Below, piece by piece: positions 1-64,000 of a stretch of 64,000 nt of DNA. Where the stretch lies: the IMG/VR virus record IMGVR_UViG_3300029442_000001, positions 107,696 through 171,695 of that record; one strand, written 5' to 3'. The stretch comes from a virus. The translations under genes were made by a program, and so were the position numbers. The stretch's first letter is position 1. Each line of letters starts with the position of its first letter. The notes under the pieces were generated by a model. The model was not told the DNA's origin and ran no database searches. It was given only the letters and a program-made list of their open reading frames with translations.

Positions 1-45
1 AAACAATTTAACATAGCGGTTGTTCCTTATCCATATTTAATTATA
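1..45 (-). promoter_or_regulatory. Promoter-like -10, SD and start of a gene leaving the window
   Basis: Reading the minus strand, an extended -10 (TGT then TATAAT at 45-40) is followed by an AAGGAA Shine-Dalgarno (29-24) and an ATG at 14-12. The gene runs off the left edge after about four codons, so its product cannot be told. No good -35 is visible at 17 nt. It lies downstream of the DpdA-like gene and may be a separate transcription unit. Confidence 0.4.
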
Positions 46-50
46 ACACA

Positions 51-1502
51 TTATTTGAAAAATTTGTTGAATTGTGTAGTCGCGTTAAATGTTTTTTTTC
101 CTATGTGACCAGACGGACCCATAATCTGTAAATAAAATTTGTCGTACTTATCGATTATTGCTAACGCTGAAGTAAGCGATTTTGCTTCAAATGCTTTATT
201 TACAATATCTCTCCATTTAATAATTTGATGTGATTCTTCCACTAACATCTTTGGAATAAACCCTTGATCATACATTTCGTTGGCTCGTTGCACTGCCGAA
301 ATATGAAGATAAACATTATGAGACATTAACAATGTGTATGCAAATGAATCCCAACTTGTTTTACCTTCCTTACCATTCTTATTTAGGTCGCCTTTTGCAT
401 AGTAACAAATATCACTTATTTTTAATTTTGAACTAATGGGTGTTTCTTCAAAATGCTTATAGATTTTATCTTGTAATACAGCATCTCTAAAACTTCTATT
501 GTCAGTTGAATATTTTTTGTCGTCTGCGCTTGGTCCCATTTTATACGACCACTTGCCTCTATCTTTGAGACTAATTTCATAATATACTTGTCCATTAGCA
601 GTAGCAAGAAATGGACTTGCACAATCATAACTTATAGTCAAATTTGGATTATGATTTCTTCTAATTGCCCGTTGTAAGTCTGTAAACATTACAGAAAATT
701 CAAGTTTAGAAGTACCAAGGAAATGAATCCAATCATGTATTCCTGGTTCAAGCAATCCTTCCCATTTTAAATACATTAGTCTACGCAAAATTAGATGTGG
801 ATCAGCTCTATTCTGACCACCAAATGCATACCCATTAAAATGACCTGGATACTTAGATGGATTACAATAATCTTTTACTTCATCATACCAACTATCTGCT
901 TCTGTATGATTTTCACCTTGTAAAACATTTAAAAATTTACAGTTACCATTTCTATTATTTATGAAATAGTCGTTGTTAATTTTAGTTGCCGCTAATGCTC
1001 CAGCATAAGAAGTGATGCCGGTATTTTTCTTTCCTTCTTCGTTACGACATACCCACGCTGGAATATCTAACGTAATAGAGTAATCAGCATTAGTATCCAT
1101 CCAAGACAATACTTGGCTACGTTTCTTTTGCGCGATAGGACAATTAGGATTTGACCAATCTGCTGGCCACTTACCACCTGCAATTTGGAATCCGCCTGAA
1201 TCTGTTAAAATAAATGAATTCTGCCTGTCGCGGCGAGTAATCATTCTTTCTTTTGGATCATTTGCTGTAATATCGATATTAGCATGACCCGCTGAATATA
1301 ATGACCACTTATATTGAAAATATCCTAATGCTGCATTTAGATAGTTCATACCTTCTACACCATTAAAAAATCCATTAGGAATTCTCGACTTTTCCACATA
1401 CTCTTCAACTTGTTGTTTGCCAACGTAAGTTGAAAAGAATGTGGAAAGAGCTGGTGTAAAGATAGCAAAATCTTTTTGACTAGCTGTTAAGTTTGTGTTC
1501 AT
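51..1502 (-). CDS. dpdA: DpdA-like tRNA-guanine transglycosylase family protein (7-deazaguanine DNA modification)
   Basis: A 483-residue TGT-fold protein. The family signature is the DSGGFQ loop at residues 101-106, where the first Asp is the general catalytic residue in TGT enzymes; a later FGGQNRADPH block lies in the substrate-binding region. Bacterial TGTs exchange guanine in tRNA. Phage DpdA proteins are diverged relatives that insert a 7-deazaguanine into DNA, which protects it from host restriction. It is the last gene of the replication operon (its ATG overlaps the clamp stop as TAATG), which favours a DNA rather than tRNA substrate. No preQ0 synthesis genes (queC/D/E, folE) are in this window, so the base must come from the host or from genes elsewhere. 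The TGT family call is firm; the DNA substrate is inference. Confidence 0.8.
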   Translation of the reverse strand: MNTNLTASQKDFAIFTPALSTFFSTYVGKQQVEEYVEKSRIPNGFFNGVEGMNYLNAALGYFQYKWSLYSAGHANIDITANDPKERMITRRDRQNSFILTDSGGFQIAGGKWPADWSNPNCPIAQKKRSQVLSWMDTNADYSITLDIPAWVCRNEEGKKNTGITSYAGALAATKINNDYFINNRNGNCKFLNVLQGENHTEADSWYDEVKDYCNPSKYPGHFNGYAFGGQNRADPHLILRRLMYLKWEGLLEPGIHDWIHFLGTSKLEFSVMFTDLQRAIRRNHNPNLTISYDCASPFLATANGQVYYEISLKDRGKWSYKMGPSADDKKYSTDNRSFRDAVLQDKIYKHFEETPISSKLKISDICYYAKGDLNKNGKEGKTSWDSFAYTLLMSHNVYLHISAVQRANEMYDQGFIPKMLVEESHQIIKWRDIVNKAFEAKSLTSALAIIDKYDKFYLQIMGPSGHIGKKTFNATTQFNKFFK

Positions 1503-2218
1503 TATTTGCTCAATGCCGGAATACGATAAATGTATGCTGCTTGGCCGCTATCAACTTCAATTTCCATCATACCATCATTACTTAGACGTACAGTCTTGTC
1601 ACCACTCAATGATAAAATAGATGAAATACGTTGAACTGGATAAGACCAAGCCGTGCGAAGTTTATCACTAGCAGGTTCATGAAAAATATATCGTCCAGTA
1701 TGTGAACTTGGATCGCCAAATGTAACAACTAACTTACCCTTTTCAGTAACAAACTGACAATTGTCAACGTCACTATTGGCACTGCTTTGGTACTTAAATC
1801 TCGTTGTAGAACTAGCTGAAGGTTCGAATTCTACTTCAAACTTTGCTCCAACAAATTCAAGATCTGGAATTAATTGATTAGCAGTATCAGGCGACATCAA
1901 GCGATATGAATTATTATAATCACCAGATTCATTATTGAAAGAAATACTTTCAGCTTGATTCTTGCTGTTGTTAACTACTTTAATATTTGCATTTTCTTGA
2001 TACTCAGGGCAGTTTAAAATTGTATTTAAACTATCAAGATTTGGAAATCCAATAGTTCCAGGAAGATCTGTAAGTTCAGTATGATACGTTCCTGATAAAA
2101 CTACAGTCTTGTCATCTGAAATACCACTTACCTTGGTAACTCCATCTGTTGTTGAAATCTTGGTTCTCTTCATAAAACCAGATGTAAATTGAATAATCTC
2201 TTTTAGAGTGTTTTTCAT
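1502..2218 (-). CDS. 45: Sliding clamp, T4 gp45-like
   Basis: A 238-residue protein close to the length of T4 gp45 (228 residues). It shares the gp45 beginning (a helix followed by a strand with SGxM-like residues) and the general two-domain, strand-rich clamp pattern; the C-terminus is a hydrophobic strand ending in YRIPAL. It would form the trimeric ring that tethers the polymerase to DNA and, in T4-like phages, also activates late transcription, which fits the T4-type late promoters in this window. It sits directly after the polymerase C half, 8 nt away with an AGGAG Shine-Dalgarno, and before the DpdA-like gene with a one-base overlap. Identification rests on resemblance and operon position because clamps diverge greatly in sequence. 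Confidence 0.75.
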   Translation of the reverse strand: MKNTLKEIIQFTSGFMKRTKISTTDGVTKVSGISDDKTVVLSGTYHTELTDLPGTIGFPNLDSLNTILNCPEYQENANIKVVNNSKNQAESISFNNESGDYNNSYRLMSPDTANQLIPDLEFVGAKFEVEFEPSASSTTRFKYQSSANSDVDNCQFVTEKGKLVVTFGDPSSHTGRYIFHEPASDKLRTAWSYPVQRISSILSLSGDKTVRLSNDGMMEIEVDSGQAAYIYRIPALSK

Positions 2219-2226
2219 TGTTGCTC

Positions 2227-3438
2227 CTATTTAAAAAATTTTGAAAAATTACTTTTTGTCTGTCTACTTGTTTCTATATTTAGATTTAAAATACCAACTA
2301 AATTTTCAATCTTGTTATCAATTGCAGATGAAGACATTGCATCATCATCAAATGGCAATTCCTTAAACCATTGTGGAAGTCTGTGTTCGTCTATTGGATA
2401 TGCAACACTTGTATAACCCATTGGATTATTTCTAAGTTTACATACAATAACTTTCATACCATCAAATATTTCTAATGCCATATTATCGTGATTGAGTTGC
2501 CGTAATACATTCCAATTCAATGAAGCCCTAACATGACCAGGTAAATTAGATTTCTTCTTTGCCTCAAGCTCTCTAAACTTTGTTAAATTATTAACACGTT
2601 TTGGCATACCTTTTTCCCAAGCTGGCAAATTTTGAAATACTTCTTTGAAGTTTAAAATCTTTTCTCGAACTAATGAAAAATCTACTTCAGTTAAGATATC
2701 CATTAAAATATCACGTAAGAAGTCTTGAACAATCTTTGGTGTATCTGCTCGCTTGAGATCTAATCCCATAGCTTTCATTTTACCAGGCGACCCATCTATA
2801 TCAAGACGTTTGCCATCTTTATAATACATCAAAATAGCATAACGTTTCTTAGTGATAAATAATCCAGTTTTGCCAACTAACTCAAGCCCACATCGAATTA
2901 TTTTACCATTTTGTTCTGGAGAATGAAATGCATCAAAGCAAGCTTCTGGAAAAGTTTCATTAACCTGATTAGCTAATTCTTCGTATAACTTAATACAAGT
3001 CTCTTTATCCCATTCCATTTTATCATTTTCAACATCATCTTTTATTAATGGCCAAATTGAAAAAATATCTGAATCTGTATCTCCGTATATTACACCATCT
3101 CCAACATAGTCAAACTTTCCCGTCAAACAATTATTAATATAAGAAGCCATATGTCTAACAATAACACGTCCAGACAATGTCGTACTTTGTCCAACACGCT
3201 TATCATAAAATCGACAGCCAGGATTTAAAAAAGAACCATAAGCTGAATTTAAACTATTCTTAGATACTAATTGTTTCTGATCATAACTAAAAATAGTTTG
3301 TTTAACTTCGTCTAGATTCTTATGAAAAATTTTGCCATCACGAATTTCAAGATCATTTTCTAAAATAAACAACTTTAACTCTTCAACATTACCAGAGTCT
3401 ATCAAATTTTGTAATTTCTGAAAGTCAATATTAATCAT
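2227..3438 (-). CDS. 43B: DNA polymerase family B, C-terminal half (palm, fingers end, thumb)
   Basis: A 403-residue protein holding the second half of a T4/RB69-type DNA polymerase. Motif B appears as NSAYG at residues 64-68 after a run of basic residues, and motif C as YGDTDS at 118-123 with the catalytic aspartates. A KKRYA block follows in the position of the thumb/palm KxY motif. The exonuclease domain and motif A are in the separate gene upstream (3464-5116). The break lies in the fingers between motifs A and B, and the two halves together (953 residues) approach a whole gp43. No intein motifs are present at the junction, so the halves probably assemble non-covalently. Split gene 43 (43A/43B) is known from some Aeromonas T4-like phages. 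The C-terminus (SKFFK) resembles a clamp-binding tail. Confidence 0.92.
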   Translation of the reverse strand: MINIDFQKLQNLIDSGNVEELKLFILENDLEIRDGKIFHKNLDEVKQTIFSYDQKQLVSKNSLNSAYGSFLNPGCRFYDKRVGQSTTLSGRVIVRHMASYINNCLTGKFDYVGDGVIYGDTDSDIFSIWPLIKDDVENDKMEWDKETCIKLYEELANQVNETFPEACFDAFHSPEQNGKIIRCGLELVGKTGLFITKKRYAILMYYKDGKRLDIDGSPGKMKAMGLDLKRADTPKIVQDFLRDILMDILTEVDFSLVREKILNFKEVFQNLPAWEKGMPKRVNNLTKFRELEAKKKSNLPGHVRASLNWNVLRQLNHDNMALEIFDGMKVIVCKLRNNPMGYTSVAYPIDEHRLPQWFKELPFDDDAMSSSAIDNKIENLVGILNLNIETSRQTKSNFSKFFK

Positions 3439-3452
3439 TAAGTCTTATTACT

Positions 3453-3481
3453 ATTATAGCAGGTCATACTAATTTATTCAA
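3453..3481 (-). promoter_or_regulatory. Sigma70-like promoter inside the split polymerase gene
   Basis: On the minus strand: TTGAAT (3481-3476), 17-nt spacer, TATAAT (3458-3453) with TGC in front (extended -10). It overlaps the stop region of the polymerase N half and would start a transcript about 8 nt before the C half. It would let the C half, clamp and DpdA-like gene be expressed separately from the N half. Confidence 0.7.
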
Positions 3482-5116
3482 CAGTTCCTTAGGAATTTTA
3501 ATTCCATATTGTAAGTCGGAATATTGTCCCTTATATTTTTGATGTTCTTTTCTACTTGTATACCATTTTCTAAATAACCCAGGAATAATTCCTTCTGCTG
3601 CTGTTGAAAAAATTGTTCCATTAGCACTTAACGTCCATGGTTTATTATTTGTCCATATTAAGTTATACAGTTGGGCAGGTGACATTTCATCACTTTTACC
3701 AGTTTCCCAATCTACAATAATAACAGAACCAATATCTTGCTTCATCACTAATTGATATTCTAGTGATCCAAACTGACCTTCCCAAGCATTGGCAAAAGTT
3801 AAACCTTCCTTCATTTTTTGTTTTATAAATGCATCTGTCATAACTGGTCTAATCTGTCCAATAATAGTTTCAGGACTCATATTTAACATTCTAAATGAGC
3901 TAGGATACAGACTATTAATATCAGTTACTCCTACATATTTATGAAACCCTTTCTTTGGATATGCAACATATGCACCTGCAACGCCATCGTGTTTTTCTAC
4001 GCCATCTTCGTCTTCATCTTCAAGATCTTTGGGTTCATGTTTTCTGTTTGGAACAACTAATTGTTTATCGTGACATTCATTAATTGCAGCTTGTTCTGTT
4101 TGTAAAACTGTTCCTTTAACTGTAGGAAGTAATACTGTATTAGTATGAGCAAGATTGTTTGCTAATCCAATATAATGTAATTTTCTATCTAATAGGTCAA
4201 GAAGATTAACATCTTGTCTGTTATATTCAATAAACTTTTTGAAATCATTATTATATAACTGAGCCAATGTTCCATCATATTCAGTCTTAGATCCTAATTT
4301 TTCAAACTCTGCAATCGCATTTAAACTATAACTATGATGTTCACCAGGAGTAAACTTTTTGTACAGTGCCATATAATCTAAATGAATTCGTCCTATTAGA
4401 TCATATGATTCTTTTTCAACACCATATCTAGTATAAGAAAACTTCTTTGGATACTGATTCCATAAACACAATCTACTTGTATCATTTTTTGATAATATCT
4501 TGCATATCCTATTCACTATATAGGGAATATCGTATCCCTCGCTGTTCCACCCGCTTAGAATATCACAATCATCTATCAAAGTTAAAAAAGTATTTAACAG
4601 ATCAACTTCAGTCTCAAAAACAAAAGTATTACTAAACTGATTAGCGATTTCTTGACCTTGCTCAAATGTTAAAGTTTTTGGAGGTAAAGCTAGAGTAACA
4701 AGTTCATCTAACCAATTCAAATAAACTGTAACCGCAGTTATTGGCATAAAAGCATCTTCAGGACTGCTAAATCCACCTTTTGGGTCTGAGTCGACTTCTA
4801 TATCAAAAAATCCAATATTCAACTTAGGAGAAGGTAAGTGCCTATAATTCTCGTATAGGCACTGGAATGTCCAATTTAGATCACTTTCCCAAATAACTTT
4901 ATTGCTGTGGATCCTAAGTTCTTTTTGAAACTCTTTAAAATTGTTGGTTTTAAATTTACTTACAGAAGTATTATATATTGTTCTATACTTACCTTTATTA
5001 TCAGTAAAATAAAATTCGTAATTAGCCAAATAATCTTTATAGATCCGCTGGCCATTTACCCTCTCAACAACATATACTTTATTATCCTGCTTTGAAAATA
5101 ATGCGTCCACATACAT
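3464..5116 (-). CDS. 43A: DNA polymerase family B, N-terminal half (exonuclease and motif A)
   Basis: A 550-residue protein with the N-terminal domain, the 3'-5' exonuclease (Exo I motif DIEVD from residue 105) and the first half of the polymerase palm with motif A (DINSLYPS, about 399-406). It ends in the fingers after an RKEHQKY stretch that aligns with the RKEHKGY region of RB69 gp43. The stop TGA is followed 25 nt later by the C half. All motifs needed for a working polymerase are present across the two genes, so this looks like a stable split, not decay. Its own Shine-Dalgarno AAAGGAG sits in the loop of a small hairpin (see 5127-5143). Confidence 0.92.
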   Translation of the reverse strand: MYVDALFSKQDNKVYVVERVNGQRIYKDYLANYEFYFTDNKGKYRTIYNTSVSKFKTNNFKEFQKELRIHSNKVIWESDLNWTFQCLYENYRHLPSPKLNIGFFDIEVDSDPKGGFSSPEDAFMPITAVTVYLNWLDELVTLALPPKTLTFEQGQEIANQFSNTFVFETEVDLLNTFLTLIDDCDILSGWNSEGYDIPYIVNRICKILSKNDTSRLCLWNQYPKKFSYTRYGVEKESYDLIGRIHLDYMALYKKFTPGEHHSYSLNAIAEFEKLGSKTEYDGTLAQLYNNDFKKFIEYNRQDVNLLDLLDRKLHYIGLANNLAHTNTVLLPTVKGTVLQTEQAAINECHDKQLVVPNRKHEPKDLEDEDEDGVEKHDGVAGAYVAYPKKGFHKYVGVTDINSLYPSSFRMLNMSPETIIGQIRPVMTDAFIKQKMKEGLTFANAWEGQFGSLEYQLVMKQDIGSVIIVDWETGKSDEMSPAQLYNLIWTNNKPWTLSANGTIFSTAAEGIIPGLFRKWYTSRKEHQKYKGQYSDLQYGIKIPKELLNKLV

Positions 5117-5126
5117 AGTTAATTTT

Positions 5127-5143
5127 ACATCTCCTTTAGATGT
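5127..5143 (-). promoter_or_regulatory. Hairpin exposing the Shine-Dalgarno of the polymerase N half
   Basis: The minus strand reads ACATCT-AAAGG-AGATGT, a 6-bp stem with most of the Shine-Dalgarno (AAAGGAG) in loop and stem, about 11 nt before the ATG at 5116. T4 and RB69 gp43 repress their own translation by binding a hairpin that covers this site, so this is a candidate autogenous operator. That role is inference. Confidence 0.4.
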
Positions 5144-5148
5144 GGGAA

Positions 5149-5424
5149 TTACTTCATTTTTACTGTGTCAAGAATGTTTGAAATTTGAGTATTATCCATT
5201 TCATTAACATCCCATGAATTCTTATATGCCATTTTTAATGCACGTTTCAAAACTGAAGGCTTAATTTCCCATTCTTTAGCTAGGTTATTAAGTGTATCTG
5301 CTAAACCCTCATTAAGTGTTTCAACTTCGTGCATCACACTTAATCCTTCCTTAAAAACTTGTTCTAATTTTACTTTTTCTTCACCATTAAAAATCTTTAA
5401 CGTCTGAGTACTTGTATTTTCCAT
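5149..5424 (-). CDS. dsbA: DsbA-like small phage DNA-binding protein
   Basis: A 91-residue protein starting at MENTSTQ. The start is fixed by an AAGGAC Shine-Dalgarno and by the promoter: the reading frame stays open to an ATG at 5475, but that codon lies within the -35 element and so would not be transcribed. Its length and mostly helical character, with a C-terminal part of the form VLKRALKMAYK...DVNEM...ILDTV, match the T4 DsbA family (double-stranded DNA-binding protein linked to late transcription). It leads the replication operon. The family call is from pattern resemblance. Confidence 0.65.
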   Translation of the reverse strand: MENTSTQTLKIFNGEEKVKLEQVFKEGLSVMHEVETLNEGLADTLNNLAKEWEIKPSVLKRALKMAYKNSWDVNEMDNTQISNILDTVKMK

Positions 5425-5446
5425 ATTTACATTGTCCTTAGTATTA

Positions 5447-5475
5447 AGTTTAACATAACGTTCGGTACATGTCAA
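5447..5475 (-). promoter_or_regulatory. Sigma70-like promoter for the replication operon
   Basis: Minus strand: TTGACA (5475-5470), 17-nt spacer, TAAACT (5452-5447). The predicted start is about 16 nt upstream of the ATG at 5424, leaving a short leader with an AAGGAC ribosome site. It should drive the DsbA-like gene, polymerase N half and genes beyond. Confidence 0.7.
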
Positions 5476-5592
5476 CTGTCGTATTTAGTGGTGTTAAATT
5501 TGTACAAAATTTCTGTCACTAATATTTGTAGATGATAAATATTTGTGAAGTAGAAAATACTTCAATCAAACTAGTTTATGGAGAAGTAAAAT

Positions 5593-5880
5593 ATGAATAT
5601 GGCACAATTTAGCACAGAAGAACAAGCTAAGGCAATGTTAGCTCTAATCGGTCCTATGGGCGGTGGTGGATCTTACTATGTACCTGAGTATGCTGGTCCG
5701 TTCAGTGTTGACTTAGGTCCGGATAGTGCAGTAAAGTTTTGGCATCTACGCCTTTTCAATGGCTTTGAATGCAACGTAGGCTTAAATCAAGCTAACGTAG
5801 ACAAGTACGGCGTAGAACAAGCCAAGGCTCAGTCAAAGGCTGAAATGCAGGCTGCTGGACGTTGGACAATTAACGCTTAA
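5593..5880 (+). CDS. Small protein of unknown function, richer codon use
   Basis: A 95-residue protein with a strong Shine-Dalgarno (GGAGAAG) 7-8 nt before the ATG. It contains a GPMGGGGSYY glycine patch near residue 20 and an Ala/Gln/Lys-rich C-terminal helix. Its codons use more G and C than the neighbours, and it stands alone between divergent and convergent minus-strand genes with its own terminator, which suggests a strongly expressed monocistronic gene. I do not recognise a family. Confidence 0.7.
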   Translation: MNMAQFSTEEQAKAMLALIGPMGGGGSYYVPEYAGPFSVDLGPDSAVKFWHLRLFNGFECNVGLNQANVDKYGVEQAKAQSKAEMQAAGRWTINA

Positions 5881-5915
5881 CTAAAAGGGTAGGTGATCTT
5901 TAATTCTTGGAAATT

Positions 5916-5941
5916 GGAGCGTATAAATTACGCTCCATTTT
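5916..5941 (+). terminator. Terminator between convergent genes
   Basis: GGAGCGTA (5916-5923), 5-nt loop, TACGCTCC (5929-5936), then ATTTTC. The T-rich tail favours use on the plus strand, ending the 95-residue gene; the stem also covers the stop codon of the Nudix gene on the other strand. Confidence 0.7.
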
Positions 5942-6707
5942 CATGAGTGAGGAAATATTTAAATATTTCTTGTTGATCTTTTCTTATTTTCAATAAATCG
6001 TCTGGTAAAGTAAACCACTTAGTATTACCAGTTTCAAAGTCTGTATTAGAAAAGTTATTAGGATCAAATATTTCACAAGCAAATACATGCAAATCGTATT
6101 GTTTATACTTAAAAATATTTATTGGCTCAACTTGTTTGACATTTGAAAGAACTAATCCAACTTCTTCTTGTGCTTCTTTCAATGCATTATTTATTGGGCT
6201 GTAACTTGGTTCAATTCCACCTTTTGCTAATTGAAATTTTGTTCCACCAAATGAAGGATCAGACGGTTTCATTAGTAATACTTTTAATTTACCATTATCA
6301 TAGTAATATGGAATCATCCCCGACTTATCTCTTTGTTTAGTTGAAATATCATGTAAAAACTTTATAGCTTGTAGCTTATTAGGAAATTCATGAAATAAAT
6401 TAGTCTTTTCGTCTGTCAGATTGAAAGCATACCCACCACTAAGTGGATGCGAAGCAATATGTTTAATAATATTAAGAATATTTTTAGTAGTAGATTTAAA
6501 TTCGTATTCAATTCTGGTTCCTGGAGTAAAGTTAACTCCACCCAAATAAGTAGCAAATCGTACCGCACCATTGTTCATTTCTAGATCAATATCTGGAACT
6601 AGATCTCTGTGTGCTGCTGGATAGTATCCTGAAAATCTTTCAATTAGTTTGCCGCTGGCTGTTATTAATCCAAAATATGTTTGATGTTCAACTTCATTTA
6701 ATCTCAT
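5928..6707 (-). CDS. Nudix hydrolase-like protein with capsid-targeting-type N-terminus
   Basis: A 259-residue protein. Residues 163-184 carry a Nudix box: GGIE, a 3-residue-longer linker than usual, then KEAQEEVG in place of REUxEExG (Arg to Lys). The glutamates that bind metal are kept, so activity on a nucleoside-diphosphate-X compound (ADP-ribose, NADH, capped RNA and the like) is possible; the substrate cannot be read from sequence. Residues 1-125 are an extra domain I do not recognise. It starts MRLNE-V, fitting the (L/I)xE prohead-protease site seen in the ART genes. Its ATG overlaps the upstream CCA-enzyme gene by 4 bp, last in the late operon that begins at 9371. Confidence 0.8.
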   Translation of the reverse strand: MRLNEVEHQTYFGLITASGKLIERFSGYYPAAHRDLVPDIDLEMNNGAVRFATYLGGVNFTPGTRIEYEFKSTTKNILNIIKHIASHPLSGGYAFNLTDEKTNLFHEFPNKLQAIKFLHDISTKQRDKSGMIPYYYDNGKLKVLLMKPSDPSFGGTKFQLAKGGIEPSYSPINNALKEAQEEVGLVLSNVKQVEPINIFKYKQYDLHVFACEIFDPNNFSNTDFETGNTKWFTLPDDLLKIRKDQQEIFKYFLTHENGA

Positions 6708-8152
6708 TGTTTTAGGTTCCTAATCATATTTTTAGCCAATACTTCTGCATCATGTCTTGTAAAATTTGGATTCTTAAGAGTAGCATCAAGTATTTTATTT
6801 TTGATATCGCCAACTAGTCTACCTTTTGCACCCAACGCCATAATTTCATTACCATCCAATATACTCTTAGTATTAAGGATTTGATTGATATCCATTTGTT
6901 GGATACGCTTTCTGATCATATTGATTTGTTCTGGCAATCCGTGACCTACAGCATGAGAATTATTGTCTGCATTGATTACGTCCAACACATCCTCAAGATT
7001 GTGACTAACTCTGTAGATAAACTTTCTAAGAGTTGAATCCTTCATAAGTGTTCCATCTGGACCAGCGCTCTTCAATCCCATATGATTACTGATAATAATA
7101 CAAACTTTATCAATAACTTCAGTTGGGTATTTTAGTCTACGCAAAGCAACTTTTGCAATGTCTGCTCCAATACTTTCGTGACCAATAAATTGCACTTTTC
7201 CATCTTTTTCTGTTCTCGTTGAAGATTTTCCACAATCGTGAAATAGTGCCGCTAGTCTCTTAATAAGGTCTGGTGAACTATTGTCTAGAACTGTTAGAGT
7301 GTGTCCAAGTGCATCTTGGTTATGAAACTTGTTTTGCTTTAGCTTATCTAGTGCTTTAAGCTCAGGCAAAATTACGTCCATAATGCCAGTAATTCTAAAT
7401 AGTTCAAATGCTTTACCAGGCTTATTAAGAACAAGAATTTTACTGATCTCATCATTGATTCGTTCTGCACTGATACTCTTAAGAGAGGGAGCAGCTTTTT
7501 TAATTGATTTAATGACATTAAGTGGAAGAGTAAATCCATACTTAATTGCAAATCGAACAGCACGAAGAATACGAAGAGGATCTTCTGAAAATATTAGTTC
7601 TGGCTTTCCGGTTGTATTGAGTACTCCATTTTTAAGATCTTTCAAACCACGTCCACTCAAATCAAGTATCTCACCAGTTTGTAGATTTTGAATTAGAGAA
7701 TTTATTGTGAAATCTCTGCGTAGTACATCATCCTTCAACGTTCCAGCCACTACAGCTGGCTTACGACTTCCTGGAGTATATTTTTCTGTCCTGGGTGCTA
7801 CAAACTCGACATCCATTGGTCCCGAATTTGTTTTGATTGCAAGTTTTGCAGTAAAATATGTTGGGAACAATACAGGATTGCTATCTTGCTTAAAAATACC
7901 AAGCTTTTTAGCAATAAATGTGGCTGCATCAAGCCCAGCAGTAGGTCCACCATCAACAACAATATCGATATCTTTTGAATTTTTACCCAAAAGTGTATCA
8001 CGCACAAATCCTCCAGCAATAAATAGCCTTCCGTCGAATTCAGATCCTTCGATTGCATTTTTCAGAAGTTCAATTGTTTCGTCGGTTTGTGATGATTCCA
8101 TTATCATACTACTATTATACACTCTTTGGTTGATAATTTCAAATATTTTCAT
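6704..8152 (-). CDS. cca: CCA-adding enzyme / poly(A) polymerase family nucleotidyltransferase with HD domain
   Basis: A 482-residue class II nucleotidyltransferase. GGFVRD (47-52) and DID (61-63) form the metal-binding head motif; RRDFTINSL and the EDPLRILRAVRFA neck motif follow; an HD domain with LFHDCGK lies near residue 300, as in bacterial CCA enzymes with a C-terminal phosphohydrolase. It would add or repair CCA on tRNA 3' ends, possibly including the tmRNA in this window, whose CCA is not encoded. The first residues MKIFE-I look like a capsid-targeting peptide. A near-perfect internal promoter places a predicted +1 exactly on the ATG of Met16, so a shorter form without that peptide may also be made. 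Confidence 0.9.
   Translation of the reverse strand: MKIFEIINQRVYNSSMIMESSQTDETIELLKNAIEGSEFDGRLFIAGGFVRDTLLGKNSKDIDIVVDGGPTAGLDAATFIAKKLGIFKQDSNPVLFPTYFTAKLAIKTNSGPMDVEFVAPRTEKYTPGSRKPAVVAGTLKDDVLRRDFTINSLIQNLQTGEILDLSGRGLKDLKNGVLNTTGKPELIFSEDPLRILRAVRFAIKYGFTLPLNVIKSIKKAAPSLKSISAERINDEISKILVLNKPGKAFELFRITGIMDVILPELKALDKLKQNKFHNQDALGHTLTVLDNSSPDLIKRLAALFHDCGKSSTRTEKDGKVQFIGHESIGADIAKVALRRLKYPTEVIDKVCIIISNHMGLKSAGPDGTLMKDSTLRKFIYRVSHNLEDVLDVINADNNSHAVGHGLPEQINMIRKRIQQMDINQILNTKSILDGNEIMALGAKGRLVGDIKNKILDATLKNPNFTRHDAEVLAKNMIRNLKQ
8114..8142 (-). promoter_or_regulatory. Internal sigma70-like promoter aimed at Met16 of the CCA enzyme
   Basis: Minus strand: TTGAAA (8142-8137), 17-nt spacer, TATAAT (8119-8114), six bases, then ATG at 8107-8105 in frame (Met16). 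The spacing is the same as in the leaderless promoters elsewhere in the window, which argues that this is real and not a chance match within coding sequence. Confidence 0.6.
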
Positions 8153-8161
8153 TACTTTCCT

Positions 8162-8638
8162 TTATCCAATATACTTTTCTAATTTATTGCCGTCTGCTTG
8201 TTTTTTATATCCTAATCGTTCATAAAATGATTTGGCTGTTGAAGTTAACACTATTTTCTTAACTCCTTTTATTTTAGCTTCTTTTTCTAACGCATTTATA
8301 ACTTGTGATCCAGCGCCCCTTTCAATGGATCCAACATTCATAATTTCCGCTTCAGTTGATTTTCGTGGGATCCACATTGATCCAGCTGCTACAATCTTAT
8401 TATTTAAAATAACAAATGCTGTCCTAATGTTAGCTCGCTGTGATAAAGGTGCATTGATTTGTATTTCTAATACTGTACTAATATGACATAATGCAGCATA
8501 TTCATGATTTTCTTCGCCGTTTTCTTCCAATTCAGCTATTCGTTCATCAACTTGTTTAATTGATTGACGTGCAATATTATCAGACAGATTAATGCCAGTT
8601 TGTACATTTTCTTTTAATATCATTTCTGTTATTTTCAT
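8162..8638 (-). CDS. GNAT-family N-acetyltransferase with capsid-targeting-type N-terminus
   Basis: A 158-residue protein. The C-terminal half has the acetyl-CoA binding pattern ERGAGSQVI (motif A, R/Q-x-x-G-x-G/A) followed by VLTSTAKSFYERLGY, the usual GNAT ending. The substrate is unknown. The N-terminus MKITE-MILKE-N contains two overlapping (L/I)xE sites, suggesting packaging in the head and cleavage. It lies 10 nt before the CCA-enzyme gene and overlaps the upstream gene by 4 bp. Confidence 0.8.
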   Translation of the reverse strand: MKITEMILKENVQTGINLSDNIARQSIKQVDERIAELEENGEENHEYAALCHISTVLEIQINAPLSQRANIRTAFVILNNKIVAAGSMWIPRKSTEAEIMNVGSIERGAGSQVINALEKEAKIKGVKKIVLTSTAKSFYERLGYKKQADGNKLEKYIG

Positions 8639-9018
8639 TGCTTTTCTTTTTTCACAAACGAATTTACAGGACTTCGTTTGTTTACTGTTGTCGATTCTTC
8701 ACTTTTGGTTGTACTAATTTGCTTAATTGCACTTTTACCTGGCATCATTTTCAAAGCTAGTTTAATTGTTTCTTCATCTTCTGGACATTGTGTTGAGATA
8801 AACATATTCTCACCAAATATTGAGTCTTCTACATTAGTTTTTGGTAAAACTCCTGCTTGCAGAGCCCTTGCACGAGCAATAGCCATTCCCATCCTATATT
8901 GAAAATATGGGTCTTGATTGGTTAACTCAGGCAGAATAAATGCAGCAGGCAAAGCTCTTGCTACATCAATTTGAATACTACCTTCTCCACTTTCGTTTAA
9001 TATTTCCTTAATAGTCAT
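8635..9018 (-). CDS. Conserved phage protein with capsid-targeting-type N-terminus
   Basis: A 127-residue protein starting MTIKEILNE-SGE, a good (L/I)xE cleavage site after residue 9. The middle contains a DPYFQYRMGMAIARAR stretch of a type I associate with conserved phage proteins of unknown function; the last 30 residues are Lys/Ser/Thr-rich and probably unstructured. Overlaps its neighbours by 4 bp on both sides, so it is translated as part of the operon from 9371. Confidence 0.65.
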   Translation of the reverse strand: MTIKEILNESGEGSIQIDVARALPAAFILPELTNQDPYFQYRMGMAIARARALQAGVLPKTNVEDSIFGENMFISTQCPEDEETIKLALKMMPGKSAIKQISTTKSEESTTVNKRSPVNSFVKKEKQ

Positions 9019-9371
9019 TTAAAGTTTCCTGGATTCTTAGATTTATTGAAAAAGTCAGCAGTAACTTTATCACTTACATTAACTGGCTTATTCTCTTTTT
9101 TGTGAACTACATATGTTGGGTGTGGCAAATTTAATTGATGTGCTAATATTTTACTTGGATTACCATAATATGATTGTTGTCCAATTCTAACGCTTATATC
9201 ATTTATCCTTTGTATTGGAATATAAACTGATAGATTTCCTTTTGTATAAACATGCTCGTTATTTTGAACTCCATCATACATATATCCGTTGTCAACAAGC
9301 ATATTATTCGAAATGACCTGATTGGCTGTCATCTTTCCAATTTTTTTGACACTAACTTCACAAATTTGCAT
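9015..9371 (-). CDS. Unknown protein leading a late operon; leaderless start
   Basis: A 118-residue protein starting MQICE-V, which fits the (L/I)xE signature. No family recognised. It is the first gene of the late operon 9371 to 5928 (this gene, the 127-residue protein, GNAT, CCA enzyme, Nudix). A late promoter GATAAATA lies 6 nt before the ATG, so the transcript should begin at or next to the start codon. Confidence 0.65.
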   Translation of the reverse strand: MQICEVSVKKIGKMTANQVISNNMLVDNGYMYDGVQNNEHVYTKGNLSVYIPIQRINDISVRIGQQSYYGNPSKILAHQLNLPHPTYVVHKKENKPVNVSDKVTADFFNKSKNPGNFK

Positions 9372-9377
9372 ATACTA

Positions 9378-9385
9378 TATTTATC
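9378..9385 (-). promoter_or_regulatory. T4-type late promoter, leaderless
   Basis: GATAAATA on the minus strand, then six bases, then the ATG at 9371. In T4 the late octamer occupies about -13 to -6, so initiation would fall at or within a base of the start codon. Confidence 0.65.
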
Positions 9386-10040
9386 TTATTTCTCGTTTTG
9401 CTTTTCGGGTTTCAGTTCGTTTTCTTATAGATTCGGCAGATTTTGGTTTGCCTTTAGATGCTTTTGATAAATTAGCTTTATGCTCATCAGATTTTGGTTT
9501 TGACATATTGGCTCTTGTTTCAGCAGATCGATTACTTTGCGCTTTTGACATATTGGCTCTTGTTTCAGCAGATCGATTACTTTGCGCTTTTGACATATTG
9601 GCTTTTGCTTCAGCAGATCTTGGTTTTGACATATTGGTTTTGACTTCATCTGTATATTTTCTGCCTTTTTGTGCTTTTGACATAGCAACCGAATGTAAAA
9701 TTCTAGCAGATTCATATTCTTCTGGAGTTGGAATATATCGACCCGTTTGATTTGGTCTTATAAAGCACATATTAAAAAATGCATGTGACATTTTATAATA
9801 ATCAGGACCAATATATAACATCTGAGTTAATAACTGATGACATATAAAATGTTCTCGTCCAGTTAATACAACTAGATTATCGGGGTCATTTGGGTTGCCA
9901 GGTACCCATCCTGCTTTATAAAAACACCTTGGTATTATATGGTGCTTTTCGGTATAAGTATCTGATGGAAGTGGAAACACTCTCGCCATCTCAATTATTT
10001 CATAATATCTTTTTGTTTGCGTGTTATTGATAAATATCAT
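9381..10040 (-). CDS. HNH homing endonuclease 1 with NUMOD3-type repeats
   Basis: A 219-residue stand-alone endonuclease. The HNH region is EKHHIIPRCF, then NLVVLTGREHFICHQLL; the C-terminal half consists of short repeats of the form SAETRANMSKAQSNR (15 residues), a NUMOD3-like DNA-binding module. It shares its N-terminal layout (KRYYEIIEMA...) and its 5' leader hairpin with the HNH gene at 43686-44552, and the leader with the one at 59913. It stands between the late operon and the divergent sugar genes, with no target gene interrupted. Expected function: cutting DNA of a competing phage and spreading its own locus. Confidence 0.85.
   Translation of the reverse strand: MIFINNTQTKRYYEIIEMARVFPLPSDTYTEKHHIIPRCFYKAGWVPGNPNDPDNLVVLTGREHFICHQLLTQMLYIGPDYYKMSHAFFNMCFIRPNQTGRYIPTPEEYESARILHSVAMSKAQKGRKYTDEVKTNMSKPRSAEAKANMSKAQSNRSAETRANMSKAQSNRSAETRANMSKPKSDEHKANLSKASKGKPKSAESIRKRTETRKAKREIR
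9501..9600 (-). repeat. 45-bp tandem repeats coding for NUMOD3 units
   Basis: Copies begin at 9501 and 9546, with a diverging third at 9591, a period of exactly 45 bp (15 codons). The first two are near identical, pointing to recent slippage or unequal recombination within the endonuclease gene. Confidence 0.8.
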
Positions 10041-10066
10041 TGCTGTTACTCCTTTTCAGTAATAGA

Positions 10067-10109
10067 GTAGTTGGGTGATTTCAACACCGCGAACTACATT
10101 ATTATTTAG
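10067..10109 (-). promoter_or_regulatory. Late promoter and 5'-terminal hairpin leader of HNH 1
   Basis: Minus strand: CTAAATA (10109-10103), five bases, then a stem GTAGTT (10097-10092) paired with AACTAC (10072-10067), with an inner stem GGTG/CACC around a TTGAAAT loop, followed by a conserved single strand and an AAGGAG Shine-Dalgarno. The same arrangement precedes the other two HNH genes, with compensating changes in the inner stem. Confidence 0.7.
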
Positions 10110-10116
10110 CAAAAAT

Positions 10117-10145
10117 TTGACTTTAATACTGTAATTTGTTATAAT
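10117..10145 (+). promoter_or_regulatory. Sigma70-like promoter, leaderless, for the glycosyltransferase
   Basis: TTGACT (10117-10122), 17-nt spacer, TATAAT (10140-10145), six bases, ATG at 10152. The predicted +1 is the A of the start codon, and no Shine-Dalgarno is present. Confidence 0.75.
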
Positions 10146-10151
10146 AAATAT

Positions 10152-10952
10152 ATGAACGTCATCAACATTTCAGTTTTACTTCCAACCCGCGGGCGCAAAG
10201 AACCGTTGTTAAAATGTTTAGATAGCTTACTTGAAAATGCTAAAGATAATACCAATATTGAGGTATTATTAGGCGTAGACACTGATGATACTGAAGTAAT
10301 AGAATACGTTGAAACTGTGATAATACCAAAATATTATCAAGTAACAATGTATTTGTTCAAGCAACTAGGCTATGAAAAATTAAATATGTATTATAATACT
10401 CTAGCTAATTTAGCTTACGGTAAGTGGCTATTTGTATTCAATGACGATGTTATATTAGAAACACAAGACTGGGACAATGTTATTTACAAGTATGAATCTC
10501 ATCCAATGCCACTGCTTCGTGTCAACGTTAGAAATATGGACCATCCATTTGCACTATTTCCAATTATTAAAAAAGAAATGATTGAAGTTATGGGACAACT
10601 TAGCCCATATAGCCACATTGATCGATTTTTATATAACTGTGCAACAAATATTTGTAATGGAATTGTAATCGATATCCCTGTAGATGTAATCCACGATAGA
10701 TTTGATATAACTGGTGCAAATAACGACGAAACATTTAAAAATAGTATTTCAACATATGCTAAGACTGAAGGTAATCCGCTTGATCCAGCAAATGATGACT
10801 ATCCAACTCAACACCAATATATGCTAATGTTAGTCAATCGTCTACGCCAGCATATAAACAACAAATATAACTATGCTATCCCGCTTATTGATTTGAGTAA
10901 GCCAGTACAAGTGATTAAAAAAACTACTGCAAGTCACGGTTGTGCAAAATAA
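10152..10952 (+). CDS. Family 2-type glycosyltransferase
   Basis: A 266-residue protein with a GT-A fold start (ISVLLPTRGR, then repeated acidic VDTDDTE) and an NDD motif at 97-99 in the position of the metal-binding DxD. It would move a sugar from a nucleotide donor to an unknown acceptor, perhaps phage DNA, a virion protein or host surface sugar. It is followed by a UDP-sugar dehydrogenase and an epimerase-like gene, so the three probably make and transfer one sugar. Start codon fixed by the leaderless promoter at 10117-10145. Confidence 0.8.
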   Translation: MNVINISVLLPTRGRKEPLLKCLDSLLENAKDNTNIEVLLGVDTDDTEVIEYVETVIIPKYYQVTMYLFKQLGYEKLNMYYNTLANLAYGKWLFVFNDDVILETQDWDNVIYKYESHPMPLLRVNVRNMDHPFALFPIIKKEMIEVMGQLSPYSHIDRFLYNCATNICNGIVIDIPVDVIHDRFDITGANNDETFKNSISTYAKTEGNPLDPANDDYPTQHQYMLMLVNRLRQHINNKYNYAIPLIDLSKPVQVIKKTTASHGCAK

Positions 10953-10958
10953 TTGTGC

Positions 10959-10964
10959 TATAAT
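10959..10964 (+). promoter_or_regulatory. Extended -10 promoter for the sugar-nucleotide genes
   Basis: TATAAT preceded by TGC and followed by AGTAGT, the same core seen at 3453 and 8114. No -35 match at 16-18 nt. The leader is about 15 nt and carries AAGGAAG before the ATG at 10986. Confidence 0.5.
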
Positions 10965-10985
10965 AGTAGTATAAGGAAGTAATAA

Positions 10986-11753
10986 ATGAATATAGGCATT
11001 ATAGGTAAGGGCGTTGTTGGGCAAGCTGTTTATACAGGCTTAGAGATGTTAGGGCACACGATGTCATATTATGATATCAAAGAAAAGAATACTTCGTTAC
11101 TTGATGTAATAAATACCGATATTGTGTTTATATGTGTTCCCACATTGAATACGATATTCAATGAATGTAACATAAGTATAGTTGATAAATGTTGTTACGA
11201 TTTAGCAGTAAAAAATTATCGTGGGATCGTCGCAATTAAGAGTACTGTTATTCCAGGCACAACTGAAGCATTAGGCAAAAAGTATTCTAATTTACATATT
11301 TGCTTTGTTCCAGAATTTCTTCATGCAGCAAACGCATTAGGTGATTTCTGTAACATGGATGTATTAGTAATTGGATCAAATGATTTAACACATTTTACAA
11401 CTATAAGTCAGTTACATGGACAATATCCTCAGTTAGTTAGATTTGTAAATCCAACTGAAGCTGAATTAATAAAGTATTTTAACAATGTTCACAATGCAAT
11501 GAATTGTACATTTGCTAATATTTTTCATGAAGTATGCAAAAAATTTGGTGTTAACTATGATAATATATTACATGCAATTGCTGAACGTCCGAATATTAGT
11601 CCATTGTATCTAAAATCAGATTCTGAATATGGAGCATTTGGTGGTGAATGTTTACCAAAAGATACTATTGCTTTTAACACTCTACTAAGTAAGTTGAAAC
11701 TAAATTACAGTTTAATTGATTCAATCTTAATGGATAACGAGAAATTTAAATGA
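10986..11753 (+). CDS. UDP-glucose/GDP-mannose dehydrogenase family protein, short form
   Basis: A 255-residue protein with the NAD-binding GKGVVG loop (7-12), the KSTVxPGT motif near residue 90 and the active-site GGECLPKD with Cys222. Full-length enzymes are about 390-450 residues; this one ends soon after the catalytic Cys and lacks the C-terminal UDP-binding domain. It may be a natural compact form or rely on a partner. Family role: two-step oxidation of a UDP-sugar to a uronic acid using NAD. The 82-residue gene downstream overlaps by 4 bp. Confidence 0.85.
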   Translation: MNIGIIGKGVVGQAVYTGLEMLGHTMSYYDIKEKNTSLLDVINTDIVFICVPTLNTIFNECNISIVDKCCYDLAVKNYRGIVAIKSTVIPGTTEALGKKYSNLHICFVPEFLHAANALGDFCNMDVLVIGSNDLTHFTTISQLHGQYPQLVRFVNPTEAELIKYFNNVHNAMNCTFANIFHEVCKKFGVNYDNILHAIAERPNISPLYLKSDSEYGAFGGECLPKDTIAFNTLLSKLKLNYSLIDSILMDNEKFK

Positions 11754-11998
11754 GACAAAAGTTAATTAATACACTAAAACTATTAGAAAAGAAGGTTCCT
11801 CCTCCTAGAAAATGTCATCATTCATTGACGTATAATACATATGGTCCTGACAGAGATGAACTAGGATTACATGTTAATATAGATGGGTGTTTTGTTACAT
11901 TATTTTTGCAAGATGATGATTTTGATAAAACTCCTGAAACGTTAGTAGATGATATCATATTAGAGTTAGACAAATATTTTAAGAGATTATCAGAATGA
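11750..11998 (+). CDS. Small unknown protein in the sugar operon
   Basis: An 82-residue protein that overlaps both neighbours by 4 bp (ATGA), so it is translationally coupled. It contains a PPPRKCHHS stretch and an acidic LFLQDDDF segment; no family recognised. Its place between dehydrogenase and epimerase suggests it belongs to the same pathway. Confidence 0.6.
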   Translation: MRQKLINTLKLLEKKVPPPRKCHHSLTYNTYGPDRDELGLHVNIDGCFVTLFLQDDDFDKTPETLVDDIILELDKYFKRLSE

Positions 11999-12888
11999 GA
12001 CAGAAAATATTAGTAACTGGTGCTAGTGGATTGCTTGGAACAGAATTATGTCTCCAGTTATCCACTCTAGGCGTTGAAGTTTGGGCGGTTGATAACCACA
12101 GTAGAAGTTCTAGTATTCCAGTATGCGATAAATTTATCAAATGTGATGTAAGTGATCCAAATCAATACTATCATTTTGATTTTGATTTCGACTATATTTT
12201 TCATTATGCTGCTGTTAATGGAACTACTAACTTCTATTCAAATCCAAACAAAGTATTATATAATAATACAATGGGCGATCTACTAATGTTTGAGTTTGCC
12301 AAGAAATGCAAAAATCTTAAAAAACTTATTTATGCTAGTAGTAGTGAAATAGTATCTGATGATATAACTCCAACTGCTGAAGTATCAAATTCATCTATAG
12401 ATGATATTCATAACCCACGTTGGTCTTATAGATTGTCTAAGATGAGTGCAGAAAATTATCTAAGTAATAGTGATCTTCCATATTTAATTATTAGATATTT
12501 TAATGTATATGGTAACGAAACTTTCCCGGGACACTTTGTATTTGATCAAATTACTAAAATTAAAAAAGGTATTTTTGAATTAATTGGTGCTTATGAAACA
12601 CGTTCTTTTTGTCATGTTAGTGATGCCATAAAAGTTACAATTTGTGCAATACCTAGTTTTCCAACTAATGAAATTGTTAATATTGGTTCTGATGAAGAGA
12701 TACTAATTATTGATGCAGCAAATGCATTGGCTAGTATGTTAGGCCACAACTGTCCAAATTGGAGACTATTAGATGGTATGGAAGGCAGTACTAAAACACG
12801 TAGGCCTGATTTATATAAACTATTAAGAGCTGTCCCAAGTTATAAGCCAATGAAGTTCATTGATGGAATAAAGCTTTTATCTTGTTGA
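11995..12888 (+). CDS. NAD-dependent epimerase/dehydratase (extended SDR)
   Basis: A 297-residue extended short-chain dehydrogenase: GASGLLG nucleotide-binding loop (9-15), YASSSE around residue 115, and the YxxxK active site at Y145-K149. Members epimerise, dehydrate or decarboxylate nucleotide sugars. Following a UDP-sugar dehydrogenase, a UDP-uronate epimerase or decarboxylase is the likeliest role, but this is not proved by sequence. Its 3' end overlaps the convergent gene by 12 bp. Confidence 0.85.
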   Translation: MRQKILVTGASGLLGTELCLQLSTLGVEVWAVDNHSRSSSIPVCDKFIKCDVSDPNQYYHFDFDFDYIFHYAAVNGTTNFYSNPNKVLYNNTMGDLLMFEFAKKCKNLKKLIYASSSEIVSDDITPTAEVSNSSIDDIHNPRWSYRLSKMSAENYLSNSDLPYLIIRYFNVYGNETFPGHFVFDQITKIKKGIFELIGAYETRSFCHVSDAIKVTICAIPSFPTNEIVNIGSDEEILIIDAANALASMLGHNCPNWRLLDGMEGSTKTRRPDLYKLLRAVPSYKPMKFIDGIKLLSC

Positions 12889-13710
12889 CTGCCAACTCGG
12901 CTTAAATTCTTTTACTGAATCAGGTTCAACATCATTATAATGTGTTGTATTAAAAACTGTATCTGCTCTAGGACTTGTCATTGCGTCAGCTGAGGGTCTA
13001 GTAAGTCTACCTTTTTCAGGTTTCTTTTTAAACATGTCTAACAAGCTTTCATTGATATCATATTGCTGGTAAAGATTTTCTAACTCTTTAGCATATAGTC
13101 TGTCAGAACTAAATTTCTTCATCTTTTCTGGAATCTTCTTAAATAATTTAACCCACATATCAACAAATTTTACTGGAAGAGTTCGTTCACTCCAGTTAAT
13201 TCCAATACCATCTGAATCAATACCGGGTCCATAAATTCTAAACCAAAATGTTTTATTGTCAGGTTCAGACTCTGTCCATGCCTTAACTGTATATTGTCCA
13301 TCTGAAGATTTAATGTCTGGTAAGTCTGATACTCCACCACCCATTGGCTTACTTCCTTGTGCTGTTGGTTCTGGCGCGTCAAAACTATCTTCTTGAACAG
13401 TTGTTTCGCTTACTTTATTATAGTCAGTTACTTCTAACCAACCATCATAATGTAATGCTGCTCTAAGCTTATCTTCAAATGCTCTTATTGGTAACTTTTT
13501 TGTATTAGATGCAGCAATATTCCACATTGTGGATCCATCGCTATAACCACTATCAAAAATTGAAGATTTTCCTAATAACTGTCTAACTGCCTTAGTTATT
13601 GAGTCACGACCACCTTGAGGAATTTTAACTTTAAACGTTTCAGGAGCTTTAGTAACTCCAGCTTCTTGCATACGGGTCATTGTTTCTAACAGTGTTCGAA
13701 TATTACTCAT
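12877..13710 (-). CDS. Unknown phage protein with capsid-targeting-type N-terminus
   Basis: A 277-residue protein. The start at 13710 (MSNIRTLLE-T) is chosen over the longer frame because its ATG overlaps the preceding stop as ATGA. Two (L/I/M)xE sites (LLE-T and MQE-A) lie in the first 16 residues. A region around residue 20-90 repeats the theme of the neighbour at 13707-14159 (a domain with GW...TDY). No enzyme motif seen. Probably an internal head protein of the late operon from 14978. Confidence 0.6.
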   Translation of the reverse strand: MSNIRTLLETMTRMQEAGVTKAPETFKVKIPQGGRDSITKAVRQLLGKSSIFDSGYSDGSTMWNIAASNTKKLPIRAFEDKLRAALHYDGWLEVTDYNKVSETTVQEDSFDAPEPTAQGSKPMGGGVSDLPDIKSSDGQYTVKAWTESEPDNKTFWFRIYGPGIDSDGIGINWSERTLPVKFVDMWVKLFKKIPEKMKKFSSDRLYAKELENLYQQYDINESLLDMFKKKPEKGRLTRPSADAMTSPRADTVFNTTHYNDVEPDSVKEFKPSWQSTR

Positions 13711-14159
13711 TTCTTTTTTCCTTTTGATTCCATACATCCACCACCAACTGCTTTTGATGTTTGTTTCTTTGGTTTTCCACCTAGTACTGGTGATTGATTA
13801 GGTATCTTTTCTTCTGCATCTAAATATTCTTTAAAAGAATAACTATCAATGGGTTTGTTTAATAATGCTTCTTCATCTGTTTGCTTTTTCTTATTTTTTG
13901 TCATAGCAAAGAAGCTCTTAGTACTTGACCCTGACTTTTTAATATCGCCTTTAGTGTATGTCCAACCATAATCATTAAGTGTCACTTTAGAATTCCCATA
14001 AGTATATATAGATTCGTCTTCTATACGGCCAGCATAGTGCCAATTTAAATTTTCAAGATATGATCCAATGGTGTCTGGACTCATTCCATATTCGTCATCG
14101 CCAGACCATTCTTTAATCATTTTGTCCATTGATTCTAATATTTTTTTAATGTTAGCCAT
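13707..14159 (-). CDS. Unknown protein with capsid-targeting-type N-terminus
   Basis: A 150-residue protein starting MANIKKILE-S (IxE site). Aromatic-rich middle (WHYAGRIEDESIYTYG) with the look of a small beta domain, then a Lys-rich tail ending in KGKKK. No family recognised. Third gene of the late operon from 14978. Confidence 0.6.
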   Translation of the reverse strand: MANIKKILESMDKMIKEWSGDDEYGMSPDTIGSYLENLNWHYAGRIEDESIYTYGNSKVTLNDYGWTYTKGDIKKSGSSTKSFFAMTKNKKKQTDEEALLNKPIDSYSFKEYLDAEEKIPNQSPVLGGKPKKQTSKAVGGGCMESKGKKK

Positions 14160-14160
14160 A

Positions 14161-14325
14161 TTATTTTCCTGTAATCTGCTTCACTAAATTTGAAAACATA
14201 CTTCCAATGGCAGAAAATATCTGTTTAAAATTTGCTTTGTTGCTTTGAAAGAAAATAACAATTTGCTTTGATACAGCCACAATTGCATTTTTAATACCTA
14301 CTAAAATCTTTTTAACTATTGTCAT
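14161..14325 (-). CDS. Short cationic amphipathic protein
   Basis: A 54-residue reading frame filling an otherwise empty gap: it starts with an ATGA overlap of the upstream stop at 14322 and its TAA lies 1 nt before the next ATG. It has alternating hydrophobic and Lys residues (MTIVKKILVG start, ITGK end), so one or two amphipathic helices that could bind membranes or DNA. Tight coupling on both sides is the main evidence that it is real. Confidence 0.6.
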   Translation of the reverse strand: MTIVKKILVGIKNAIVAVSKQIVIFFQSNKANFKQIFSAIGSMFSNLVKQITGK

Positions 14326-14978
14326 TGTATATTCCTTGCAAAATCAGCAAATTGTTTTGTGATTTTCGCTACTTCATCTTCTTTGGGTGCTTCTTTAACT
14401 ACTTTCTTTCGAGTAAGTTGTCTAGTAACTGTGCCTGGTCCGCCGTTTAAAAATCCATTGCCTCCACCCATACTGCCAGCAATTCCACCGCTTGATGTTC
14501 CACCACTCCCTGCGTCTTCACTTAAAAATTTAGCATCTAAGAGTGATAATAAACCACTTATAGTATTAGATACTACAGTCTTAGATAACATTCTAACTGG
14601 ATCAACAACATCCATATAATACTTATTAATAATAATTTGCTCTTGCTCTGCTCCGTTTGCACCAGCTTTAGGTGAATAAAAGTGTCTAAAATTCTTACTA
14701 TTAGTACATAACTTTTCGATTTGCTTTACACCTTTATAGATATATTTACGTGAATCCGTTGTATACATACCTTCTAACCAAAGTTCGCTTTTAGCAATGT
14801 AAAATCTAATATCACCATGTTCTATACTAATTCCAAATTTTTGACTTATATCTTCATGAAATATTACATCGTTTGATCTAGAATCACTTAGTGAAGGAAG
14901 TTTAACTGCGCCAGATTTGGTAATCCAACCAAACATTGTATAGTTTAAATTTCTAGAAAATACTTCTTTAATTAGCAT
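14322..14978 (-). CDS. Unknown late protein with capsid-targeting-type N-terminus; leaderless start
   Basis: A 218-residue protein starting MLIKE-V. The open frame extends 30 codons further up, but a late promoter GATAAATA sits 5 nt before this ATG, and the upstream part overlaps the broken ART gene. The middle has a Trp/Tyr-rich domain; residues about 145-185 are Gly/Ser-rich (GGTSSGG, SMGGGNG), like a flexible linker; the tail is charged. First gene of a four-gene operon ending at 12877. Confidence 0.65.
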   Translation of the reverse strand: MLIKEVFSRNLNYTMFGWITKSGAVKLPSLSDSRSNDVIFHEDISQKFGISIEHGDIRFYIAKSELWLEGMYTTDSRKYIYKGVKQIEKLCTNSKNFRHFYSPKAGANGAEQEQIIINKYYMDVVDPVRMLSKTVVSNTISGLLSLLDAKFLSEDAGSGGTSSGGIAGSMGGGNGFLNGGPGTVTRQLTRKKVVKEAPKEDEVAKITKQFADFARNIQ

Positions 14979-14982
14979 AATA

Positions 14983-15477
14983 TTATTTATCCAATTCTCC
15001 ATATCCTTGTGCTTGCCCTTCATCACTGGTTGTAAAAATACTATTACTTCTTCTAGCTTCAATTCCAAGTAGTTTCAAATTCTTATCATAAGCAATTGTA
15101 TTATCAATATCACTATCGACGGTCCGTCTTTTTTCAATACTAGCTGATTCAAAAATTACTCCAGATGGTCTTGTGCCACGAAATAATACTTTTTTTATTG
15201 TATCAAAAATATTAAGATAGTTACTAGCTTCTTTTTGTATTTTCTTTATTACATCTACTTCTTTCTTTATAACTTGTTTAACCTGAGATAATTCTTTCAA
15301 ATAATGTCCTTTTGCAGTCTGATGAATGTTTTTAACGGCATCGTTTGTTGTTTGTTTAATGTTATAATCAGAATCTTTAATCCAATAATTCAGTTTTTCC
15401 AGATGTGATTCGTCTTCCCACTTGTTTATTAAAACAGTACGATGGCTCTTTGCTTCCATTAAGTCAATTATTTTCAT
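14983..15477 (-). pseudogene. ART paralogue 0, truncated after the STS-type motif
   Basis: A 164-residue product starting MKIIDLME-A. It keeps the Arg motif (VLFRGTR) and SIFTTS followed by QAQGYG, then stops; the third motif with the catalytic Glu is absent, so it cannot be an active transferase. The break coincides with the late promoter of the next operon, as if a deletion joined the ART gene to a downstream unit. Its helix-rich N-terminal region and its ATGA overlap with paralogue 1 are intact, so a product may still be made. Confidence 0.75.
14984..14991 (-). promoter_or_regulatory. T4-type late promoter, leaderless, inside a broken ART gene
   Basis: GATAAATA, five bases, ATG at 14978. 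The octamer lies in the last codons of the truncated ART frame (14983-15477), whose stop TAA is part of it. Confidence 0.65.
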
Positions 15478-16322
15478 TTAGTGTATCCTAATTTTCTTCT
15501 AATTGTTTGAAATTCAAAAAAGTACTTTTCTAATATAGCAAAATATGCTCCATGTATTAGTACTTCATTTTCTGATTTTAAGGCGGCTGGAAAATTCTTA
15601 TTAGTAACTCTAAATTTTTTCTGAAAGCTATCTAAATCTGGTTCTCTATTTAATAATTCTCTAGTATATTTAAGTACTGGAGATTCGGGGAATTTCAATG
15701 ATATCCATTTTAAATTATCTACTATAGTACTTTTTTCTGTAAAACCTAATATTTCATATAGTTTAAATTTATAGTCAATCAAAGTAGATTTTAATTTCCA
15801 AACAAGATTATTATATTCTTTATCAGCCCTTTCAATCTCGCTGTCAATTACATTTGTTATTTCTTTTGGATAATCTTTTACATAACTACCCATATGATCT
15901 AAAATCAAATCATTGTGTATTCTGCTCCAACTAAATACTGCTGTATTTTTTGGAATGATGACATATGATATTTGTCCGTAGTCTGAAGAAGAATCCAAAC
16001 TAGATGTGGTAAAAATACTATTACTTCTAAGAGCTTTAATACCAAGTAACGTCATCAAATTATCATATCTTAGAGTATCCGATTTGCTACTATCCATTGG
16101 ACGTCTATTTTCAATACTTTCACCTTCAAAAATTACTCCAGTTTTTTTAGTTCCTCTATATAATACTCTATGTGTTGCATCAAATACTTTAAGATATTTA
16201 CTGCATTCTTTCTGTATTTTAATAGTAATGTCAGTATTTATTTGTGCGCCGTCTTCCCACTTGTTTATTAAAATTACACGGGTTGAATGTTTCTTTGCTT
16301 CCATTAAGTCAGTTATTTTCAT
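15474..16322 (-). CDS. ADP-ribosyltransferase paralogue 1 (R-S-E type, packaged)
   Basis: A 282-residue protein. N-terminus MKITDLME-A with an LxE site. Motif R: VLYRGT (R56); motif S: SIFTTSS (102-108) followed by DYG; motif E: SENEVLIHG with E253 and Glu two before it (ExE). This is the arrangement of T4 ModA/Alt (LWRG, SAS, QEVMIP) and of ADP-ribosyltransferase exoenzymes, which move ADP-ribose from NAD to protein or other targets. An FSWS block (after VIIPKNTAV) is shared by most paralogues. ATGA overlaps link it to paralogues 2 and 0. Confidence 0.82.
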   Translation of the reverse strand: MKITDLMEAKKHSTRVILINKWEDGAQINTDITIKIQKECSKYLKVFDATHRVLYRGTKKTGVIFEGESIENRRPMDSSKSDTLRYDNLMTLLGIKALRSNSIFTTSSLDSSSDYGQISYVIIPKNTAVFSWSRIHNDLILDHMGSYVKDYPKEITNVIDSEIERADKEYNNLVWKLKSTLIDYKFKLYEILGFTEKSTIVDNLKWISLKFPESPVLKYTRELLNREPDLDSFQKKFRVTNKNFPAALKSENEVLIHGAYFAILEKYFFEFQTIRRKLGYTK

Positions 16323-17308
16323 TTAAGTAATCCTAACTTAGTTCTGAGTGGTTGAAGGTGTACGAAGAAGTCCTCTTCAGCTACAGCAAAATATTCTCCG
16401 TGTATTAATACTTCATGCTTGGATCTGATTGCTGCTGAAAAATAAGAATCATAAACTCCATACTTTTTTTGAAATTCTTTAAGATTATATGTTGGATTTA
16501 TTAGTTCTTCTGAATATTTAAGTATTGGAGATTTTGGTTTATTTTTAGAGATCCAACTAACTAACCCTTTGGCATCTTCGATAGTTTCTTGATACAACAA
16601 ATCTCTCAATGAATTATTATATTCTGTCATTTCTTCAATTTTATTTTCGTCTTTTAGTTTCGATATAATAGCGTCACTTTTATCAAGCTCTTTTTTAATC
16701 ACATCTTTTAATTTACTAGAATACCTAGGGCCTAATAATGCTCTTCTATGTGTAGAATCTAACACCAAATCAGAATATATAAAGCTCCAACTAAACACTG
16801 CTGTATTCTTAGGTATAATTACATATACTTTGCTTCCATAATCACTTGCCTGATTTGAACTTCCTGTTGTAAATGTACTATTACAACGTAAGGCTTCAAT
16901 ACCAAGTAACTTCAATTTTTCATCATATTCTTTTGACAAAAGATTACTACTGTCCTTAGGATGACGATTTATTGGACTCGTTGCTTCAAATATAGATCCT
17001 CCGTTAGTAGTACCTCTGAATAAAAAATTGTTGATTTGATCATATACTTTAATGTAATTACTACATTCTTTTTGTATTCTCTTAGCAATAGCAGTCTCTG
17101 AATTAATAATTGGTTTTATTTTGGATAACTCTTTCTCACAATCTTTTAGTAGTTTTTTAAACTTTGTCTTTTCTTTTGGATCTTTTTCTTGTTTAATAAG
17201 AGATGTGATATCGACGATATCTTTATTTACATCTAATCCATCTACCCATTTAGTCAGTAAAGTTTTTCGTTTACTAACAGATTCTAATAGTAAGTCATTT
17301 ATTTTCAT
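16319..17308 (-). CDS. ADP-ribosyltransferase paralogue 2
   Basis: A 329-residue protein starting MKINDLLLE-S. It has a long Lys/Glu-rich, coiled-coil-like segment (about 30-75) before the catalytic domain. Motif R FLFRGT, motif S variant STFTTGS with QASDYG, FSWS kept, motif E KHEVLIHG with Lys two before the Glu. The change from SIFT to STFT and ExE to KxE suggests different targets or reduced activity. Third ART of the late operon that begins at 18738. Confidence 0.8.
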   Translation of the reverse strand: MKINDLLLESVSKRKTLLTKWVDGLDVNKDIVDITSLIKQEKDPKEKTKFKKLLKDCEKELSKIKPIINSETAIAKRIQKECSNYIKVYDQINNFLFRGTTNGGSIFEATSPINRHPKDSSNLLSKEYDEKLKLLGIEALRCNSTFTTGSSNQASDYGSKVYVIIPKNTAVFSWSFIYSDLVLDSTHRRALLGPRYSSKLKDVIKKELDKSDAIISKLKDENKIEEMTEYNNSLRDLLYQETIEDAKGLVSWISKNKPKSPILKYSEELINPTYNLKEFQKKYGVYDSYFSAAIRSKHEVLIHGEYFAVAEEDFFVHLQPLRTKLGLLK

Positions 17309-18288
17309 AATAATTTTTTAACCATTGGCCAAAATAGATGATTAATGGCAATATATTTTCCGTGTATTAATACTTCGTTACGAGACTGTAATGCCGCTGG
17401 CATATCACTATTAGTGATCTGATATTTCTTTTGAAATTTATCTAAATTAATTGTAATTGTATATTCAATGAGATCATGAAGTATTGTCGAGTTTGGAAAG
17501 TTTTTCTCTATAAAATCTAAAGTGTAAAATCGTGTATCAACTTGTTTAAACTTAATAATATCTTTTAAAATTAGAATATATCTATACATGACTCTGTGTT
17601 TGTCGGGGAGATAGTAATCATCGTCATTTATCAGGTGTTGATATTTTGATAATTCTAGTCTAGATTTGTTAATTAACTCAATTGGTAAATCATACAAATC
17701 ATCAAACGAATTACTTGTTAGTACTATATCGTCGGACGTCAATGAGCATGAAAAGTCTGCTGAATCTTCAGGAATAATTATATATGTATTCCCATATATT
17801 TGTACAGCCTGTTTCGAACTACTAGTAAAAATACTATTCAATCGAAGCGCTTTAATACCTAATTGTGTTGCACATCCATCAAACAACTTACTCATTATAG
17901 CACTACTATCAAGTGGTCTTCTTTCTGACAGAGATTCTGATTCAAATGCAGTTAAGTTTCCATTGATGCCACGATATAACCATCTTTGTTCTTGTTTAAA
18001 AATATTTACATACTTATTGCAACTAGATTTAACTATCTGTTGAACATTATTTATAACATCCCTATAGTTAGTCATGTCATTAATTATTTTTTCTTCCTCA
18101 TCAATGACATTCTCATAATATCCAATACTCTCTGTATCAATGGGTTCACTAGACTTAATTAAATCTATTTTATTTCTGAGGCGGTCAATACGCTCTATAC
18201 AAGATGTATAAACAATAATATCAAAATTACCAGTCAATGAGACTTTCTTAGGAGCTCCATCTTCATTGATAATCTCTGAGAAACGCAT
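17305..18288 (-). CDS. ADP-ribosyltransferase paralogue 3
   Basis: A 327-residue protein starting MRFSEIINE-D. Motif R WLYRGI, motif S SIFTSSSKQA, motif E RNEVLIHG (Arg two before the Glu). The conserved FSWS is FSCS here. Lies 3 nt after the Dps-like gene, overlapping paralogue 2 by 4 bp, so it is co-translated. R, S and E motifs are all present, so an active enzyme is likely. Confidence 0.8.
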   Translation of the reverse strand: MRFSEIINEDGAPKKVSLTGNFDIIVYTSCIERIDRLRNKIDLIKSSEPIDTESIGYYENVIDEEEKIINDMTNYRDVINNVQQIVKSSCNKYVNIFKQEQRWLYRGINGNLTAFESESLSERRPLDSSAIMSKLFDGCATQLGIKALRLNSIFTSSSKQAVQIYGNTYIIIPEDSADFSCSLTSDDIVLTSNSFDDLYDLPIELINKSRLELSKYQHLINDDDYYLPDKHRVMYRYILILKDIIKFKQVDTRFYTLDFIEKNFPNSTILHDLIEYTITINLDKFQKKYQITNSDMPAALQSRNEVLIHGKYIAINHLFWPMVKKLL

Positions 18289-18291
18289 TAG

Positions 18292-18738
18292 TTAGGCCCT
18301 TGCTTTCTTAGTCATTGACCGCATTTTCCACGCCCATTTTTCGTGAGCAGCAATACGATCCTGTAAAAAGTTTTGTAGACCTAAATGATCACCAGCTTGA
18401 GCATAAGTTTCTTCTAATAGCTTAATCACAACATGATTGTTTTCTAATAGCTCTTCAATCATTAATTCAGCTCTAGGAACTAGTAATTGTTCACTAATTT
18501 CAGTTAGTTCAGCAAAACGTGCTAAACTTCCTGGAGCATATATGTCAAGTGCTCTGATATGTTCAGCAATATCATCACATGATTCAAACACATCCTGATA
18601 TAATTCACCTAGGAATGCATGATAAGAATGAAAATGGGGACCTTCTAGGTTCCAATGGAAGTATTGAGCTTTTAGTTGGAATACATAAGATGTAGCTAAT
18701 AAACGTTTGATCTTTTCTTCGAGATGTAGGATAGTCAT
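18292..18738 (-). CDS. dps: Dps-like ferritin-fold protein
   Basis: A 148-residue protein with the Dps pattern: YHWN-type helix A (AQYFHWNLEGPHFHSYH), then FLGELYQDVFESCDDIAEHIRAL with the His/Asp/Glu of the ferroxidase site, and a basic C-terminus. Dps shells store iron, quench hydrogen peroxide and can bind DNA. It opens the late operon holding ART paralogues 3-0, its ATG 5 nt after a GATAAATA. Whether it is packaged is unclear: its N-terminus (MTILHLEE) contains LxE but not the usual spacing. Confidence 0.85.
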   Translation of the reverse strand: MTILHLEEKIKRLLATSYVFQLKAQYFHWNLEGPHFHSYHAFLGELYQDVFESCDDIAEHIRALDIYAPGSLARFAELTEISEQLLVPRAELMIEELLENNHVVIKLLEETYAQAGDHLGLQNFLQDRIAAHEKWAWKMRSMTKKARA

Positions 18739-18743
18739 ATAAC

Positions 18744-18751
18744 TATTTATC
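18744..18751 (-). promoter_or_regulatory. T4-type late promoter, leaderless (Dps/ART operon)
   Basis: GATAAATA, five bases, ATG at 18738. Predicted +1 is the A of the start codon. Confidence 0.7.
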
Positions 18752-18765
18752 TACATGTTAAAATA

Positions 18766-19540
18766 TCATTCACCAAATAATTTTATTTTAATATCTGGCC
18801 ACACACTAATGTGAATACCATAATATTCGCCATGTATTAATATTTCATTGCCTGATTTTAATGCACTAACGAAGTTTGTTGAATCAATTTGATATTTTGC
18901 TTGAAACTTATTAATATTTGCTGGAACGTCTTTGGCATCATCTAATATAATATCATCGTGAGTTTTACTCCAACTAAAATCAGCGGAGTCTTTTGGTATA
19001 ATTATATATCTTGTTCTAGTTGTATTCTGACCAAAATTTAAATAGGCAGAGATTTGGCTAGCATCTCCGCTAGTAAAAATACTATTTTTTCGTTGAGCTT
19101 TAACACCCAATTTATCTAACTGCCTGTCAAACAAAATAGACATATAATTATCACTATCAACAGGAATTCTGTCAATGAGACTCCTGTCTTGATATAATGC
19201 TCCACGATTTTTTCTGGCACTATATAAACATTCGTCGGTTTGTTTAAACACACTTAAATATTTTTTACACTCAGCGTTAATTTGCGGAATAAAATTGTCA
19301 AATTGTGCTAAGTAATCAGTAAATTGCTTCATCAACATTGTATATTTTACTGTTTCTTCATCAATATAATCCTGTGTTGATTTATATTCGGGGTTACTTT
19401 TATCAATCTTAATAAGATATATTTTTAATTCTTTTATATTGTGATCAATTTGAAGAATTTTTTTTATTTAAACTAGCTTGTATTTTGGGAACTAAAATTT
19501 GTTGATGTTTAGTTTCAGTTAAAAATTCATGTGATCTCAT
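18766..19540 (-). pseudogene. ADP-ribosyltransferase paralogue 4, interrupted by one base in an A8 tract
   Basis: The gene starts at ATG 19540 (MRSHEFLTE-T, overlapping paralogue 5 by 4 bp) and the frame breaks at an A8 run (19465-19458). Removing one A gives an uninterrupted 257-residue ART; otherwise translation stops after 31 residues, and only an internal start near 19338 could give the C-terminal 190 residues. Motifs beyond the break are intact: LYSARKNRG, SIFTSGDASQ, FSWS, GNEILIHG. This may be a real mutation, a phase-variable or slippage switch, or a homopolymer sequencing error. Confidence 0.75.
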
Positions 19541-20535
19541 TTTAATAATTTACCTTTGAGTGCTTCCCAAACTGAACTATGCAAGCCATAAAACTCACCA
19601 TGTATTAGTATTTCATTTCTGGTACTAAGTGCTTTATCAAAATTAGTTGTATCAATTTTAAATATGTCTATAAACTTCTTTATATCAACAGTTGGTTTAT
19701 ATTTAAGAAGTTTTTTGGATATTTTCAGTATTGGCGAATTAGGAAATATTTGTTTAATACGTCTTAAATTAAAATCCATGTTTGTATAATTTTGCTTGTC
19801 AAGATTATATAATATCTTGTGATATTCATTACTGGTCCAGTAATGATCATCATCGTCATTATTATCAATATCATCTGTTACTTTTCCCAACTCATCGCTT
19901 ATTATTTTTTTAAATGGACTATCTACATAAGTTGGAATTATTGATGAGTTGCTTAGTATTAGATCGTCGTTGGATTCACTCCAGCTAAAATCAGCTGTAC
20001 TTTTAGGTATAATAACATACTTTGTTTGGCCATAGCCACCAGCATGTGATGAGTCAGACGAAGTAAAAATACTATTTCCTCTGCGTGCTTTAACACCCAT
20101 TTCTTGTAATATTTTGTCAAATGATATAGTAATTCCTTGGTCGCTGTCTCTTACTTGTCTATTTTCAACACTACGTCCAACATATAATCCACCATGCATT
20201 CTACGGCCACTAAACAAACACTTATCTGTACGTTTGTAAGCGTCTAGATAAGTTTTACAGTCGTTACGAATTTGAGGAATGAATGGTGTAAATAATTTTA
20301 AATAGTCTTGGCATCTCTTTTTAATTCTTGCATACTTAGCTTCTGCAGCATCTAATTCAATTTTAACTTGTTCAGCTGATGAAGCATTAAAATCTTTACT
20401 GGTGTTGTTTACAAGATTATTATATCTTTTCTTTAAGTAATAAACAGTATGTCGGTTTAATGTAACATTATTTATTAACTCAGTATTTATAGGTGTTACT
20501 AAAACTTCCATATCTATTACTTCATTGATTTTCAT
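19537..20535 (-). CDS. ADP-ribosyltransferase paralogue 5 (LFSGRR subgroup)
   Basis: A 332-residue protein starting MKINE-V. Paralogues 4, 5 and 6 form a subgroup in which the LYRG motif is replaced by L-Y/F-SGRR (here CLFSGRRMHGG), SIFTSSDSSHA is motif S, and motif E is RNEILIHGEFYGL. The gene has an acidic Asp/Asn run (about residue 222) and repeats the N-terminal helical region. Overlaps paralogues 4 and 6 by 4 bp. Confidence 0.8.
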   Translation of the reverse strand: MKINEVIDMEVLVTPINTELINNVTLNRHTVYYLKKRYNNLVNNTSKDFNASSAEQVKIELDAAEAKYARIKKRCQDYLKLFTPFIPQIRNDCKTYLDAYKRTDKCLFSGRRMHGGLYVGRSVENRQVRDSDQGITISFDKILQEMGVKARRGNSIFTSSDSSHAGGYGQTKYVIIPKSTADFSWSESNDDLILSNSSIIPTYVDSPFKKIISDELGKVTDDIDNNDDDDHYWTSNEYHKILYNLDKQNYTNMDFNLRRIKQIFPNSPILKISKKLLKYKPTVDIKKFIDIFKIDTTNFDKALSTRNEILIHGEFYGLHSSVWEALKGKLLK

Positions 20536-21506
20536 TGGAATAACTTCCCTTTAACTATGTCCCATATACTGTTATGTATCCCATAATATTTACCATTTAT
20601 TAGTATTTCGTGATTTGTGTTTAGTACCGCTTCCATTGAGGTTGTATTAATCTTGAACTTTTCTTGAAACTTGTTGAGATCAATTTTTGGTTTATATTTA
20701 AGTAATTGATCTGCTATACTATTAACTGGAGAGTCAGGATATTTATTTTTGACATAAGCTAAATCAGTTTTAATGTTATAAAAATTTTGTCTATATAACC
20801 ATTCTAAGATTTGTAAGTATTTGTAATGTTGTCCAATATCAGAATCACGTTCAATTCTTTCTTTTTCATCTTTAAGAATCTTTTCCATATTATCTGGCAA
20901 TGGTCTGTAAGTTAATTTCAATGAATAACTACTTAGTACTAGATCATCTCTTGTTTCGCTCCAACTAAAGTTAATGTCATTGAATGGAATTATTATGTAT
21001 CTATCAGCGCCATATTCTGCAGCATGACATTCACTTGACGTTGTAAAAATACTATTTCCTCTACGTGCTTTAACACCAAGTTTTTTTAATAAACTATCAA
21101 ATTTGGTTGTAACAGAGGCCATACTGTCTTTTGGTCTTCGTTTTTCTAAGCTTTCATCCTGATACAATGCTCCATGAAATCTACGTCCACTGTATAATAC
21201 TTGGCCTGTTCTGTTAAATAATTCTAGATAATGACTACAGTTATTTTGAATTATTGGTCCGAATTTTGAAAATTCTTTCATTGAATCAGCAAATCTTTTT
21301 TGAGTTTTTATAACATTATCTTTAGCTTTTTGCAACTCTTTTTTAAATTTAGCAGCTTGTTCTGGAGTTGTACTTTCCAACTTGTTATGTTCAATACTTT
21401 TTACTTTGTTAATGCCTACTTGCAATGTAGCTTGTAACTCAAGCTGAACACTATGTATTAAAACTTTTTCATTTGCGCTTTCAACAATAAATTCGTGTGA
21501 CCGCAT
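20532..21506 (-). CDS. ADP-ribosyltransferase paralogue 6 (LYSGRR subgroup)
   Basis: A 324-residue protein starting MRSHEFIVE-S. Motif R VLYSGRRFHG, motif S SIFTTSSECHA, FSWSETRDDL, motif E NHEILINGKYYGI (Asn two before the Glu, and ING in place of IHG). N-terminal 90 residues are Lys/Glu-rich helices. The start codon overlaps the stop of paralogue 7 by one base (TAATG). Confidence 0.8.
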   Translation of the reverse strand: MRSHEFIVESANEKVLIHSVQLELQATLQVGINKVKSIEHNKLESTTPEQAAKFKKELQKAKDNVIKTQKRFADSMKEFSKFGPIIQNNCSHYLELFNRTGQVLYSGRRFHGALYQDESLEKRRPKDSMASVTTKFDSLLKKLGVKARRGNSIFTTSSECHAAEYGADRYIIIPFNDINFSWSETRDDLVLSSYSLKLTYRPLPDNMEKILKDEKERIERDSDIGQHYKYLQILEWLYRQNFYNIKTDLAYVKNKYPDSPVNSIADQLLKYKPKIDLNKFQEKFKINTTSMEAVLNTNHEILINGKYYGIHNSIWDIVKGKLFQ

Positions 21507-22555
21507 TACATATCTCCTTTAAACAAATCAAATAAATCAATTTGAACCGCAATGTATTTTCCATGTATTAGTACTTCGTGCTTTTTAATTATAGCAGTTT
21601 GTAAGTTGGTGTCCATTGGTTTATATTTTTTCTTAAATTTATTCAAATTGACTCGGCTATATTCAATACTGTTTAATGTAAGTAGTAATGATTCAGGAAA
21701 ATAATAATTTAGAAATTTTCGACCAGTGAAAGAAATAATTCTGTTTCCAGTAGTTCGAACATCTAGTAGATATTTATAATAACATTGTAGAATTGATAAT
21801 TTTTCATTATATTCATTATCGTTTGATTTTGATATTAACTCTTTCTCTTCTTCAATTTTAGTCTGTATTTCATCTAATTCATTGTCTAAGGCGGCAATCA
21901 CTTCGGGTGAAAAAGACATTAGTCCATTAAATGAATCACTATGTAATATTAGATCCTTTCCAGCCTCTGACCAGGAATAATCAGCTGTATCTTCAGGAAA
22001 AATAACATAAATGTTATTACCATATGATTTAGCTTGGCTTATACTACTTGATGTAAAAATACTGTTAGAACGCAGAGCTTTAATACCTAATTCTTGTAAA
22101 CAACTATCATATAATATAGTAGAATCTATATTGCTATCTTTTGGAGGTCGATTATTAGGACTGTCGGATTCAAATGCAGGAAATGAATTTGACTGACCAC
22201 GATATAACATTCCACTATGCTTGAAGATTCCAATATATTCACTACATCTTTTTTTAATTATTGATATCAATAATTTTATGTTTTCTTTTAAATTTTCTTC
22301 TTTGTATTGATTTTTTTGAAGTTCAGCAATTCTATCAGTTAATACTTTATATTCTTTTTTAATTTTAAAAGATTCGTCAGATGTAATTTCTGGATTAAAC
22401 CATATTTTTTCATGACATTCTGCTTGTTTCTTTTTTAAATCAATAATTACATAAGTAACCAATGGATCAACAGAAATGTCTACCAATGGATCAACAGAAA
22501 TGTCTACCAATGGAGTTTTAACTGGTTTTATGTTCTCTACTTCAAATAGTCTCAT
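21506..22555 (-). CDS. ADP-ribosyltransferase paralogue 7
   Basis: A 349-residue protein. The start at 22555 (MRLFE-V) is chosen because it lies 1 nt after the upstream stop and gives the shared N-terminus; the frame is open for 19 more codons. A VDISVDPL segment is repeated near residue 20 by a 24-bp tandem duplication. Motif R MLYRGQ, motif S SIFTSSSISQA, DYSWSEAGKDL, motif E KHEVLIHGKYIAV. A long Glu/Lys-rich stretch near residue 230 may be a coiled coil. Confidence 0.8.
   Translation of the reverse strand: MRLFEVENIKPVKTPLVDISVDPLVDISVDPLVTYVIIDLKKKQAECHEKIWFNPEITSDESFKIKKEYKVLTDRIAELQKNQYKEENLKENIKLLISIIKKRCSEYIGIFKHSGMLYRGQSNSFPAFESDSPNNRPPKDSNIDSTILYDSCLQELGIKALRSNSIFTSSSISQAKSYGNNIYVIFPEDTADYSWSEAGKDLILHSDSFNGLMSFSPEVIAALDNELDEIQTKIEEEKELISKSNDNEYNEKLSILQCYYKYLLDVRTTGNRIISFTGRKFLNYYFPESLLLTLNSIEYSRVNLNKFKKKYKPMDTNLQTAIIKKHEVLIHGKYIAVQIDLFDLFKGDM
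22458..22513 (-). repeat. 24-bp tandem repeat in ART paralogue 7
   Basis: Two perfect 24-bp copies (22458-22481, 22482-22505) and an 8-bp start of a third. In frame, it duplicates eight residues near the N-terminus just after the capsid-targeting-type peptide. Confidence 0.85.
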
Positions 22556-22556
22556 A

Positions 22557-23570
22557 TTAGTTTTTCTTTTCTGATATAGTAAGTAACGGTTCAAAATTTG
22601 AATTAGGTACAAATTCGTGTTTACGTATAACTGTCTTAGCTAAAAGCTCAAGTTCATCTTTAAATTTGTTCCATACTAGCACGAATGGAGCATTAACATC
22701 AGTTTTTAAATCTTTTAATACTGCTTGAAAGCCTGGATCTTTCTTTTTCAATTTTGGTGCATATTTTCGATAAGTTTCAATGAATAATCTGGCAAGTTCA
22801 TTGATTGTTATTGGTTTCTTATTACGTAAATCATTTACTCTATCTAAGAAGTGTGTTGAAAAATGAACATCCATTCCAGCTAGCTCCCAAAATTGATTTA
22901 AATACTTCTCCAGAGAATGCAATTCATCATTAGTAATTTCTTCCGTTATTTTCTTTTTGGTACCTGACGGGGCAACTGCCATAGCGTCCTTTAAGGTTTT
23001 GAAATAACTCATCCCATTAACTTTTAACTTTGATATTTGAACAGCTCTTTTTGGATCACCAGCTGCTGCTGAAATATAAAATGCTTTTTTATCATCTTCT
23101 GCTGCTGCTTTTCTCAATGCTGAAGCACTTCCAAGTCTGGGACTTTGTACGTGAGTAATTGATTTAAATGTATACTTACGTCCTAACTTGTCTGGAACTC
23201 CATTATAATCTTTAAGAAGTTTACCACTCCACCCATTCCAATCTTCAATATCAGTTACATATATTAAATCAGTTACTTCAGGATGATGTTGATTAATATA
23301 AAAAGCTAATGTAATAACTAATACTTCAGGAATGATGTGTCCTTTAAGGGTTGGATCAAATGCTTCCATCCAAGCTTTTTTAACTTCGTAAGTAAGTGGA
23401 TTATCTTTATTATGAGTAGTAGGACTAGTACCAACAAACCATAAATTATTGTCAGCTGAATGTTTAACAACTTCAAATAATTTAACATGTCCCATATGTA
23501 CTCCGTTAAATCGACCAAAGCACATAGCGGCTGTTGTATTACTTGCTTCAAATAATTGTTTGAGGTTCAT
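22557..23570 (-). CDS. HxGH nucleotidyltransferase (NMNAT/cytidylyltransferase-like), packaged type
   Basis: A 337-residue protein starting MNLKQLFE-A (LxE site). Residues 18-28 read FGRFNGVHMGH, the ATP-binding HxGH motif of NMN adenylyltransferases and cytidylyltransferases; a later SPRLGSASALR resembles the ISxTxxR signature, with the serines shifted. If it is an NMNAT it would make NAD, the substrate of the surrounding ARTs; that link is inference. The C-terminal 130 residues are a separate helical domain I do not recognise. Last base spacing to the next ART is 1 nt. Confidence 0.75.
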   Translation of the reverse strand: MNLKQLFEASNTTAAMCFGRFNGVHMGHVKLFEVVKHSADNNLWFVGTSPTTHNKDNPLTYEVKKAWMEAFDPTLKGHIIPEVLVITLAFYINQHHPEVTDLIYVTDIEDWNGWSGKLLKDYNGVPDKLGRKYTFKSITHVQSPRLGSASALRKAAAEDDKKAFYISAAAGDPKRAVQISKLKVNGMSYFKTLKDAMAVAPSGTKKKITEEITNDELHSLEKYLNQFWELAGMDVHFSTHFLDRVNDLRNKKPITINELARLFIETYRKYAPKLKKKDPGFQAVLKDLKTDVNAPFVLVWNKFKDELELLAKTVIRKHEFVPNSNFEPLLTISEKKN

Positions 23571-24683
23571 TTAATGTTTTCCTAAGTTTGCTGCTGAGAA
23601 TTTAAATCTATCAACTAACTTTACTGGGCCTGTATTGGTATGTACAATGAATCCTTCTTGACCAGTTTCATCACCTATTCCAGCATGTAAATCAGTAGTT
23701 GATTTATCAAGTTCATTTATTATCTTAAATTTTGCAACTGTAAGTAAACTAAACACAGTCATTACAGCACTAAATGCACTTTGATTTTTTTTAATATGTT
23801 CTAATATTCTAGGAGTTGCTGGTCCAGATTGAGTTTCTAACCATTTAATAAACTGTTGATCTAAATTAATTAATGATTTACTATATATAACATGTTGATT
23901 AACGAATGTTTTCAATAATGTCAAAAATGATTTAATCTTTGCTTCAGCTAAATCAGACTGATTAAATAATTGATCAATTGATGGACCAAACTTAGCAACT
24001 AATTGTGTAGCTTTTTTAAGTTCATCAGGCTCAGTAATAGTTACATTAGGAGCTAATTGGTCTGACATTATTAATAAGCCATTTACTTGATTTCTTACAA
24101 CACTTTGTAAATCAGTATCAGTAACGTGATGTCCTGAAGTTGCTCCAGCATCTAACTTACTATGCACTATAATTCCAACTTTGCTACGTCCTATTAACTT
24201 ACCGAGTTCAGTATCAACGTTAACTGAATAAGTAACTGTATTTGGAGTGAAGACAAACTTATCGCCTTGTTTTGGAGGTTGAGCTGTATACATTAAGTCT
24301 CCAAAAAGATATCCCGAAAAGCTTGTCGGAATACTCTTTTCAAAAATTGGCCACAGTGAAGAATATAAAGCAAGTAAATGTTGATTGGTGCCACCTTTTC
24401 TAGCTGATAATATTTGTTCAAGTTCTTGTATACTATGTGGAGGAGTACTGATCATATACTTATCACCCATAGCAAAACCAACTTTATCTCGTCCCCAGAA
24501 TATAGCAGGCTTTCCGTCTGGCTTTAAACTTACTGTTTGTGGTTGTTTAATAGCTTGTCGTAATGCATTGATAGAGTCTGTTATCGCTGCTGATCCAATG
24601 AATGCAGCGTCTTCAACATGTTCAATTCGAGCTTTTTTAAGATTATATGTCTCTTCTTCTGTAATAAATTCTGATGATCGCAT
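23571..24683 (-). CDS. Ligase/nucleotidyltransferase-fold phage protein, packaged type
   Basis: A 370-residue protein starting MRSSEFITE-E. Residues 54-57 read KPDG in VSLKPDGKPAIFWG, like the nucleotide-binding KxDG of RNA/DNA ligases; FSGYLFGDLMY and a later EGFIVH fit ligase motifs III and IV. It resembles a phage family of unknown function with a KWDGxPA motif (I believe DUF6267) whose cyanophage members also start with an MKTFxxFLxE-type peptide. Opens a six-gene late operon (this gene, HxGH enzyme, ART 7-4), 5 nt after a GATAAATA. Confidence 0.65.
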   Translation of the reverse strand: MRSSEFITEEETYNLKKARIEHVEDAAFIGSAAITDSINALRQAIKQPQTVSLKPDGKPAIFWGRDKVGFAMGDKYMISTPPHSIQELEQILSARKGGTNQHLLALYSSLWPIFEKSIPTSFSGYLFGDLMYTAQPPKQGDKFVFTPNTVTYSVNVDTELGKLIGRSKVGIIVHSKLDAGATSGHHVTDTDLQSVVRNQVNGLLIMSDQLAPNVTITEPDELKKATQLVAKFGPSIDQLFNQSDLAEAKIKSFLTLLKTFVNQHVIYSKSLINLDQQFIKWLETQSGPATPRILEHIKKNQSAFSAVMTVFSLLTVAKFKIINELDKSTTDLHAGIGDETGQEGFIVHTNTGPVKLVDRFKFSAANLGKH

Positions 24684-24688
24684 ATCAG

Positions 24689-24696
24689 TATTTATC
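24689..24696 (-). promoter_or_regulatory. T4-type late promoter, leaderless (ligase-fold/NMNAT-like/ART operon)
   Basis: GATAAATA, five bases, ATG at 24683. It lies between ART paralogue 8 and the ligase-fold gene. Confidence 0.7.
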
Positions 24697-24709
24697 TGAA
24701 TTAATAATA

Positions 24710-25441
24710 TTATATTAATCGTTCAGCAAGCATATCTTCGTATATTTCTTTTCTAATAGCAATATATGTTCCGTGTACTAGTATTTCATGGCCAGATTTT
24801 AATGCAGCATCCAGATCAGTCTGGTCAAGTTTAAATACTTGTTGAAATGCTTTCAGATCCAAAATATTTAAATTTGAACTAGGTTGTAATACTATATCCC
24901 GATGTGTTTGAGACCAACTAAAATCATCAGAATTAAACGGAAAGATAACATATACTCTACCATATGAGATAGCTTGGCTTACACTAGTTGTAGTAAAAAT
25001 ACTATTTGATCTCAACGCTTTAATGCCTAGTTTGGTTGCAAATTCATCATATTCTTCTTGAATTACCATGTAACTGTCTTTTGGTTCTCTATCAAAAGGT
25101 GAATAAGCTTCGAATGCTGCTGGCTTCTTACTTCTAATTCCACGATATAATACTCTATCATTCTTTTTAAATGCATCATAAAATTTACTACATTCTGATT
25201 TAATTCTATTAGATATTTGTTCGTAAGTTTTTATTATGTCAGTATTTGAATTAATCTTTTCTAATTCATCATTGGCGCGTGCAAGCTTCTCTTGAAATAA
25301 TTTTTTTCGTGATTCACTAGTAGTCTGATTTATAATTCTAACAAAAAATTGTATGTTAAGTTCGATATTTTCTTTAGCAATTGGATCGTAATCTGCTAGT
25401 AAAGTAACTACATTTGATTTTGATATTTCGTTTAGTCTCAT
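24710..25441 (-). CDS. ADP-ribosyltransferase paralogue 8 (short form)
   Basis: A 243-residue protein starting MRLNE-I. Paralogues 8-11 are a compact subgroup (242-243 residues) without the long inserts. R100 in VLYRGIRSKK, SIFTTTSVSQA (147-157), FSWSQTHRDIVL, E219 in GHEILVHG (Gly two before). A PPAF/PAAF block after motif R is shared within the subgroup. Overlaps paralogue 9 by 4 bp; its C-terminus is 14 nt from the late promoter of the next operon. Confidence 0.83.
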   Translation of the reverse strand: MRLNEISKSNVVTLLADYDPIAKENIELNIQFFVRIINQTTSESRKKLFQEKLARANDELEKINSNTDIIKTYEQISNRIKSECSKFYDAFKKNDRVLYRGIRSKKPAAFEAYSPFDREPKDSYMVIQEEYDEFATKLGIKALRSNSIFTTTSVSQAISYGRVYVIFPFNSDDFSWSQTHRDIVLQPSSNLNILDLKAFQQVFKLDQTDLDAALKSGHEILVHGTYIAIRKEIYEDMLAERLI

Positions 25442-26169
25442 AATAGTTTCTCAATGATCATATCTTCATATAAATCATGCCTAACTGCAATATACTTACC
25501 ATGTATTAGTACTTCATGTTCAGAAAATAATGCCTCAGGTAAATTAGTCTGATCAAGTTTATATGTCTGTTGAAACTCTTGTACGTCTTTAAAATGTAAT
25601 GGCTTCTCAGCGAATAATACAAGATCCTTTTTTGCATGAGACCAGCTAAAATCAGCTGAACTCTTAGGAAATACGACGTATAGATCGCCATAAATTCTAG
25701 CTTGATCTTCGTCTGACGATGTGAAAATACTATTTGATCTTTGTGCTATAATACCAAGTTGCTCAGCAAATCTATCAAATTTTAATGTATTAACTAATCC
25801 GCTGTCCTTAGGTCGTCTGTCAGTTGGACTATTCGATTCGAATGCTGCTGGTTTGTTATGTCTGATGCCTCTATATAATACAGCATTACTTCGTTTGAAT
25901 ATACTATAAAATTTACTACATTCATTTTTAATCTTATCAGCTAATTCTTTTAATATATCATTTGACTTATTATATTCTTCAATCTTTCTTAATTGTTCTT
26001 TGGCGTGGTCTAACTCAACCTGAAATATTGCTTTACGTTCAGGAGTAACATAATCTCTATTTAATTGATCAGTATAATACTGAATGTCTAAATTTATGCT
26101 GTTAAGTTTAGTAGCGTTATACTTATCAATTAATGTCGTTATGTTAGTAGATATTTCATTCAATCTCAT
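25438..26169 (-). CDS. ADP-ribosyltransferase paralogue 9 (short form)
   Basis: A 243-residue protein starting MRLNE-I. Motif R VLYRGIRHNK, motif S SIFTSSDEDQA with YG, FSWSHAKKDLVL, motif E SEHEVLIHGKYIAV, one of three paralogues (1, 9, 10) with a full ExE, the classical catalytic pair of arginine-directed ARTs. Middle gene of the three-gene late operon from 26894, coupled by 4-bp overlaps. Confidence 0.83.
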   Translation of the reverse strand: MRLNEISTNITTLIDKYNATKLNSINLDIQYYTDQLNRDYVTPERKAIFQVELDHAKEQLRKIEEYNKSNDILKELADKIKNECSKFYSIFKRSNAVLYRGIRHNKPAAFESNSPTDRRPKDSGLVNTLKFDRFAEQLGIIAQRSNSIFTSSDEDQARIYGDLYVVFPKSSADFSWSHAKKDLVLFAEKPLHFKDVQEFQQTYKLDQTNLPEALFSEHEVLIHGKYIAVRHDLYEDMIIEKLL

Positions 26170-26894
26170 AATAGTTTCTCTTTTATCATATCTTCATATA
26201 CTTGATATTTAATAGCAATATATCGTCCATGTATTAATACTTCATGTTCTGATTTTAATGCAGCATCCAGATCTGTTTTCTTTAATTTGTATATCTCTTG
26301 GAATGATTTTAAGTCCTTAAATCCAGCTTTATGTTCAAGATATAATATAATTTCTCGTCGAGATTCTGACCAGCTAAAATCAGCTGTATCTTTTGGGTAT
26401 ATGACAAATAGAATGCCATAATATCTAGCGTGACATTCACTCGAAATAGTGAAAATACTATTTGATCTAAGTGCTTCAATTCCGAGTTCTTGAGCAAACT
26501 TATCAAATAATATTGTATTATTAACATCACTGTCCTTAGGTTCTCTATTTACTGGGCTCATTGATTCAAATGCTGGCGGATGTTTATATTTGTATCCTCT
26601 AAACAATACTTTATCACATTTCTTAAAGGCATTATAAAAGTCTCTACATTCAACTTTAATTTTAGTAGCTAATTTTTCCAATGAACCTTCCGGAAGTGAT
26701 TCCAGATATGTTAATTCTTCTAGTGCATCTTCTAAATATTGTTGAGTTATTTTTTTATGCTCTTCTGTTTGTGGCTGCCGCATAAGTTTTTTATAATATG
26801 ATATTTGCGAATTAATTGAATTTCTCCTAATAGGATCAAAATTCGCCGGTAGTAACAGTATTTTGTTTGAATCAATCATTTCATATAGACGCAT
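26166..26894 (-). CDS. ADP-ribosyltransferase paralogue 10 (short form), operon leader
   Basis: A 242-residue protein starting MRLYE-M. Motif R VLFRGYKYKH, motif S SIFTISSECHA (Ile replaces Thr/Ser in the STS position), FSWSESRREIIL, motif E SEHEVLIHGRYIAI (ExE). First gene of operon 10-9-8, with a leaderless late promoter. Confidence 0.83.
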   Translation of the reverse strand: MRLYEMIDSNKILLLPANFDPIRRNSINSQISYYKKLMRQPQTEEHKKITQQYLEDALEELTYLESLPEGSLEKLATKIKVECRDFYNAFKKCDKVLFRGYKYKHPPAFESMSPVNREPKDSDVNNTILFDKFAQELGIEALRSNSIFTISSECHARYYGILFVIYPKDTADFSWSESRREIILYLEHKAGFKDLKSFQEIYKLKKTDLDAALKSEHEVLIHGRYIAIKYQVYEDMIKEKLL

Positions 26895-26899
26895 AGTAA

Positions 26900-26907
26900 T
26901 ATTTATC
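26900..26907 (-). promoter_or_regulatory. T4-type late promoter, leaderless (ART 10-9-8)
   Basis: GATAAATA, five bases (TTACT), ATG at 26894. The same octamer and near-identical 5-nt spacer precede ART 11. Confidence 0.7.
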
Positions 26908-26912
26908 TAAGT

Positions 26913-27644
26913 TTATAGTAATTTTTTACTTACCATTTCGTTGTATATGTCGTCTATAATAGCAATATATCTACCATGAATTAATATTTCGTGACCTGAT
27001 AATAAAGCTTTATCTAAACTAAGTTGATCAAGCATAAATTTTTGTTGAAATAATTGGATTGATGTGCAACTATCTAACATGTAAGGAACTAATACTATAT
27101 CAGAATATTTCATTGACCACGAAAAATCAGCTGTATCTTTTGGAAAGATATTATATAAATAATATCCATACTCTTTAGCTTGAGATTTTTGAGTAGTAGC
27201 GAAGATACTGTTTGACCTGAGTGCTCTAATTCCAAGCTGTTCAGCAAATGTATCAAATTTTATTGTGGCTATTTCATTACTATCCTTTGGCCGACGGCCT
27301 TCTATACTAGTTGATACAAATACTGGTGGTCTCTCATTTCTAATTCCTCTAAATAATACCTTGTTTACTTTCTTACAAGCATTATAAAATTTACCACATT
27401 CATTTTTAACTTTATCGGCTATTTTTTTAATCTTTTCATCTATTTCTTTGGCATCAATATCATTTAGAATATCTAGATTGTAGTCTATAGATTGTTGTAA
27501 TGACTTTCTATCTTCTGGATCAGTTGAATCATTTTGTAATTTAATCAGATTAGCAATATTCTTCTCAGCACTCTCTTTTTCATCTAATCCTATTTCAGAT
27601 AGTAACGAAATTATATTTTCATCAGACATTTCATATAGACGCAT
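26913..27644 (-). CDS. ADP-ribosyltransferase paralogue 11 (short form), monocistronic
   Basis: A 243-residue protein starting MRLYE-M. Motif R VLFRGIRNER, motif S SIFATTQKSQA, FSWSMKYSDIVL, motif E GHEILIHGRYIAI. It has its own leaderless late promoter and is followed after 5 nt by the promoter of the next unit, so it is probably a single-gene transcript. Confidence 0.83.
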   Translation of the reverse strand: MRLYEMSDENIISLLSEIGLDEKESAEKNIANLIKLQNDSTDPEDRKSLQQSIDYNLDILNDIDAKEIDEKIKKIADKVKNECGKFYNACKKVNKVLFRGIRNERPPVFVSTSIEGRRPKDSNEIATIKFDTFAEQLGIRALRSNSIFATTQKSQAKEYGYYLYNIFPKDTADFSWSMKYSDIVLVPYMLDSCTSIQLFQQKFMLDQLSLDKALLSGHEILIHGRYIAIIDDIYNEMVSKKLL

Positions 27645-28416
27645 AGTAATATTTATATAAGCCTATTATAATACCTGATCTAACAGCAATATATGTGCCT
27701 TTAATCCAAATTTCGTGTCCAGATAATAATGCTTCTTTTAAATTAGTATCTGAATGTAATCCTAAAACCTTAACCATATTATTAATATTAAAATTAGTAC
27801 GTAGTTTAAACTCTCCAAATTGCTTTTTAATTGGATGATTCAGGTAATCGACTCATGTATATTTCTAGAAGATTACGTTGTTCAAGCACATTATTAATAA
27901 TAGACAAATACATTCTATTAATAGTTCCATGGTAATTATCTTCAACTATTGAAGGATTACTTGTTGGATACTTATCTATATAATCTTTTAAAGCTTTAGT
28001 GAATTGACTAGTATAAGAGTATGCTCCATATTTAATTACTGAATCAAAATCAAAAACTAAGTCATCATCATTTTCACACCAAGTATAATGAAAACCATTT
28101 TTTGGATATATTTGAAATACTTCACCAAAATACTTTGCTAATTTATGTGAAGTAGTTGCATATATAGAATTTAGACGCCTAGCTTCAACACCAATACTAT
28201 CAAGACCCCAATCTATTACTCTATATATTTCTGCATTAGATGTCTTTGGAATACGATCAGTACTACTACTATCTATATAATAGTTATTCTCATCTCTGGA
28301 ATGACCACGTGTTCCATGTAGTAATGGATGTTCAGGAACTTCTTTCAATACCTTAAGATAATCAGAACACTCAGTAGCTATTTTTTCTTCTAATGTGATA
28401 TTTCAAATAAGCGCAT
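27631..28416 (-). pseudogene. ADP-ribosyltransferase paralogue 12, degraded by frameshifts
   Basis: A start ATG at 28416 (MRLFE-I) follows a late promoter but the frame closes after eight codons. The main body is open from 28348 to 27827 (motifs HGTRGH, SIYATTSHKLA, YTWCENDDDLVF), and the C-terminus with GHEIWIKGTYIAV lies in a third frame at about 27820-27660. At least two frameshifts are needed to restore it, and several conserved residues have drifted (FSWS to YTWC, LIHG to WIKG). Most likely a decaying copy. Confidence 0.75.
27650..27657 (-). promoter_or_regulatory. T4-type late promoter, leaderless (ART 11)
   Basis: TATAAATA, the exact T4 consensus octamer, five bases, ATG at 27644. It lies in the 3' remnant of the degraded paralogue 12. 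Confidence 0.7.
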
Positions 28417-28421
28417 AGCAG

Positions 28422-28429
28422 TATTTATC
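28422..28429 (-). promoter_or_regulatory. T4-type late promoter of degraded ART 12
   Basis: GATAAATA, five bases, ATG at 28416. The promoter has been kept although the gene is broken. Confidence 0.6.
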
Positions 28430-28443
28430 ACATCTTAAATGAC

Positions 28444-28476
28444 TATAGGTGGTAGAGTTTAATTCTACCACCTATA
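28444..28476 (-). terminator. Strong 13-bp hairpin after the glycosyltransferase operon
   Basis: TATAGGTGGTAGA (28444-28456), 7-nt loop, TCTACCACCTATA (28464-28476). It lies just past the stop of the gene ending at 28485. No U-run follows on either strand, so it could be a factor-dependent terminator or RNA-stabilising hairpin. Confidence 0.6.
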
Positions 28477-28484
28477 TCAAAATA

Positions 28485-29324
28485 CTACTTCTTAAATGTT
28501 GATAAATCTGTATTTATTACATCAGCAATTGGAGGAGGAACCAACTTTTTCTGTTCAATCCCACCATTAGCTTGAGCAATCGATGCTGTTTGCGGAGTTC
28601 CTAAAATAGCAGATAACCGTTCAGGATCTCCTGGGAATCTAAATCTACCAATATGATCTAGCTTAATAGAAATATCACCCCATACATCAATACCAATGCG
28701 CCTTGCTTGATCACAGAAGAACCAATCTTCGCTAAGTAATTCTTCATTAACAACTGGACAAGCAAATAAAGCATACATAGCTTTGTCATACTTACTATCC
28801 ATACCAATGTTGCCTGAATACTTTGTCTCTGGATAAGCTTCAAACATCTTCGTAAATACATTACGCTTGATTAGCATAAATCCAGTACCTAAACGTGTTA
28901 ACGGGATTAGGTTATTTACTGTAGTAATTTCACCCTTTTCATTAACATTCTTACCATCAATGTTTACAACATAATCGATTGGTAAGCTCTTCTTAGGATA
29001 GCATCCACCAACAATGTCTTTATCATGTAATAGCAATTGAAAGATATTCTCTGGTTGGAATCCAATATCTGCATCAATGAATAACAGATGTGTTGCATCT
29101 GCATTATCCATCATCTTAGCAACTAATGTATTCCTTCCTCGAGGAATTAGTGACTCATTTGTAAGTGTATCAATTGAAAAGTTTGAACCTAACTTATTAC
29201 AGAAAATAACAAACTTTAAGCATGATACGAATACTGCCTCTGACAACATGCCATCATAGCATGGAATTGCTATGTGGACATGTTGTTTTCTTAGGAACTC
29301 AACTTCATCTGGAGTTAATTGCAT
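28485..29324 (-). CDS. Glycosyltransferase, GT-A fold
   Basis: A 279-residue protein with an ANP1/GT2-like pattern: HIAIPCYDG at the N-terminus, LLFIDADIGF (metal-binding DxD) in the middle, then VGGCYPKK and GTGFMLIKR. A C-terminal proline/Gln tail of about 40 residues looks unstructured. It would glycosylate an unknown target, possibly phage DNA or a virion or host protein. It follows a 55-residue gene with 1 nt spacing. Confidence 0.8.
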   Translation of the reverse strand: MQLTPDEVEFLRKQHVHIAIPCYDGMLSEAVFVSCLKFVIFCNKLGSNFSIDTLTNESLIPRGRNTLVAKMMDNADATHLLFIDADIGFQPENIFQLLLHDKDIVGGCYPKKSLPIDYVVNIDGKNVNEKGEITTVNNLIPLTRLGTGFMLIKRNVFTKMFEAYPETKYSGNIGMDSKYDKAMYALFACPVVNEELLSEDWFFCDQARRIGIDVWGDISIKLDHIGRFRFPGDPERLSAILGTPQTASIAQANGGIEQKKLVPPPIADVINTDLSTFKK

Positions 29325-29325
29325 C

Positions 29326-29493
29326 TTAATCCTTTTCAGTAATAACCTCTACCAATACGCCTTCTGGTGCAACTTTTGCTAATGCTCCCTCAATTTCTGC
29401 AATCAAGTTATTGTCGACTACTGATTCAACTTCAGAATCTCTGATTAATCTGCTGAAACGCACTACTACCATTTCTTCTACAACTTTAGCCAT
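29326..29493 (-). CDS. Small unknown protein between ClpA-like and glycosyltransferase genes
   Basis: A 55-residue frame with an AGAGGA Shine-Dalgarno 10 nt before ATG and a stop 1 nt before the glycosyltransferase ATG. It starts MAKVVEEMVVVRFSR and is rich in Val/Glu, with strand-helix-strand periodicity (VESVVDNN, then GVLVEVITE). No family recognised; spacing and codon pattern support a real gene. Confidence 0.65.
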   Translation of the reverse strand: MAKVVEEMVVVRFSRLIRDSEVESVVDNNLIAEIEGALAKVAPEGVLVEVITEKD

Positions 29494-29524
29494 TATTTAT
29501 AATCCTCTATAATATATATCTATT

Positions 29525-31804
29525 TTAATATTCAGTAACAAGTTCTTCAACTTGAATTTTACTGATATTGGATTGGACAGTGATCTTTAACTCTCCGTCC
29601 CAATCCAATAGTAACTTTGACTCATCAGCGACATTATCAAATAAGATCTTCTTGCTCAATGGAAGTTTGATTAACTTACTAACTTTGCGTGCTAATGGTC
29701 TCGCACCCATTTTATCATCAACACCAGTTTCAATAATGTAATCAATTAACTTTTCACTAGCAACAACCTGGAACTTCTTTGCTGATAGTAAATTATTGAT
29801 ATCGTTGATCAAGCTAACAACAATCTTACGATAACTCAAATTATCAAGCTTATTGAATGTGCAAATTGCACTTAGTCTATTTCTAAACTCTGGCTTGAAA
29901 AAGTCTTTAATTGCACTCTTATTGTTTTTCTTAGAACTTTGATCAAACCCAATTAAATTTTGTTCCATCTCTACAGATCCAAGATTGCTTGTTAAAACAA
30001 TAATACTTTCTCTGCAATTTGCTTGCTTACCAACTCCATTGATATAACCTTCATCCATCATTTGTAGTAGGATTAATGTAACATCAGGATGAGCCTTTTC
30101 AATCTCATCAAATAAAATAATGCTATTTGGATGAATTTCAATTTCATTAACAAGCTGGCCGCCACCCATTGTGCTATCATCAAAACCTACATACCCAGGA
30201 GGTGCTCCAATTAGTTTTGATACTGAATGCTTTTCTTGATATTCACTACAATCAACTCTGATCAAGTGCATATTCAATTGTTTGCTCAACTCTTTACAAA
30301 TCAATGTCTTGCCAACACCAGTTGGTCCAAGTAGCAAGAAGCTGCCAATTGGCTTATTAGGATCTTTCAACCCAGCCTTGCTGATAAGTAATTCATCAGT
30401 GATGATATCAACTGCTTCATCTTGACCATATACTACTTTCTTTACTTCAAAGCTTAGATCTTTGATTTTTTCAGTTTGAACTTCATCTAGCTGTTCAAGA
30501 GGAATCTTAGTTGCTTTACTAATTTCTAGCTGGATATCAGACTTATTAACTATCCAATCTGTTGCATCTAAAATTTTAAATTTTGCACAAGCACTATCAA
30601 TTAGATCAATTGCCTTATCAGGTAACTTTAACTCTTTCTGATAGCGAATACTCAAATCAACTGCTTCATCAATGGCTTCGTCTGTAATAAATCCACCATG
30701 AAATGTTTCAAAGTAACTCTTAATTCCACGTAAGATTTGTTTTGCTTTGTTTGGAGTTGGCTCAGTTAACATTAACTTACGGAACCTTCGCATCAAAGCT
30801 TTATCTTTTTCAAATGACTTTTTGTACTCTTCCCAAGTTGTACTTGCAATAACTTTAATTCTGCCCTTTGAGATAGCAGGTTTGAGCATATTTGCTAAAT
30901 CTGGACCACCAGAAGATCCTGATCCTGCACCAGACATTTGATGGGCTTCATCAATGAATAAAATGCATTTTCCGGTTACCGAAAGAGCATCAATGATCTC
31001 TACAATCTTTTCTTCAAATTCGCCTCTGTACTTGGTACCAGCTAACAAGGTACCAATATCAAGATTCCAAACTGTCCAATCTTTTAAGTAATTTGGTACA
31101 AATCCTTTAGCAATATTTAATGCAAGACCTTCAATCAGACATGTTTTACCAATACCACTATCACCAATCAATAGTACATTGGACTTATTTTTCTTTGCTA
31201 AAATTTGAGTGATATCAGTGAGCTCTTCTTCGCGACCAATAACAGGATCAATTTTACCATCGTTTGCAAGTGCGTTCAAATTGATACAATGCTTTTCTAG
31301 AAGTTCAAGAGCTTGATTGGTGTCCATCTTTCCTTTTTCAGCAGTTACTTTGTGTTCTTGATAATTATCTTCGTAAAATTTGATAAATTTTTCAGAATCT
31401 TCATTGGTAGAACCTAAATGCTTCTTCAGTATATATGCTGCATAGCTGGTTGTTTCTTGCGTAATGCTAACATAGATATCAATCAATCTAATATGATCAC
31501 GACCTTGAAATACAACCAAATTAGCAGAACGTTCAATCACTCTTGATAACGTTGCTGTTTTAACTGGATTTGTTTGAGTCTGAGTATTCTGAGTAATAAG
31601 TTTTTGATCAGATACATACTTGTTGATTTCTGAATGCATCTGATTAGTATCAACACCATACTTAGATAATATATCTTTGAAATTCTTGTAGCATGTCAAT
31701 GAATACAATAAATGTTCTAATGTCAAATATTGGTGATTCAAAGACTTGGCATATTCAACAGTCTTCTGAAGTACTAAACTAAGTTCTGGATTTTCTCTTA
31801 ACAA
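29525..31804 (-). CDS. clpA: ClpA-like AAA+ protein unfoldase with ClpP-docking loop
   Basis: A 759-residue two-ring Hsp100 protein of ClpA length. N-terminal Clp_N repeats (1-145), AAA1 with Walker A GDSGIGKT (214-221) and DEAH (285-288), AAA2 with GPTGVGKT (493-500) and DEIEKAH (566-572). It lacks the ClpB middle coiled coil. An IGF tripeptide (618-620) sits where ClpA and ClpX carry the IG(F/L) loop that docks on ClpP, so the phage protein probably feeds substrates to host ClpP. No ClpS or ClpP gene is seen here. Starts at TTG with GGAG upstream. Confidence 0.9.
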   Translation of the reverse strand: MLRENPELSLVLQKTVEYAKSLNHQYLTLEHLLYSLTCYKNFKDILSKYGVDTNQMHSEINKYVSDQKLITQNTQTQTNPVKTATLSRVIERSANLVVFQGRDHIRLIDIYVSITQETTSYAAYILKKHLGSTNEDSEKFIKFYEDNYQEHKVTAEKGKMDTNQALELLEKHCINLNALANDGKIDPVIGREEELTDITQILAKKNKSNVLLIGDSGIGKTCLIEGLALNIAKGFVPNYLKDWTVWNLDIGTLLAGTKYRGEFEEKIVEIIDALSVTGKCILFIDEAHQMSGAGSGSSGGPDLANMLKPAISKGRIKVIASTTWEEYKKSFEKDKALMRRFRKLMLTEPTPNKAKQILRGIKSYFETFHGGFITDEAIDEAVDLSIRYQKELKLPDKAIDLIDSACAKFKILDATDWIVNKSDIQLEISKATKIPLEQLDEVQTEKIKDLSFEVKKVVYGQDEAVDIITDELLISKAGLKDPNKPIGSFLLLGPTGVGKTLICKELSKQLNMHLIRVDCSEYQEKHSVSKLIGAPPGYVGFDDSTMGGGQLVNEIEIHPNSIILFDEIEKAHPDVTLILLQMMDEGYINGVGKQANCRESIIVLTSNLGSVEMEQNLIGFDQSSKKNNKSAIKDFFKPEFRNRLSAICTFNKLDNLSYRKIVVSLINDINNLLSAKKFQVVASEKLIDYIIETGVDDKMGARPLARKVSKLIKLPLSKKILFDNVADESKLLLDWDGELKITVQSNISKIQVEELVTEY

Positions 31805-31825
31805 ATTATTTTCTCCTACAATATA

Positions 31826-31854
31826 AGTATAGCAGGTATATCTTACTTAATCAA
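31826..31854 (-). promoter_or_regulatory. Sigma70-like promoter for the ClpA-like gene
   Basis: Minus strand: TTGATT (31854-31849), 17-nt spacer ending TGC, TATACT (31831-31826). The leader is about 15 nt with GGAG before the TTG start. The promoter overlaps the end of the DnaJ-like gene. Confidence 0.7.
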
Positions 31855-32583
31855 ATTAATGATTTTAAATTTTTGATCTTGAGTTAATTTTGGAATACTC
31901 ACAGTGATATTTATTAACAAGTCTGAGCGAGACTTATTTGCCCTACTATATCCTCCACATTGTGGAATACGTAAAATAGTATTTGGTTGAGTGCTTTCAG
32001 GAACTGTAACATTAACATTTATCCCCAATGGATCTTTTATAGTCAATACAGTACCGAGCATTGCATCCCAAATCGAAATTGTTCTTTCACATAACAAATC
32101 TACACCTTTCCAAACGAAATCAGTTGGAGGCTGGATTATAATATGAACAAACAAATTTCCAGGTGACATATCTTTACCAGAATTTATTATGTTTGCATAC
32201 TTTATAACGTCTCCATTTTGACACCCAGGAGGAATAGTTAAATCGATTGTCTTATCAAAAGTTTGTGCAGAACGAGAACAACCATTTATACTTTCTGCAA
32301 TAGAAATATTGATTTGCACTTCATGATTGATATTTCTAAACTGCTGATGAAAGCCTCCGCCCATATTTTTGAAAAACTGTTCAAAAGGATTGAATTGGCT
32401 ATTATGATTATTTGATTGTTGTGGTGCAGTCAACGTTTCGTATGCTTGTTTTATTTCTAAAAATTTATCGTGATCTCCACCAACATCTGGATGATTGTCT
32501 TTTGCCAACTTTCTGTAAGCGGCTTTTATTTCTTCAGGAGTAGCCGATTGAGGAATTTCTAATATTTCCCAGGGAGTCTTCAT
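31843..32583 (-). CDS. DnaJ-like co-chaperone without zinc finger
   Basis: A 246-residue protein: J domain with HPD at 31-33 and a KQAYETL helix, a short Phe/Gly/Asn-rich linker (NPFEQFF...GGGFHQQF), then two beta-barrel peptide-binding domains as in CbpA/type II DnaJ. It lacks the Cys-rich zinc domain. It would recruit host DnaK to phage proteins. Starts 6 nt after a GATAAATA late promoter, so it is probably made late, during head and tail assembly. Confidence 0.88.
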   Translation of the reverse strand: MKTPWEILEIPQSATPEEIKAAYRKLAKDNHPDVGGDHDKFLEIKQAYETLTAPQQSNNHNSQFNPFEQFFKNMGGGFHQQFRNINHEVQINISIAESINGCSRSAQTFDKTIDLTIPPGCQNGDVIKYANIINSGKDMSPGNLFVHIIIQPPTDFVWKGVDLLCERTISIWDAMLGTVLTIKDPLGINVNVTVPESTQPNTILRIPQCGGYSRANKSRSDLLINITVSIPKLTQDQKFKIINLIK

Positions 32584-32589
32584 ATTAAA

Positions 32590-32597
32590 TATTTATC
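32590..32597 (-). promoter_or_regulatory. T4-type late promoter, leaderless (DnaJ-like)
   Basis: GATAAATA, six bases, ATG at 32583. Confidence 0.65.
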
Positions 32598-32611
32598 GGG
32601 TATTATACAGC

Positions 32612-33004
32612 TTAGAACTTTTTAGCTTTTGGCATTACTTCAGTGTCAACATGCGGGACTGCAATTTCTGCTGGCGGTTCATTAAACGGTCCCTGTTGGT
32701 TAATATCATTTGGATGTTCAAATCTATTATTATATACTCCACCTAATTTTTCTTGACTCTTCCCCCAAGATGTAACTCCTAATACAGCGCCCATTGCCAA
32801 ATGAAATATTCCACCACCTTGAACTGTTAATGGTTGCCAAGGAATATATGATTGTTTGGTGTGAAAAGTATATATGGATAATAATATAGGAGCAGCTAAA
32901 AAATCAAACAGATTAATAAAAACATAGATCCAAGCTAATGCTGGACGCCATGCATCATGAAAATGCATTTCAAATAAATGATTATGTTGTTTGTTTTTCT
33001 TCAT
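32612..33004 (-). CDS. Holin-like membrane protein
   Basis: A 130-residue protein with membrane segments around 22-45 (ALAWIYVFINLFDFLAAPIL) and 65-78, a pattern resembling the GTA-type three-TM holin family (RPxxAW...GGGxxHLAMGAVLG..WGKS). Preceded by GGAGGAC. It lies 1 nt after the lipase-like gene and two genes after the spanins, consistent with a lysis cassette. Holin function is inferred from topology and context. Confidence 0.6.
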   Translation of the reverse strand: MKKNKQHNHLFEMHFHDAWRPALAWIYVFINLFDFLAAPILLSIYTFHTKQSYIPWQPLTVQGGGIFHLAMGAVLGVTSWGKSQEKLGGVYNNRFEHPNDINQQGPFNEPPAEIAVPHVDTEVMPKAKKF

Positions 33005-33005
33005 T

Positions 33006-33782
33006 TTAGTCCTCCGGAAGTATAATATTATATTTATATCTTTCTAATGCTGATAAAAATCGAGATAATCCATGAGACTCAGTGAATTTACGAGGAGACA
33101 TAAAATATGTTTTTAGTCTATCTAAATTAATTTCAAATTGATTATATTGTACTACATTGCCAAATCTATTAATATAATATGGTTCAGAATGATGAGCATA
33201 CCCAAATATCAAACTTGGAGAAGAAGATACAATATCAATATTATTGACCCATCTTGTCAATGAAATGTCTTCAAAATTTAGATTATTTAAAATGAAAATA
33301 ATACGTGGAGATCCATAAGTAAATACATTAGGTTTTTTTTGTATAGATAATTCTGAAACTGCTTTAAATGCTAACAGTTTAGAAATAGAACCTCCCATGC
33401 TATGTCCAGTAAACCATATTTTTTTGTTGCCATGTAATAATAAAATAACTTTAATTATAGGCCAAATAATGTCTGTATACTTACCAAAGCCCGAATGAAC
33501 TAATGCTTTGTTTAATTCACTGTGATACCAAATTTTTAAGCATGAAATACTTGGTATAGAATTGTTGTCAGAAACACCTCTAATAGAAACTATGATGTCA
33601 TCTTCTAATTCAATAACAAATCCTACAGTATTTTTTTCTATTGGAAGTATAGGAGTAATAGAAACAAAATTATACTCATGTAAATTATTCTGGATGTGAT
33701 CTATCTCGTTGTAACAGATTTTATTGATGTGAGCAAAAAACCATGAATTATACGCAAATGAGTTATTAGATAAATTTTTCAT
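33006..33782 (-). CDS. Class 3 lipase-like alpha/beta hydrolase
   Basis: A 258-residue protein with the nucleophile elbow GHSMG at 126-130 in IWFTGHSMGGSISKLLAF and a following TYGSPRI block, the fungal-type (class 3) lipase pattern. Asp and His triad partners are likely D185-region and a later His. The first ATG of the frame is at 33782; a GTG lies four codons earlier. Placed in the lysis region, it may attack host phospholipid; no signal peptide is evident, so export would need the holin. Confidence 0.75.
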   Translation of the reverse strand: MKNLSNNSFAYNSWFFAHINKICYNEIDHIQNNLHEYNFVSITPILPIEKNTVGFVIELEDDIIVSIRGVSDNNSIPSISCLKIWYHSELNKALVHSGFGKYTDIIWPIIKVILLLHGNKKIWFTGHSMGGSISKLLAFKAVSELSIQKKPNVFTYGSPRIIFILNNLNFEDISLTRWVNNIDIVSSSPSLIFGYAHHSEPYYINRFGNVVQYNQFEINLDRLKTYFMSPRKFTESHGLSRFLSALERYKYNIILPED

Positions 33783-33846
33783 AAAACATACCACGATATG
33801 TATTAGTATTTATCTTAGAAAAATTAAAATATTGGTAGTACTACCA

Positions 33847-34347
33847 TTACTTTAGAAAGGGAATAAGAGTTCTTGCCAGCCCTTTCTTAGGAACTTCGGG
33901 TTGTTTTGTTGGTACAGGTACTTCTTTCTTATCAGTTACAACTTTAACTGGAGGCACAGGTTTAAGCACACTAGGTACAATTAATTGTGGATCATCTGAA
34001 ATATTATAATATGATTTCAATGCAGCAATTACAGCTTTTTGTTGAGCCATATGACCTCTGATCTTAGTCATATTAATACTTAACTTTTCATACCCTGCTT
34101 CATTTAATGAAAATAAAATTGGTTGATATCCTTGATCTTTTAACTTTGCAAATATTTCTTTGTAGTTATTTTCAGTTATAATAGACCATTGAACTCCATC
34201 TAATTGTAATGGTGTAAGTAATGGTAAATCTAATGTCGGCCTTGGTGCCTGAACTACTTTGATTTCAGTAGGGCGTTTAGCGCAACTACTTAGTAATGCT
34301 GTACTTAAAAAAAGTATCTGGGCAAATTGTATTAGTTTGCTGTCCAT
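33847..34347 (-). CDS. Outer-membrane spanin-like lipoprotein
   Basis: A 166-residue protein with a signal peptide ending in a lipobox (LLSSC, Cys at about 22), a globular middle and a Pro-rich tail (VLKPVPPVK, KEVPVPTKQPEVP). Its start lies inside the 3' end of the upstream i-spanin-like gene in another frame (62-bp overlap), as in Rz/Rz1 pairs. It should sit in the outer membrane and join the inner-membrane partner to fuse membranes at lysis. Larger than typical Rz1, so other roles are possible. Confidence 0.7.
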   Translation of the reverse strand: MDSKLIQFAQILFLSTALLSSCAKRPTEIKVVQAPRPTLDLPLLTPLQLDGVQWSIITENNYKEIFAKLKDQGYQPILFSLNEAGYEKLSINMTKIRGHMAQQKAVIAALKSYYNISDDPQLIVPSVLKPVPPVKVVTDKKEVPVPTKQPEVPKKGLARTLIPFLK

Positions 34348-34780
34348 TTTGTTCCTCTGGAGTTAATTCACTACCTGATAATATTTCAAAACATCTAAAT
34401 TGATCTTTTGTACCAACATTTATTGCATGTTCAATGACTGTTGGTTGAGCCAACGCAGCTTTACTTAATGTGGTTACTTCTCCAGTTACTTCATCTGTAT
34501 GTGAGGAAAACTGTCTACGAACTGCATCAATATTAAGTTGTGTTTGAGAAATTGTCTTGTTGACTTGCTGACGTAAGATATTTTGTTTACTTATGTCATT
34601 ATTTATTTGATCTGTGATTGCTTGCTGTTGCTTAATTATTATTTCTTGTTTGGCAAGTCTATCAGCATTTTCAACTAACTTCTTTTGTGTATCTTTATAA
34701 TAAAAATATCCGCCAAAAACTATAGTAGAAATGATAATACTAACAATGCCGATGAGTATCCATTTAGGTGTGAGTAACAT
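34286..34780 (-). CDS. Inner-membrane spanin-like protein (Rz type)
   Basis: A 164-residue type II membrane protein: one TM helix (8-27), then a Lys/Gln-rich coiled coil (about 33-90) of spanin type, and a C-terminal region with two Cys. Overlaps the lipoprotein gene. A TATAAATA lies 8 nt before its ATG, a likely late promoter. Confidence 0.75.
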   Translation of the reverse strand: MLLTPKWILIGIVSIIISTIVFGGYFYYKDTQKKLVENADRLAKQEIIIKQQQAITDQINNDISKQNILRQQVNKTISQTQLNIDAVRRQFSSHTDEVTGEVTTLSKAALAQPTVIEHAINVGTKDQFRCFEILSGSELTPEEQNGQQTNTICPDTFFKYSITK

Positions 34781-34791
34781 AACAGTATTAT

Positions 34792-35337
34792 TTATACTAA
34801 TCCAGCAAGCTTCTGTAAATCTTTACTACCTTGATCTTCAACTTTTGGAGTAGTAATATTTAATCCAGCTGCTGTTTTTAGATCCTTTATTGGCTTTTCA
34901 TATAGTCTACGATATTTTAGAGGACTAAGTGGTACTAACTTATTAAAATTTTCTTGAGTAAAAGGAACATAATTCTTTTCTTTCATAAACTTAAAAGTCC
35001 ATTTAGAAAAATTAATACCTGTTGCTCCTTTAAGATCTTTTAGTATATGTGATATTTGATCAAATAATGTTGTTCGTCTTTGAAATTCTATAAAAACTAA
35101 AAAATTATCAATTCCTGAATCATCTTGTATAAAGTCTGTGTCATTGACATAGCTATAACCACTCTTAACAAATTCTACTAAATCTTTAGATGCTTGTTTA
35201 TCACGCACTCCAATACTTACAACACAGTTCTTATCATCTCGACCTGCACTACTTCGATACATATCTACTTCAAATTTTGGCTTGATAATATCGACTAAAT
35301 CGTCTAATTCAAATCCTTCAAATAAGTTGTTTGCCAT
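34792..35337 (-). CDS. Conserved phage protein, unknown
   Basis: A 181-residue acidic protein. N-terminus MANNLFEGFELDDLVDIIKPKFEVDMYRSS; a later stretch LKYRRLYEKPIKDLKTAAGLN and a repeated KDLxxxAGL near the end. Overlaps the upstream gene by one base. It resembles small structural proteins of T4-like phages but I cannot name it. Confidence 0.6.
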   Translation of the reverse strand: MANNLFEGFELDDLVDIIKPKFEVDMYRSSAGRDDKNCVVSIGVRDKQASKDLVEFVKSGYSYVNDTDFIQDDSGIDNFLVFIEFQRRTTLFDQISHILKDLKGATGINFSKWTFKFMKEKNYVPFTQENFNKLVPLSPLKYRRLYEKPIKDLKTAAGLNITTPKVEDQGSKDLQKLAGLV

Positions 35338-35879
35338 TAAAAATTATCCATTTCTTCTGATTCGTTTGATTCTTCTTCTGTATCAACTATACCTTGTTTA
35401 TCGAGCCCTTGCTCATACGCTTTGTCGATATCAGATAAATCTATAGTACTATTTAATATATCTTGTGTACCAGTTTGAATATCCTTGATTAATGATTTTG
35501 GTAAATTAATAGTTACTAACCAAACTTGCTTTTGTGCTAATTTAGGCTTTTTATTGTTTGGTCTAAAATCGCTTTGATCTTTAATTTTAACTGGATAAAT
35601 TAACCAATCCTTTTTAAATGAAATCTTTGCGTTATAGTTTAATAGACGTTCAGCTGCTGCTGGATCAGGCATCATTGAAACCGGCCACATAAAAGTACAT
35701 ATTACTCTATATTTCTTAACTATTGGCCCTTCAACTAGCTCTCCTAACTTCCAGTTTTGAAAAGCATAAGTTCCCATTTCATCAATAACTCTTTCAAAAT
35801 CAAGTAATATGTCCATAGAACTTTTTGACATTGAAACTTGTTTAATGTTGGTTATAATATCTTTAAGCTGTTGACCCAT
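35337..35879 (-). CDS. Conserved phage protein, unknown
   Basis: A 180-residue protein with a strand-rich middle (YRVICTFMWPVSMMPDPAAAERLL) and a Glu/Ser-rich acidic tail. It opens the late operon that contains the spanins, lipase and holin-like genes. Leader of about 20 nt with AGAAGAG before ATG, after the promoter at 35901. No family recognised. Confidence 0.6.
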   Translation of the reverse strand: MGQQLKDIITNIKQVSMSKSSMDILLDFERVIDEMGTYAFQNWKLGELVEGPIVKKYRVICTFMWPVSMMPDPAAAERLLNYNAKISFKKDWLIYPVKIKDQSDFRPNNKKPKLAQKQVWLVTINLPKSLIKDIQTGTQDILNSTIDLSDIDKAYEQGLDKQGIVDTEEESNESEEMDNF

Positions 35880-35900
35880 AGTGTTTGTTCTCTTCTATAG

Positions 35901-35908
35901 TATTTATC
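35901..35908 (-). promoter_or_regulatory. T4-type late promoter with leader
   Basis: GATAAATA followed by CTATAG, matching the T4 consensus beyond the octamer; the first gene starts 21 nt downstream with its own ribosome site, unlike the leaderless units. Confidence 0.65.
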
Positions 35909-36015
35909 TAATCACTCGTACAAAATATTTATGCATTTTTTCTTAAAATTTAAAGTAAGAATACACGAAAACAAAAACAAATAAATACTAGTGACACAAG
36001 GAGTCTAAAAACTAC

Positions 36016-36735
36016 ATGTCCAAGAAGCAACAACAACAACAAAAACAATCAAAACCAGTAACTGATAATACAATACAATTTGAACGTATCCAAAAACGTA
36101 CTAGCATTGTACCCAGAAATTTAGTACAAGAAGAGTACTTAGATATGTTAATGGATACTCAAAAAGTAATTGTATTTGCAGTTGGCCCAGCTGGAACTGG
36201 TAAAACACTTTTATCCATGATGGCTGGTGTAAGAGCACTTAAAGAAGGCATTGTTAAAAAATTAATTTTAACTAGGCCAGCTATTGGAGTTGATGGAGAA
36301 GAGCACGGATTTTTGCCTGGCGATATAAATGCTAAAATGGCACCGTGGACTTTACCACTTATGGATATTATAAACGAATGTTATGATCATACTCAAGTTG
36401 AAAAAATGTTACTTGAGCAAACAATCGAACTAGCTCCACTTTCTTTTATGAGAGGAAGAAATTTTGCTAATGCTTGGATTGTGTTTGATGAAGCACAAAA
36501 TTCTACAGTTAATCAAATGAAGATGGTATTAACACGTATTAGTACAAATAGCAAAGCTATTATAACTGGTGATCTTGAACAAGTTGATAGACAGTTTGCT
36601 AAAATTAATGGGTTAAAAGATATTTTAACTAGACTTCCTGACGATGATAAAATGATTGGAAAAGTTACATTTGGGCGTGAACATATTGAACGTCATCCGA
36701 TTGTGTCGAAAGTGCTCAGTCTATACGGAGAATAA
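36016..36735 (+). CDS. phoH: PhoH-like ATPase
   Basis: A 239-residue PhoH: Walker A GPAGTGKT (57-64), LTRPAI motif, Walker B VFDEAQN near 155 and the ITGDLEQVD block. A short Gln/Lys-rich N-terminus precedes the fold. PhoH is common in large phages, especially aquatic ones; its cellular job is unclear, with roles proposed in RNA handling. It stands alone, with AAGGAG 12 nt before ATG and AATAAATA (35980-35987) as a possible late promoter. A 12-bp hairpin follows. Confidence 0.92.
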   Translation: MSKKQQQQQKQSKPVTDNTIQFERIQKRTSIVPRNLVQEEYLDMLMDTQKVIVFAVGPAGTGKTLLSMMAGVRALKEGIVKKLILTRPAIGVDGEEHGFLPGDINAKMAPWTLPLMDIINECYDHTQVEKMLLEQTIELAPLSFMRGRNFANAWIVFDEAQNSTVNQMKMVLTRISTNSKAIITGDLEQVDRQFAKINGLKDILTRLPDDDKMIGKVTFGREHIERHPIVSKVLSLYGE

Positions 36736-36741
36736 TCACAA

Positions 36742-36773
36742 GTGTAGGGCTGAGTTTTAATTCAGCCCTACAC
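36742..36773 (+). terminator. 12-bp hairpin between convergent genes
   Basis: GTGTAGGGCTGA (36742-36753), 8-nt loop, TCAGCCCTACAC (36762-36773). On the minus strand it is preceded by A and followed by TTGTGATT; on the plus strand AAAAGTT follows. Likely separates PhoH from the minus-strand gene ending at 36782. Confidence 0.65.
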
Positions 36774-36781
36774 AAAAGTTA

Positions 36782-37159
36782 CTAATTATTTTCTTTACAA
36801 CTGATTACTATTGCTAGTGTTGTTATCCTTTGCTCTATTGTAGCATGTAAGAATACCCAGGCATCTTCGTAAAATTTGCCTTTGAGACCATTTATACTTG
36901 CTACATGGCTTATATAATGTTCTCGTTGATTGTCAGTAAGACGATTTTCTACTTCGTGAATACAATCTAATGTTAACTCTCTCGGAATCCACTTCATCCC
37001 GCCGCCATAAATAGCTATTAATATCCACCAACCGTCCTTAGAATTCTCTTTTCCATACCAGCACAACGGAAGTTCGGGTTTTTCTTCCATTAGATTACAG
37101 ATTATTTTTTTGTTATTTAAAACTTCTCTGTAATCTACATAATCTAATTTGTCATTCAT
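36782..37159 (-). CDS. Unknown protein
   Basis: A 125-residue protein with a Trp-rich stretch (KDGWWILIAIYGGGMKWIP). No family recognised. Last gene of the clamp-loader operon, 8 nt after its neighbour. Confidence 0.55.
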   Translation of the reverse strand: MNDKLDYVDYREVLNNKKIICNLMEEKPELPLCWYGKENSKDGWWILIAIYGGGMKWIPRELTLDCIHEVENRLTDNQREHYISHVASINGLKGKFYEDAWVFLHATIEQRITTLAIVISCKENN

Positions 37160-37167
37160 ATTTTATA

Positions 37168-37539
37168 TTAAGCTACAATTTCATCGGCTGTAATATTAAT
37201 TACATTAGGTACAACTACATCACCCTTTGCATCTTCGGTGTTTACACCCATTGCTTTGAAAAGTCTATCAAAATATCCAGTATAATTCTTATAAAAATAA
37301 GAAAAAATCTGTTCGTAGTTTTGTCCTTTGAGTTCACCTAAGCTGCATTTAATAACTTCTTGGTTGATGACATCAATAATGACATTACAATTTCTCATAT
37401 CCTTCTTAGAAACTGTTCGTACGAAGTTAACAGTTTCTTCTAGTTGATAGTTCCCTTCTGTTTTCATATAACCAACTTCAGATGTTTTCTTAGCATCTAG
37501 CGGTGTACGAAAGTATGTTGCTGTGAGATATATATTCAT
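37168..37539 (-). CDS. Unknown protein
   Basis: A 123-residue protein beginning with a beta strand (MNIYLTATYFRTPLD); no motif recognised. Its start overlaps the upstream small gene by 4 bp. Confidence 0.55.
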   Translation of the reverse strand: MNIYLTATYFRTPLDAKKTSEVGYMKTEGNYQLEETVNFVRTVSKKDMRNCNVIIDVINQEVIKCSLGELKGQNYEQIFSYFYKNYTGYFDRLFKAMGVNTEDAKGDVVVPNVINITADEIVA

Positions 37540-37706
37540 TTTATCCTTTTTTCTAATTCTGTAATTCGTTCACGTAATACCTGGTTAACATCATCTGCAT
37601 CAACTTTATAATCCAATAGATAAACGATATGATTTACGCCATAAGTTTTATGATGTTCTAAAATTTTATCTCGTATTTCAATGGGTAATGGTCCAATATT
37701 TTTCAT
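37536..37706 (-). CDS. Small unknown protein
   Basis: A 56-residue protein starting MKNIGPLP, 1 nt after the clamp-loader stop. Helical with a leucine-spaced end (VLRERITELEKRIK), possibly a coiled coil. Confidence 0.55.
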   Translation of the reverse strand: MKNIGPLPIEIRDKILEHHKTYGVNHIVYLLDYKVDADDVNQVLRERITELEKRIK

Positions 37707-37707
37707 A

Positions 37708-38436
37708 TTATTTCTCAAGAGCTGATAATTCTACAAATAATGCGGCAACATTTATTTCTGGATCACAAACCAAACTTGCATTTACAGCCGCTTTTCTGAT
37801 AATCAAGATTGCTTCATCTTTACCTTCTTCTGTATTAGCAAATAAATCCAAATTTTGATAAGTCCATGTAATTAACGAATCGATTTCATCTGGTCTAATT
37901 TGTGAGCAAATTAAAGTCCTTGCTTCTCTAAATTTTCCTTGCTTAAATAAATTTACTGCTTCAACTTTGTAATCATTGGCATCTACTTCTTCAGATTCGC
38001 TAATAGTTAATTTCTTATCAATAGAATTCAATTGGCAAATATTAATGCATTTTCGTAAATCTGGATATGTAGCTTTTACATAAGTATCAATTGTATCAAG
38101 ATCAAAATCAATATTTTCAGCAATTAATATTTCAGCTATTCTTGTTGTAAACGAAGTTAGATCTAACTTATCAATATGTAGGCATTGGCATCTACCTTTA
38201 ACAGCTGGAATGATCTTATGAGCATAGTTGCATGTTAGAATAAATCTAGACGTCAAAGCATATTCTTCCATAAGCCCACGTAAGATACCTTGAGCACCTG
38301 GGGAGAGAAAATCACAATTATGAGTTAAAAAATTCCCGTTGTTGATAAAGAAGTTATGGGTTCCTGGTACCGATATATCAAAAACTTTAGCTTTTTTTTC
38401 AATTACCTTAATTGATTTTATTTTTAATTCGACCAT
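37708..38436 (-). CDS. 44: Clamp-loader large subunit (gp44-like), C-extein with C-terminal split intein
   Basis: Residues 1-40 are a C-intein: VFDISVPGTHNFF (block F) and the splice end FLTHN with Asn40, followed by Cys41 (+1). The C-extein then reads CDFLSPGAQGILRG...FILTCNYAHKI, which joins to LLDE in the N part to make the normal AAA+ sequence through sensor 1 and the arginine-finger region (KGRCQ). Protein trans-splicing with the product of 39462-40091 would give one clamp loader of about 310 residues. The ATG with AAAGG upstream lies inside the 3' end of the nuclease gene. Confidence 0.92.
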   Translation of the reverse strand: MVELKIKSIKVIEKKAKVFDISVPGTHNFFINNGNFLTHNCDFLSPGAQGILRGLMEEYALTSRFILTCNYAHKIIPAVKGRCQCLHIDKLDLTSFTTRIAEILIAENIDFDLDTIDTYVKATYPDLRKCINICQLNSIDKKLTISESEEVDANDYKVEAVNLFKQGKFREARTLICSQIRPDEIDSLITWTYQNLDLFANTEEGKDEAILIIRKAAVNASLVCDPEINVAALFVELSALEK

Positions 38437-39430
38437 TTTCAATACCTTTTAACATTTTATCTAACTGTTTCTTATTATTTTCGTTAGCAGAAAACTGTTC
38501 TTTGTTAATATAAGTCAATATGTTATTTTCATTTACCCAAATAAACTTAATATCATTTGATATACAATATTCTATCACTTTACTTATTTTGTAATTACAT
38601 TCTTTCATTGTGTTTGTTGGTTTAATTTCATATAAAATCTTATTATATGGATCATAAAAATCTGCTATATATGTTCTGCCATTATTACTTTCATCAATAT
38701 ATGGTATCCTAAATTTTTCATATAATAGATCTGAATTACAAATAGCAAAACATGCTTCCCAGCTACTTCTATACTTTCTTTCTTCATTATTAATTATAGC
38801 AAAAGCTGACCAATGAGTCCACGAATTTGTAATACACGGAACAAATAAACCATTTGCAATTTTTCTTTTCATTATAACTGAATTTTTTTCAGCTGTAGAT
38901 TTTAAATTACTTTTACCTTTTTCAGTCAGATTAAACGCTTTCATTTTTTCGGAATTTATATTACCAACTTTTTTGGCACATATCTTTCCTTCTTCGGTTT
39001 GAAACCATATTTTTTTAGAATTAGAAATTTTAAGTCCAGCATTTGGATGTTTTTTTTGTTTCCATCTTTTTAATTTAGTACATGATCGGCATCGCTTCAA
39101 TTGGTTAATTTGATATTGTTCTATACTATGTTCGATACTGCATTCTATACATTTTTTCAAAGTCTTTGAAAAAAAATCGATATAATAATATAATTTATAT
39201 CTACAATCTTTAATTACTTTAGCACCCACTTCTTGTTTCCATGCATTTTCGGTTTTATGTATTTTGGCTGGAAATAACACAGATGTTAATTTATTTTGTG
39301 TTTTTGAATAATTAATGGCTAATTCTTGTAATTGCTGATCAGTATAATATTCAGCAATTCTGTTTTTTCCTCCTAAACCATTTTTAATTGCTAATTCTCT
39401 AAATTTTTGTTTTTGCTCTTCTGAAAACAT
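38408..39430 (-). CDS. Free-standing nuclease inside the fractured clamp-loader gene
   Basis: A 340-residue protein between the intein halves. N-terminal Lys-rich region with repeated short helices and a CxxC...CxxC pair (KKCIEC, LKRCRSC), probably a DNA-binding zinc element; the C-terminal domain has YRSSWEACF, YIADFYDP and LYEIKP, a PD-(D/E)xK-like set (E, D, ExK). In fractured phage genes described from marine metagenomes, a free-standing homing endonuclease sits exactly here and moves the arrangement. Overlaps the C-intein gene by 29 bp. Confidence 0.75.
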   Translation of the reverse strand: MFSEEQKQKFRELAIKNGLGGKNRIAEYYTDQQLQELAINYSKTQNKLTSVLFPAKIHKTENAWKQEVGAKVIKDCRYKLYYYIDFFSKTLKKCIECSIEHSIEQYQINQLKRCRSCTKLKRWKQKKHPNAGLKISNSKKIWFQTEEGKICAKKVGNINSEKMKAFNLTEKGKSNLKSTAEKNSVIMKRKIANGLFVPCITNSWTHWSAFAIINNEERKYRSSWEACFAICNSDLLYEKFRIPYIDESNNGRTYIADFYDPYNKILYEIKPTNTMKECNYKISKVIEYCISNDIKFIWVNENNILTYINKEQFSANENNKKQLDKMLKGIENGRIKNKIN

Positions 39431-39461
39431 ATGCTTGCGAGTTCCTTCACAAGTATTTAGC

Positions 39462-40091
39462 TTATGTTGTTAAAATATGATTATATTTATATAAGTCTTT
39501 AGCTTTAACAACAATGGTATTTCCGTTTTCATCTTTTACATACCATTTATGAGTTGGGGTACATAAAACTTTCTCATTATTTTCAAATTCAATTTCTAAT
39601 AAATCTTGAATACCTTTATAGAATAAAGAAAATGGTTTCCATAATATTGTATTTGTTTTAATGCAAAAAGTTTTTACTAAATCTGTATCATCTTTCAAAT
39701 CCTTTATTGGAATATGCTGAACTGTTCCATCTCTAAGAATAGTTACTGTGGTATTTTCTTCTAAACACTCATCAAGTAATACAATTTTCATATCACCAAA
39801 TGGCATAGTGCTGATAAAATTTGTAATCTTATTACGCATATCATCAACACTATTCTCACGGCTTGCATTAATCTCGAGTAGATCATACTTATGAATATTC
39901 AGTGCTTTAATAAGAATCTTAGCTAGAGTTGTTTTTCCAGTTCCAGTTGGACCTTCTAATAGAATATGATTAATTTGTTTTTCATTAATCCATTTTTCAA
40001 TTTGAGATTGTTGCTGTAGACTTGAAAATACATAGCCTGACAGAGTGTCAGGCCTGTATAATTCTGTCCAAATTGTTTGAACCGTTGCCAT
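39462..40091 (-). CDS. 44: Clamp-loader large subunit (gp44-like), N-extein with N-terminal split intein
   Basis: Residues 1-108 are an AAA+ N-extein: Walker A GPTGTGKTT (47-55) and Walker B ending KIVLLDE. At Cys109 an intein begins (CLEENTTVTILRDG, block A), with block B TPTHKW around residue 182; the protein ends after about 100 intein residues. The insertion point is inside the Walker B motif, one of the most conserved sites of the protein. Preceded by a sigma70-like promoter and AAGGAAAT. Confidence 0.92.
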   Translation of the reverse strand: MATVQTIWTELYRPDTLSGYVFSSLQQQSQIEKWINEKQINHILLEGPTGTGKTTLAKILIKALNIHKYDLLEINASRENSVDDMRNKITNFISTMPFGDMKIVLLDECLEENTTVTILRDGTVQHIPIKDLKDDTDLVKTFCIKTNTILWKPFSLFYKGIQDLLEIEFENNEKVLCTPTHKWYVKDENGNTIVVKAKDLYKYNHILTT

Positions 40092-40118
40092 ATGTTAATT
40101 ATATTTCCTTAGTAATTA

Positions 40119-40147
40119 AGTATAACATAGTTACAAATATTATGCAA
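40119..40147 (-). promoter_or_regulatory. Sigma70-like promoter for the clamp-loader operon
   Basis: Minus strand: TTGCAT (40147-40142), 17-nt spacer ending TGT, TATACT (40124-40119). It overlaps the end of the co-chaperonin gene. Confidence 0.6.
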
Positions 40148-40469
40148 CTCCTACAGCATCATCTTCGTTAGGAAATACATCAGATACAGCAAGAATTGCT
40201 TTTGTGTCTACTAATCGAATAACATCATCACTAATTTTAACACCACGAGACCATCGTCCGTGTTCAATTAATAAGTATTGACCTACGCTAATATCTTCTT
40301 GCTTTGGTCCAATTGCATAAACCCTTCCCCATCGTGGTCTAATGCCGGTAGATTTTGCATCATCAGACAGCAAAATGATACCCGCTTTAGTTTTTCGTTC
40401 GCTAAAGTTCATCTCTTTAACTAAGACATTATCTCGTAATGGTACTACTGTTCCATCATACTGTTGCAT
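40140..40469 (-). CDS. 31: GroES/gp31-like co-chaperonin
   Basis: A 109-residue protein with the GroES pattern: VVPLRDNVLVKE at the N-terminus, a mobile-loop segment (KTKAGIILLSDD), GRVYAIGP and a C-terminal strand with AILAV. In T4, gp31 replaces GroES so that GroEL can fold the large capsid protein. Here it would serve host GroEL in the same way. Confidence 0.85.
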   Translation of the reverse strand: MQQYDGTVVPLRDNVLVKEMNFSERKTKAGIILLSDDAKSTGIRPRWGRVYAIGPKQEDISVGQYLLIEHGRWSRGVKISDDVIRLVDTKAILAVSDVFPNEDDAVGVA

Positions 40470-40499
40470 TGTTATTTCATCTATCCTTTTATTTTCTAA

Positions 40500-40832
40500 C
40501 TATTGTATTACGACTATTTTGAGTATAATCAAAAGAGCCCAAATTGCTTTAAATGATATATGTATGTACTGATCTTCATTTAATGAAATTTTACCTTCAG
40601 ATTTTGTATAATCAGTTATTGCATGAGCTATTGTTTCAAGTACACCTAATAATACAGATCCAGTAATTAAAGCTACCATTCCACCTTGTATTAGTGAATG
40701 CCAAAATAAGCATTGATACCAAGGAATCCCAGGAATTGGAGACTTGTGATTCTTCCCACGTGCTAAAAAATCTCCTTGTAATGGATAATCAGCAAGACCA
40801 TGTCCAACAAGTAACCAGAAGAAGAGTTCCAT
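40500..40832 (-). CDS. DUF3307-like membrane protein
   Basis: A 110-residue protein with about three hydrophobic segments and a LADYPLQGDFLARGK motif at 13-28, followed by HSLIQGG and HAITDYTK; these match a small phage and bacterial membrane family (DUF3307) of unknown role. It overlaps the upstream gene by one base. Confidence 0.65.
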   Translation of the reverse strand: MELFFWLLVGHGLADYPLQGDFLARGKNHKSPIPGIPWYQCLFWHSLIQGGMVALITGSVLLGVLETIAHAITDYTKSEGKISLNEDQYIHISFKAIWALLIILKIVVIQ

Positions 40833-41092
40833 TATTCACTTTCTGTTGGTGGTACTTCCACTAACGCATTTTGTTTCTTAACACGTGGTTTCTTTGTTGG
40901 AATTACAGAATGTAACTTGTAATATTCTGTCATCTGTTCTTTTCTTGTTCTTGGTACTTCTACCATTGGAGCAATTTCGTCTCCCCGAGCATTCACATTC
41001 ATATTACCTAATGCGACAACTGTTTCATTTTTAAATCTAATCGCATCCATATCTATAATCTGACCGTTCGCTGTTTTTGTAATATTTGGCAT
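40832..41092 (-). CDS. Conserved T4-like phage protein, unknown
   Basis: An 86-residue protein. The start MPNITKTANG at 41092 is set by GGAGAAGAT; the frame is open 14 codons further. The block VVALGNMNVNARGDEI is typical of a small conserved protein of T4-like phages. The tail is Lys/Pro-rich. Function unknown. Confidence 0.6.
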   Translation of the reverse strand: MPNITKTANGQIIDMDAIRFKNETVVALGNMNVNARGDEIAPMVEVPRTRKEQMTEYYKLHSVIPTKKPRVKKQNALVEVPPTESE

Positions 41093-41100
41093 ATCTTCTC

Positions 41101-41610
41101 CTATTTCAAAAAATCTTTGTAATTTAATTCCCACTTAATGGAATTAATTTTGTGTACTCCTAATTTATAAAGTACAAAACTCGAAACGCTACTCCCTCTT
41201 CCAATACCAAGTACAATATTATTTTCTTTAAGTGTTGTAACCATATAATGTAAGTACCTAAGTAAATCTATTAAATTAAATTCTTCATATAGTATTAGCT
41301 CTTGTGCAATTCGTGTAAGTTCTACGTCATCTTTGCACGAATCTACTAAAATTTTAATTATGTCTATTTGTTTATACTTATCTGGCATCAGCCAAATTGA
41401 TTGTAATTGTGTATGAAAATCTTCAGCAACTTCACATTGTGACCATTGCGGTAATAGTGCAAAATCGCTATACAATTCTCTGATGGCATCATTATATTTT
41501 GATAATCCAACAATGCTAGTAATAGATATGTTTGCATCAGGATTAGTTTTAATAATATCTATTAACTCTTCTTCTGTGCGACCTACTAAACCACAATCAC
41601 TAATTTTCAT
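41101..41610 (-). CDS. DNA polymerase III alpha-like fragment
   Basis: A 169-residue protein (start MKISDCG, inside the 3' end of the previous gene). Its C-terminal 40 residues, LGIGRGSSVSSFVLYKLGV..., match the GxGRGSxxxSLVxYxLGI motif of bacterial DnaE next to the palm, but the rest of a polymerase is missing. Short DnaE-like proteins occur in other T4-like phages. It may interact with host replication or be a relic. Confidence 0.6.
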   Translation of the reverse strand: MKISDCGLVGRTEEELIDIIKTNPDANISITSIVGLSKYNDAIRELYSDFALLPQWSQCEVAEDFHTQLQSIWLMPDKYKQIDIIKILVDSCKDDVELTRIAQELILYEEFNLIDLLRYLHYMVTTLKENNIVLGIGRGSSVSSFVLYKLGVHKINSIKWELNYKDFLK

Positions 41611-42307
41611 TCGTACTTTTGCCACCATCAACAACTTCTACTTTAAATTTATTACTCTTTGGCTTTCTCTTATTCTTAGGTTTCGGAACTTTCATCTCAA
41701 TAATGTCAGCTAATTTTTCAGGAATAAATTCTATATCTAATTCTTCATCAGTATCTTCAACAAAATTTAAACCTAAATCATCCCATGTTAGAAATTCATC
41801 TTCTGAATCATTAACATCAATATCAACTAACAAAGCATCGTTTTTATGCCACCACGGCCAAAATTGTTTCTTTTTTCCTGTTGGCTTTTCTAAAGCAAAT
41901 GGTCCTAGTGCATCACCAGCAGTGTAATCATACCATACATTGTCACCAAATGTACTACTAATTCGAACGCGATTACAAATTAGAGTGTCCTCCATAACAG
42001 CATTTATTTTGCAGAATATAGCCAAGCCAATAATCTGATCAAATGCTTCATCAGGAAATAGTACCATCTTTCCTGGATATAAATTAGCCAATGATTCAAA
42101 ATTTGTGTTATTAGCAGATATAAAAATACTGTTGTTAAACAGTGTTGTAATAACAAACTTCATACGTTCAAAAGCTATATTTTGAAACTTGGAACTTTCT
42201 GTATTTGTCACCATTTGCAATTCGACAAAGAAATGATTAGGAAAAATCTTATCATCAAAAACGCAAATACCTAAAAAATTACAATTCCAATCCAGTTTAA
42301 CGTTCAT
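41600..42307 (-). CDS. Conserved phage protein, unknown
   Basis: A 235-residue protein. N-terminal domain with many aromatic strands; the C-terminal third is very acidic (DSEDEFLTWDD, EDTDEELDIEF) and ends in a basic stretch (KPKNKRKPKSNK). No family recognised. Overlaps the DnaE-like gene by 11 bp. Confidence 0.55.
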   Translation of the reverse strand: MNVKLDWNCNFLGICVFDDKIFPNHFFVELQMVTNTESSKFQNIAFERMKFVITTLFNNSIFISANNTNFESLANLYPGKMVLFPDEAFDQIIGLAIFCKINAVMEDTLICNRVRISSTFGDNVWYDYTAGDALGPFALEKPTGKKKQFWPWWHKNDALLVDIDVNDSEDEFLTWDDLGLNFVEDTDEELDIEFIPEKLADIIEMKVPKPKNKRKPKSNKFKVEVVDGGKSTNEN

Positions 42308-42317
42308 TTATATATCC

Positions 42318-42542
42318 TCAACTGATATCTATAATATCAGACAGCTTTCCATTTTTATTAGATTTTTCCAAAAATTCCATATTACGACGGGTTTGTTCTT
42401 CCATCAATGAATTAAAAATCATTGATACTTGATTGTATAAGTCTGGATCGGACGCAAATCGAAATATACCACTTATTTTAGTAATTTTTTCAGACAATTC
42501 GTTTTCTGTTAGTTTTGTATAATCTTCTATTAATGGATGCAT
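42318..42542 (-). CDS. Small unknown protein
   Basis: A 74-residue helical protein. A perfect Shine-Dalgarno AAGGAGG lies 2-5 nt before two consecutive ATGs (42545, 42542); the second has the better spacing. A sigma70-like promoter lies just upstream, making this the first gene of the operon through 40832. Confidence 0.6.
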   Translation of the reverse strand: MHPLIEDYTKLTENELSEKITKISGIFRFASDPDLYNQVSMIFNSLMEEQTRRNMEFLEKSNKNGKLSDIIDIS

Positions 42543-42562
42543 CATCACCTCCTTGCTATTTA

Positions 42563-42592
42563 ATTATAGCATAGGAATAACTTAAAATTCAA
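42563..42592 (-). promoter_or_regulatory. Sigma70-like promoter
   Basis: Minus strand: TTGAAT (42592-42587), 18-nt spacer ending TGC, TATAAT (42568-42563). Leader of about 14 nt with AAGGAGG. Confidence 0.65.
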
Positions 42593-42593
42593 A

Positions 42594-43643
42594 TTAAATT
42601 AAAGGAGTTGCTGTAACACAAGCTCCAGCTATAACTGTTAAATTTCCACCATTGGTTGATCCAGTTATAGTAACAATATCATTATAAGTATTAAAATATG
42701 TTCCATTAATTTTTGCCATCCGTAATGTTGAACTAGCTGTAATTACATTGCTGTAAATATTGCTTGCATTACTAGTTAATACAGTGAAGTCGCTTCCTGG
42801 AGCATTTTGTTGCTCAACCGAGTAAACACTAACCGCAGAAGCATTACCAAACTGAACACTAAAACTGTGAACATTTGTTGCAGATAAGCTATGAGTGAAT
42901 GGTATTGTTGCTGTAAATTGATATGGTGTTCCTGCATTTGTATAAAATGATAGTCCAGTTGTTGTTAATGCTCTACTAGTTGTAGTTGCATTAATAACAA
43001 CATTTGAAGTTGCAACACTCATTAATGCTCTAGAACTTTTTTCAACTACTGAAATTGTTAAACCAGCATCAACCGATCCAAATATAAATTCATATATTCC
43101 AGTATGTGAAAATGTTATAACATTAGTTGTTTGATTGTACCCAGCAATATTTTCTGTATAAAGTAAATTTGGATTACCTGCATTAGAATATATAGCTAAG
43201 GTATGTGTAATATTAGCAACTGTTACAAGTACGGTAGCTTCTGCAAATTGCCCAGCAAGTGGCCAGTTTGCAAATACAAGCTGTGAGGAAACTCTAGTTC
43301 CACTTAAAGCAATTGTTTTATAATTACCGTTGTTGAAATCAATAGTTACATTACCACTAGTTACCTGATTGCCAAGATCTTCACTAGTCAAACTTACATC
43401 TTTAAGTACCGCAGAAATAATCTGATTATTATTAAAATTATTACTCGTAATTGTAGGAGTTGAACCATAAGTCAATGGCGCCTTGACAACTACTTTATCC
43501 TGGAGATCTTCTATTTCACGTTTTAAAATAGTAAGATTATTTTTTACTCCAGTAAAATTGTCACGGAAGCCCTGACTGTTATTGTCTACACCAGCTACGG
43601 GAAAATTTTGATTTATACTATTTGGGGTTACCTGACTGGGCAT
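42594..43643 (-). CDS. Tail/baseplate-associated structural protein
   Basis: A 349-residue protein. Its N-terminal 50 residues (SINQNFPVAG, SQGFRDNF, a short helix KREIEDLQDKV) are a module I associate with tail proteins of T4-like aquatic phages; the rest is Thr/Ser/Asn/Val-rich beta structure. GGAGGAG precedes the ATG, behind CTAAATA-like late promoter sequence. Probably a fibre or baseplate decoration. Confidence 0.65.
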   Translation of the reverse strand: MPSQVTPNSINQNFPVAGVDNNSQGFRDNFTGVKNNLTILKREIEDLQDKVVVKAPLTYGSTPTITSNNFNNNQIISAVLKDVSLTSEDLGNQVTSGNVTIDFNNGNYKTIALSGTRVSSQLVFANWPLAGQFAEATVLVTVANITHTLAIYSNAGNPNLLYTENIAGYNQTTNVITFSHTGIYEFIFGSVDAGLTISVVEKSSRALMSVATSNVVINATTTSRALTTTGLSFYTNAGTPYQFTATIPFTHSLSATNVHSFSVQFGNASAVSVYSVEQQNAPGSDFTVLTSNASNIYSNVITASSTLRMAKINGTYFNTYNDIVTITGSTNGGNLTVIAGACVTATPLI

Positions 43644-43685
43644 CGATAATCTCCTCCATATATATATTTAGCAAATTTATATCTT

Positions 43686-44552
43686 TTACTCAACATTATC
43701 AGACAATTTTCTACCTTTATGTGCTTTTGACATATTAGCTCTGTGTTCATCAGATTTTGGTTTACCTTTAGATGCTTTTGACATTTTAGCTCTTGTTTCA
43801 GCAGATTTTGGTTTAGACATTTTGAGTTTGGTTTCATCAGACAATTTTCTACCTTTATGTGCTTTTGACATATTAGCTCTGTGTTCATCAGATTTTGGTT
43901 TACCTTTAGATGCTTTTGACATTTTAGCTCTTGTTTCAGCAGATTTTGGTTTTGACATATTGGCTTTTGCTTCAGCAGAAAATAGTTTCCGTTTTTTGCA
44001 TGTAAACGATTTTGACACATTAGATATAACTTTAGGTGATGGAGTTTTACCTAACATTGCTTTTGATATTTTATTTTTTGTTTCTTGAGTAGGAGGTTTT
44101 CTTTCTAATGCCGCTTTTGACATATTGGCCCTTGCTTCATCTGAATGTTTACGACCTAATAGTAATTTTGATGTAGCATTAGAATTTAAAATTTTAGCTT
44201 CTTCATATTCTTCTGGAGTTGGAATATATAGACTATTATTTGACTTACTTTTTCGAAACATATTAAAAAATGCATGTGACATTTTATAATAACTAGTACC
44301 AACGGGCAACATATGAGTTAATAATTGATGACATATAAAATGTTCTTTACCAGTTAAAATAACTAAATTGGTTGGATCATTTGGATTACCATCTAGCCAA
44401 CCAGTTTTACTTCTTTTATTATTTTTATAAAATGATGCAGGAATTATATGATGTTTCTCGGTATATCCATAAGGTGGAAACAATATGGCCATTTCAATTA
44501 TTTCATAATATCTTTTTGTTGATTGGTTATCTAGAAATTCACTAAATGTCAT
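43686..44552 (-). CDS. HNH homing endonuclease 2 with NUMOD3-type repeats
   Basis: A 288-residue relative of HNH 1: RYYEIIEMA start, EKHHIIPASF and NLVILTGKEHFICHQLL, then repeats of the type SDEHRANMSKAHKGRKL. A 138-bp segment is repeated nearly perfectly in the 3' part. It lies between two tail genes and has the shared late promoter plus hairpin leader. Confidence 0.85.
   Translation of the reverse strand: MTFSEFLDNQSTKRYYEIIEMAILFPPYGYTEKHHIIPASFYKNNKRSKTGWLDGNPNDPTNLVILTGKEHFICHQLLTHMLPVGTSYYKMSHAFFNMFRKSKSNNSLYIPTPEEYEEAKILNSNATSKLLLGRKHSDEARANMSKAALERKPPTQETKNKISKAMLGKTPSPKVISNVSKSFTCKKRKLFSAEAKANMSKPKSAETRAKMSKASKGKPKSDEHRANMSKAHKGRKLSDETKLKMSKPKSAETRAKMSKASKGKPKSDEHRANMSKAHKGRKLSDNVE
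43702..43953 (-). repeat. 138-bp direct repeat in HNH 2
   Basis: The second copy begins at 43840, exactly 138 bp (46 codons) after the first at 43702, and runs nearly unchanged for over 110 bp. It duplicates three NUMOD3-type units. Confidence 0.8.
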
Positions 44553-44580
44553 TGAGCTGTTACTCCTTATTAGTAATAGA

Positions 44581-44622
44581 GTAGTTGGATATTCAAGTAC
44601 CGCTAACTACAATTATATTTAC
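44581..44622 (-). promoter_or_regulatory. Late promoter and 5'-terminal hairpin leader of HNH 2
   Basis: Minus strand: GTAAATA (44622-44616), five bases, stem GTAGTT (44610-44605) with AACTAC (44586-44581), inner stem GGTA/TA-U-CC with one bulge, then the shared CTCTATTACT segment and AAGGAG. Confidence 0.7.
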
Positions 44623-47600
44623 TAAACTGATACAATTCCTGATTCAATAAAATATTTACGTTTAAATACTGTATATTTTGATCCAACATCTTTTTTGAGA
44701 TATTCATCGGTACTATTCGAAAAGAATTTAGTAGTATTATCATCAAATGTTGTTTTGAGTTCTGCTGATACTATTTCTTTATCAATAAATCCTGGAACTG
44801 TATAAGCTGATCCTAGTGTTTCCGGAGCTACCAAACTTACTACAGTGCCGCCGTGTTTCACACCACTCGTAACTCCAACGCTAGTATATGGTGAACTATT
44901 TATATACTGTAATGGACTTACAAAGTCTAACGTAACTATTCCATTGGATCCAATTAAAATTCTCCAAATTCCAGCTCGTTGATAATCAATTGTTGGATTA
45001 ATAAAATGTTCCTGAAATCCTGGAATAACTGTAAATGGTTCGTAATTTTCTCCATATATTTGTTCTTCATATGGAGTTACTCTTACCCAACCATCATACA
45101 ATTCATCAGACATATTAAAATCTATAGGTGATCCATCTGGATTTGTATATAATTCTTGCTTGAAAAACACTAATAATTTATTATTTAAATCACCTCTATA
45201 TCCGTCTATCAAGCCAAGCGCACCTAAATCATATGCATTGGCATTGTTAATTTGATAGAATGGAGTTTCAACTGCAAAATCAACAATTGAAACAATATTT
45301 TCAACACTTATTATTTGATCAAATGTTGTTAACTTATTCAAATAATATTGATTCAATGATTTATCAAAGTTTAAAGCCAATCCATCATCCCAGAGGTATC
45401 TATCTGTAATAGCATTTATATTTGTTAACTGTAATGATAATTGTAATTTGTATAATATTTTCTTACCAAATCCTGGCTTCACATATAATAATGGAACTGC
45501 ATCTATACATTTTCCGTCTTGATCAATTAACCAATTTGCTAGTAATCTCTTTGTATTTCGGCTTAACTTATTTTTAATTTGCTCACGCATGTTTGGCAAA
45601 CTAGCTGGATACAATTCCATAATCTTACTATCACTAACATATGTTAGATCATCATCTGCTGTTATATAAGAGTTATCAGCTGTTATTGGAATATTAATTT
45701 GACTAGTAGATATACTTCCCGATAATTGAGTTCCGTTTTCTGTAGTAAATCTATCTACTGGATTAATATATATTACTTCATATTCAACTTCTCCAGTTGA
45801 AGTTAAGCTTTGTGCCCATCTTAAATCAGTAAATAGATATTGTTTGGTGTGATGATATGCTGCTATAGCACCTATTAAGTCGCTATCAGTTGCTGTATTA
45901 ATTCCATATGCAACTAACATTCGATAAGTATTCTGTCTGCCAAACCAATGATCACTAAGTCTGTAAATGTGTTCATCTGGTACTATTTTATCATTGAAAA
46001 TTGCTGTTCTAATTTTGTCTCTATCTACACCATTAAGTAAGAATTCTAAGTATAAATTTGAACTTGGTTTGCGTTTGTAATCTGCTATATAGAATGTAAA
46101 GCTTCTGTCCTTATAAATTTCACGACGTATTGGATCGTTTAAATGTAAACTAGCTCTAACAGATACTACATATTTTCTATCAAATGTAGTTATATCTTTG
46201 TCAAATGTTGTTCCATCATTTAATAATAAATGTTGATGACTTGCTCTTCCTTCAAAATTTCCAAAATTAGTAAATTCTAATCCACGTGGTAAATCGTCTG
46301 AAGTAAATCGTAATACTGTATTATTTGGCAATGTTTGTAGACTGCTAAGTTTAATTATATTATTAACTTCATCCACTGAAACAACAACTGTAGATAGTGG
46401 AATATCAACCTGAGTTGATATCACTGGCATGCCAACTAAAATTCCATCAACGCTATCTAATTGTATAATATTTTGATTAATAGCAGAACTTAACATTGTG
46501 TGTTCTATATATGGTATAATAGAATAAGATATTTCAGTATCAGAAGAATTAGTCGCATGAACTGAAAGCGTGCTTGGTACTCCACTAGTTACAACTCCTA
46601 AGTCAGGTTGTGTAATCCAAGTTATTAAATAATTATTACTATTTGTTACTGTTAATATTCTCTTCCATAAACTACTAAAAGGATTGTCTACATTTCTAGT
46701 ATAATGAGGAACTGTTTGAGGGCTTAAAAAAGTTAATATTTCTGTTGCAACCAATGATTGAACTGAACTCATTGTAATTTGTTTACTTGTTCTGTCAATT
46801 GCTAACACTGTTGGTGTTCCAACAATATCTACACCAACAATTGTATATCCTATATCTATACCTCTTGTACTTTCAACTATAACTGAATTTATTGCAGATG
46901 TAGATACCATTACTGGTGTTTCTGGACCAGTACTACCAAAACTTGTAAGACTCTCGTATAATAATTTAACTTTTCTTTCTTGATATTGAGAACTTCCGTA
47001 TCCAGTAAATTTATCAACAAAAATAAGACAACCTTGAGGAATTGGTTGAACAAAATCTAAGTAATAATTAGTTCCGCCAAATGTTAAATCAGAACTTATT
47101 GGAATATTAGCAATAGTTGGTTTACTAATAAAAACAAATTTGTTTGGAATATCAACTGAAACTACAATAGTATCTGCATCTATTCCAACTCCACTAACAG
47201 GCATACCAACAGCAATAGTATCCATTGATTTCATTTCAATTACTGTACCATATGGTAAAGAAACTGCATTTTGTCTTACAACAGATTTAACAATTCTCCA
47301 AATACCTGCTCTATAATTAGGTATTACACTTGATAATGTCCATCCGTGAATAATATTTCCAGATGGATCATACCACCCATCTAAATTAATATTTAATGGA
47401 TCAGTTTCATATCCATAATAAGTGGGATCAAAAAATTCTTGTTTAGTTAATACAATAGTTTTATTTGTAAAATCTGTTGCCCTTGCATCTAAAAATAATG
47501 AGTCTATTTTATTTTGACTACTGTCATTTACGATGGTGAAGGGTAATTCACATCCATAATCTACTTCAAAAACTATATTACTTGGTTCACTTGTCTTCTT

Positions 47601-48911
47601 GTAAACCCTAACATAGAAGATATATTTTTCTTCGCCTGTTGTAATAGGATCAATATATCCATATAACCAACCAGTGCTAGAATTCAATTTTAAGCTTGCT
47701 GGTAATAATTTATTTATGTTAGCTGTTACAAATCCATCAGGGTCAGAAGTATTTCTTTGATATGTTCCTGGTGTAATACCTAAATCAGTTAGTGGAAAGT
47801 TAACTTCGTTTTCTATAACTATACTGCTATCGCCTATATATATTAACAACTTCCCAGAACTTGCTTCAGCACTCACATTAGCTAATGTTTCGTTATATGC
47901 TGCTGCTGTTGTGATATCAGTTGCGACTGTATAAACTGTTGGAAAATCGCTAAGTGGTATTACAATATTATTAATTCTAATAGATGAATTTAATGTAATA
48001 ATTGGGTTAACAGTTGTTCCAATAATTGTTGGAAGTGGTAAAACTGGTAATATTTCATATCCTAGATTATTAGTAGTAGAATTAACATCATCAAAATCTT
48101 TTCCTAAAAATTGATAATAGAAAAAGTTTTCATCAGACACTGTAGCAATATCTGTATCTCTATTAAGCAAAACAGGAACATGTTGACCAACTATAACTGT
48201 TTGATTTGAATTATAATATGATGTGTCAACTAATGTAACCTCACCCTTATAAAATGTTACTTTATAATTTGTAATTACATCTATTTTTCCATCTGATACT
48301 CTTATAGCAAATGTATATATTATAACATTATCAGTCTGATTTTGATCAAATGTATTAGTGTCAAATAAATCTACGTCGAATCTTACAACACCAATTGCAA
48401 ATACTGCTGGATCAACATATCCAACTATGTGTGCTATATTATTAATTGACAAGCCCGTAGGAAGTGTTCCACCAACTAAAGTATAAGTTAATGTATCTGT
48501 AATATCAGGATCGAATGCAGTTATATCAATATCAACCCAAGTTCCATCAAAATATTCACCTAAACTCTGGTTAGGTAATGATGGTACAAAGGGTCTCGGA
48601 GCATCTTCGCCAGTAACTGTTATGCTAAATGTTCTATCCGCAAGTTGACCGAGTTCATTTGAACATCTAATATTGAATATAAATATTGTTTCTTCGCTTA
48701 CAGGTAACGGAGCTCCTACTATTCTGCAAATAGGATAACCTTTTGTATTGTCAGATTTTATTAATCGTAATCCAGGCGGCAACTTACCGCTTACAATAGA
48801 AAAGTTAGCTCTAAAGCTTCCAGAAATTATTCCTAAGTTATAATTAAATGGTTCTAACTCTTTTGTAATACCTAAACTGCCAGAATTTGTGATCCACTGT
48901 GGCGCTGACAT
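44622..48911 (-). CDS. Very large tail/baseplate protein with Ig-like domains
   Basis: A 1429-residue protein, the largest in the window. The N-terminal half has repeats of the putative-Ig type (FSIVSGKLPPGLRL...IVGAP; LTYTLVGGTLPTGLSI; ASLKLNSSTGWLYG), beta-sandwich domains usual in phage tail tips and fibres. The C-terminal part has no motif I know. Similar long proteins occur in T4-like aquatic phages as structural proteins. It starts 4 nt after the stop of the repeat-rich gene upstream. Confidence 0.7.
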   Translation of the reverse strand: MSAPQWITNSGSLGITKELEPFNYNLGIISGSFRANFSIVSGKLPPGLRLIKSDNTKGYPICRIVGAPLPVSEETIFIFNIRCSNELGQLADRTFSITVTGEDAPRPFVPSLPNQSLGEYFDGTWVDIDITAFDPDITDTLTYTLVGGTLPTGLSINNIAHIVGYVDPAVFAIGVVRFDVDLFDTNTFDQNQTDNVIIYTFAIRVSDGKIDVITNYKVTFYKGEVTLVDTSYYNSNQTVIVGQHVPVLLNRDTDIATVSDENFFYYQFLGKDFDDVNSTTNNLGYEILPVLPLPTIIGTTVNPIITLNSSIRINNIVIPLSDFPTVYTVATDITTAAAYNETLANVSAEASSGKLLIYIGDSSIVIENEVNFPLTDLGITPGTYQRNTSDPDGFVTANINKLLPASLKLNSSTGWLYGYIDPITTGEEKYIFYVRVYKKTSEPSNIVFEVDYGCELPFTIVNDSSQNKIDSLFLDARATDFTNKTIVLTKQEFFDPTYYGYETDPLNINLDGWYDPSGNIIHGWTLSSVIPNYRAGIWRIVKSVVRQNAVSLPYGTVIEMKSMDTIAVGMPVSGVGIDADTIVVSVDIPNKFVFISKPTIANIPISSDLTFGGTNYYLDFVQPIPQGCLIFVDKFTGYGSSQYQERKVKLLYESLTSFGSTGPETPVMVSTSAINSVIVESTRGIDIGYTIVGVDIVGTPTVLAIDRTSKQITMSSVQSLVATEILTFLSPQTVPHYTRNVDNPFSSLWKRILTVTNSNNYLITWITQPDLGVVTSGVPSTLSVHATNSSDTEISYSIIPYIEHTMLSSAINQNIIQLDSVDGILVGMPVISTQVDIPLSTVVVSVDEVNNIIKLSSLQTLPNNTVLRFTSDDLPRGLEFTNFGNFEGRASHQHLLLNDGTTFDKDITTFDRKYVVSVRASLHLNDPIRREIYKDRSFTFYIADYKRKPSSNLYLEFLLNGVDRDKIRTAIFNDKIVPDEHIYRLSDHWFGRQNTYRMLVAYGINTATDSDLIGAIAAYHHTKQYLFTDLRWAQSLTSTGEVEYEVIYINPVDRFTTENGTQLSGSISTSQINIPITADNSYITADDDLTYVSDSKIMELYPASLPNMREQIKNKLSRNTKRLLANWLIDQDGKCIDAVPLLYVKPGFGKKILYKLQLSLQLTNINAITDRYLWDDGLALNFDKSLNQYYLNKLTTFDQIISVENIVSIVDFAVETPFYQINNANAYDLGALGLIDGYRGDLNNKLLVFFKQELYTNPDGSPIDFNMSDELYDGWVRVTPYEEQIYGENYEPFTVIPGFQEHFINPTIDYQRAGIWRILIGSNGIVTLDFVSPLQYINSSPYTSVGVTSGVKHGGTVVSLVAPETLGSAYTVPGFIDKEIVSAELKTTFDDNTTKFFSNSTDEYLKKDVGSKYTVFKRKYFIESGIVSV

Positions 48912-48914
48912 TCA

Positions 48915-50336
48915 TTAAACTCCTATCACTGTCCAATTTGAACCATTGTACCATACAAGAGCTTTTGCTGTTCCGCCGCCTGCAATCACATTTCCTATTG
49001 TTGGAGATGTTGCATTTGTTACCACTTGTATTGCTCCTAATACCGGTGTTCCTAAATTTCCTGTATCTGTTGATCCGCACAATAATTTACTGGCTTGTAC
49101 TGATGAAACACAAACAATATTTCCAGTAACACTTAATATTCCGCCAACATTTGAATTTAATCCAACATTTGAATTACCTGTTACAGATAATCTTCCGCTA
49201 GTTGTTAAATTTCCAGCAGTAACGTTTGCAGATGTTGTTAATGAAGATGATGTAATTGAATTTGTTATAGTTGCATTTACACTTACGAATAAATTTGATG
49301 AAACATTAACATTACTTCCACTTATATTACCAGAAGTTGTTATTACTCCACTTGATCCAAGATTACCAACATTTGCATTTTTAGTTATTACAACATTTCC
49401 TGAAAAAGTTCCATCAGTTGTTAAGACATTCAATACATTAGCATTACCACTTGATATAATACTATTAGTAACTATTACATTATTTCCAGTTATGTTTCCA
49501 ATAATAGAAGCGTCTTGAGCAATGCTTAAATTTCCATTGGTAGAACCTATATTCCCTGAAGCAACAATATTATTACCAGAAAATATATTGCCAACTACTC
49601 CAACACCGCCAGCAACTGTTAACGCACCTGTAGTAGAACTTGTTGAAGTTGCTACTGCTTGAATATTAGCTAGTGTAATAATTTGTACTGTGCCAATAGT
49701 TGCTGTTCCAGATGTTATTAAACTTACCCCTACTATGCTTCCAAGTAAACCATTAACGGCAGTAATATTATTAGTAGATGTAATATTACCAACAACTGAT
49801 AAATTCTTATTGCTGACCCAAGAATCTAACGCATAATTATATAATAGATTAGCGTTTGATACCGCAACATTAACGCCAGCTCCATTTGTTGCTGCTGCAT
49901 TTGCTGCTCCGCTAGCTAATGTTATTAATAAGTTTGCTGTTGTTAAATTAGTTACTGTTGTATTTGTATAATTCAAATTAATAACATTTACATTACTTGA
50001 AACATTTATATTCCCAGCTGATATATTTCCAAATGTTGCTGTTCCAGATACTAGTAAATTTGTTAAATTAGAATTATTACTAGAAGATAAATTTACAACC
50101 GATATATTTCCGCTTGATATGTTACCAGATGAAACAATGTCAATGATGGTAGCTGAATTTGATACTATACTGTTACCAATAATATTTCCAGTTGTTGATA
50201 TATTATTTGCTGTAATATCACTTGAATCTAGATATAATTCAGTAAAATTGTCGTTTACATCCTGAAATGCATCACGTAGTGTGATTCCTGTACCGTCATT
50301 AGCGACTAATCCAATATTTATTAACTTTTGGCTCAT
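48915..50336 (-). CDS. Repeat-rich tail fibre/baseplate protein
   Basis: A 473-residue protein. After an N-terminal module (LVANDGTGITLRDAFQDVNDNF) it is made of loose repeats rich in G-N-I/V-S/T-x (for example SSGNISSGNIS and TGNSNVGLNSNVGG), a composition that suggests a beta-helix shaft. The ending (WYNGSNWTVIGV) looks like a tip or trimerisation element. Tandem degeneracy makes it prone to length change. Confidence 0.7.
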   Translation of the reverse strand: MSQKLINIGLVANDGTGITLRDAFQDVNDNFTELYLDSSDITANNISTTGNIIGNSIVSNSATIIDIVSSGNISSGNISVVNLSSSNNSNLTNLLVSGTATFGNISAGNINVSSNVNVINLNYTNTTVTNLTTANLLITLASGAANAAATNGAGVNVAVSNANLLYNYALDSWVSNKNLSVVGNITSTNNITAVNGLLGSIVGVSLITSGTATIGTVQIITLANIQAVATSTSSTTGALTVAGGVGVVGNIFSGNNIVASGNIGSTNGNLSIAQDASIIGNITGNNVIVTNSIISSGNANVLNVLTTDGTFSGNVVITKNANVGNLGSSGVITTSGNISGSNVNVSSNLFVSVNATITNSITSSSLTTSANVTAGNLTTSGRLSVTGNSNVGLNSNVGGILSVTGNIVCVSSVQASKLLCGSTDTGNLGTPVLGAIQVVTNATSPTIGNVIAGGGTAKALVWYNGSNWTVIGV

Positions 50337-50392
50337 TTGTGATCCACCTATACATGTATTTACCTCCGCTGGGAAGGATAATTTCAGTGAGG

Positions 50393-50839
50393 TTAATCAC
50401 TAAGTGGAGCTACAATTATTTTATCAAAAATAATATCAAAATCAGGTATTATTTTTGGAATGTCTATGTGTTTTGTTGAATCTATTGATATATGTGGAGT
50501 AAATTTAGGATAATCATGAGATGCACCAAATTTTTTCAGTAAATTAAAAATTTGCTGTATCTTTTCTGATTTAATCAGCAATACGGTTGCTTTTTCTCCT
50601 AATTTTTCCCAACTAATAATTTTTGCTGTTACATTAACTGGCACGCAGTTTAGTACTTCTGCAGCAGGCAACGGAGAAGATGAATAACAAATAGTGCAAT
50701 GAAGGTCTTTAGATTTATCATGCTCTATATTATTTTCATCACACCAATTAGCTAATTTTTCAGCGCACTCTTTGCTAAGTTTTAAAGATGCATATGTGCC
50801 ATCTTTGTGTTTTGTATTTAAAATTTCATCGGCAGTCAT
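50393..50839 (-). CDS. 2H phosphoesterase, possibly Acb1-type anti-CBASS
   Basis: A 148-residue protein with two HxT/S motifs, LHCTICYS (H47) and FTPHISID (H116), the pair that forms the active site of 2H phosphoesterases. Length, N-terminal layout (GTYASLKL) and position in a T4-like phage resemble T4 gp57B (Acb1), which cuts cyclic nucleotide signals of CBASS defence; other 2H enzymes act on RNA ends or ADP-ribose cyclic phosphate. A GATAAATA lies 8 nt before the ATG. Confidence 0.65.
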   Translation of the reverse strand: MTADEILNTKHKDGTYASLKLSKECAEKLANWCDENNIEHDKSKDLHCTICYSSSPLPAAEVLNCVPVNVTAKIISWEKLGEKATVLLIKSEKIQQIFNLLKKFGASHDYPKFTPHISIDSTKHIDIPKIIPDFDIIFDKIIVAPLSD

Positions 50840-50858
50840 TATGCTAATATTTATCTAA

Positions 50859-51302
50859 TTAATACTTTTCAACTTCTAGAATTTCTGCTGATGTAGTTAA
50901 ATATTCCCATACTTGCTCATTTACATGAGGAAGTCCTACCCAATAATTTTTAGCAGCATTTTCAACTTCAAATGAATCTTTTTCATATCCATCTGAAATC
51001 AAGCTTTCTATTTCAGATCCATAATTAATATCGTGACGTTGAATTGGTCCAAGTGGTTTTACTGTAAACATCCACTCAGTTCCTCCGCCAGCTAAATCAA
51101 TATCATCAGGATCTGCTACCATAAACACAGAATCTTTATGAGATAATTTATCTGTTGGTCGATATTTTTCTAATATTTGATAAAAAGAAGTATCTCCCCA
51201 ATCAGATTCATATTCTGAATGACGGGGAGATAAAATCGTTCCTACAGGTAATTTATTGTTACTTCCGTGATAATAAGTTGTTGATATTTCAAATGCTTTC
51301 AT
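50859..51302 (-). CDS. Arr-like ADP-ribosyltransferase-fold protein, packaged type
   Basis: A 147-residue protein unlike the array ARTs. YYHGSNNKLPVGTIL near the N-terminus and VFMVADPDDI, WMFTVKPLGPI further on match the strand pattern of rifampin ADP-ribosyltransferase (Arr) and related folds, with His14 as the first catalytic position. It starts MKAFE-I, near the capsid-targeting signature, and lies 5 nt after a CTAAATA promoter. The fold assignment is tentative. Confidence 0.5.
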   Translation of the reverse strand: MKAFEISTTYYHGSNNKLPVGTILSPRHSEYESDWGDTSFYQILEKYRPTDKLSHKDSVFMVADPDDIDLAGGGTEWMFTVKPLGPIQRHDINYGSEIESLISDGYEKDSFEVENAAKNYWVGLPHVNEQVWEYLTTSAEILEVEKY

Positions 51303-51307
51303 ATCAA

Positions 51308-51314
51308 TATTTAG
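51308..51314 (-). promoter_or_regulatory. Late-type promoter, leaderless
   Basis: CTAAATA, five bases, ATG at 51302. The octamer variant is the same as before HNH 1 and HNH 3. Confidence 0.55.
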
Positions 51315-51523
51315 TGTCGATAAGAAATTCTTCCTTTTGATAAATCATAAGGGGACATTTCAACTGAAACTGTATCACCTAAAATAACTTTAATTCTTGC
51401 TTTTCTCATCTTTCCACTTAAATGAGCGAGTACTGTATAATCGTCATTTACGCGGACACGAAATAAGGATGGTAATACTTCTACTACTTCTCCTGTCATT
51501 TTTACTGAATCATCTACTGGCAT
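51311..51523 (-). CDS. infA: Translation initiation factor IF-1
   Basis: A 70-residue OB-fold protein colinear with bacterial IF-1 (72 residues): KMTGEVVEVLPSLFRVRV, then VLAHLSGKMRKARIKVILGDTVSVEMSPYDLSKGRISYR. The HxSGKMRK and SPYDLxKGRI blocks are the family signature. IF-1 occupies the ribosomal A site during initiation and works with IF-2 and IF-3. A phage copy could alter start-site choice on host ribosomes. It follows a DUF2693-like gene by 2 nt in a late operon. Confidence 0.93.
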   Translation of the reverse strand: MPVDDSVKMTGEVVEVLPSLFRVRVNDDYTVLAHLSGKMRKARIKVILGDTVSVEMSPYDLSKGRISYRH

Positions 51524-51525
51524 AA

Positions 51526-51792
51526 TTAATAAATTGTTTCCATAACTGAATTGTATCTAAAACTTCTCCATTCTTTTTTTTCAAGATCCCAGACGGGAAT
51601 TGAATTTTCACTTTTCTTTTTTGTGACTATCTTTGGTTCGAATGCTGGCATCAATTGTTCGCACAATGTTGCTCGCATATGTCTAACAGTTCCATCTGAT
51701 TTCAAAAATGTTATATTCACTATTCCATTTTGTAATTGTGAAATTAACAAATTTTTATTTTCTTCTAAAGTGTAATCAATCTTTTTGTTCAT
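51526..51792 (-). CDS. DUF2693-like SH3-fold phage protein
   Basis: An 88-residue protein with TFLKSDGTVRHMRATL and PVWDLEKKEWRSFRY, the pattern of a small T4-like phage family (I believe DUF2693) with an SH3-like barrel; its role is unknown. Overlaps the upstream gene by 17 bp and lies directly before IF-1. Confidence 0.65.
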   Translation of the reverse strand: MNKKIDYTLEENKNLLISQLQNGIVNITFLKSDGTVRHMRATLCEQLMPAFEPKIVTKKKSENSIPVWDLEKKEWRSFRYNSVMETIY

Positions 51793-52240
51793 AAGCTAAT
51801 GCAAGCACCATTTTATATTTGTCCGATATATCTTGAACTGCTGGTAGTTCCGCTGTAGTTGATGCAAGCTTGGTAAGTTCTTCAACAACCTTTTCCGCAA
51901 TTTCTTGATTTGACGGATAATAAATTCTGAAGATTCCAGCATCTTGCATTTTACTTGTTATTTCTCTAAGAACTTCTTTTTGTTTTTCTGTATAATTTAA
52001 AGCATTTGCGATATTACTTGACTTATTTGAAATAATTTGTGCAAGGCTATTTTCAATACTATGAGCAGCCGCACTTAATGCAATAAAATCTGGATTAACA
52101 TTATATCGTCTAGATCTGGTATGTGATGTAATATGAACTAAATGATAACCTAATGGAAGAGAATCCAATAGATTATTATCTTCTATTCTTACTGCTTCGT
52201 ACCTACCATTTGATAATTTTTTGTAAAAAGTTTCACTCAT
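51776..52240 (-). CDS. Unknown protein
   Basis: A 154-residue protein: a short beta domain (1-45, LSNGRYEAVRI and GYHLVHIT) followed by helices. No family recognised. Overlaps neighbours on both sides (4 and 17 bp), so it is coupled with IF-1 and the DUF2693-like gene. Confidence 0.6.
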   Translation of the reverse strand: MSETFYKKLSNGRYEAVRIEDNNLLDSLPLGYHLVHITSHTRSRRYNVNPDFIALSAAAHSIENSLAQIISNKSSNIANALNYTEKQKEVLREITSKMQDAGIFRIYYPSNQEIAEKVVEELTKLASTTAELPAVQDISDKYKMVLALAYEQKD

Positions 52241-52638
52241 TTATTTTCGCATAATGCACGAATAGTTAATAGTTGTCTATGTTTTTGTTTTAAATTTTCT
52301 AACGCATTATACCAAGCACCAACTGCATCAGCAACTGTAACATTATTCATGTCTAGTCCTTCAGGTAATGTTGTTAATGGTAATAACTCTAATAACTTGG
52401 ATAATTTTCGATTATCGATAATGATATCTTTACATTTTATCTTTTCACATTCTAAAGATTCGTATGGTTGTGCTGGAGGAATATACGGAATTTGCGGATA
52501 AGTAGGATAAGTAGGATATGTGATGGTACCATAAGTAACATTTCCACTTGCAATACCTCCTCCGCTTATTGTACCAGGTACAGTTAATGTATTAGGTAAG
52601 TTAGTATACGTACTATCTGTGGTTAAATTGACTGACAT
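52237..52638 (-). CDS. Probable virion protein, Pro/Tyr-rich; leaderless operon leader
   Basis: A 133-residue protein with a Thr/Gly-rich N-terminus, a PTYPTYPQIPYIPP repeat (about 40-55) and a helical C-terminal half. The layout suggests a small structural protein. The first gene of the late operon ending in IF-1, 6 nt after TATAAATA. Confidence 0.55.
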   Translation of the reverse strand: MSVNLTTDSTYTNLPNTLTVPGTISGGGIASGNVTYGTITYPTYPTYPQIPYIPPAQPYESLECEKIKCKDIIIDNRKLSKLLELLPLTTLPEGLDMNNVTVADAVGAWYNALENLKQKHRQLLTIRALCENK

Positions 52639-52643
52639 ATAAA

Positions 52644-53792
52644 CTATTTATAGTTCTTCAATAGGATCATTTCAGAAGTGATTCGACCATTCATTTTAGT
52701 CTCTACTGATTTGATTTCGTTGAACCACTTAATACTTGCTGGCTTTCCAAGCGATAGCAATTTTTCCAACTGTTCTTTTGGCTTGCGTAGAGTCTTGCAT
52801 ACGCTACTAATTTCGTTGTACCCTAAAATCTTGCTGCCCTTAACATAAAATGCAGATTGCGTACTATCAGTAACATACAAACCAAGCTTCCTACGCTTCA
52901 CATTATAAACCCATACTTCAGAAGATTTAAGAATTTGAATGGGATCAAAACTTTCAATTCCGAATTCTTCATAAGTACGAATATACTTAATCTTGCCAAC
53001 CATCTTTTGTGGGGAGGTATTCTTTTTAATGCTCGGCTTGCGATGAGCTGATTTCATAACACCATAGCTATAAATTTGCTCTTGTGCAGTGTTAAGCCAT
53101 TCAACAATTTTATTGATCTGGCGTTTACCAAAATTACTATACGCTTCAGACAACTGCTCATCTGTTCCAGTTGTCGACAGCTTAAATTCAAGTGCCTGCT
53201 TTTCCAAACGTTCAGCGAGTTCCTTAACACGAATCTGTGGAATGTTGTACCTAACAAGCAATCCAACAACAGATGGTTCAGTCTCTAGTTTACTAGCAAG
53301 AAATTCATCAAACTGGAATGCAATTTCGCCTGCGCACTCACGCATCTTTTCGTTAATGCGGTCTTGAATGGTTGGTCCTTTTGGCTTCGGAACAATCAAC
53401 TTCTTCTCAGCAGCACTTTTTGATGCCATTAAGACCATGTTGCCCAAAGCAATATGGATCAATCTCAACTCATGTAAGGTCAACTTTAAGCCCATCATAT
53501 TAGCTCTACATAGCCAGCCAATAGTGGACGGAACGTTGTCGCTCTTACGGATAATGTGAGCCAAGTCCTTCCGCTTATCCAAGCGGTCCAGCCATTGTGC
53601 AACCCATTCAGACGCTGTTTTGTTTGACTGTGTGAATGTGTACCAATTAAAAGCATCACCAATCAACTTTGTTCTATAGTGTTTGGTCCAGCACTCTTGC
53701 TCTTTAACAGGAGACCACGTTGGTTCCTGCGCTCCAACCATTTTAGCATCTTCGCCTCTATAAATTAGCGGCTTGATAAACTTTGCTTTCAT
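52644..53792 (-). CDS. Conserved phage protein, unknown; leaderless early/middle gene
   Basis: A 382-residue protein starting MKAKFIKPL. The frame is open for 32 more codons, but a near-perfect promoter places the +1 on this ATG. Middle region is helical with an RDLAHII... pattern; residues 120-130 and 320-345 contain strands (WVYNVKRRKLGLYV). No enzyme motif recognised. Codons are richer in G/C than the late genes. It diverges from the pentapeptide genes. Confidence 0.65.
   Translation of the reverse strand: MKAKFIKPLIYRGEDAKMVGAQEPTWSPVKEQECWTKHYRTKLIGDAFNWYTFTQSNKTASEWVAQWLDRLDKRKDLAHIIRKSDNVPSTIGWLCRANMMGLKLTLHELRLIHIALGNMVLMASKSAAEKKLIVPKPKGPTIQDRINEKMRECAGEIAFQFDEFLASKLETEPSVVGLLVRYNIPQIRVKELAERLEKQALEFKLSTTGTDEQLSEAYSNFGKRQINKIVEWLNTAQEQIYSYGVMKSAHRKPSIKKNTSPQKMVGKIKYIRTYEEFGIESFDPIQILKSSEVWVYNVKRRKLGLYVTDSTQSAFYVKGSKILGYNEISSVCKTLRKPKEQLEKLLSLGKPASIKWFNEIKSVETKMNGRITSEMILLKNYK
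52645..52652 (-). promoter_or_regulatory. T4-type late promoter, leaderless (IF-1 operon)
   Basis: TATAAATA, six bases, ATG at 52638. It overlaps the last codons of the gene ending at 52644. Confidence 0.65.
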
Positions 53793-53798
53793 ATAACA

Positions 53799-53827
53799 AG
53801 TATAGCAAACATAAGATATGGAGTCAA
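53799..53827 (-). promoter_or_regulatory. Sigma70-like promoter, leaderless
   Basis: Minus strand: TTGACT (53827-53822), 17-nt spacer ending TGC, TATACT (53804-53799), six bases, ATG at 53792. Confidence 0.75.
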
Positions 53828-53957
53828 CAACTATTTTAAGTCGTTTGTTTTCAATGCCCAATTCGGCGTAAACCGCCGTATAATGCATCGTTAGGGGAAA
53901 GTTGGGGTAATGTACCAGACTGGTCGTAAAATACGCTTAAACGACGTTTTATTTTGG
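53828..53957 (+). other. Divergent intergenic region with inverted repeats
   Basis: About 130 bases between two divergent leaderless promoters, more GC-rich than its surroundings. It holds CGGCG-TAAAC-CGCCG next to a TATAAT, a GGGG tract, ACCAG-A-CTGGT, CGTA-AAA-TACG and a long-range pair GTCGTTT/AAACGAC. It could be a regulatory or protein-binding region or a structured RNA; nothing decisive is visible. Confidence 0.35.
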
Positions 53958-53987
53958 TTGACATTTGCTTGCCCAAACTGCTATACT
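53958..53987 (+). promoter_or_regulatory. Sigma70-like promoter, leaderless, with GTG start
   Basis: TTGACA (53958-53963), 18-nt spacer ending TGC, TATACT (53982-53987), six bases, GTG at 53994. A leaderless GTG would be unusual and makes this a useful test case. Confidence 0.7.
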
Positions 53988-53993
53988 TAAAGA

Positions 53994-54356
53994 GTGAAGA
54001 AGACCATAAAAATTAACAGCAAGGCTGGTCACATATTATATTCAGCTGATGGCAATACTTTAGTTGGCGCAAATCTTCGCGATACCAATTTACATTATGC
54101 ATATTTGCCTGGTGTGGATTTAAGTTATTCAGATTTGAGATTTTCAAATTTATATCTGGCAGATTTGAGTAATGCTAATTTACATGGTGCAAATTTAATC
54201 GAAGCAGATTTAACTAGAGCTGATTTACGTGGTGCAAATCTAGAAGATATAATAGTAAATGAATACACTGTTATAGATTTGAACACTAAATTAGATCCTG
54301 AACAACTTACATATTTGATACTTAAAGGAGTATATTATTTTGGAAATAAAGTCTAA
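53994..54356 (+). CDS. Pentapeptide-repeat protein 1
   Basis: A 120-residue protein with about eight A(D/N)LxX repeats (ANLRDTNLHYAYL, ADLTRADLRGANLED), which fold as a right-handed square beta-helix of DNA-like shape. Some family members bind DNA gyrase. Starts at GTG directly after a leaderless promoter. Overlaps repeat protein 2 by 17 bp. Confidence 0.85.
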   Translation: MKKTIKINSKAGHILYSADGNTLVGANLRDTNLHYAYLPGVDLSYSDLRFSNLYLADLSNANLHGANLIEADLTRADLRGANLEDIIVNEYTVIDLNTKLDPEQLTYLILKGVYYFGNKV

Positions 54357-54696
54357 GGACGGAAAAATATTGCGTACAACCCAAAAGAATACACTAGTTT
54401 TTGAAGATTTATCAAGAGAAAATTTAGGGTGGGTAGATTTTAGAGATCAGAATATGCTTGGTGTATCTTTAAATAATTCATATTTGCGCTGTGCAGATTT
54501 TCGTAGATCAAATTTGTGTCATGCAAACTTATGTGGTGCAAGTTTAGTTGAAGCAAATTTGCGTGGTGCAAATTTGTGTGATGCAGATTTTCGCAGGGCA
54601 AGTTTACGTGGAGCATATTTAGATAATGTTGAAATAGATGAGCTTACAAGAATTGATTCAACTACTAATATTAGTGAAAAAATCTCGCCTATCTGA
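54340..54696 (+). CDS. Pentapeptide-repeat protein 2, C-terminus frameshifted
   Basis: A 118-residue protein, TTG start with AAAGGAG upstream. Repeats run from about 24 to 95. The last codons are out of frame relative to its sisters: adding one A to the A6 tract at about 54677 would restore the ending LxYLILLGLKYGN found in repeat protein 3. A 38-bp sequence identical to the end of gene 3 crosses its stop. Confidence 0.8.
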   Translation: MEIKSKDGKILRTTQKNTLVFEDLSRENLGWVDFRDQNMLGVSLNNSYLRCADFRRSNLCHANLCGASLVEANLRGANLCDADFRRASLRGAYLDNVEIDELTRIDSTTNISEKISPI

Positions 54697-54725
54697 TTTT
54701 GCTAGGACTTAAATATGGAAATTAA
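54688..54725 (+). repeat. 38-bp direct repeat, copy 1
   Basis: Identical to 55184-55221. Covers the stop of pentapeptide gene 2 and the start of gene 3, where the reading frame differs from copy 2. Confidence 0.9.
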
Positions 54726-55221
54726 AAATAAATCTGGAGTGATTTTATATGACACTTTTAACGACTCTTTAGCTGGTATAAATTTAAGTGGTGATAATTT
54801 ATTTGAATTATGTTTAAGTAGATCTAATTTAGAAAGTGCAAACTTCGACTTTTCAAACATACGAGAATCAGATTTGAGTTTTTCAAATCTGAAGCACGCC
54901 CACATGCGTGATATATATGCAGAATATGTAGACTTTCATGGAGCAGATTTATATAATGCAGATTTATATAAAGCTAAGTTAAAAGGTTCAAATTTATCTG
55001 GAGCAAATCTAAAAAATTCAAATTTATATTGTTCAGATTTACGTGATGCAGATTTAAGTAATGCTGATTTGAGTGGAGTAAGTATGAGCAGAACTAATTT
55101 GTACGGCGCTAATTTAGAAAATGTAAAAATAAGTGATACAACTTTTATGAACATAACAACATTAATTTCACCAGAAAATCTCACCTATCTGATTTTGCTA
55201 GGACTTAAATATGGAAATTAA
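54715..55221 (+). CDS. Pentapeptide-repeat protein 3
   Basis: A 168-residue protein, the longest of the three, with about 20 repeats (ADLYNADLYKAKLKGSNLSGANL type, first and last parts less regular). Ending TYLILLGLKYGN is shared with gene 1 in form (TYLILKGVYYFGN). Gene order and 38-bp repeat show that the set arose by tandem duplication. Confidence 0.85.
   Translation: MEIKNKSGVILYDTFNDSLAGINLSGDNLFELCLSRSNLESANFDFSNIRESDLSFSNLKHAHMRDIYAEYVDFHGADLYNADLYKAKLKGSNLSGANLKNSNLYCSDLRDADLSNADLSGVSMSRTNLYGANLENVKISDTTFMNITTLISPENLTYLILLGLKYGN
55184..55221 (+). repeat. 38-bp direct repeat, copy 2
   Basis: Identical to 54688-54725. Here it codes for the last residues of pentapeptide gene 3, including its TAA. 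It marks the edge of a duplication unit of 496 bp. Confidence 0.9.
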
Positions 55222-55223
55222 GG

Positions 55224-55252
55224 TTGCGCTTTGGATTAGGATCTGCTATACT
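55224..55252 (+). promoter_or_regulatory. Sigma70-like promoter, leaderless (RNA ligase)
   Basis: TTGCGC (55224-55229), 17-nt spacer ending TGC, TATACT (55247-55252), five bases, ATG at 55258. Confidence 0.7.
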
Positions 55253-55257
55253 TAATT

Positions 55258-56358
55258 ATGGAACTAAATATTCAAAAACTGTTGCGAAATATACCTAATG
55301 CTTTAGATGAAATTAAAGCACTTGGTATTGATTATCGTGTTCACCCAAGATTTCCAAATTTGGTGCAGTTCACGTATGATCAAATTGAATCAGCTTCTAA
55401 CAAATCACATCCTATTGTATGCGAATCACGCGGTTTGATTTTAGATTCTATGCAGAATTGGAACGTGGTTTCACACCCGCTTAATCGCTTTTTTAATTAT
55501 GGCGAAGTAGGTAGCGCAGAAATTGACTGGAAGTCAGCTAAGATTTTTGAAAAAGTCGATGGCAGCATGTTGGTTGTTTATTGGTACGCTGGTTCGTGGC
55601 AAGTTTCAACCAAAGGAACTCCTGATGCAAACTGCAATGTAGGTGAATTTGATACCACGTTTGAAAAGTTGTTTTGGAAGTCGTTTTATAATACACACGA
55701 TGCTGGTTTTTTAATTCCTGGGTGGACTTATGTTTTTGAATTAACTTCAAAATACAATCGAATTGTAACGTCTCAAATGGGCAACGAAGGGTTTGTTACG
55801 TTACTTGCAATTCGAGATCAAAAAGGTGACGAATTAAGTGTTGACGACTGGACGCACGAATTCAATGTTGTAAAACAATTTAACATTAATACTGTGGATG
55901 CTGTTATCGAAGCGGCTAAAAATCTAGATCCTATTTCTCAAGAAGGATTTGTTGTTGTTGACAAAAACTTCAACCGTGTTAAAATCAAGTCTCCTCGTTA
56001 TGTGATGATTCACCACTTGAAGGATGCAATTAATCCACGTCGATTAGTTGATCTCATCAAGCTTGGTGAAAAAGATGAGTGCTTGGTTTATTTTCCAGAT
56101 CTTGAACAACGATATAATGAACTGCAATCTGCAATGTATAACACTGGTATAAAAGCTGATTATTGGTTTCTTCAAGTGCGATCATTTAACAATACTCGAA
56201 AAGAGTTTGCACTTAAAGTTCAAGAAATTGTGCCTAAGCCATTATGGAGTGCAATGTTTATGATGCTCAGTGTTCAACAATCTGGGTTTGCTTGGTTATG
56301 TTCGCAAGCATCTATACGAGTTATTGAAATTTTGGAGAATTTAAATGATAAAAATTAA
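55258..56358 (+). CDS. rnlA: RNA ligase 1 (T4 RnlA-like)
   Basis: A 366-residue protein colinear with T4 RNA ligase 1 (374 residues). The AMP-accepting lysine is K99 in EKVDGSML, the same position as in T4; CESRGLILD, YVFELTSKYNRIV, EGFVVVDK and VKIKSPRYV are ligase motifs around it. T4 RnlA repairs host tRNA cut by anticodon nucleases. No polynucleotide kinase partner is in the window. First gene of the plus-strand operon to 58276; overlaps the next by 14 bp. Confidence 0.93.
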   Translation: MELNIQKLLRNIPNALDEIKALGIDYRVHPRFPNLVQFTYDQIESASNKSHPIVCESRGLILDSMQNWNVVSHPLNRFFNYGEVGSAEIDWKSAKIFEKVDGSMLVVYWYAGSWQVSTKGTPDANCNVGEFDTTFEKLFWKSFYNTHDAGFLIPGWTYVFELTSKYNRIVTSQMGNEGFVTLLAIRDQKGDELSVDDWTHEFNVVKQFNINTVDAVIEAAKNLDPISQEGFVVVDKNFNRVKIKSPRYVMIHHLKDAINPRRLVDLIKLGEKDECLVYFPDLEQRYNELQSAMYNTGIKADYWFLQVRSFNNTRKEFALKVQEIVPKPLWSAMFMMLSVQQSGFAWLCSQASIRVIEILENLNDKN

Positions 56359-56710
56359 TGATTTTATAGATAAATCTAGAGTTGTCCAATGGGCACAATA
56401 CAAGAAAGCCAAGCGTGATGCTGGAGAGGAATGTTATAAGTGTAGTGGTTTTATTCCTTATCATTATACAGCTACGCCTGGACCAGCAATGTGTGGAAGT
56501 TGTAAAAATTTAGAGAATAATCCTGGACAGGTATTTAGTGAAAGGTTAGTTAGATGTCCTACTTGTTCTCACCAGCAAGAAATTGATACTTATGACGATT
56601 ATTCAGTTTATGAAGAAGGCGAGCACGAAGTTATGTGTAATAATTGCGAAGAAGAGTATACAATTTCTACTTCAATAACATATACATTTAAAAGTCCAAG
56701 GTTAAATTAA
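56345..56710 (+). CDS. Zinc-ribbon protein 1
   Basis: A 121-residue protein with four CxxC pairs: CYKC, CGSC, CPTC and CNNC, enough for two zinc ribbons. N-terminal helix MIKINDFIDKS. Function unknown; such small zinc proteins in phage early operons often bind host polymerase or RNA, but nothing here shows which. Confidence 0.65.
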   Translation: MIKINDFIDKSRVVQWAQYKKAKRDAGEECYKCSGFIPYHYTATPGPAMCGSCKNLENNPGQVFSERLVRCPTCSHQQEIDTYDDYSVYEEGEHEVMCNNCEEEYTISTSITYTFKSPRLN

Positions 56711-56952
56711 TGAAAAAAACAGTTTACATATGTGATCGTTGTGGTAAAGAATTCTCAGAAACTAGTGGAGGAACAAGTGTGGAATTCCAATTTGGTACTT
56801 ACATGGATCCAGCTGAAGGTACTAAATCAGATTATAAATACATTGACTTATGCGAAGTATGTATCTATCATTTGCTTAAAGGATGTCTGAAGAAATTAAC
56901 TGAACTAGACCGTGAATCTTCTTATAATATTTTTCGGATAAAAATAAAATGA
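56710..56952 (+). CDS. Zinc-finger protein 2
   Basis: An 80-residue protein with CDRCGKEF at the N-terminus and CEVC at about 62, one zinc site. Overlaps both neighbours (1 and 4 bp). Function unknown. Confidence 0.65.
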   Translation: MKKTVYICDRCGKEFSETSGGTSVEFQFGTYMDPAEGTKSDYKYIDLCEVCIYHLLKGCLKKLTELDRESSYNIFRIKIK

Positions 56953-57323
56953 TATACGGAAAGCGTGAAATTAGTACTAGTTTTATTAATCGTGTGACCA
57001 TTGATAATCTACATTTCGCAAAAGAAATTTCTGATAAATGTATAAAGTATGATGCAGACAGTGATTATCTAGTTCGAATGTCTGAAGCTGTGTGCAAGTA
57101 TTGTTTTTATATTACTACTTCTAGAATAGGCGGATGCGCTATGACTAGTCAGCCCTGCGGAATTTGTGAAGAAGTTCAAATGTATGGTAGTACTGCAACA
57201 AATGTTCTTTGCCAGCCATGTGGAGTTAAACATAATTTGTGTGTTAGATGTGGCGCAGATCTTCTTGATCGCCCAAAAAGGAAATTCAAAAATGAAGAGT
57301 CCAACACTAAAAGAAAAAGTTGA
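56949..57323 (+). CDS. Zinc-finger protein 3
   Basis: A 124-residue protein with CKYC, CGIC, CQPC and CVRC, two zinc sites, and a basic tail (RPKRKFKNEESNTKRKS). Function unknown. The next gene starts inside its last codons. Confidence 0.65.
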   Translation: MIYGKREISTSFINRVTIDNLHFAKEISDKCIKYDADSDYLVRMSEAVCKYCFYITTSRIGGCAMTSQPCGICEEVQMYGSTATNVLCQPCGVKHNLCVRCGADLLDRPKRKFKNEESNTKRKS

Positions 57324-57513
57324 GGTGTATGAAAATCTGCTGCATACTCTTAATACTTATTTTGCAATTACAATGAGTTCAGAAAAAGTTAAAGAAGTTC
57401 TTTGTGAGATTTCAAATTGGTCCTATGCTCACAGAGTAGGAAATGGAACTTTAACTGATCGAGAACAATCTAAATTAGTAAATAAACATTTTGATAACTT
57501 TAAAAAACTATGA
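57292..57513 (+). CDS. Small unknown protein
   Basis: A 73-residue protein. The start at 57292 (MKSPTLKEK) is chosen for its AAGGA site 9 nt upstream, although the frame is open further up within the zinc-finger gene. Helical; no family recognised. Confidence 0.6.
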   Translation: MKSPTLKEKVEVYENLLHTLNTYFAITMSSEKVKEVLCEISNWSYAHRVGNGTLTDREQSKLVNKHFDNFKKL

Positions 57514-57896
57514 CACCAAATGAATTATCAGATTTAATAAAACGTCTTCGTAAGCGTCAAACGAAACTAGCTGTTACTATCGAAAAAACATTGGAACTAT
57601 GTAAACACGAAAAAGTTGTCACATTGTGTTCGTATTATGGTGGAAGCTATTCTTATGATCGAGATGATTGGCATCCCGAAATGAGAAAATGTTTGATTTG
57701 TGGTCTAATAGAGTGTGGTCCATCTACAGATATTGATGAATTCAAACTATTAAAAAATCCAATTAAACGATTTGAATACAGTGTTCTTGATAGTAAAAAT
57801 AAAGGGTGGAAAGATAGTCCATTAAATAATACCATGAAATATTCACTCGAACAATTAGAAAAATGGGTGTCTGAGTCTGGATATCGAGTATGGTAA
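57510..57896 (+). CDS. Unknown protein with possible metal site
   Basis: A 128-residue protein. N-terminal helix with coiled-coil spacing (IKRLRKRQTKL), a Cys/His set (CKHEKVVTLC and CLICG) that could bind zinc. Overlaps neighbours on both sides. No family recognised. Confidence 0.6.
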   Translation: MTPNELSDLIKRLRKRQTKLAVTIEKTLELCKHEKVVTLCSYYGGSYSYDRDDWHPEMRKCLICGLIECGPSTDIDEFKLLKNPIKRFEYSVLDSKNKGWKDSPLNNTMKYSLEQLEKWVSESGYRVW

Positions 57897-58276
57897 GCGA
57901 CTTGTTTAAGCAGTTATTTTTTGGATATGAAGTAGCACTTGGTGTCATCGGAGTTGCTATATTTGTTGGAGTATTGGTGTATGTCTTACAAGGTAAAAAA
58001 TATACTCAAGAAGAAATTAATGAGTTAGATGCGAAGCTAATTCATAAGTATCAAGTAAAATCTTTTGAAAATTCAAATCTATTAAAAAATAGCAAGTATT
58101 ATACGGCTACTTCAGACGAGATTATAAGTCAAATGACAAATGAATTAACTCCAAACGAAATTTATTGCAAACTTTTTCTTTATTATATTCAAACAAAAAA
58201 ATGTCGTTCTGATGTATTAAGAATGTATAAAGAAGAATTTGAAAATATTGGTCGGAAGCCAGAATGGCATAAATAA
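57890..58276 (+). CDS. Single-pass membrane protein, unknown
   Basis: A 128-residue protein with a TM helix at about 15-34 (VALGVIGVAIFVGVLVYVL) and a charged soluble domain after it. Last gene of the RNA-ligase operon, ending 15 nt or so before the tmRNA region. Confidence 0.65.
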   Translation: MVSDLFKQLFFGYEVALGVIGVAIFVGVLVYVLQGKKYTQEEINELDAKLIHKYQVKSFENSNLLKNSKYYTATSDEIISQMTNELTPNEIYCKLFLYYIQTKKCRSDVLRMYKEEFENIGRKPEWHK

Positions 58277-58290
58277 GTTTGTAGGTGATG

Positions 58291-58555
58291 ATCTGGACTG
58301 AAAACTTTCTGGACGCGAATTCGAATTTCGCCATCTCCACTGAGCATATTCTAATAAGTGTGTTGAGTGGGGATGTACAGGTTTCGACAGGATGGAATGG
58401 GAATAGGGAATCTACCGTGAAGTGCTCACGAAAAACAGAACAAAACTATAAACGACACAACTAATAATTGGATCGCTACTGGTTCTTACGACTTCAGCAA
58501 TGAAGATGTATTAGCATAAACAGATGAGTTGATCGCTTGGAAACAGAAAGATCGT
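58291..58555 (+). ncRNA. ssrA: tmRNA, circularly permuted (two-piece)
   Basis: The 3' part of a tmRNA comes first: GGACGCG, a perfect T arm (stem 58315-58319/58327-58331, loop TTCGAAT), the acceptor strand CATCTCC (58332-58338) and discriminator A. CCA is not encoded. After a 29-nt spacer the 5' end GGGGATG (58369-58375) pairs with that acceptor strand (seven pairs, one G-U), followed by a D-loop analogue GGTTTCGACAGG. The tag frame runs from AAC 58451 to TAA 58517-58519: 22 codons starting NDTTNNW and ending SNEDVLA. The resume codon would be ATA (58448). Canonical tags end in LAA or similar. The 5' limit of the acceptor piece is approximate. Confidence 0.88.
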
Positions 58556-58589
58556 AAAAATGGCGTACCGTAAAAAGTACGCCATTTTT
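58556..58589 (+). terminator. Rho-independent terminator of the tmRNA
   Basis: TGGCGTAC (58561-58568), 8-nt loop, GTACGCCA (58577-58584) and TTTTT, flanked by AAAAA so that it can also end the radical-SAM transcript from the other strand. Confidence 0.88.
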
Positions 58590-58595
58590 ATCTAT

Positions 58596-59825
58596 CTACT
58601 TAGTTGATTTCTGTACAGAATCGAAATGATCTCCATGTGAACTATTTCTATCACAATTTGGTTTTTGACCACGTAAAATTTTAAATGCTCCGTTTTGTAT
58701 AAGTCCTTTCTGATTCTTAGCCCATTGTTCCCACAGAGATAACTCAACTTCTTTTAAGTCTGGACTTTTACTCAATGGTAGAATACCATTTGATTCATAT
58801 TCTTTTTCAAAGTGTTCAAACAATGTATAATACATTTCGCAGGCTTCAGTTTTATTTCTCCAATCTTGCATTATTCCTGTACCTGGGCATTGAGCTTTAC
58901 ACATACTAAAAAATCTACACCCTTTACATCCATTGTATTCTTGTGGAGTCAGGTATAGAGCCATTTGACGTTCATACCCATGTTGTTCAGCTTTAATAAA
59001 GCTAATGCCTTCTTTTGCATTTCGACCACAACTTAAACTTTCACCTTGCCCACTAACTCCTCTGACTGCATCAGTTGTATAAGGGTCGCAACTATGAAAT
59101 GTACAAGTTGTAGAATCATCTTCTCCTAACAACATTTGTTTAACATCGCCAAACATATCAAATTTTAAATTTTTTAATTCCTTTTCTAATTCACTAAATT
59201 CTAACATTACTTCAGCTACTCGTTTACCTGGCATTCCCATCTTATCGCCAACGCTATCATATTCAATCTCTAATGGATGCAATCTACAACTACAGACACC
59301 TTTATCATCCATTTCTCTAAACCATTGTTTAAGTTTAGGTAATTTTTCTGGAGTTGAATTTAACTTATGCAATGTTATAATAAAACTTGGTGGTCGACCT
59401 ATGCTGCATAATTTTTCAGCAGCTAACATACTCATTGCAGTACGTCGATTAGTTTCTTCTATGCTTCCAGCCCATCTACCTAGATTGAGTTCATATGGAC
59501 CATCTACACTCATGCCAACATGCACATTATACTTTACAAATAAATCAATATGTTTATCAGTAATTAAAGTACCGTTAGTCTGGATACCATTTGACTTGTA
59601 TTTTTTGAATCCATATTCAAATAATTTTTCTAACGTATCAATATCAGTTAATAATGGCTCACCACCAAATATACTAAATTTCCCACCCTCACGATCTAAT
59701 CCGGCAATCATCTTTTCTAGATCATAATTTGGCCTATATCCACCAGCATCCCGCATAGGATGTTCATAACAATATGTACAGGCTAGATTGCATAAAATTC
59801 CGACGGGGGTCAGCTCCACACTCAA
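58596..59825 (-). CDS. Radical SAM/SPASM-type enzyme
   Basis: A 409-residue protein with the iron-sulphur motif CNLACTYC (Cys12, 16, 19), a GGEPL block, and a C-terminal Cys-rich region (CKGCRFFSMCKAQCPG) of the SPASM type seen in enzymes that modify peptides and proteins. The substrate is unknown; the His/Asp-repeat tail protein and methyltransferase a few genes upstream are candidates for partner or target. Starts at TTG with AAGGAG 9 nt before. The gene was separated from its likely operon by the HNH 3 gene on the other strand. Confidence 0.85.
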   Translation of the reverse strand: MSVELTPVGILCNLACTYCYEHPMRDAGGYRPNYDLEKMIAGLDREGGKFSIFGGEPLLTDIDTLEKLFEYGFKKYKSNGIQTNGTLITDKHIDLFVKYNVHVGMSVDGPYELNLGRWAGSIEETNRRTAMSMLAAEKLCSIGRPPSFIITLHKLNSTPEKLPKLKQWFREMDDKGVCSCRLHPLEIEYDSVGDKMGMPGKRVAEVMLEFSELEKELKNLKFDMFGDVKQMLLGEDDSTTCTFHSCDPYTTDAVRGVSGQGESLSCGRNAKEGISFIKAEQHGYERQMALYLTPQEYNGCKGCRFFSMCKAQCPGTGIMQDWRNKTEACEMYYTLFEHFEKEYESNGILPLSKSPDLKEVELSLWEQWAKNQKGLIQNGAFKILRGQKPNCDRNSSHGDHFDSVQKSTK

Positions 59826-59842
59826 AATAAATCTCCTTTTGA

Positions 59843-59884
59843 CTAAATAATAGTGTAGTTCGCGGAATTGATGTTCCCAACTAC
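59843..59884 (+). promoter_or_regulatory. Late promoter and 5'-terminal hairpin leader of HNH 3
   Basis: CTAAATA (59843-59849), five bases, stem GTAGTT (59855-59860) with AACTAC (59879-59884), inner stem GGAA/TTCC around TTGATG, then CTCTATTACT and AGGAG before the ATG at 59913. Confidence 0.7.
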
Positions 59885-59912
59885 TCTATTACTAAACAGG
59901 AGTAACAGCTCA

Positions 59913-60839
59913 ATGATATTTATCAAAGACGAATTTTCAACAGAGTATTTTCAAATAATTTCAACTGCTCAATTAAGAGCAAACACCAAAAAATTAGCCC
60001 AAAAATTATTTCCATTAACAATAATTGAAAAACATCATATTATACCTGATTCTTTTTATATAAATCGTAAGCGAGAAGGAAATGGTGGTTGGTTAAGTGG
60101 CAATCCATCTGAAATAAGCAATTTAGTATTTTTGACATCCAGAGAACATTATAGATGTCATTGGTTATTATCTTTAATGACATTAGATGATATTACATAT
60201 CATATTTTAGCAAAAGTAAAAATGGCCAATGCATTGAATCGTATGAGTGGCAAAGGAGTTAATTTTACAAGATATGAACTATCAGAATCTGAATATGTTT
60301 TTGCTAGGAAAAATCTTAGTAAATTATTATCTAAATGTATTGTTTCTGAGGGAAGTATCAAAAAACAACTTGCTACTAAATTAAAAAACGGAACACTAAA
60401 TTGTAGTAGTACAGAATCTATACAAAAAGGATTAGATACTAAGACAGTTAATAACACATTACCTAGTAATCCAATAATTAAAGATAAAGCTAAAGCTACT
60501 AGACTATCTAGATATGGTACATTAAATACTAGTAGTCCTGAATCTATTGCTAAAATTCTTTCTACTAAAATATCAAATAATACATTAGCAAGTAATCTAT
60601 TGATAAAAGCTAAAACTAAAGCTACCAAATTAAAGAATAATTCTGGACCTAGTGCAGCAGAAACTATCAAAAAACAACAAGAAACTAAACTGAAAAACGG
60701 AACCTTACAAAATTCTTTAGAAGTTCAAACAAAAAGTCGTAATACAAAAGAAGCAAATCATAATAAATTTATTTGTGAAATTTGCAAAAAGAAATATAGT
60801 TATGAAAAATCACTTGTTAATCATATTGATCGACATTAA
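59913..60839 (+). CDS. HNH homing endonuclease 3 with C2H2 finger
   Basis: A 308-residue endonuclease starting MIFIKDEF after GGAGTAACAGCTCA. HNH region EKHHIIPDSF and NLVFLTSREHYRCHWLL; the middle has longer repeats (IKKQLATKLKNGTL...SSTESIQKG; SPESIAKIL) unlike HNH 1 and 2; the C-terminus is a classic C2H2 zinc finger (CEICKKKYSYEKSLVNHIDRH; longer by one than quoted spacing allows no doubt of the two Cys and two His). Inserted head-to-tail against the radical-SAM operon, overlapping the convergent gene by 4 bp. Confidence 0.82.
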   Translation: MIFIKDEFSTEYFQIISTAQLRANTKKLAQKLFPLTIIEKHHIIPDSFYINRKREGNGGWLSGNPSEISNLVFLTSREHYRCHWLLSLMTLDDITYHILAKVKMANALNRMSGKGVNFTRYELSESEYVFARKNLSKLLSKCIVSEGSIKKQLATKLKNGTLNCSSTESIQKGLDTKTVNNTLPSNPIIKDKAKATRLSRYGTLNTSSPESIAKILSTKISNNTLASNLLIKAKTKATKLKNNSGPSAAETIKKQQETKLKNGTLQNSLEVQTKSRNTKEANHNKFICEICKKKYSYEKSLVNHIDRH

Positions 60840-61465
60840 AATCTCTCCTGAGAAAACAAGTTACTACCATTATAGTATTGACTTTTTAAACTAAGCATCC
60901 AAGATTTATAATAACTTCCACATATCGTTTTTTCATCGAATGTACAAACTGTTGGTTTAGCAAGTTCCATTTCTTCGTCGGTTTCAAAAATAGATCTACC
61001 TAAAATAGAAGTCCAATCTTGTTCTTCTTTTAACTTTTTTCCGTACATAGAACTACCTTCAATATACCAATTAGTTTGTTGTTCAATTTCTTTCCATAGT
61101 TCAGGTGTTTGTTGTTGACTAATTAATACATTTTCGTCTACAAATACAATGTAATCTAAATTTTGAGTTTCTTTTAAATATTGTATAAATGCTGGATTGA
61201 AATTTTCATCACTAACAGTTCCTTTGTAATAATTTTCAATTTCACTTCTGGTATGTTCACATAAAGTTAAATGATGATTGTATTTCTTATTGCACCAATT
61301 AAGTTTAAATCGTAAAGATTCTTTATAATACTCAACATCAGATTCTTTAAATCCGACATGAAAATTAACTATATGATTTTGAAACTTACTTGCTAAATGC
61401 CAAAGTCTAACTAAAGTTGAAACATCTACTTCACTTGCTGGTGTAACTAAATTAATTGTTTCCAT
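60836..61465 (-). CDS. Unknown protein, possibly glycosyltransferase-like
   Basis: A 209-residue protein. LDYIVFVDENVLIS near residue 105 resembles the DxD strand of GT-A enzymes, but no further motif supports this. Lies 6 nt after the methyltransferase gene in the same direction as the radical-SAM gene, from which HNH 3 divides it. Confidence 0.5.
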   Translation of the reverse strand: METINLVTPASEVDVSTLVRLWHLASKFQNHIVNFHVGFKESDVEYYKESLRFKLNWCNKKYNHHLTLCEHTRSEIENYYKGTVSDENFNPAFIQYLKETQNLDYIVFVDENVLISQQQTPELWKEIEQQTNWYIEGSSMYGKKLKEEQDWTSILGRSIFETDEEMELAKPTVCTFDEKTICGSYYKSWMLSLKSQYYNGSNLFSQERF

Positions 61466-61471
61466 ATTATC

Positions 61472-62935
61472 CTATAAAATATTAAGAATTTTTTCTGCAG
61501 GTTGAATCTTTCCAATGTAGGCTTTTACTTGCTGATTACCCGAACTATTAGTTTTAATAAATTGTAAACCTAATTTATTTAAAGTCTGCATAGGTTCGGT
61601 TACAATATATTGATTAGAACGAGTAACCCAATCACCATAGAAATAAAATAATACCCATTTAGTATTATTACTAATCCATTTCATAAAATTTTCACGTTGT
61701 AGTTCATTTGATTCTTGAAGTCTGCCAGGCATTACGATAGCTAAATCATACTTACGATTCATCCAATCGCCTGCATTATTAAACATATTATCACAATAAA
61801 ACTTACCTTCAAGTTGATCAGTAATATTATATTTAATATTATTAAAATTCTTTGTTGAAAGTTCAACACCAAATAATGTACTGTCTTTTAATATTCGTTG
61901 TTGAATGTTCTTGAGTAGCTCTCCGTTGCCACAACCAAAATCAATAATATCATAATGTACCACAGGATCTAAAATAGTTGCACACTCCATCAAATGTTTG
62001 TGGCTATTAATCATTGACTCAAAAGTTTTAAATCCGTTATCAATCCATTGATTTTCTAATAGTAATCCTCGTTTGAAACTATTATTTTTAGACACAATGC
62101 TAGTTGCTTTATTAATATAAGGAAAACTAACTCCACTTGCACCTTCATCTGGATAACTAAATCCTTGCCTGTTTACTACAACTAAATCACCTGTTGCATC
62201 AGTTCTAGTACTAATTTTAAGGATAGGAGTTTTAATTTCAGCTATGCCATGTAATGCTGACCATTGTATTGGCCAATCAAGTATTTCTTCTAGCCAATCC
62301 ATTTCTTTCTCGTATCCGTTTTGTCTAGCCCAATTAATATTTTGTCTACCAATTTGATAAGTTTCATTACAATCAAAACTACAAGGTAAATGACTTACTG
62401 CTCTTACTCCTAGCCATCGATTTAATATATTACATTCTTTTGGACCATCAGTCCCAGTTAAACTCATTGGATAAGTCGTATCTATAAATTTTTCTTTAAT
62501 CCAATATTGTTGAAAAAAAGATTGACAACATTTAGGAAAGCCTAATAACTCACCCATACGAACATTGTCTCTTTGTTTCCATGCTTGTTTCCATACATCC
62601 ACCAAGTTATGTTTAGTTATAACTACACGAAGGTCAAATGGTTGATGTTCCTGATGAACCAACGAACTACTACTATAAAAAGATTGTCTTCCAACTTTTT
62701 GTAATACAATTGGAGTAAAATTGGTTCCATCAAGTTCGCTTTTCAATTTGAATAAGCTATCTGGAGACATAATTGTTAACCAGCTAGGTTTAATTCCAGC
62801 AAGTGTAGTTTGTTTTTCAATCTGTACAAATGCTTGACTAACTTGATTTATTCTTGGTTCCCAAACAGTTTTAGCTACCGTAGTAGTCCATATAATACGC
62901 GTCCACTCAGGTAATACAAAATTAAGTCTAATCAA
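61472..62935 (-). CDS. SAM-dependent methyltransferase with N-terminal Cys-motif domain
   Basis: A 487-residue two-domain protein. The N-terminal part has LLGFPKCCQSFF, a motif found in a domain of unknown role (DUF483-like) in phage and bacterial gene clusters that also hold radical SAM enzymes, and other paired Cys (SHLPCSFDC). The C-terminal part is a Rossmann methyltransferase with DIIDFGCGNGELL near 335. TTG start (62935) with AGGAG. Its target may be the tail protein upstream. Confidence 0.72.
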   Translation of the reverse strand: MIRLNFVLPEWTRIIWTTTVAKTVWEPRINQVSQAFVQIEKQTTLAGIKPSWLTIMSPDSLFKLKSELDGTNFTPIVLQKVGRQSFYSSSSLVHQEHQPFDLRVVITKHNLVDVWKQAWKQRDNVRMGELLGFPKCCQSFFQQYWIKEKFIDTTYPMSLTGTDGPKECNILNRWLGVRAVSHLPCSFDCNETYQIGRQNINWARQNGYEKEMDWLEEILDWPIQWSALHGIAEIKTPILKISTRTDATGDLVVVNRQGFSYPDEGASGVSFPYINKATSIVSKNNSFKRGLLLENQWIDNGFKTFESMINSHKHLMECATILDPVVHYDIIDFGCGNGELLKNIQQRILKDSTLFGVELSTKNFNNIKYNITDQLEGKFYCDNMFNNAGDWMNRKYDLAIVMPGRLQESNELQRENFMKWISNNTKWVLFYFYGDWVTRSNQYIVTEPMQTLNKLGLQFIKTNSSGNQQVKAYIGKIQPAEKILNIL

Positions 62936-62969
62936 CTGAAACTCCTATTCTCAGTGATATTTATAGTAG

Positions 62970-63659
62970 TTAAGGAACATGTACAACAAATTCAGGCTGA
63001 TCAGCATGTGCAATAGGACTTATATCAGTATGTGTAGTTGGAATATCTCCATGATCTGTGTGGCTAGGTATATCTCCATAGGTAGTTGAATCTCCATGAT
63101 CTGAATAGCCAGTACTATCAGAGTGTGGGTATGAATCTACATGATCTAAATAACCATGATCATCTGTGTGATCTGTATGATCAAAACCATCTTGAAAGTC
63201 AGCATGATCGGTATAACTACTAAAAAAATCAGAATGATCGCTAAAGTCACTATGATCGGTATATGCTGGATGATCTGTATGATCAAAAAAAGTATCGCTA
63301 TAATCAATATGATCGCTATGATCTGTGTGATCAGAATGTATATCTGAATAATTAGCAAATGCAACATCTGTATGATAATTAACTTTTTGACTGCTATTTA
63401 ATGTTTTGAGTCTGCTCGATTCTACCCACAAACTTCCTGCTTTACCAGTTATAGTTGCATCTACAACAAAATTGAGATATCTCTCATCTCCACTAGCATC
63501 AATATAATGTAAGTATCCACTTGCATCAATCCATGTAGAACCAAGTTTAGCTGTACTCCGATGAGCCACATAGATTCCAGTATATCTGTATTGATCAGAC
63601 CCGGCATTTAGAAAATTAATGTATACTCCGTCGATCCAACACGATCCTGCTTTTGCCAT
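62970..63659 (-). CDS. Tail protein with His/Asp repeats
   Basis: A 229-residue protein. Residues 1-95 contain three copies of a 30-residue beta unit (AKAGSCWIDG; AKLGSTWIDASGYLHYIDASG; GKAGSLWVESS), known from phage tail proteins. Residues about 100-215 are tandem xDHxD and DHSD/DHTD units, close to 30 histidines with aspartate partners, a likely metal-binding or modified shaft. Starts with GGAG at good spacing. Confidence 0.7.
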   Translation of the reverse strand: MAKAGSCWIDGVYINFLNAGSDQYRYTGIYVAHRSTAKLGSTWIDASGYLHYIDASGDERYLNFVVDATITGKAGSLWVESSRLKTLNSSQKVNYHTDVAFANYSDIHSDHTDHSDHIDYSDTFFDHTDHPAYTDHSDFSDHSDFFSSYTDHADFQDGFDHTDHTDDHGYLDHVDSYPHSDSTGYSDHGDSTTYGDIPSHTDHGDIPTTHTDISPIAHADQPEFVVHVP

Positions 63660-63716
63660 AATATATTTCTCCGTTTACAATTAATTTTGTACTAGGACTT
63701 ACTACACTACTATTTA

Positions 63717-64000
63717 TTAAGTTGCGTAAAGGTTTGTTCCAACTGGTAATACCAATCGATAATTTGAACTTCCAGTATATCCAATAACACCGTTTACATC
63801 TAACTTAGCTAGTGGAGTTGTAGTACCAATACCAACATTACCATCAACTATTAATGTAGTATTTGTTCGTATTGACAAATCATTTTGTAAACCAATTGAT
63901 CCATAATATATACCATCCATTCCAAATTGTATTCCATTACTATTCCATGCACTAGCACCAAGTCTATTAGTTAAATATTTAAAACCTGCATTGTATACAT
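63717..64000 (-). CDS. Tail fibre protein, C-terminal end (5' part outside window)
   Basis: The frame is open from the right edge to the TAA at 63717. It holds GNVGIGTTTPLAKLDVNG, the repeat that marks phage tail fibre shafts, and ends VLPVGTNLYAT. It probably belongs to a long fibre gene entering from the right. Confidence 0.7.
   Translation of the reverse strand, partial: VYNAGFKYLTNRLGASAWNSNGIQFGMDGIYYGSIGLQNDLSIRTNTTLIVDGNVGIGTTTPLAKLDVNGVIGYTGSSNYRLVLPVGTNLYAT

What the first reader, a model, noticed from the sequence alone, without database searches (positions are those of the whole stretch)
14983..28416. Tandem array of 13 ADP-ribosyltransferase paralogues
Ten intact and three broken copies of an R-S-E-type ART fill most of 13.4 kb, in six transcription units each with its own late promoter. 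Motifs LYRG, SIFT(S/T)S and (H/N)EVLIHG can be read in each intact copy and match T4 ModA/Alt. T4 has only three ARTs. Two subgroups (LYRG and LYSGRR) and three size classes show local duplication and divergence. It suggests an arsenal of NAD-using effectors against many host targets, which I have not seen described.
Basis: partly seen in the sequence, partly recalled or inferred. Interest (0 to 1): 0.92.

Follow-up and report, generated by a model that had tools for sequence, protein, structure and literature searches.

The report
Tandem phage array of ADP-ribosyltransferase-like genes
A giant uncultured phage carries 17 copies (13 in one row) of a previously unnamed enzyme-like gene that looks like a remote cousin of phage T4's NAD-using host-modifying enzymes, and many carry a short tag like the one T4 uses to pack proteins into its head, suggesting a set of proteins injected into the host.

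Summary
In detail: 13 paralogues (10 intact, 3 broken) lie at 14983-28416 on the minus strand, with six T4-late-type promoters, interrupted by a Dps-like, a nucleotidyltransferase and a DUF6267 gene. Four more copies lie elsewhere in the 171.7-kb genome (17 in all). All match PHROG_11975 (unknown function); no Pfam ART model matches. They belong to a large unnamed jumbo-phage family: 150 distinct ORFs here, with tandem arrays in about ten lineages, including gp53-gp63 of cultured Agrobacterium phage Atu_ph07. The model is confident (pLDDT 92-96), but Foldseek gives no significant PDB match; rifampin-ART (Arr) and PARP3 are among the top non-significant hits. A weak in-register profile match to T4 ModA/ModB supports an ART. 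R-S-E is not met strictly: Arg is Ser in 2 of 10 intact copies, the STS serine is Thr or Ala, ExE is present in 3 of 10; the Glu is in all. Most members start M(K/R)(I/L/W)xE(L/I), often followed by LxE, like T4 capsid-targeting propeptides; with late promoters and the Atu_ph07 position this suggests head-packaged, injected effectors. Best read as a new, divergent ART-like family expanded independently in several phages; activity, targets and packaging are inferred.

The parts
14983..15477 (-). ART-like copy 1, broken (C-terminal third with the Glu motif missing)
15474..16322 (-). ART-like copy 2, intact; LYRG, RSNSIFTTSS, ENEVLIHG; leader MKITDLME|A
16319..17308 (-). ART-like copy 3, intact; LFRG, KHEVLIHG; leader MKINDLLLE|S
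17305..18288 (-). ART-like copy 4, intact; LYRG, RNEVLIHG; leader MRFSEIINE|D
18292..18738 (-). Dps/ferritin-like gene inside the array (not an ART)
   Evidence: PF00210 E 3.5e-18
18766..19540 (-). ART-like copy 5, broken by frameshift; LYSARK
19537..20535 (-). ART-like copy 6, intact; LFSGRR (Arg replaced by Ser), RNEILIHG
20532..21506 (-). ART-like copy 7, intact; LYSGRR, NHEILING; leader MRSHEFIVE|S
21506..22555 (-). ART-like copy 8, intact; LYRG, KHEVLIHG
22557..23570 (-). Cytidylyltransferase/NMN-adenylyltransferase-like protein with leader MNLKQLFE|A
   Evidence: PF01467 E 5.7e-8; phrog_3041; weak NMNAT models
23571..24683 (-). DUF6267 protein with leader MRSSEFITE|E; homologues in cyanophages and other Kyanoviridae
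   Evidence: PF19782 E 1.6e-33
24710..25441 (-). ART-like copy 9, intact (short class); GHEILVHG
25438..26169 (-). ART-like copy 10, intact (short class); EHEVLIHG; structure predicted
26166..26894 (-). ART-like copy 11, intact (short class); EHEVLIHG
26913..27644 (-). ART-like copy 12, intact (short class); GHEILIHG
27650..28416 (-). ART-like copy 13, broken (stop after 8 codons and a frameshift)
28422..28429 (-). T4-late-type promoter GATAAATA, 5 nt before the ATG of copy 13
   Evidence: read
27650..27657 (-). late-type promoter TATAAATA, 5 nt before the ATG of copy 12
26900..26907 (-). late-type promoter GATAAATA, 5 nt before the ATG of copy 11
24689..24696 (-). late-type promoter GATAAATA, 5 nt before the ATG of DUF6267
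18744..18751 (-). late-type promoter GATAAATA, 5 nt before the ATG of the Dps-like gene
14984..14991 (-). late-type promoter GATAAATA, 5 nt before the ATG (14978) of the gene after copy 1
50859..51302 (-). separate small protein with a leader and a YYHGS start that resembles rifampin ART (Arr) by eye
   Evidence: no Pfam or NCBIfam hit

Best explanation
The array encodes a divergent ADP-ribosyltransferase-like family (PHROG_11975) that this phage has multiplied by tandem duplication. The genes are transcribed late. Most products probably carry an N-terminal capsid-targeting propeptide, enter the prohead core, lose the propeptide to a prohead protease, and are injected with the DNA, as T4 Alt is. 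In the host each copy would cleave NAD and transfer ADP-ribose to its own target or small set of targets. The copies differ in the region flanking the active site, the residue two before the catalytic Glu and the length of the insert before it, which would fit divergence in targets. Shown here: the array, its duplication history, the family, late-type promoters and leader conservation. Inferred: ART fold and chemistry, packaging, cleavage, injection, targets.
For: Motif order LYRG - IFT(T/S)S - E(V/I)LIHG at strands placed as in ARTs, in models of pLDDT 92.4 and 95.6. The domain profile aligns to T4 ModA/ModB relatives motif-on-motif, score 24.3 against at most 20.2 in 60 shuffles. Three rifampin-ART (Arr) structures rank among the top 7 PDB hits of the domain, with the highest TM-scores of the rows listed (0.28-0.35), and PARP3 appears in the full-length search (none significant). 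The Glu is conserved in 96 of 99 members, Asp in 3. Ten of eleven ortholog pairs of at least 78% identity have dN/dS of 0.06-0.43. Leader pattern at 111 of 150 starts against 2 of 578 internal Met; most Atu_ph07 copies read M(K/R)WxQL(T/N/I)E, and T4 IPII/IPIII start MKTYQEFIAE|A and Alt MELITELFDE. Atu_ph07 has a gp21-type protease (PF03420 E 2.6e-22), and its array gp53-gp63 lies in CDS 31-76, where 29 proteins were found in virions by mass spectrometry (PMC6102473; numbering checked against gp31 and gp70). NadV and a PRPP synthetase-like gene lie about 5-8 kb from the second cluster. Prior survey: phage ARTs are enriched in myoviruses and often packaged (PMC9503650).
Against: No ART profile matches any of 99 members and no PDB hit is significant. 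The first STS serine is replaced (Cys in 55, Thr in 24, Val in 14 of 99), the first-motif Arg is Ser or His in 9 of 99, and ExE is not conserved. In Atu_ph07, leader-bearing genes outside the array are not enriched in the virion-protein clusters (strict pattern 1 of 134 inside, 8 of 664 outside), so the link from leader to virion is not independently confirmed. I could not read the table naming the detected proteins. No gp21 or gp23 was found in this phage's contigs, which may be incomplete. Copies 9-12 have the start pattern but no clear (L/I)xE site just after it, apart from a loose match in copy 12.
Confidence: 0.55

Rival explanations
1. ART-fold proteins that are not protein-arginine transferases: they hydrolyse NAD or modify nucleic acids or small molecules, for example to counter NAD-based host defence.
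For: 7 of 10 intact copies lack the ExE acid and some members have His or Ser for the first Arg; the best non-significant fold hits are Arr (small-molecule ART) and PARP, not R-S-E toxins. The phage carries NAD-salvage genes.
Against: Ten or more diverged copies are hard to explain if all do the same NAD cleavage.
Confidence: 0.2
2. Catalytically inactive internal head proteins (scaffold, filler or decoys) derived from ARTs.
For: Leader like T4 internal proteins; substitutions at active-site positions; three broken copies tolerated.
Against: The Glu and the RxNS motif are almost invariant over 99 diverse members, and dN/dS is mostly low.
Confidence: 0.12
3. Not an ART: an unrelated alpha/beta fold with chance motif similarity.
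For: No significant profile or fold match.
Against: Motif order, in-register ModA/ModB alignment above all shuffles, and two separate ART types among the top fold hits.
Confidence: 0.13

Closest known systems
T4 ModA/ModB and Alt (R-S-E ADP-ribosyltransferases)
   Same: Motif order LYRG - FTTS - ExE/EVLI; N-terminal propeptide (Alt); T4 also shows an old partial duplication of alt (alt.-1, alt.-2).
   Different: No detectable HMM match; the first STS serine and the ExE acid are not conserved; extra invariant R-x-N-S, P and D; N-terminal helical region; 17 copies instead of 3.
Agrobacterium phage Atu_ph07 gp53-gp63 and IMG/VR arrays (PHROG_11975)
   Same: Same family, tandem array, LxE-type leader, a neighbouring nucleotidyltransferase-like gene.
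   Different: The five Atu_ph07 copies in the tree are a separate expansion (own branch, SH-aLRT 100); the array also holds a second, more divergent subfamily; all are annotated hypothetical.
Bacillus phage G (at least 10 ARTs, PMC9503650)
   Same: Many ARTs in one jumbo phage.
   Different: Not reported in the text read as a tandem array of one family; not compared directly here.

Membership tests
R-S-E ADP-ribosyltransferases (PF03496, T4 Alt/ModA/ModB) | match to the family HMM | tested here: not met
   no PF03496 hit in the genome or in 99 members; the genome-search control was silent, so only the direct hmmscan counts
R-S-E ADP-ribosyltransferases (PF03496, T4 Alt/ModA/ModB) | ART fold | tested here: inconclusive
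   confident models; Arr at E 0.9-2.5 and PARP3 at E 0.75 among top hits, none significant
R-S-E ADP-ribosyltransferases (PF03496, T4 Alt/ModA/ModB) | profile similarity to ModA/ModB | tested here: inconclusive
   hhalign score 24.3, in register, above 60 of 60 shuffles, but probability 7%
R-S-E ADP-ribosyltransferases (PF03496, T4 Alt/ModA/ModB) | conserved first-motif Arg | tested here: not met
   Arg in 8 of 10 intact array copies and 89 of 99 members; Ser or His otherwise
R-S-E ADP-ribosyltransferases (PF03496, T4 Alt/ModA/ModB) | STS motif | tested here: not met
   T-(T/S/I)-(S/G/T) in nine array copies and A-T-T in one; first Ser is mostly Cys, Thr or Val across the family
R-S-E ADP-ribosyltransferases (PF03496, T4 Alt/ModA/ModB) | catalytic Glu | tested here: met
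   10 of 10 intact copies; Glu in 96 of 99, Asp in 3
R-S-E ADP-ribosyltransferases (PF03496, T4 Alt/ModA/ModB) | ExE or QxE | tested here: not met
   -2 residue is E in 3 of 10, otherwise K, R, N or G
R-S-E ADP-ribosyltransferases (PF03496, T4 Alt/ModA/ModB) | NAD-dependent ADP-ribose transfer | not testable with these tools
   needs biochemistry
PHROG_11975 | match to the profile | tested here: met
   99 of 99 members, best E 1.8e-117
T4-type head-packaged proteins with a capsid-targeting sequence | short N-terminal propeptide with an (L/I)xE cleavage site | tested here: inconclusive
   start pattern at 111 of 150 family starts against 2 of 578 internal Met; clear LxE site in only part of this phage's copies
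T4-type head-packaged proteins with a capsid-targeting sequence | presence in virions | not testable with these tools
   Atu_ph07 array lies in a cluster with 29 virion proteins, but the individual list (Table S5) could not be read

The most novel reading that the evidence does not exclude
A large group of jumbo phages carries a modular cargo system: one short head-targeting leader sits on a changing set of proteins (ART arrays, Nudix, NMNAT-like, GNAT, poly(A)-polymerase-like, kinase-ART fusions), and a previously unrecognised ART family is repeatedly expanded in tandem within it to give each phage its own injected arsenal of NAD-using effectors.
Probability: 0.35. Interest if true: 0.8.

Novelty: new variant of a known kind. 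Interest (0 to 1): 0.62.

Why it matters
Phage ARTs reprogram host transcription and translation (T4), and ADP-ribosylation is central to phage-host conflict. A widespread, database-unnamed family that expands independently into arrays of about 4-17 copies would be a source of new host targets, and its leader offers a way to predict injected proteins from sequence. A cultured phage (Atu_ph07) with existing virion proteomics makes the packaging claim directly testable.

Tried and rejected
PF03496 over the whole genome found nothing, and the control genomes were silent too. No Pfam, NCBIfam or PDB-sequence match for the family. Foldseek with the full model was dominated by N-terminal helices, so a domain-only model was made; still no significant hit. 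A scan of bacterial and archaeal genome contigs found no relative. ModB used as a single query found only near copies. The leader as an independent predictor of virion clusters in Atu_ph07 failed outside the array (loose p = 0.09, strict p = 0.81); the 16/145 against 11/665 enrichment is driven by the array itself. Assembly error for the broken copies was rejected. The idea that ATAAATA is over-represented in the genome was rejected (121 found, 122-155 expected): only its position is non-random.
Full report
Observation. The window is bases 107,696-171,695 of a 171,695-base IMG/VR virus record. On the minus strand at 14983-28416 there are 13 homologous genes. Ten are intact (243-350 aa) and three are broken. 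They are interrupted by a Dps-like gene, a cytidylyltransferase-like gene and a DUF6267 gene. Six sites (G/T)ATAAATA lie exactly 5 nt before an ATG (six units). Four more members lie at genome 54152-58294, one fused to a Zeta-toxin/AAA_33-type kinase. The same sequence, breaks included, occurs in other IMG/VR assemblies, one of them 242 kb long, so the phage is a jumbo phage and the record is incomplete.

Family. All scanned copies match PHROG_11975 (unknown function) and no Pfam model. Scans of IMG/VR gave 150 distinct family ORFs, with arrays of 4-17 copies in about ten phage lineages. The one cultured array found is Atu_ph07 gp53-gp63; Salicola phage SCTP-2 has a relative too. No relative was found in bacterial or archaeal genome contigs. 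In a quick tree the 12 copies of this phage included fall on one side of a branch (support 74) and the five Atu_ph07 copies included form their own branch (100), so the expansions are largely independent; neighbouring copies 2/3, 6/7 and 9-12 group together, as expected of tandem duplication. Ten of eleven close ortholog pairs have dN/dS of 0.43 or less, one has 0.85.

Is it an ART? Models are confident (pLDDT 92.4 full length, 95.6 domain). Strand and helix order places LYRG, IFT(T/S)S and E(V/I)LIHG where ARTs have their first, second and third motifs (my reading of the strand order). Foldseek against the PDB gives nothing significant, but three rifampin-ART (Arr) structures are among the first seven domain hits and have the highest TM-scores of the rows shown, and PARP3 appears in the full-length list. 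The domain profile aligns with an 11-member ModA/ModB set motif-on-motif; its score of 24.3 exceeds all 60 column shuffles (maximum 20.2), although the hhalign probability is only 7%. Across 99 members Glu219 is almost invariant (96 Glu, 3 Asp) and Arg144 and Ser147 are invariant, while the LYRG arginine is Ser or His in 9, the first STS serine is mostly Cys, Thr or Val, and the -2 residue of ExE varies. I put an ART fold at about 0.85 and ADP-ribosyl transfer at about 0.6.

How it may work. Family starts follow M(K/R)(I/L/W)xE(L/I) or a near variant at 111 of 150 places, against 2 of 578 internal Met. All eleven array genes of Atu_ph07 have it, mostly as M(K/R)WxQL(T/N)E. T4 IPII/IPIII begin MKTYQEFIAE|A and Alt begins MELITELFDE; T4's targeting needs only about ten residues and gp21 removes such propeptides (PMC9026906). 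The Kyanoviridae phage Melnitz has LxE-like starts on its DUF6267 protein (MLTLINFSKYITED) and on a protein starting MKKFSEIIEARGDTAVFTFGRFNPPTTGHEK, nucleotidyltransferase-like by its sequence. Atu_ph07 has a gp21-type protease and its array lies in CDS 31-76, of which 29 proteins were detected in virions; if detection were random, about 7 of the 11 would be among them, but the list itself was not readable here. Against this, other leader-bearing Atu_ph07 genes are not enriched in the virion clusters. So packaging is likely (about 0.6), not shown. NadV (NCBIfam equivalog, 468.8 bits against a cut-off of 405) and a PRPP synthetase-like gene lie near the second cluster, and an NMNAT-like gene inside the array, in keeping with NAD use.

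Known and new. ARTs in phages, ART-rich phages and head packaging of ARTs are known (PMC9503650, PMC7824862). I found no description of this family as an ART, or of tandem arrays of it, in the open-access library searched. Novelty: a new variant of a known kind.

Noticed in passing
genome-wide; window 14984, 18744, 24689, 26900, 27650, 28422: T4-late-type motif GATAAATA sits exactly 5 nt before the ATG in 13 listed ORFs (32 ORFs within 25 nt; six at 18-21 nt, several with an AGGA between), which predicts leaderless late mRNAs.
   Followed up: partly
window 58250-58610 (+): ARAGORN reports a tmRNA gene (marked *) in the phage with tag peptide DTTNNWIATGSYDFSNEDVLA.
   Followed up: no
L004:6060-7595 and L004:5126-6058 (genome 63.6-66.1 kb): NadV (nicotinate/nicotinamide phosphoribosyltransferase) and a PRPP synthetase-like gene: a partial NAD-salvage set.
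   Followed up: partly
L003:15152-16630: ART-like domain fused to a P-loop kinase (AAA_33/Zeta_toxin, E 3.4e-9); a similar-looking kinase is a separate gene in the array of L017 (10800-11489), and BFVD names an Atu_ph07 hit (778 aa) Zeta toxin domain-containing.
   Followed up: partly
window 50859-51302 and Atu_ph07 290373-290885: Small leader-bearing proteins with YYHGS / VYHGS starts that look like rifampin ART (Arr) by eye; no profile match for the window one.
   Followed up: partly
window 5928-9371: Run of five genes with the same kind of start: Nudix, poly(A)-polymerase/tRNA-nucleotidyltransferase-like, GNAT and two unknowns.
   Followed up: partly
Atu_ph07 161850-162098: A leader-bearing small ORF directly after the portal gene, the place of T4 gp67 (prohead core).
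   Followed up: no
window 53994-54875 and many other places in the genome: Many small proteins starting M(E/Q)IKS(K/R)xG with repeats that look like pentapeptide repeats by eye.
   Followed up: no
L019:25066-25451 (T4): T4 alt.-1/alt.-2 are annotated as an old broken duplication of alt, a precedent for the broken copies here.
   Followed up: yes
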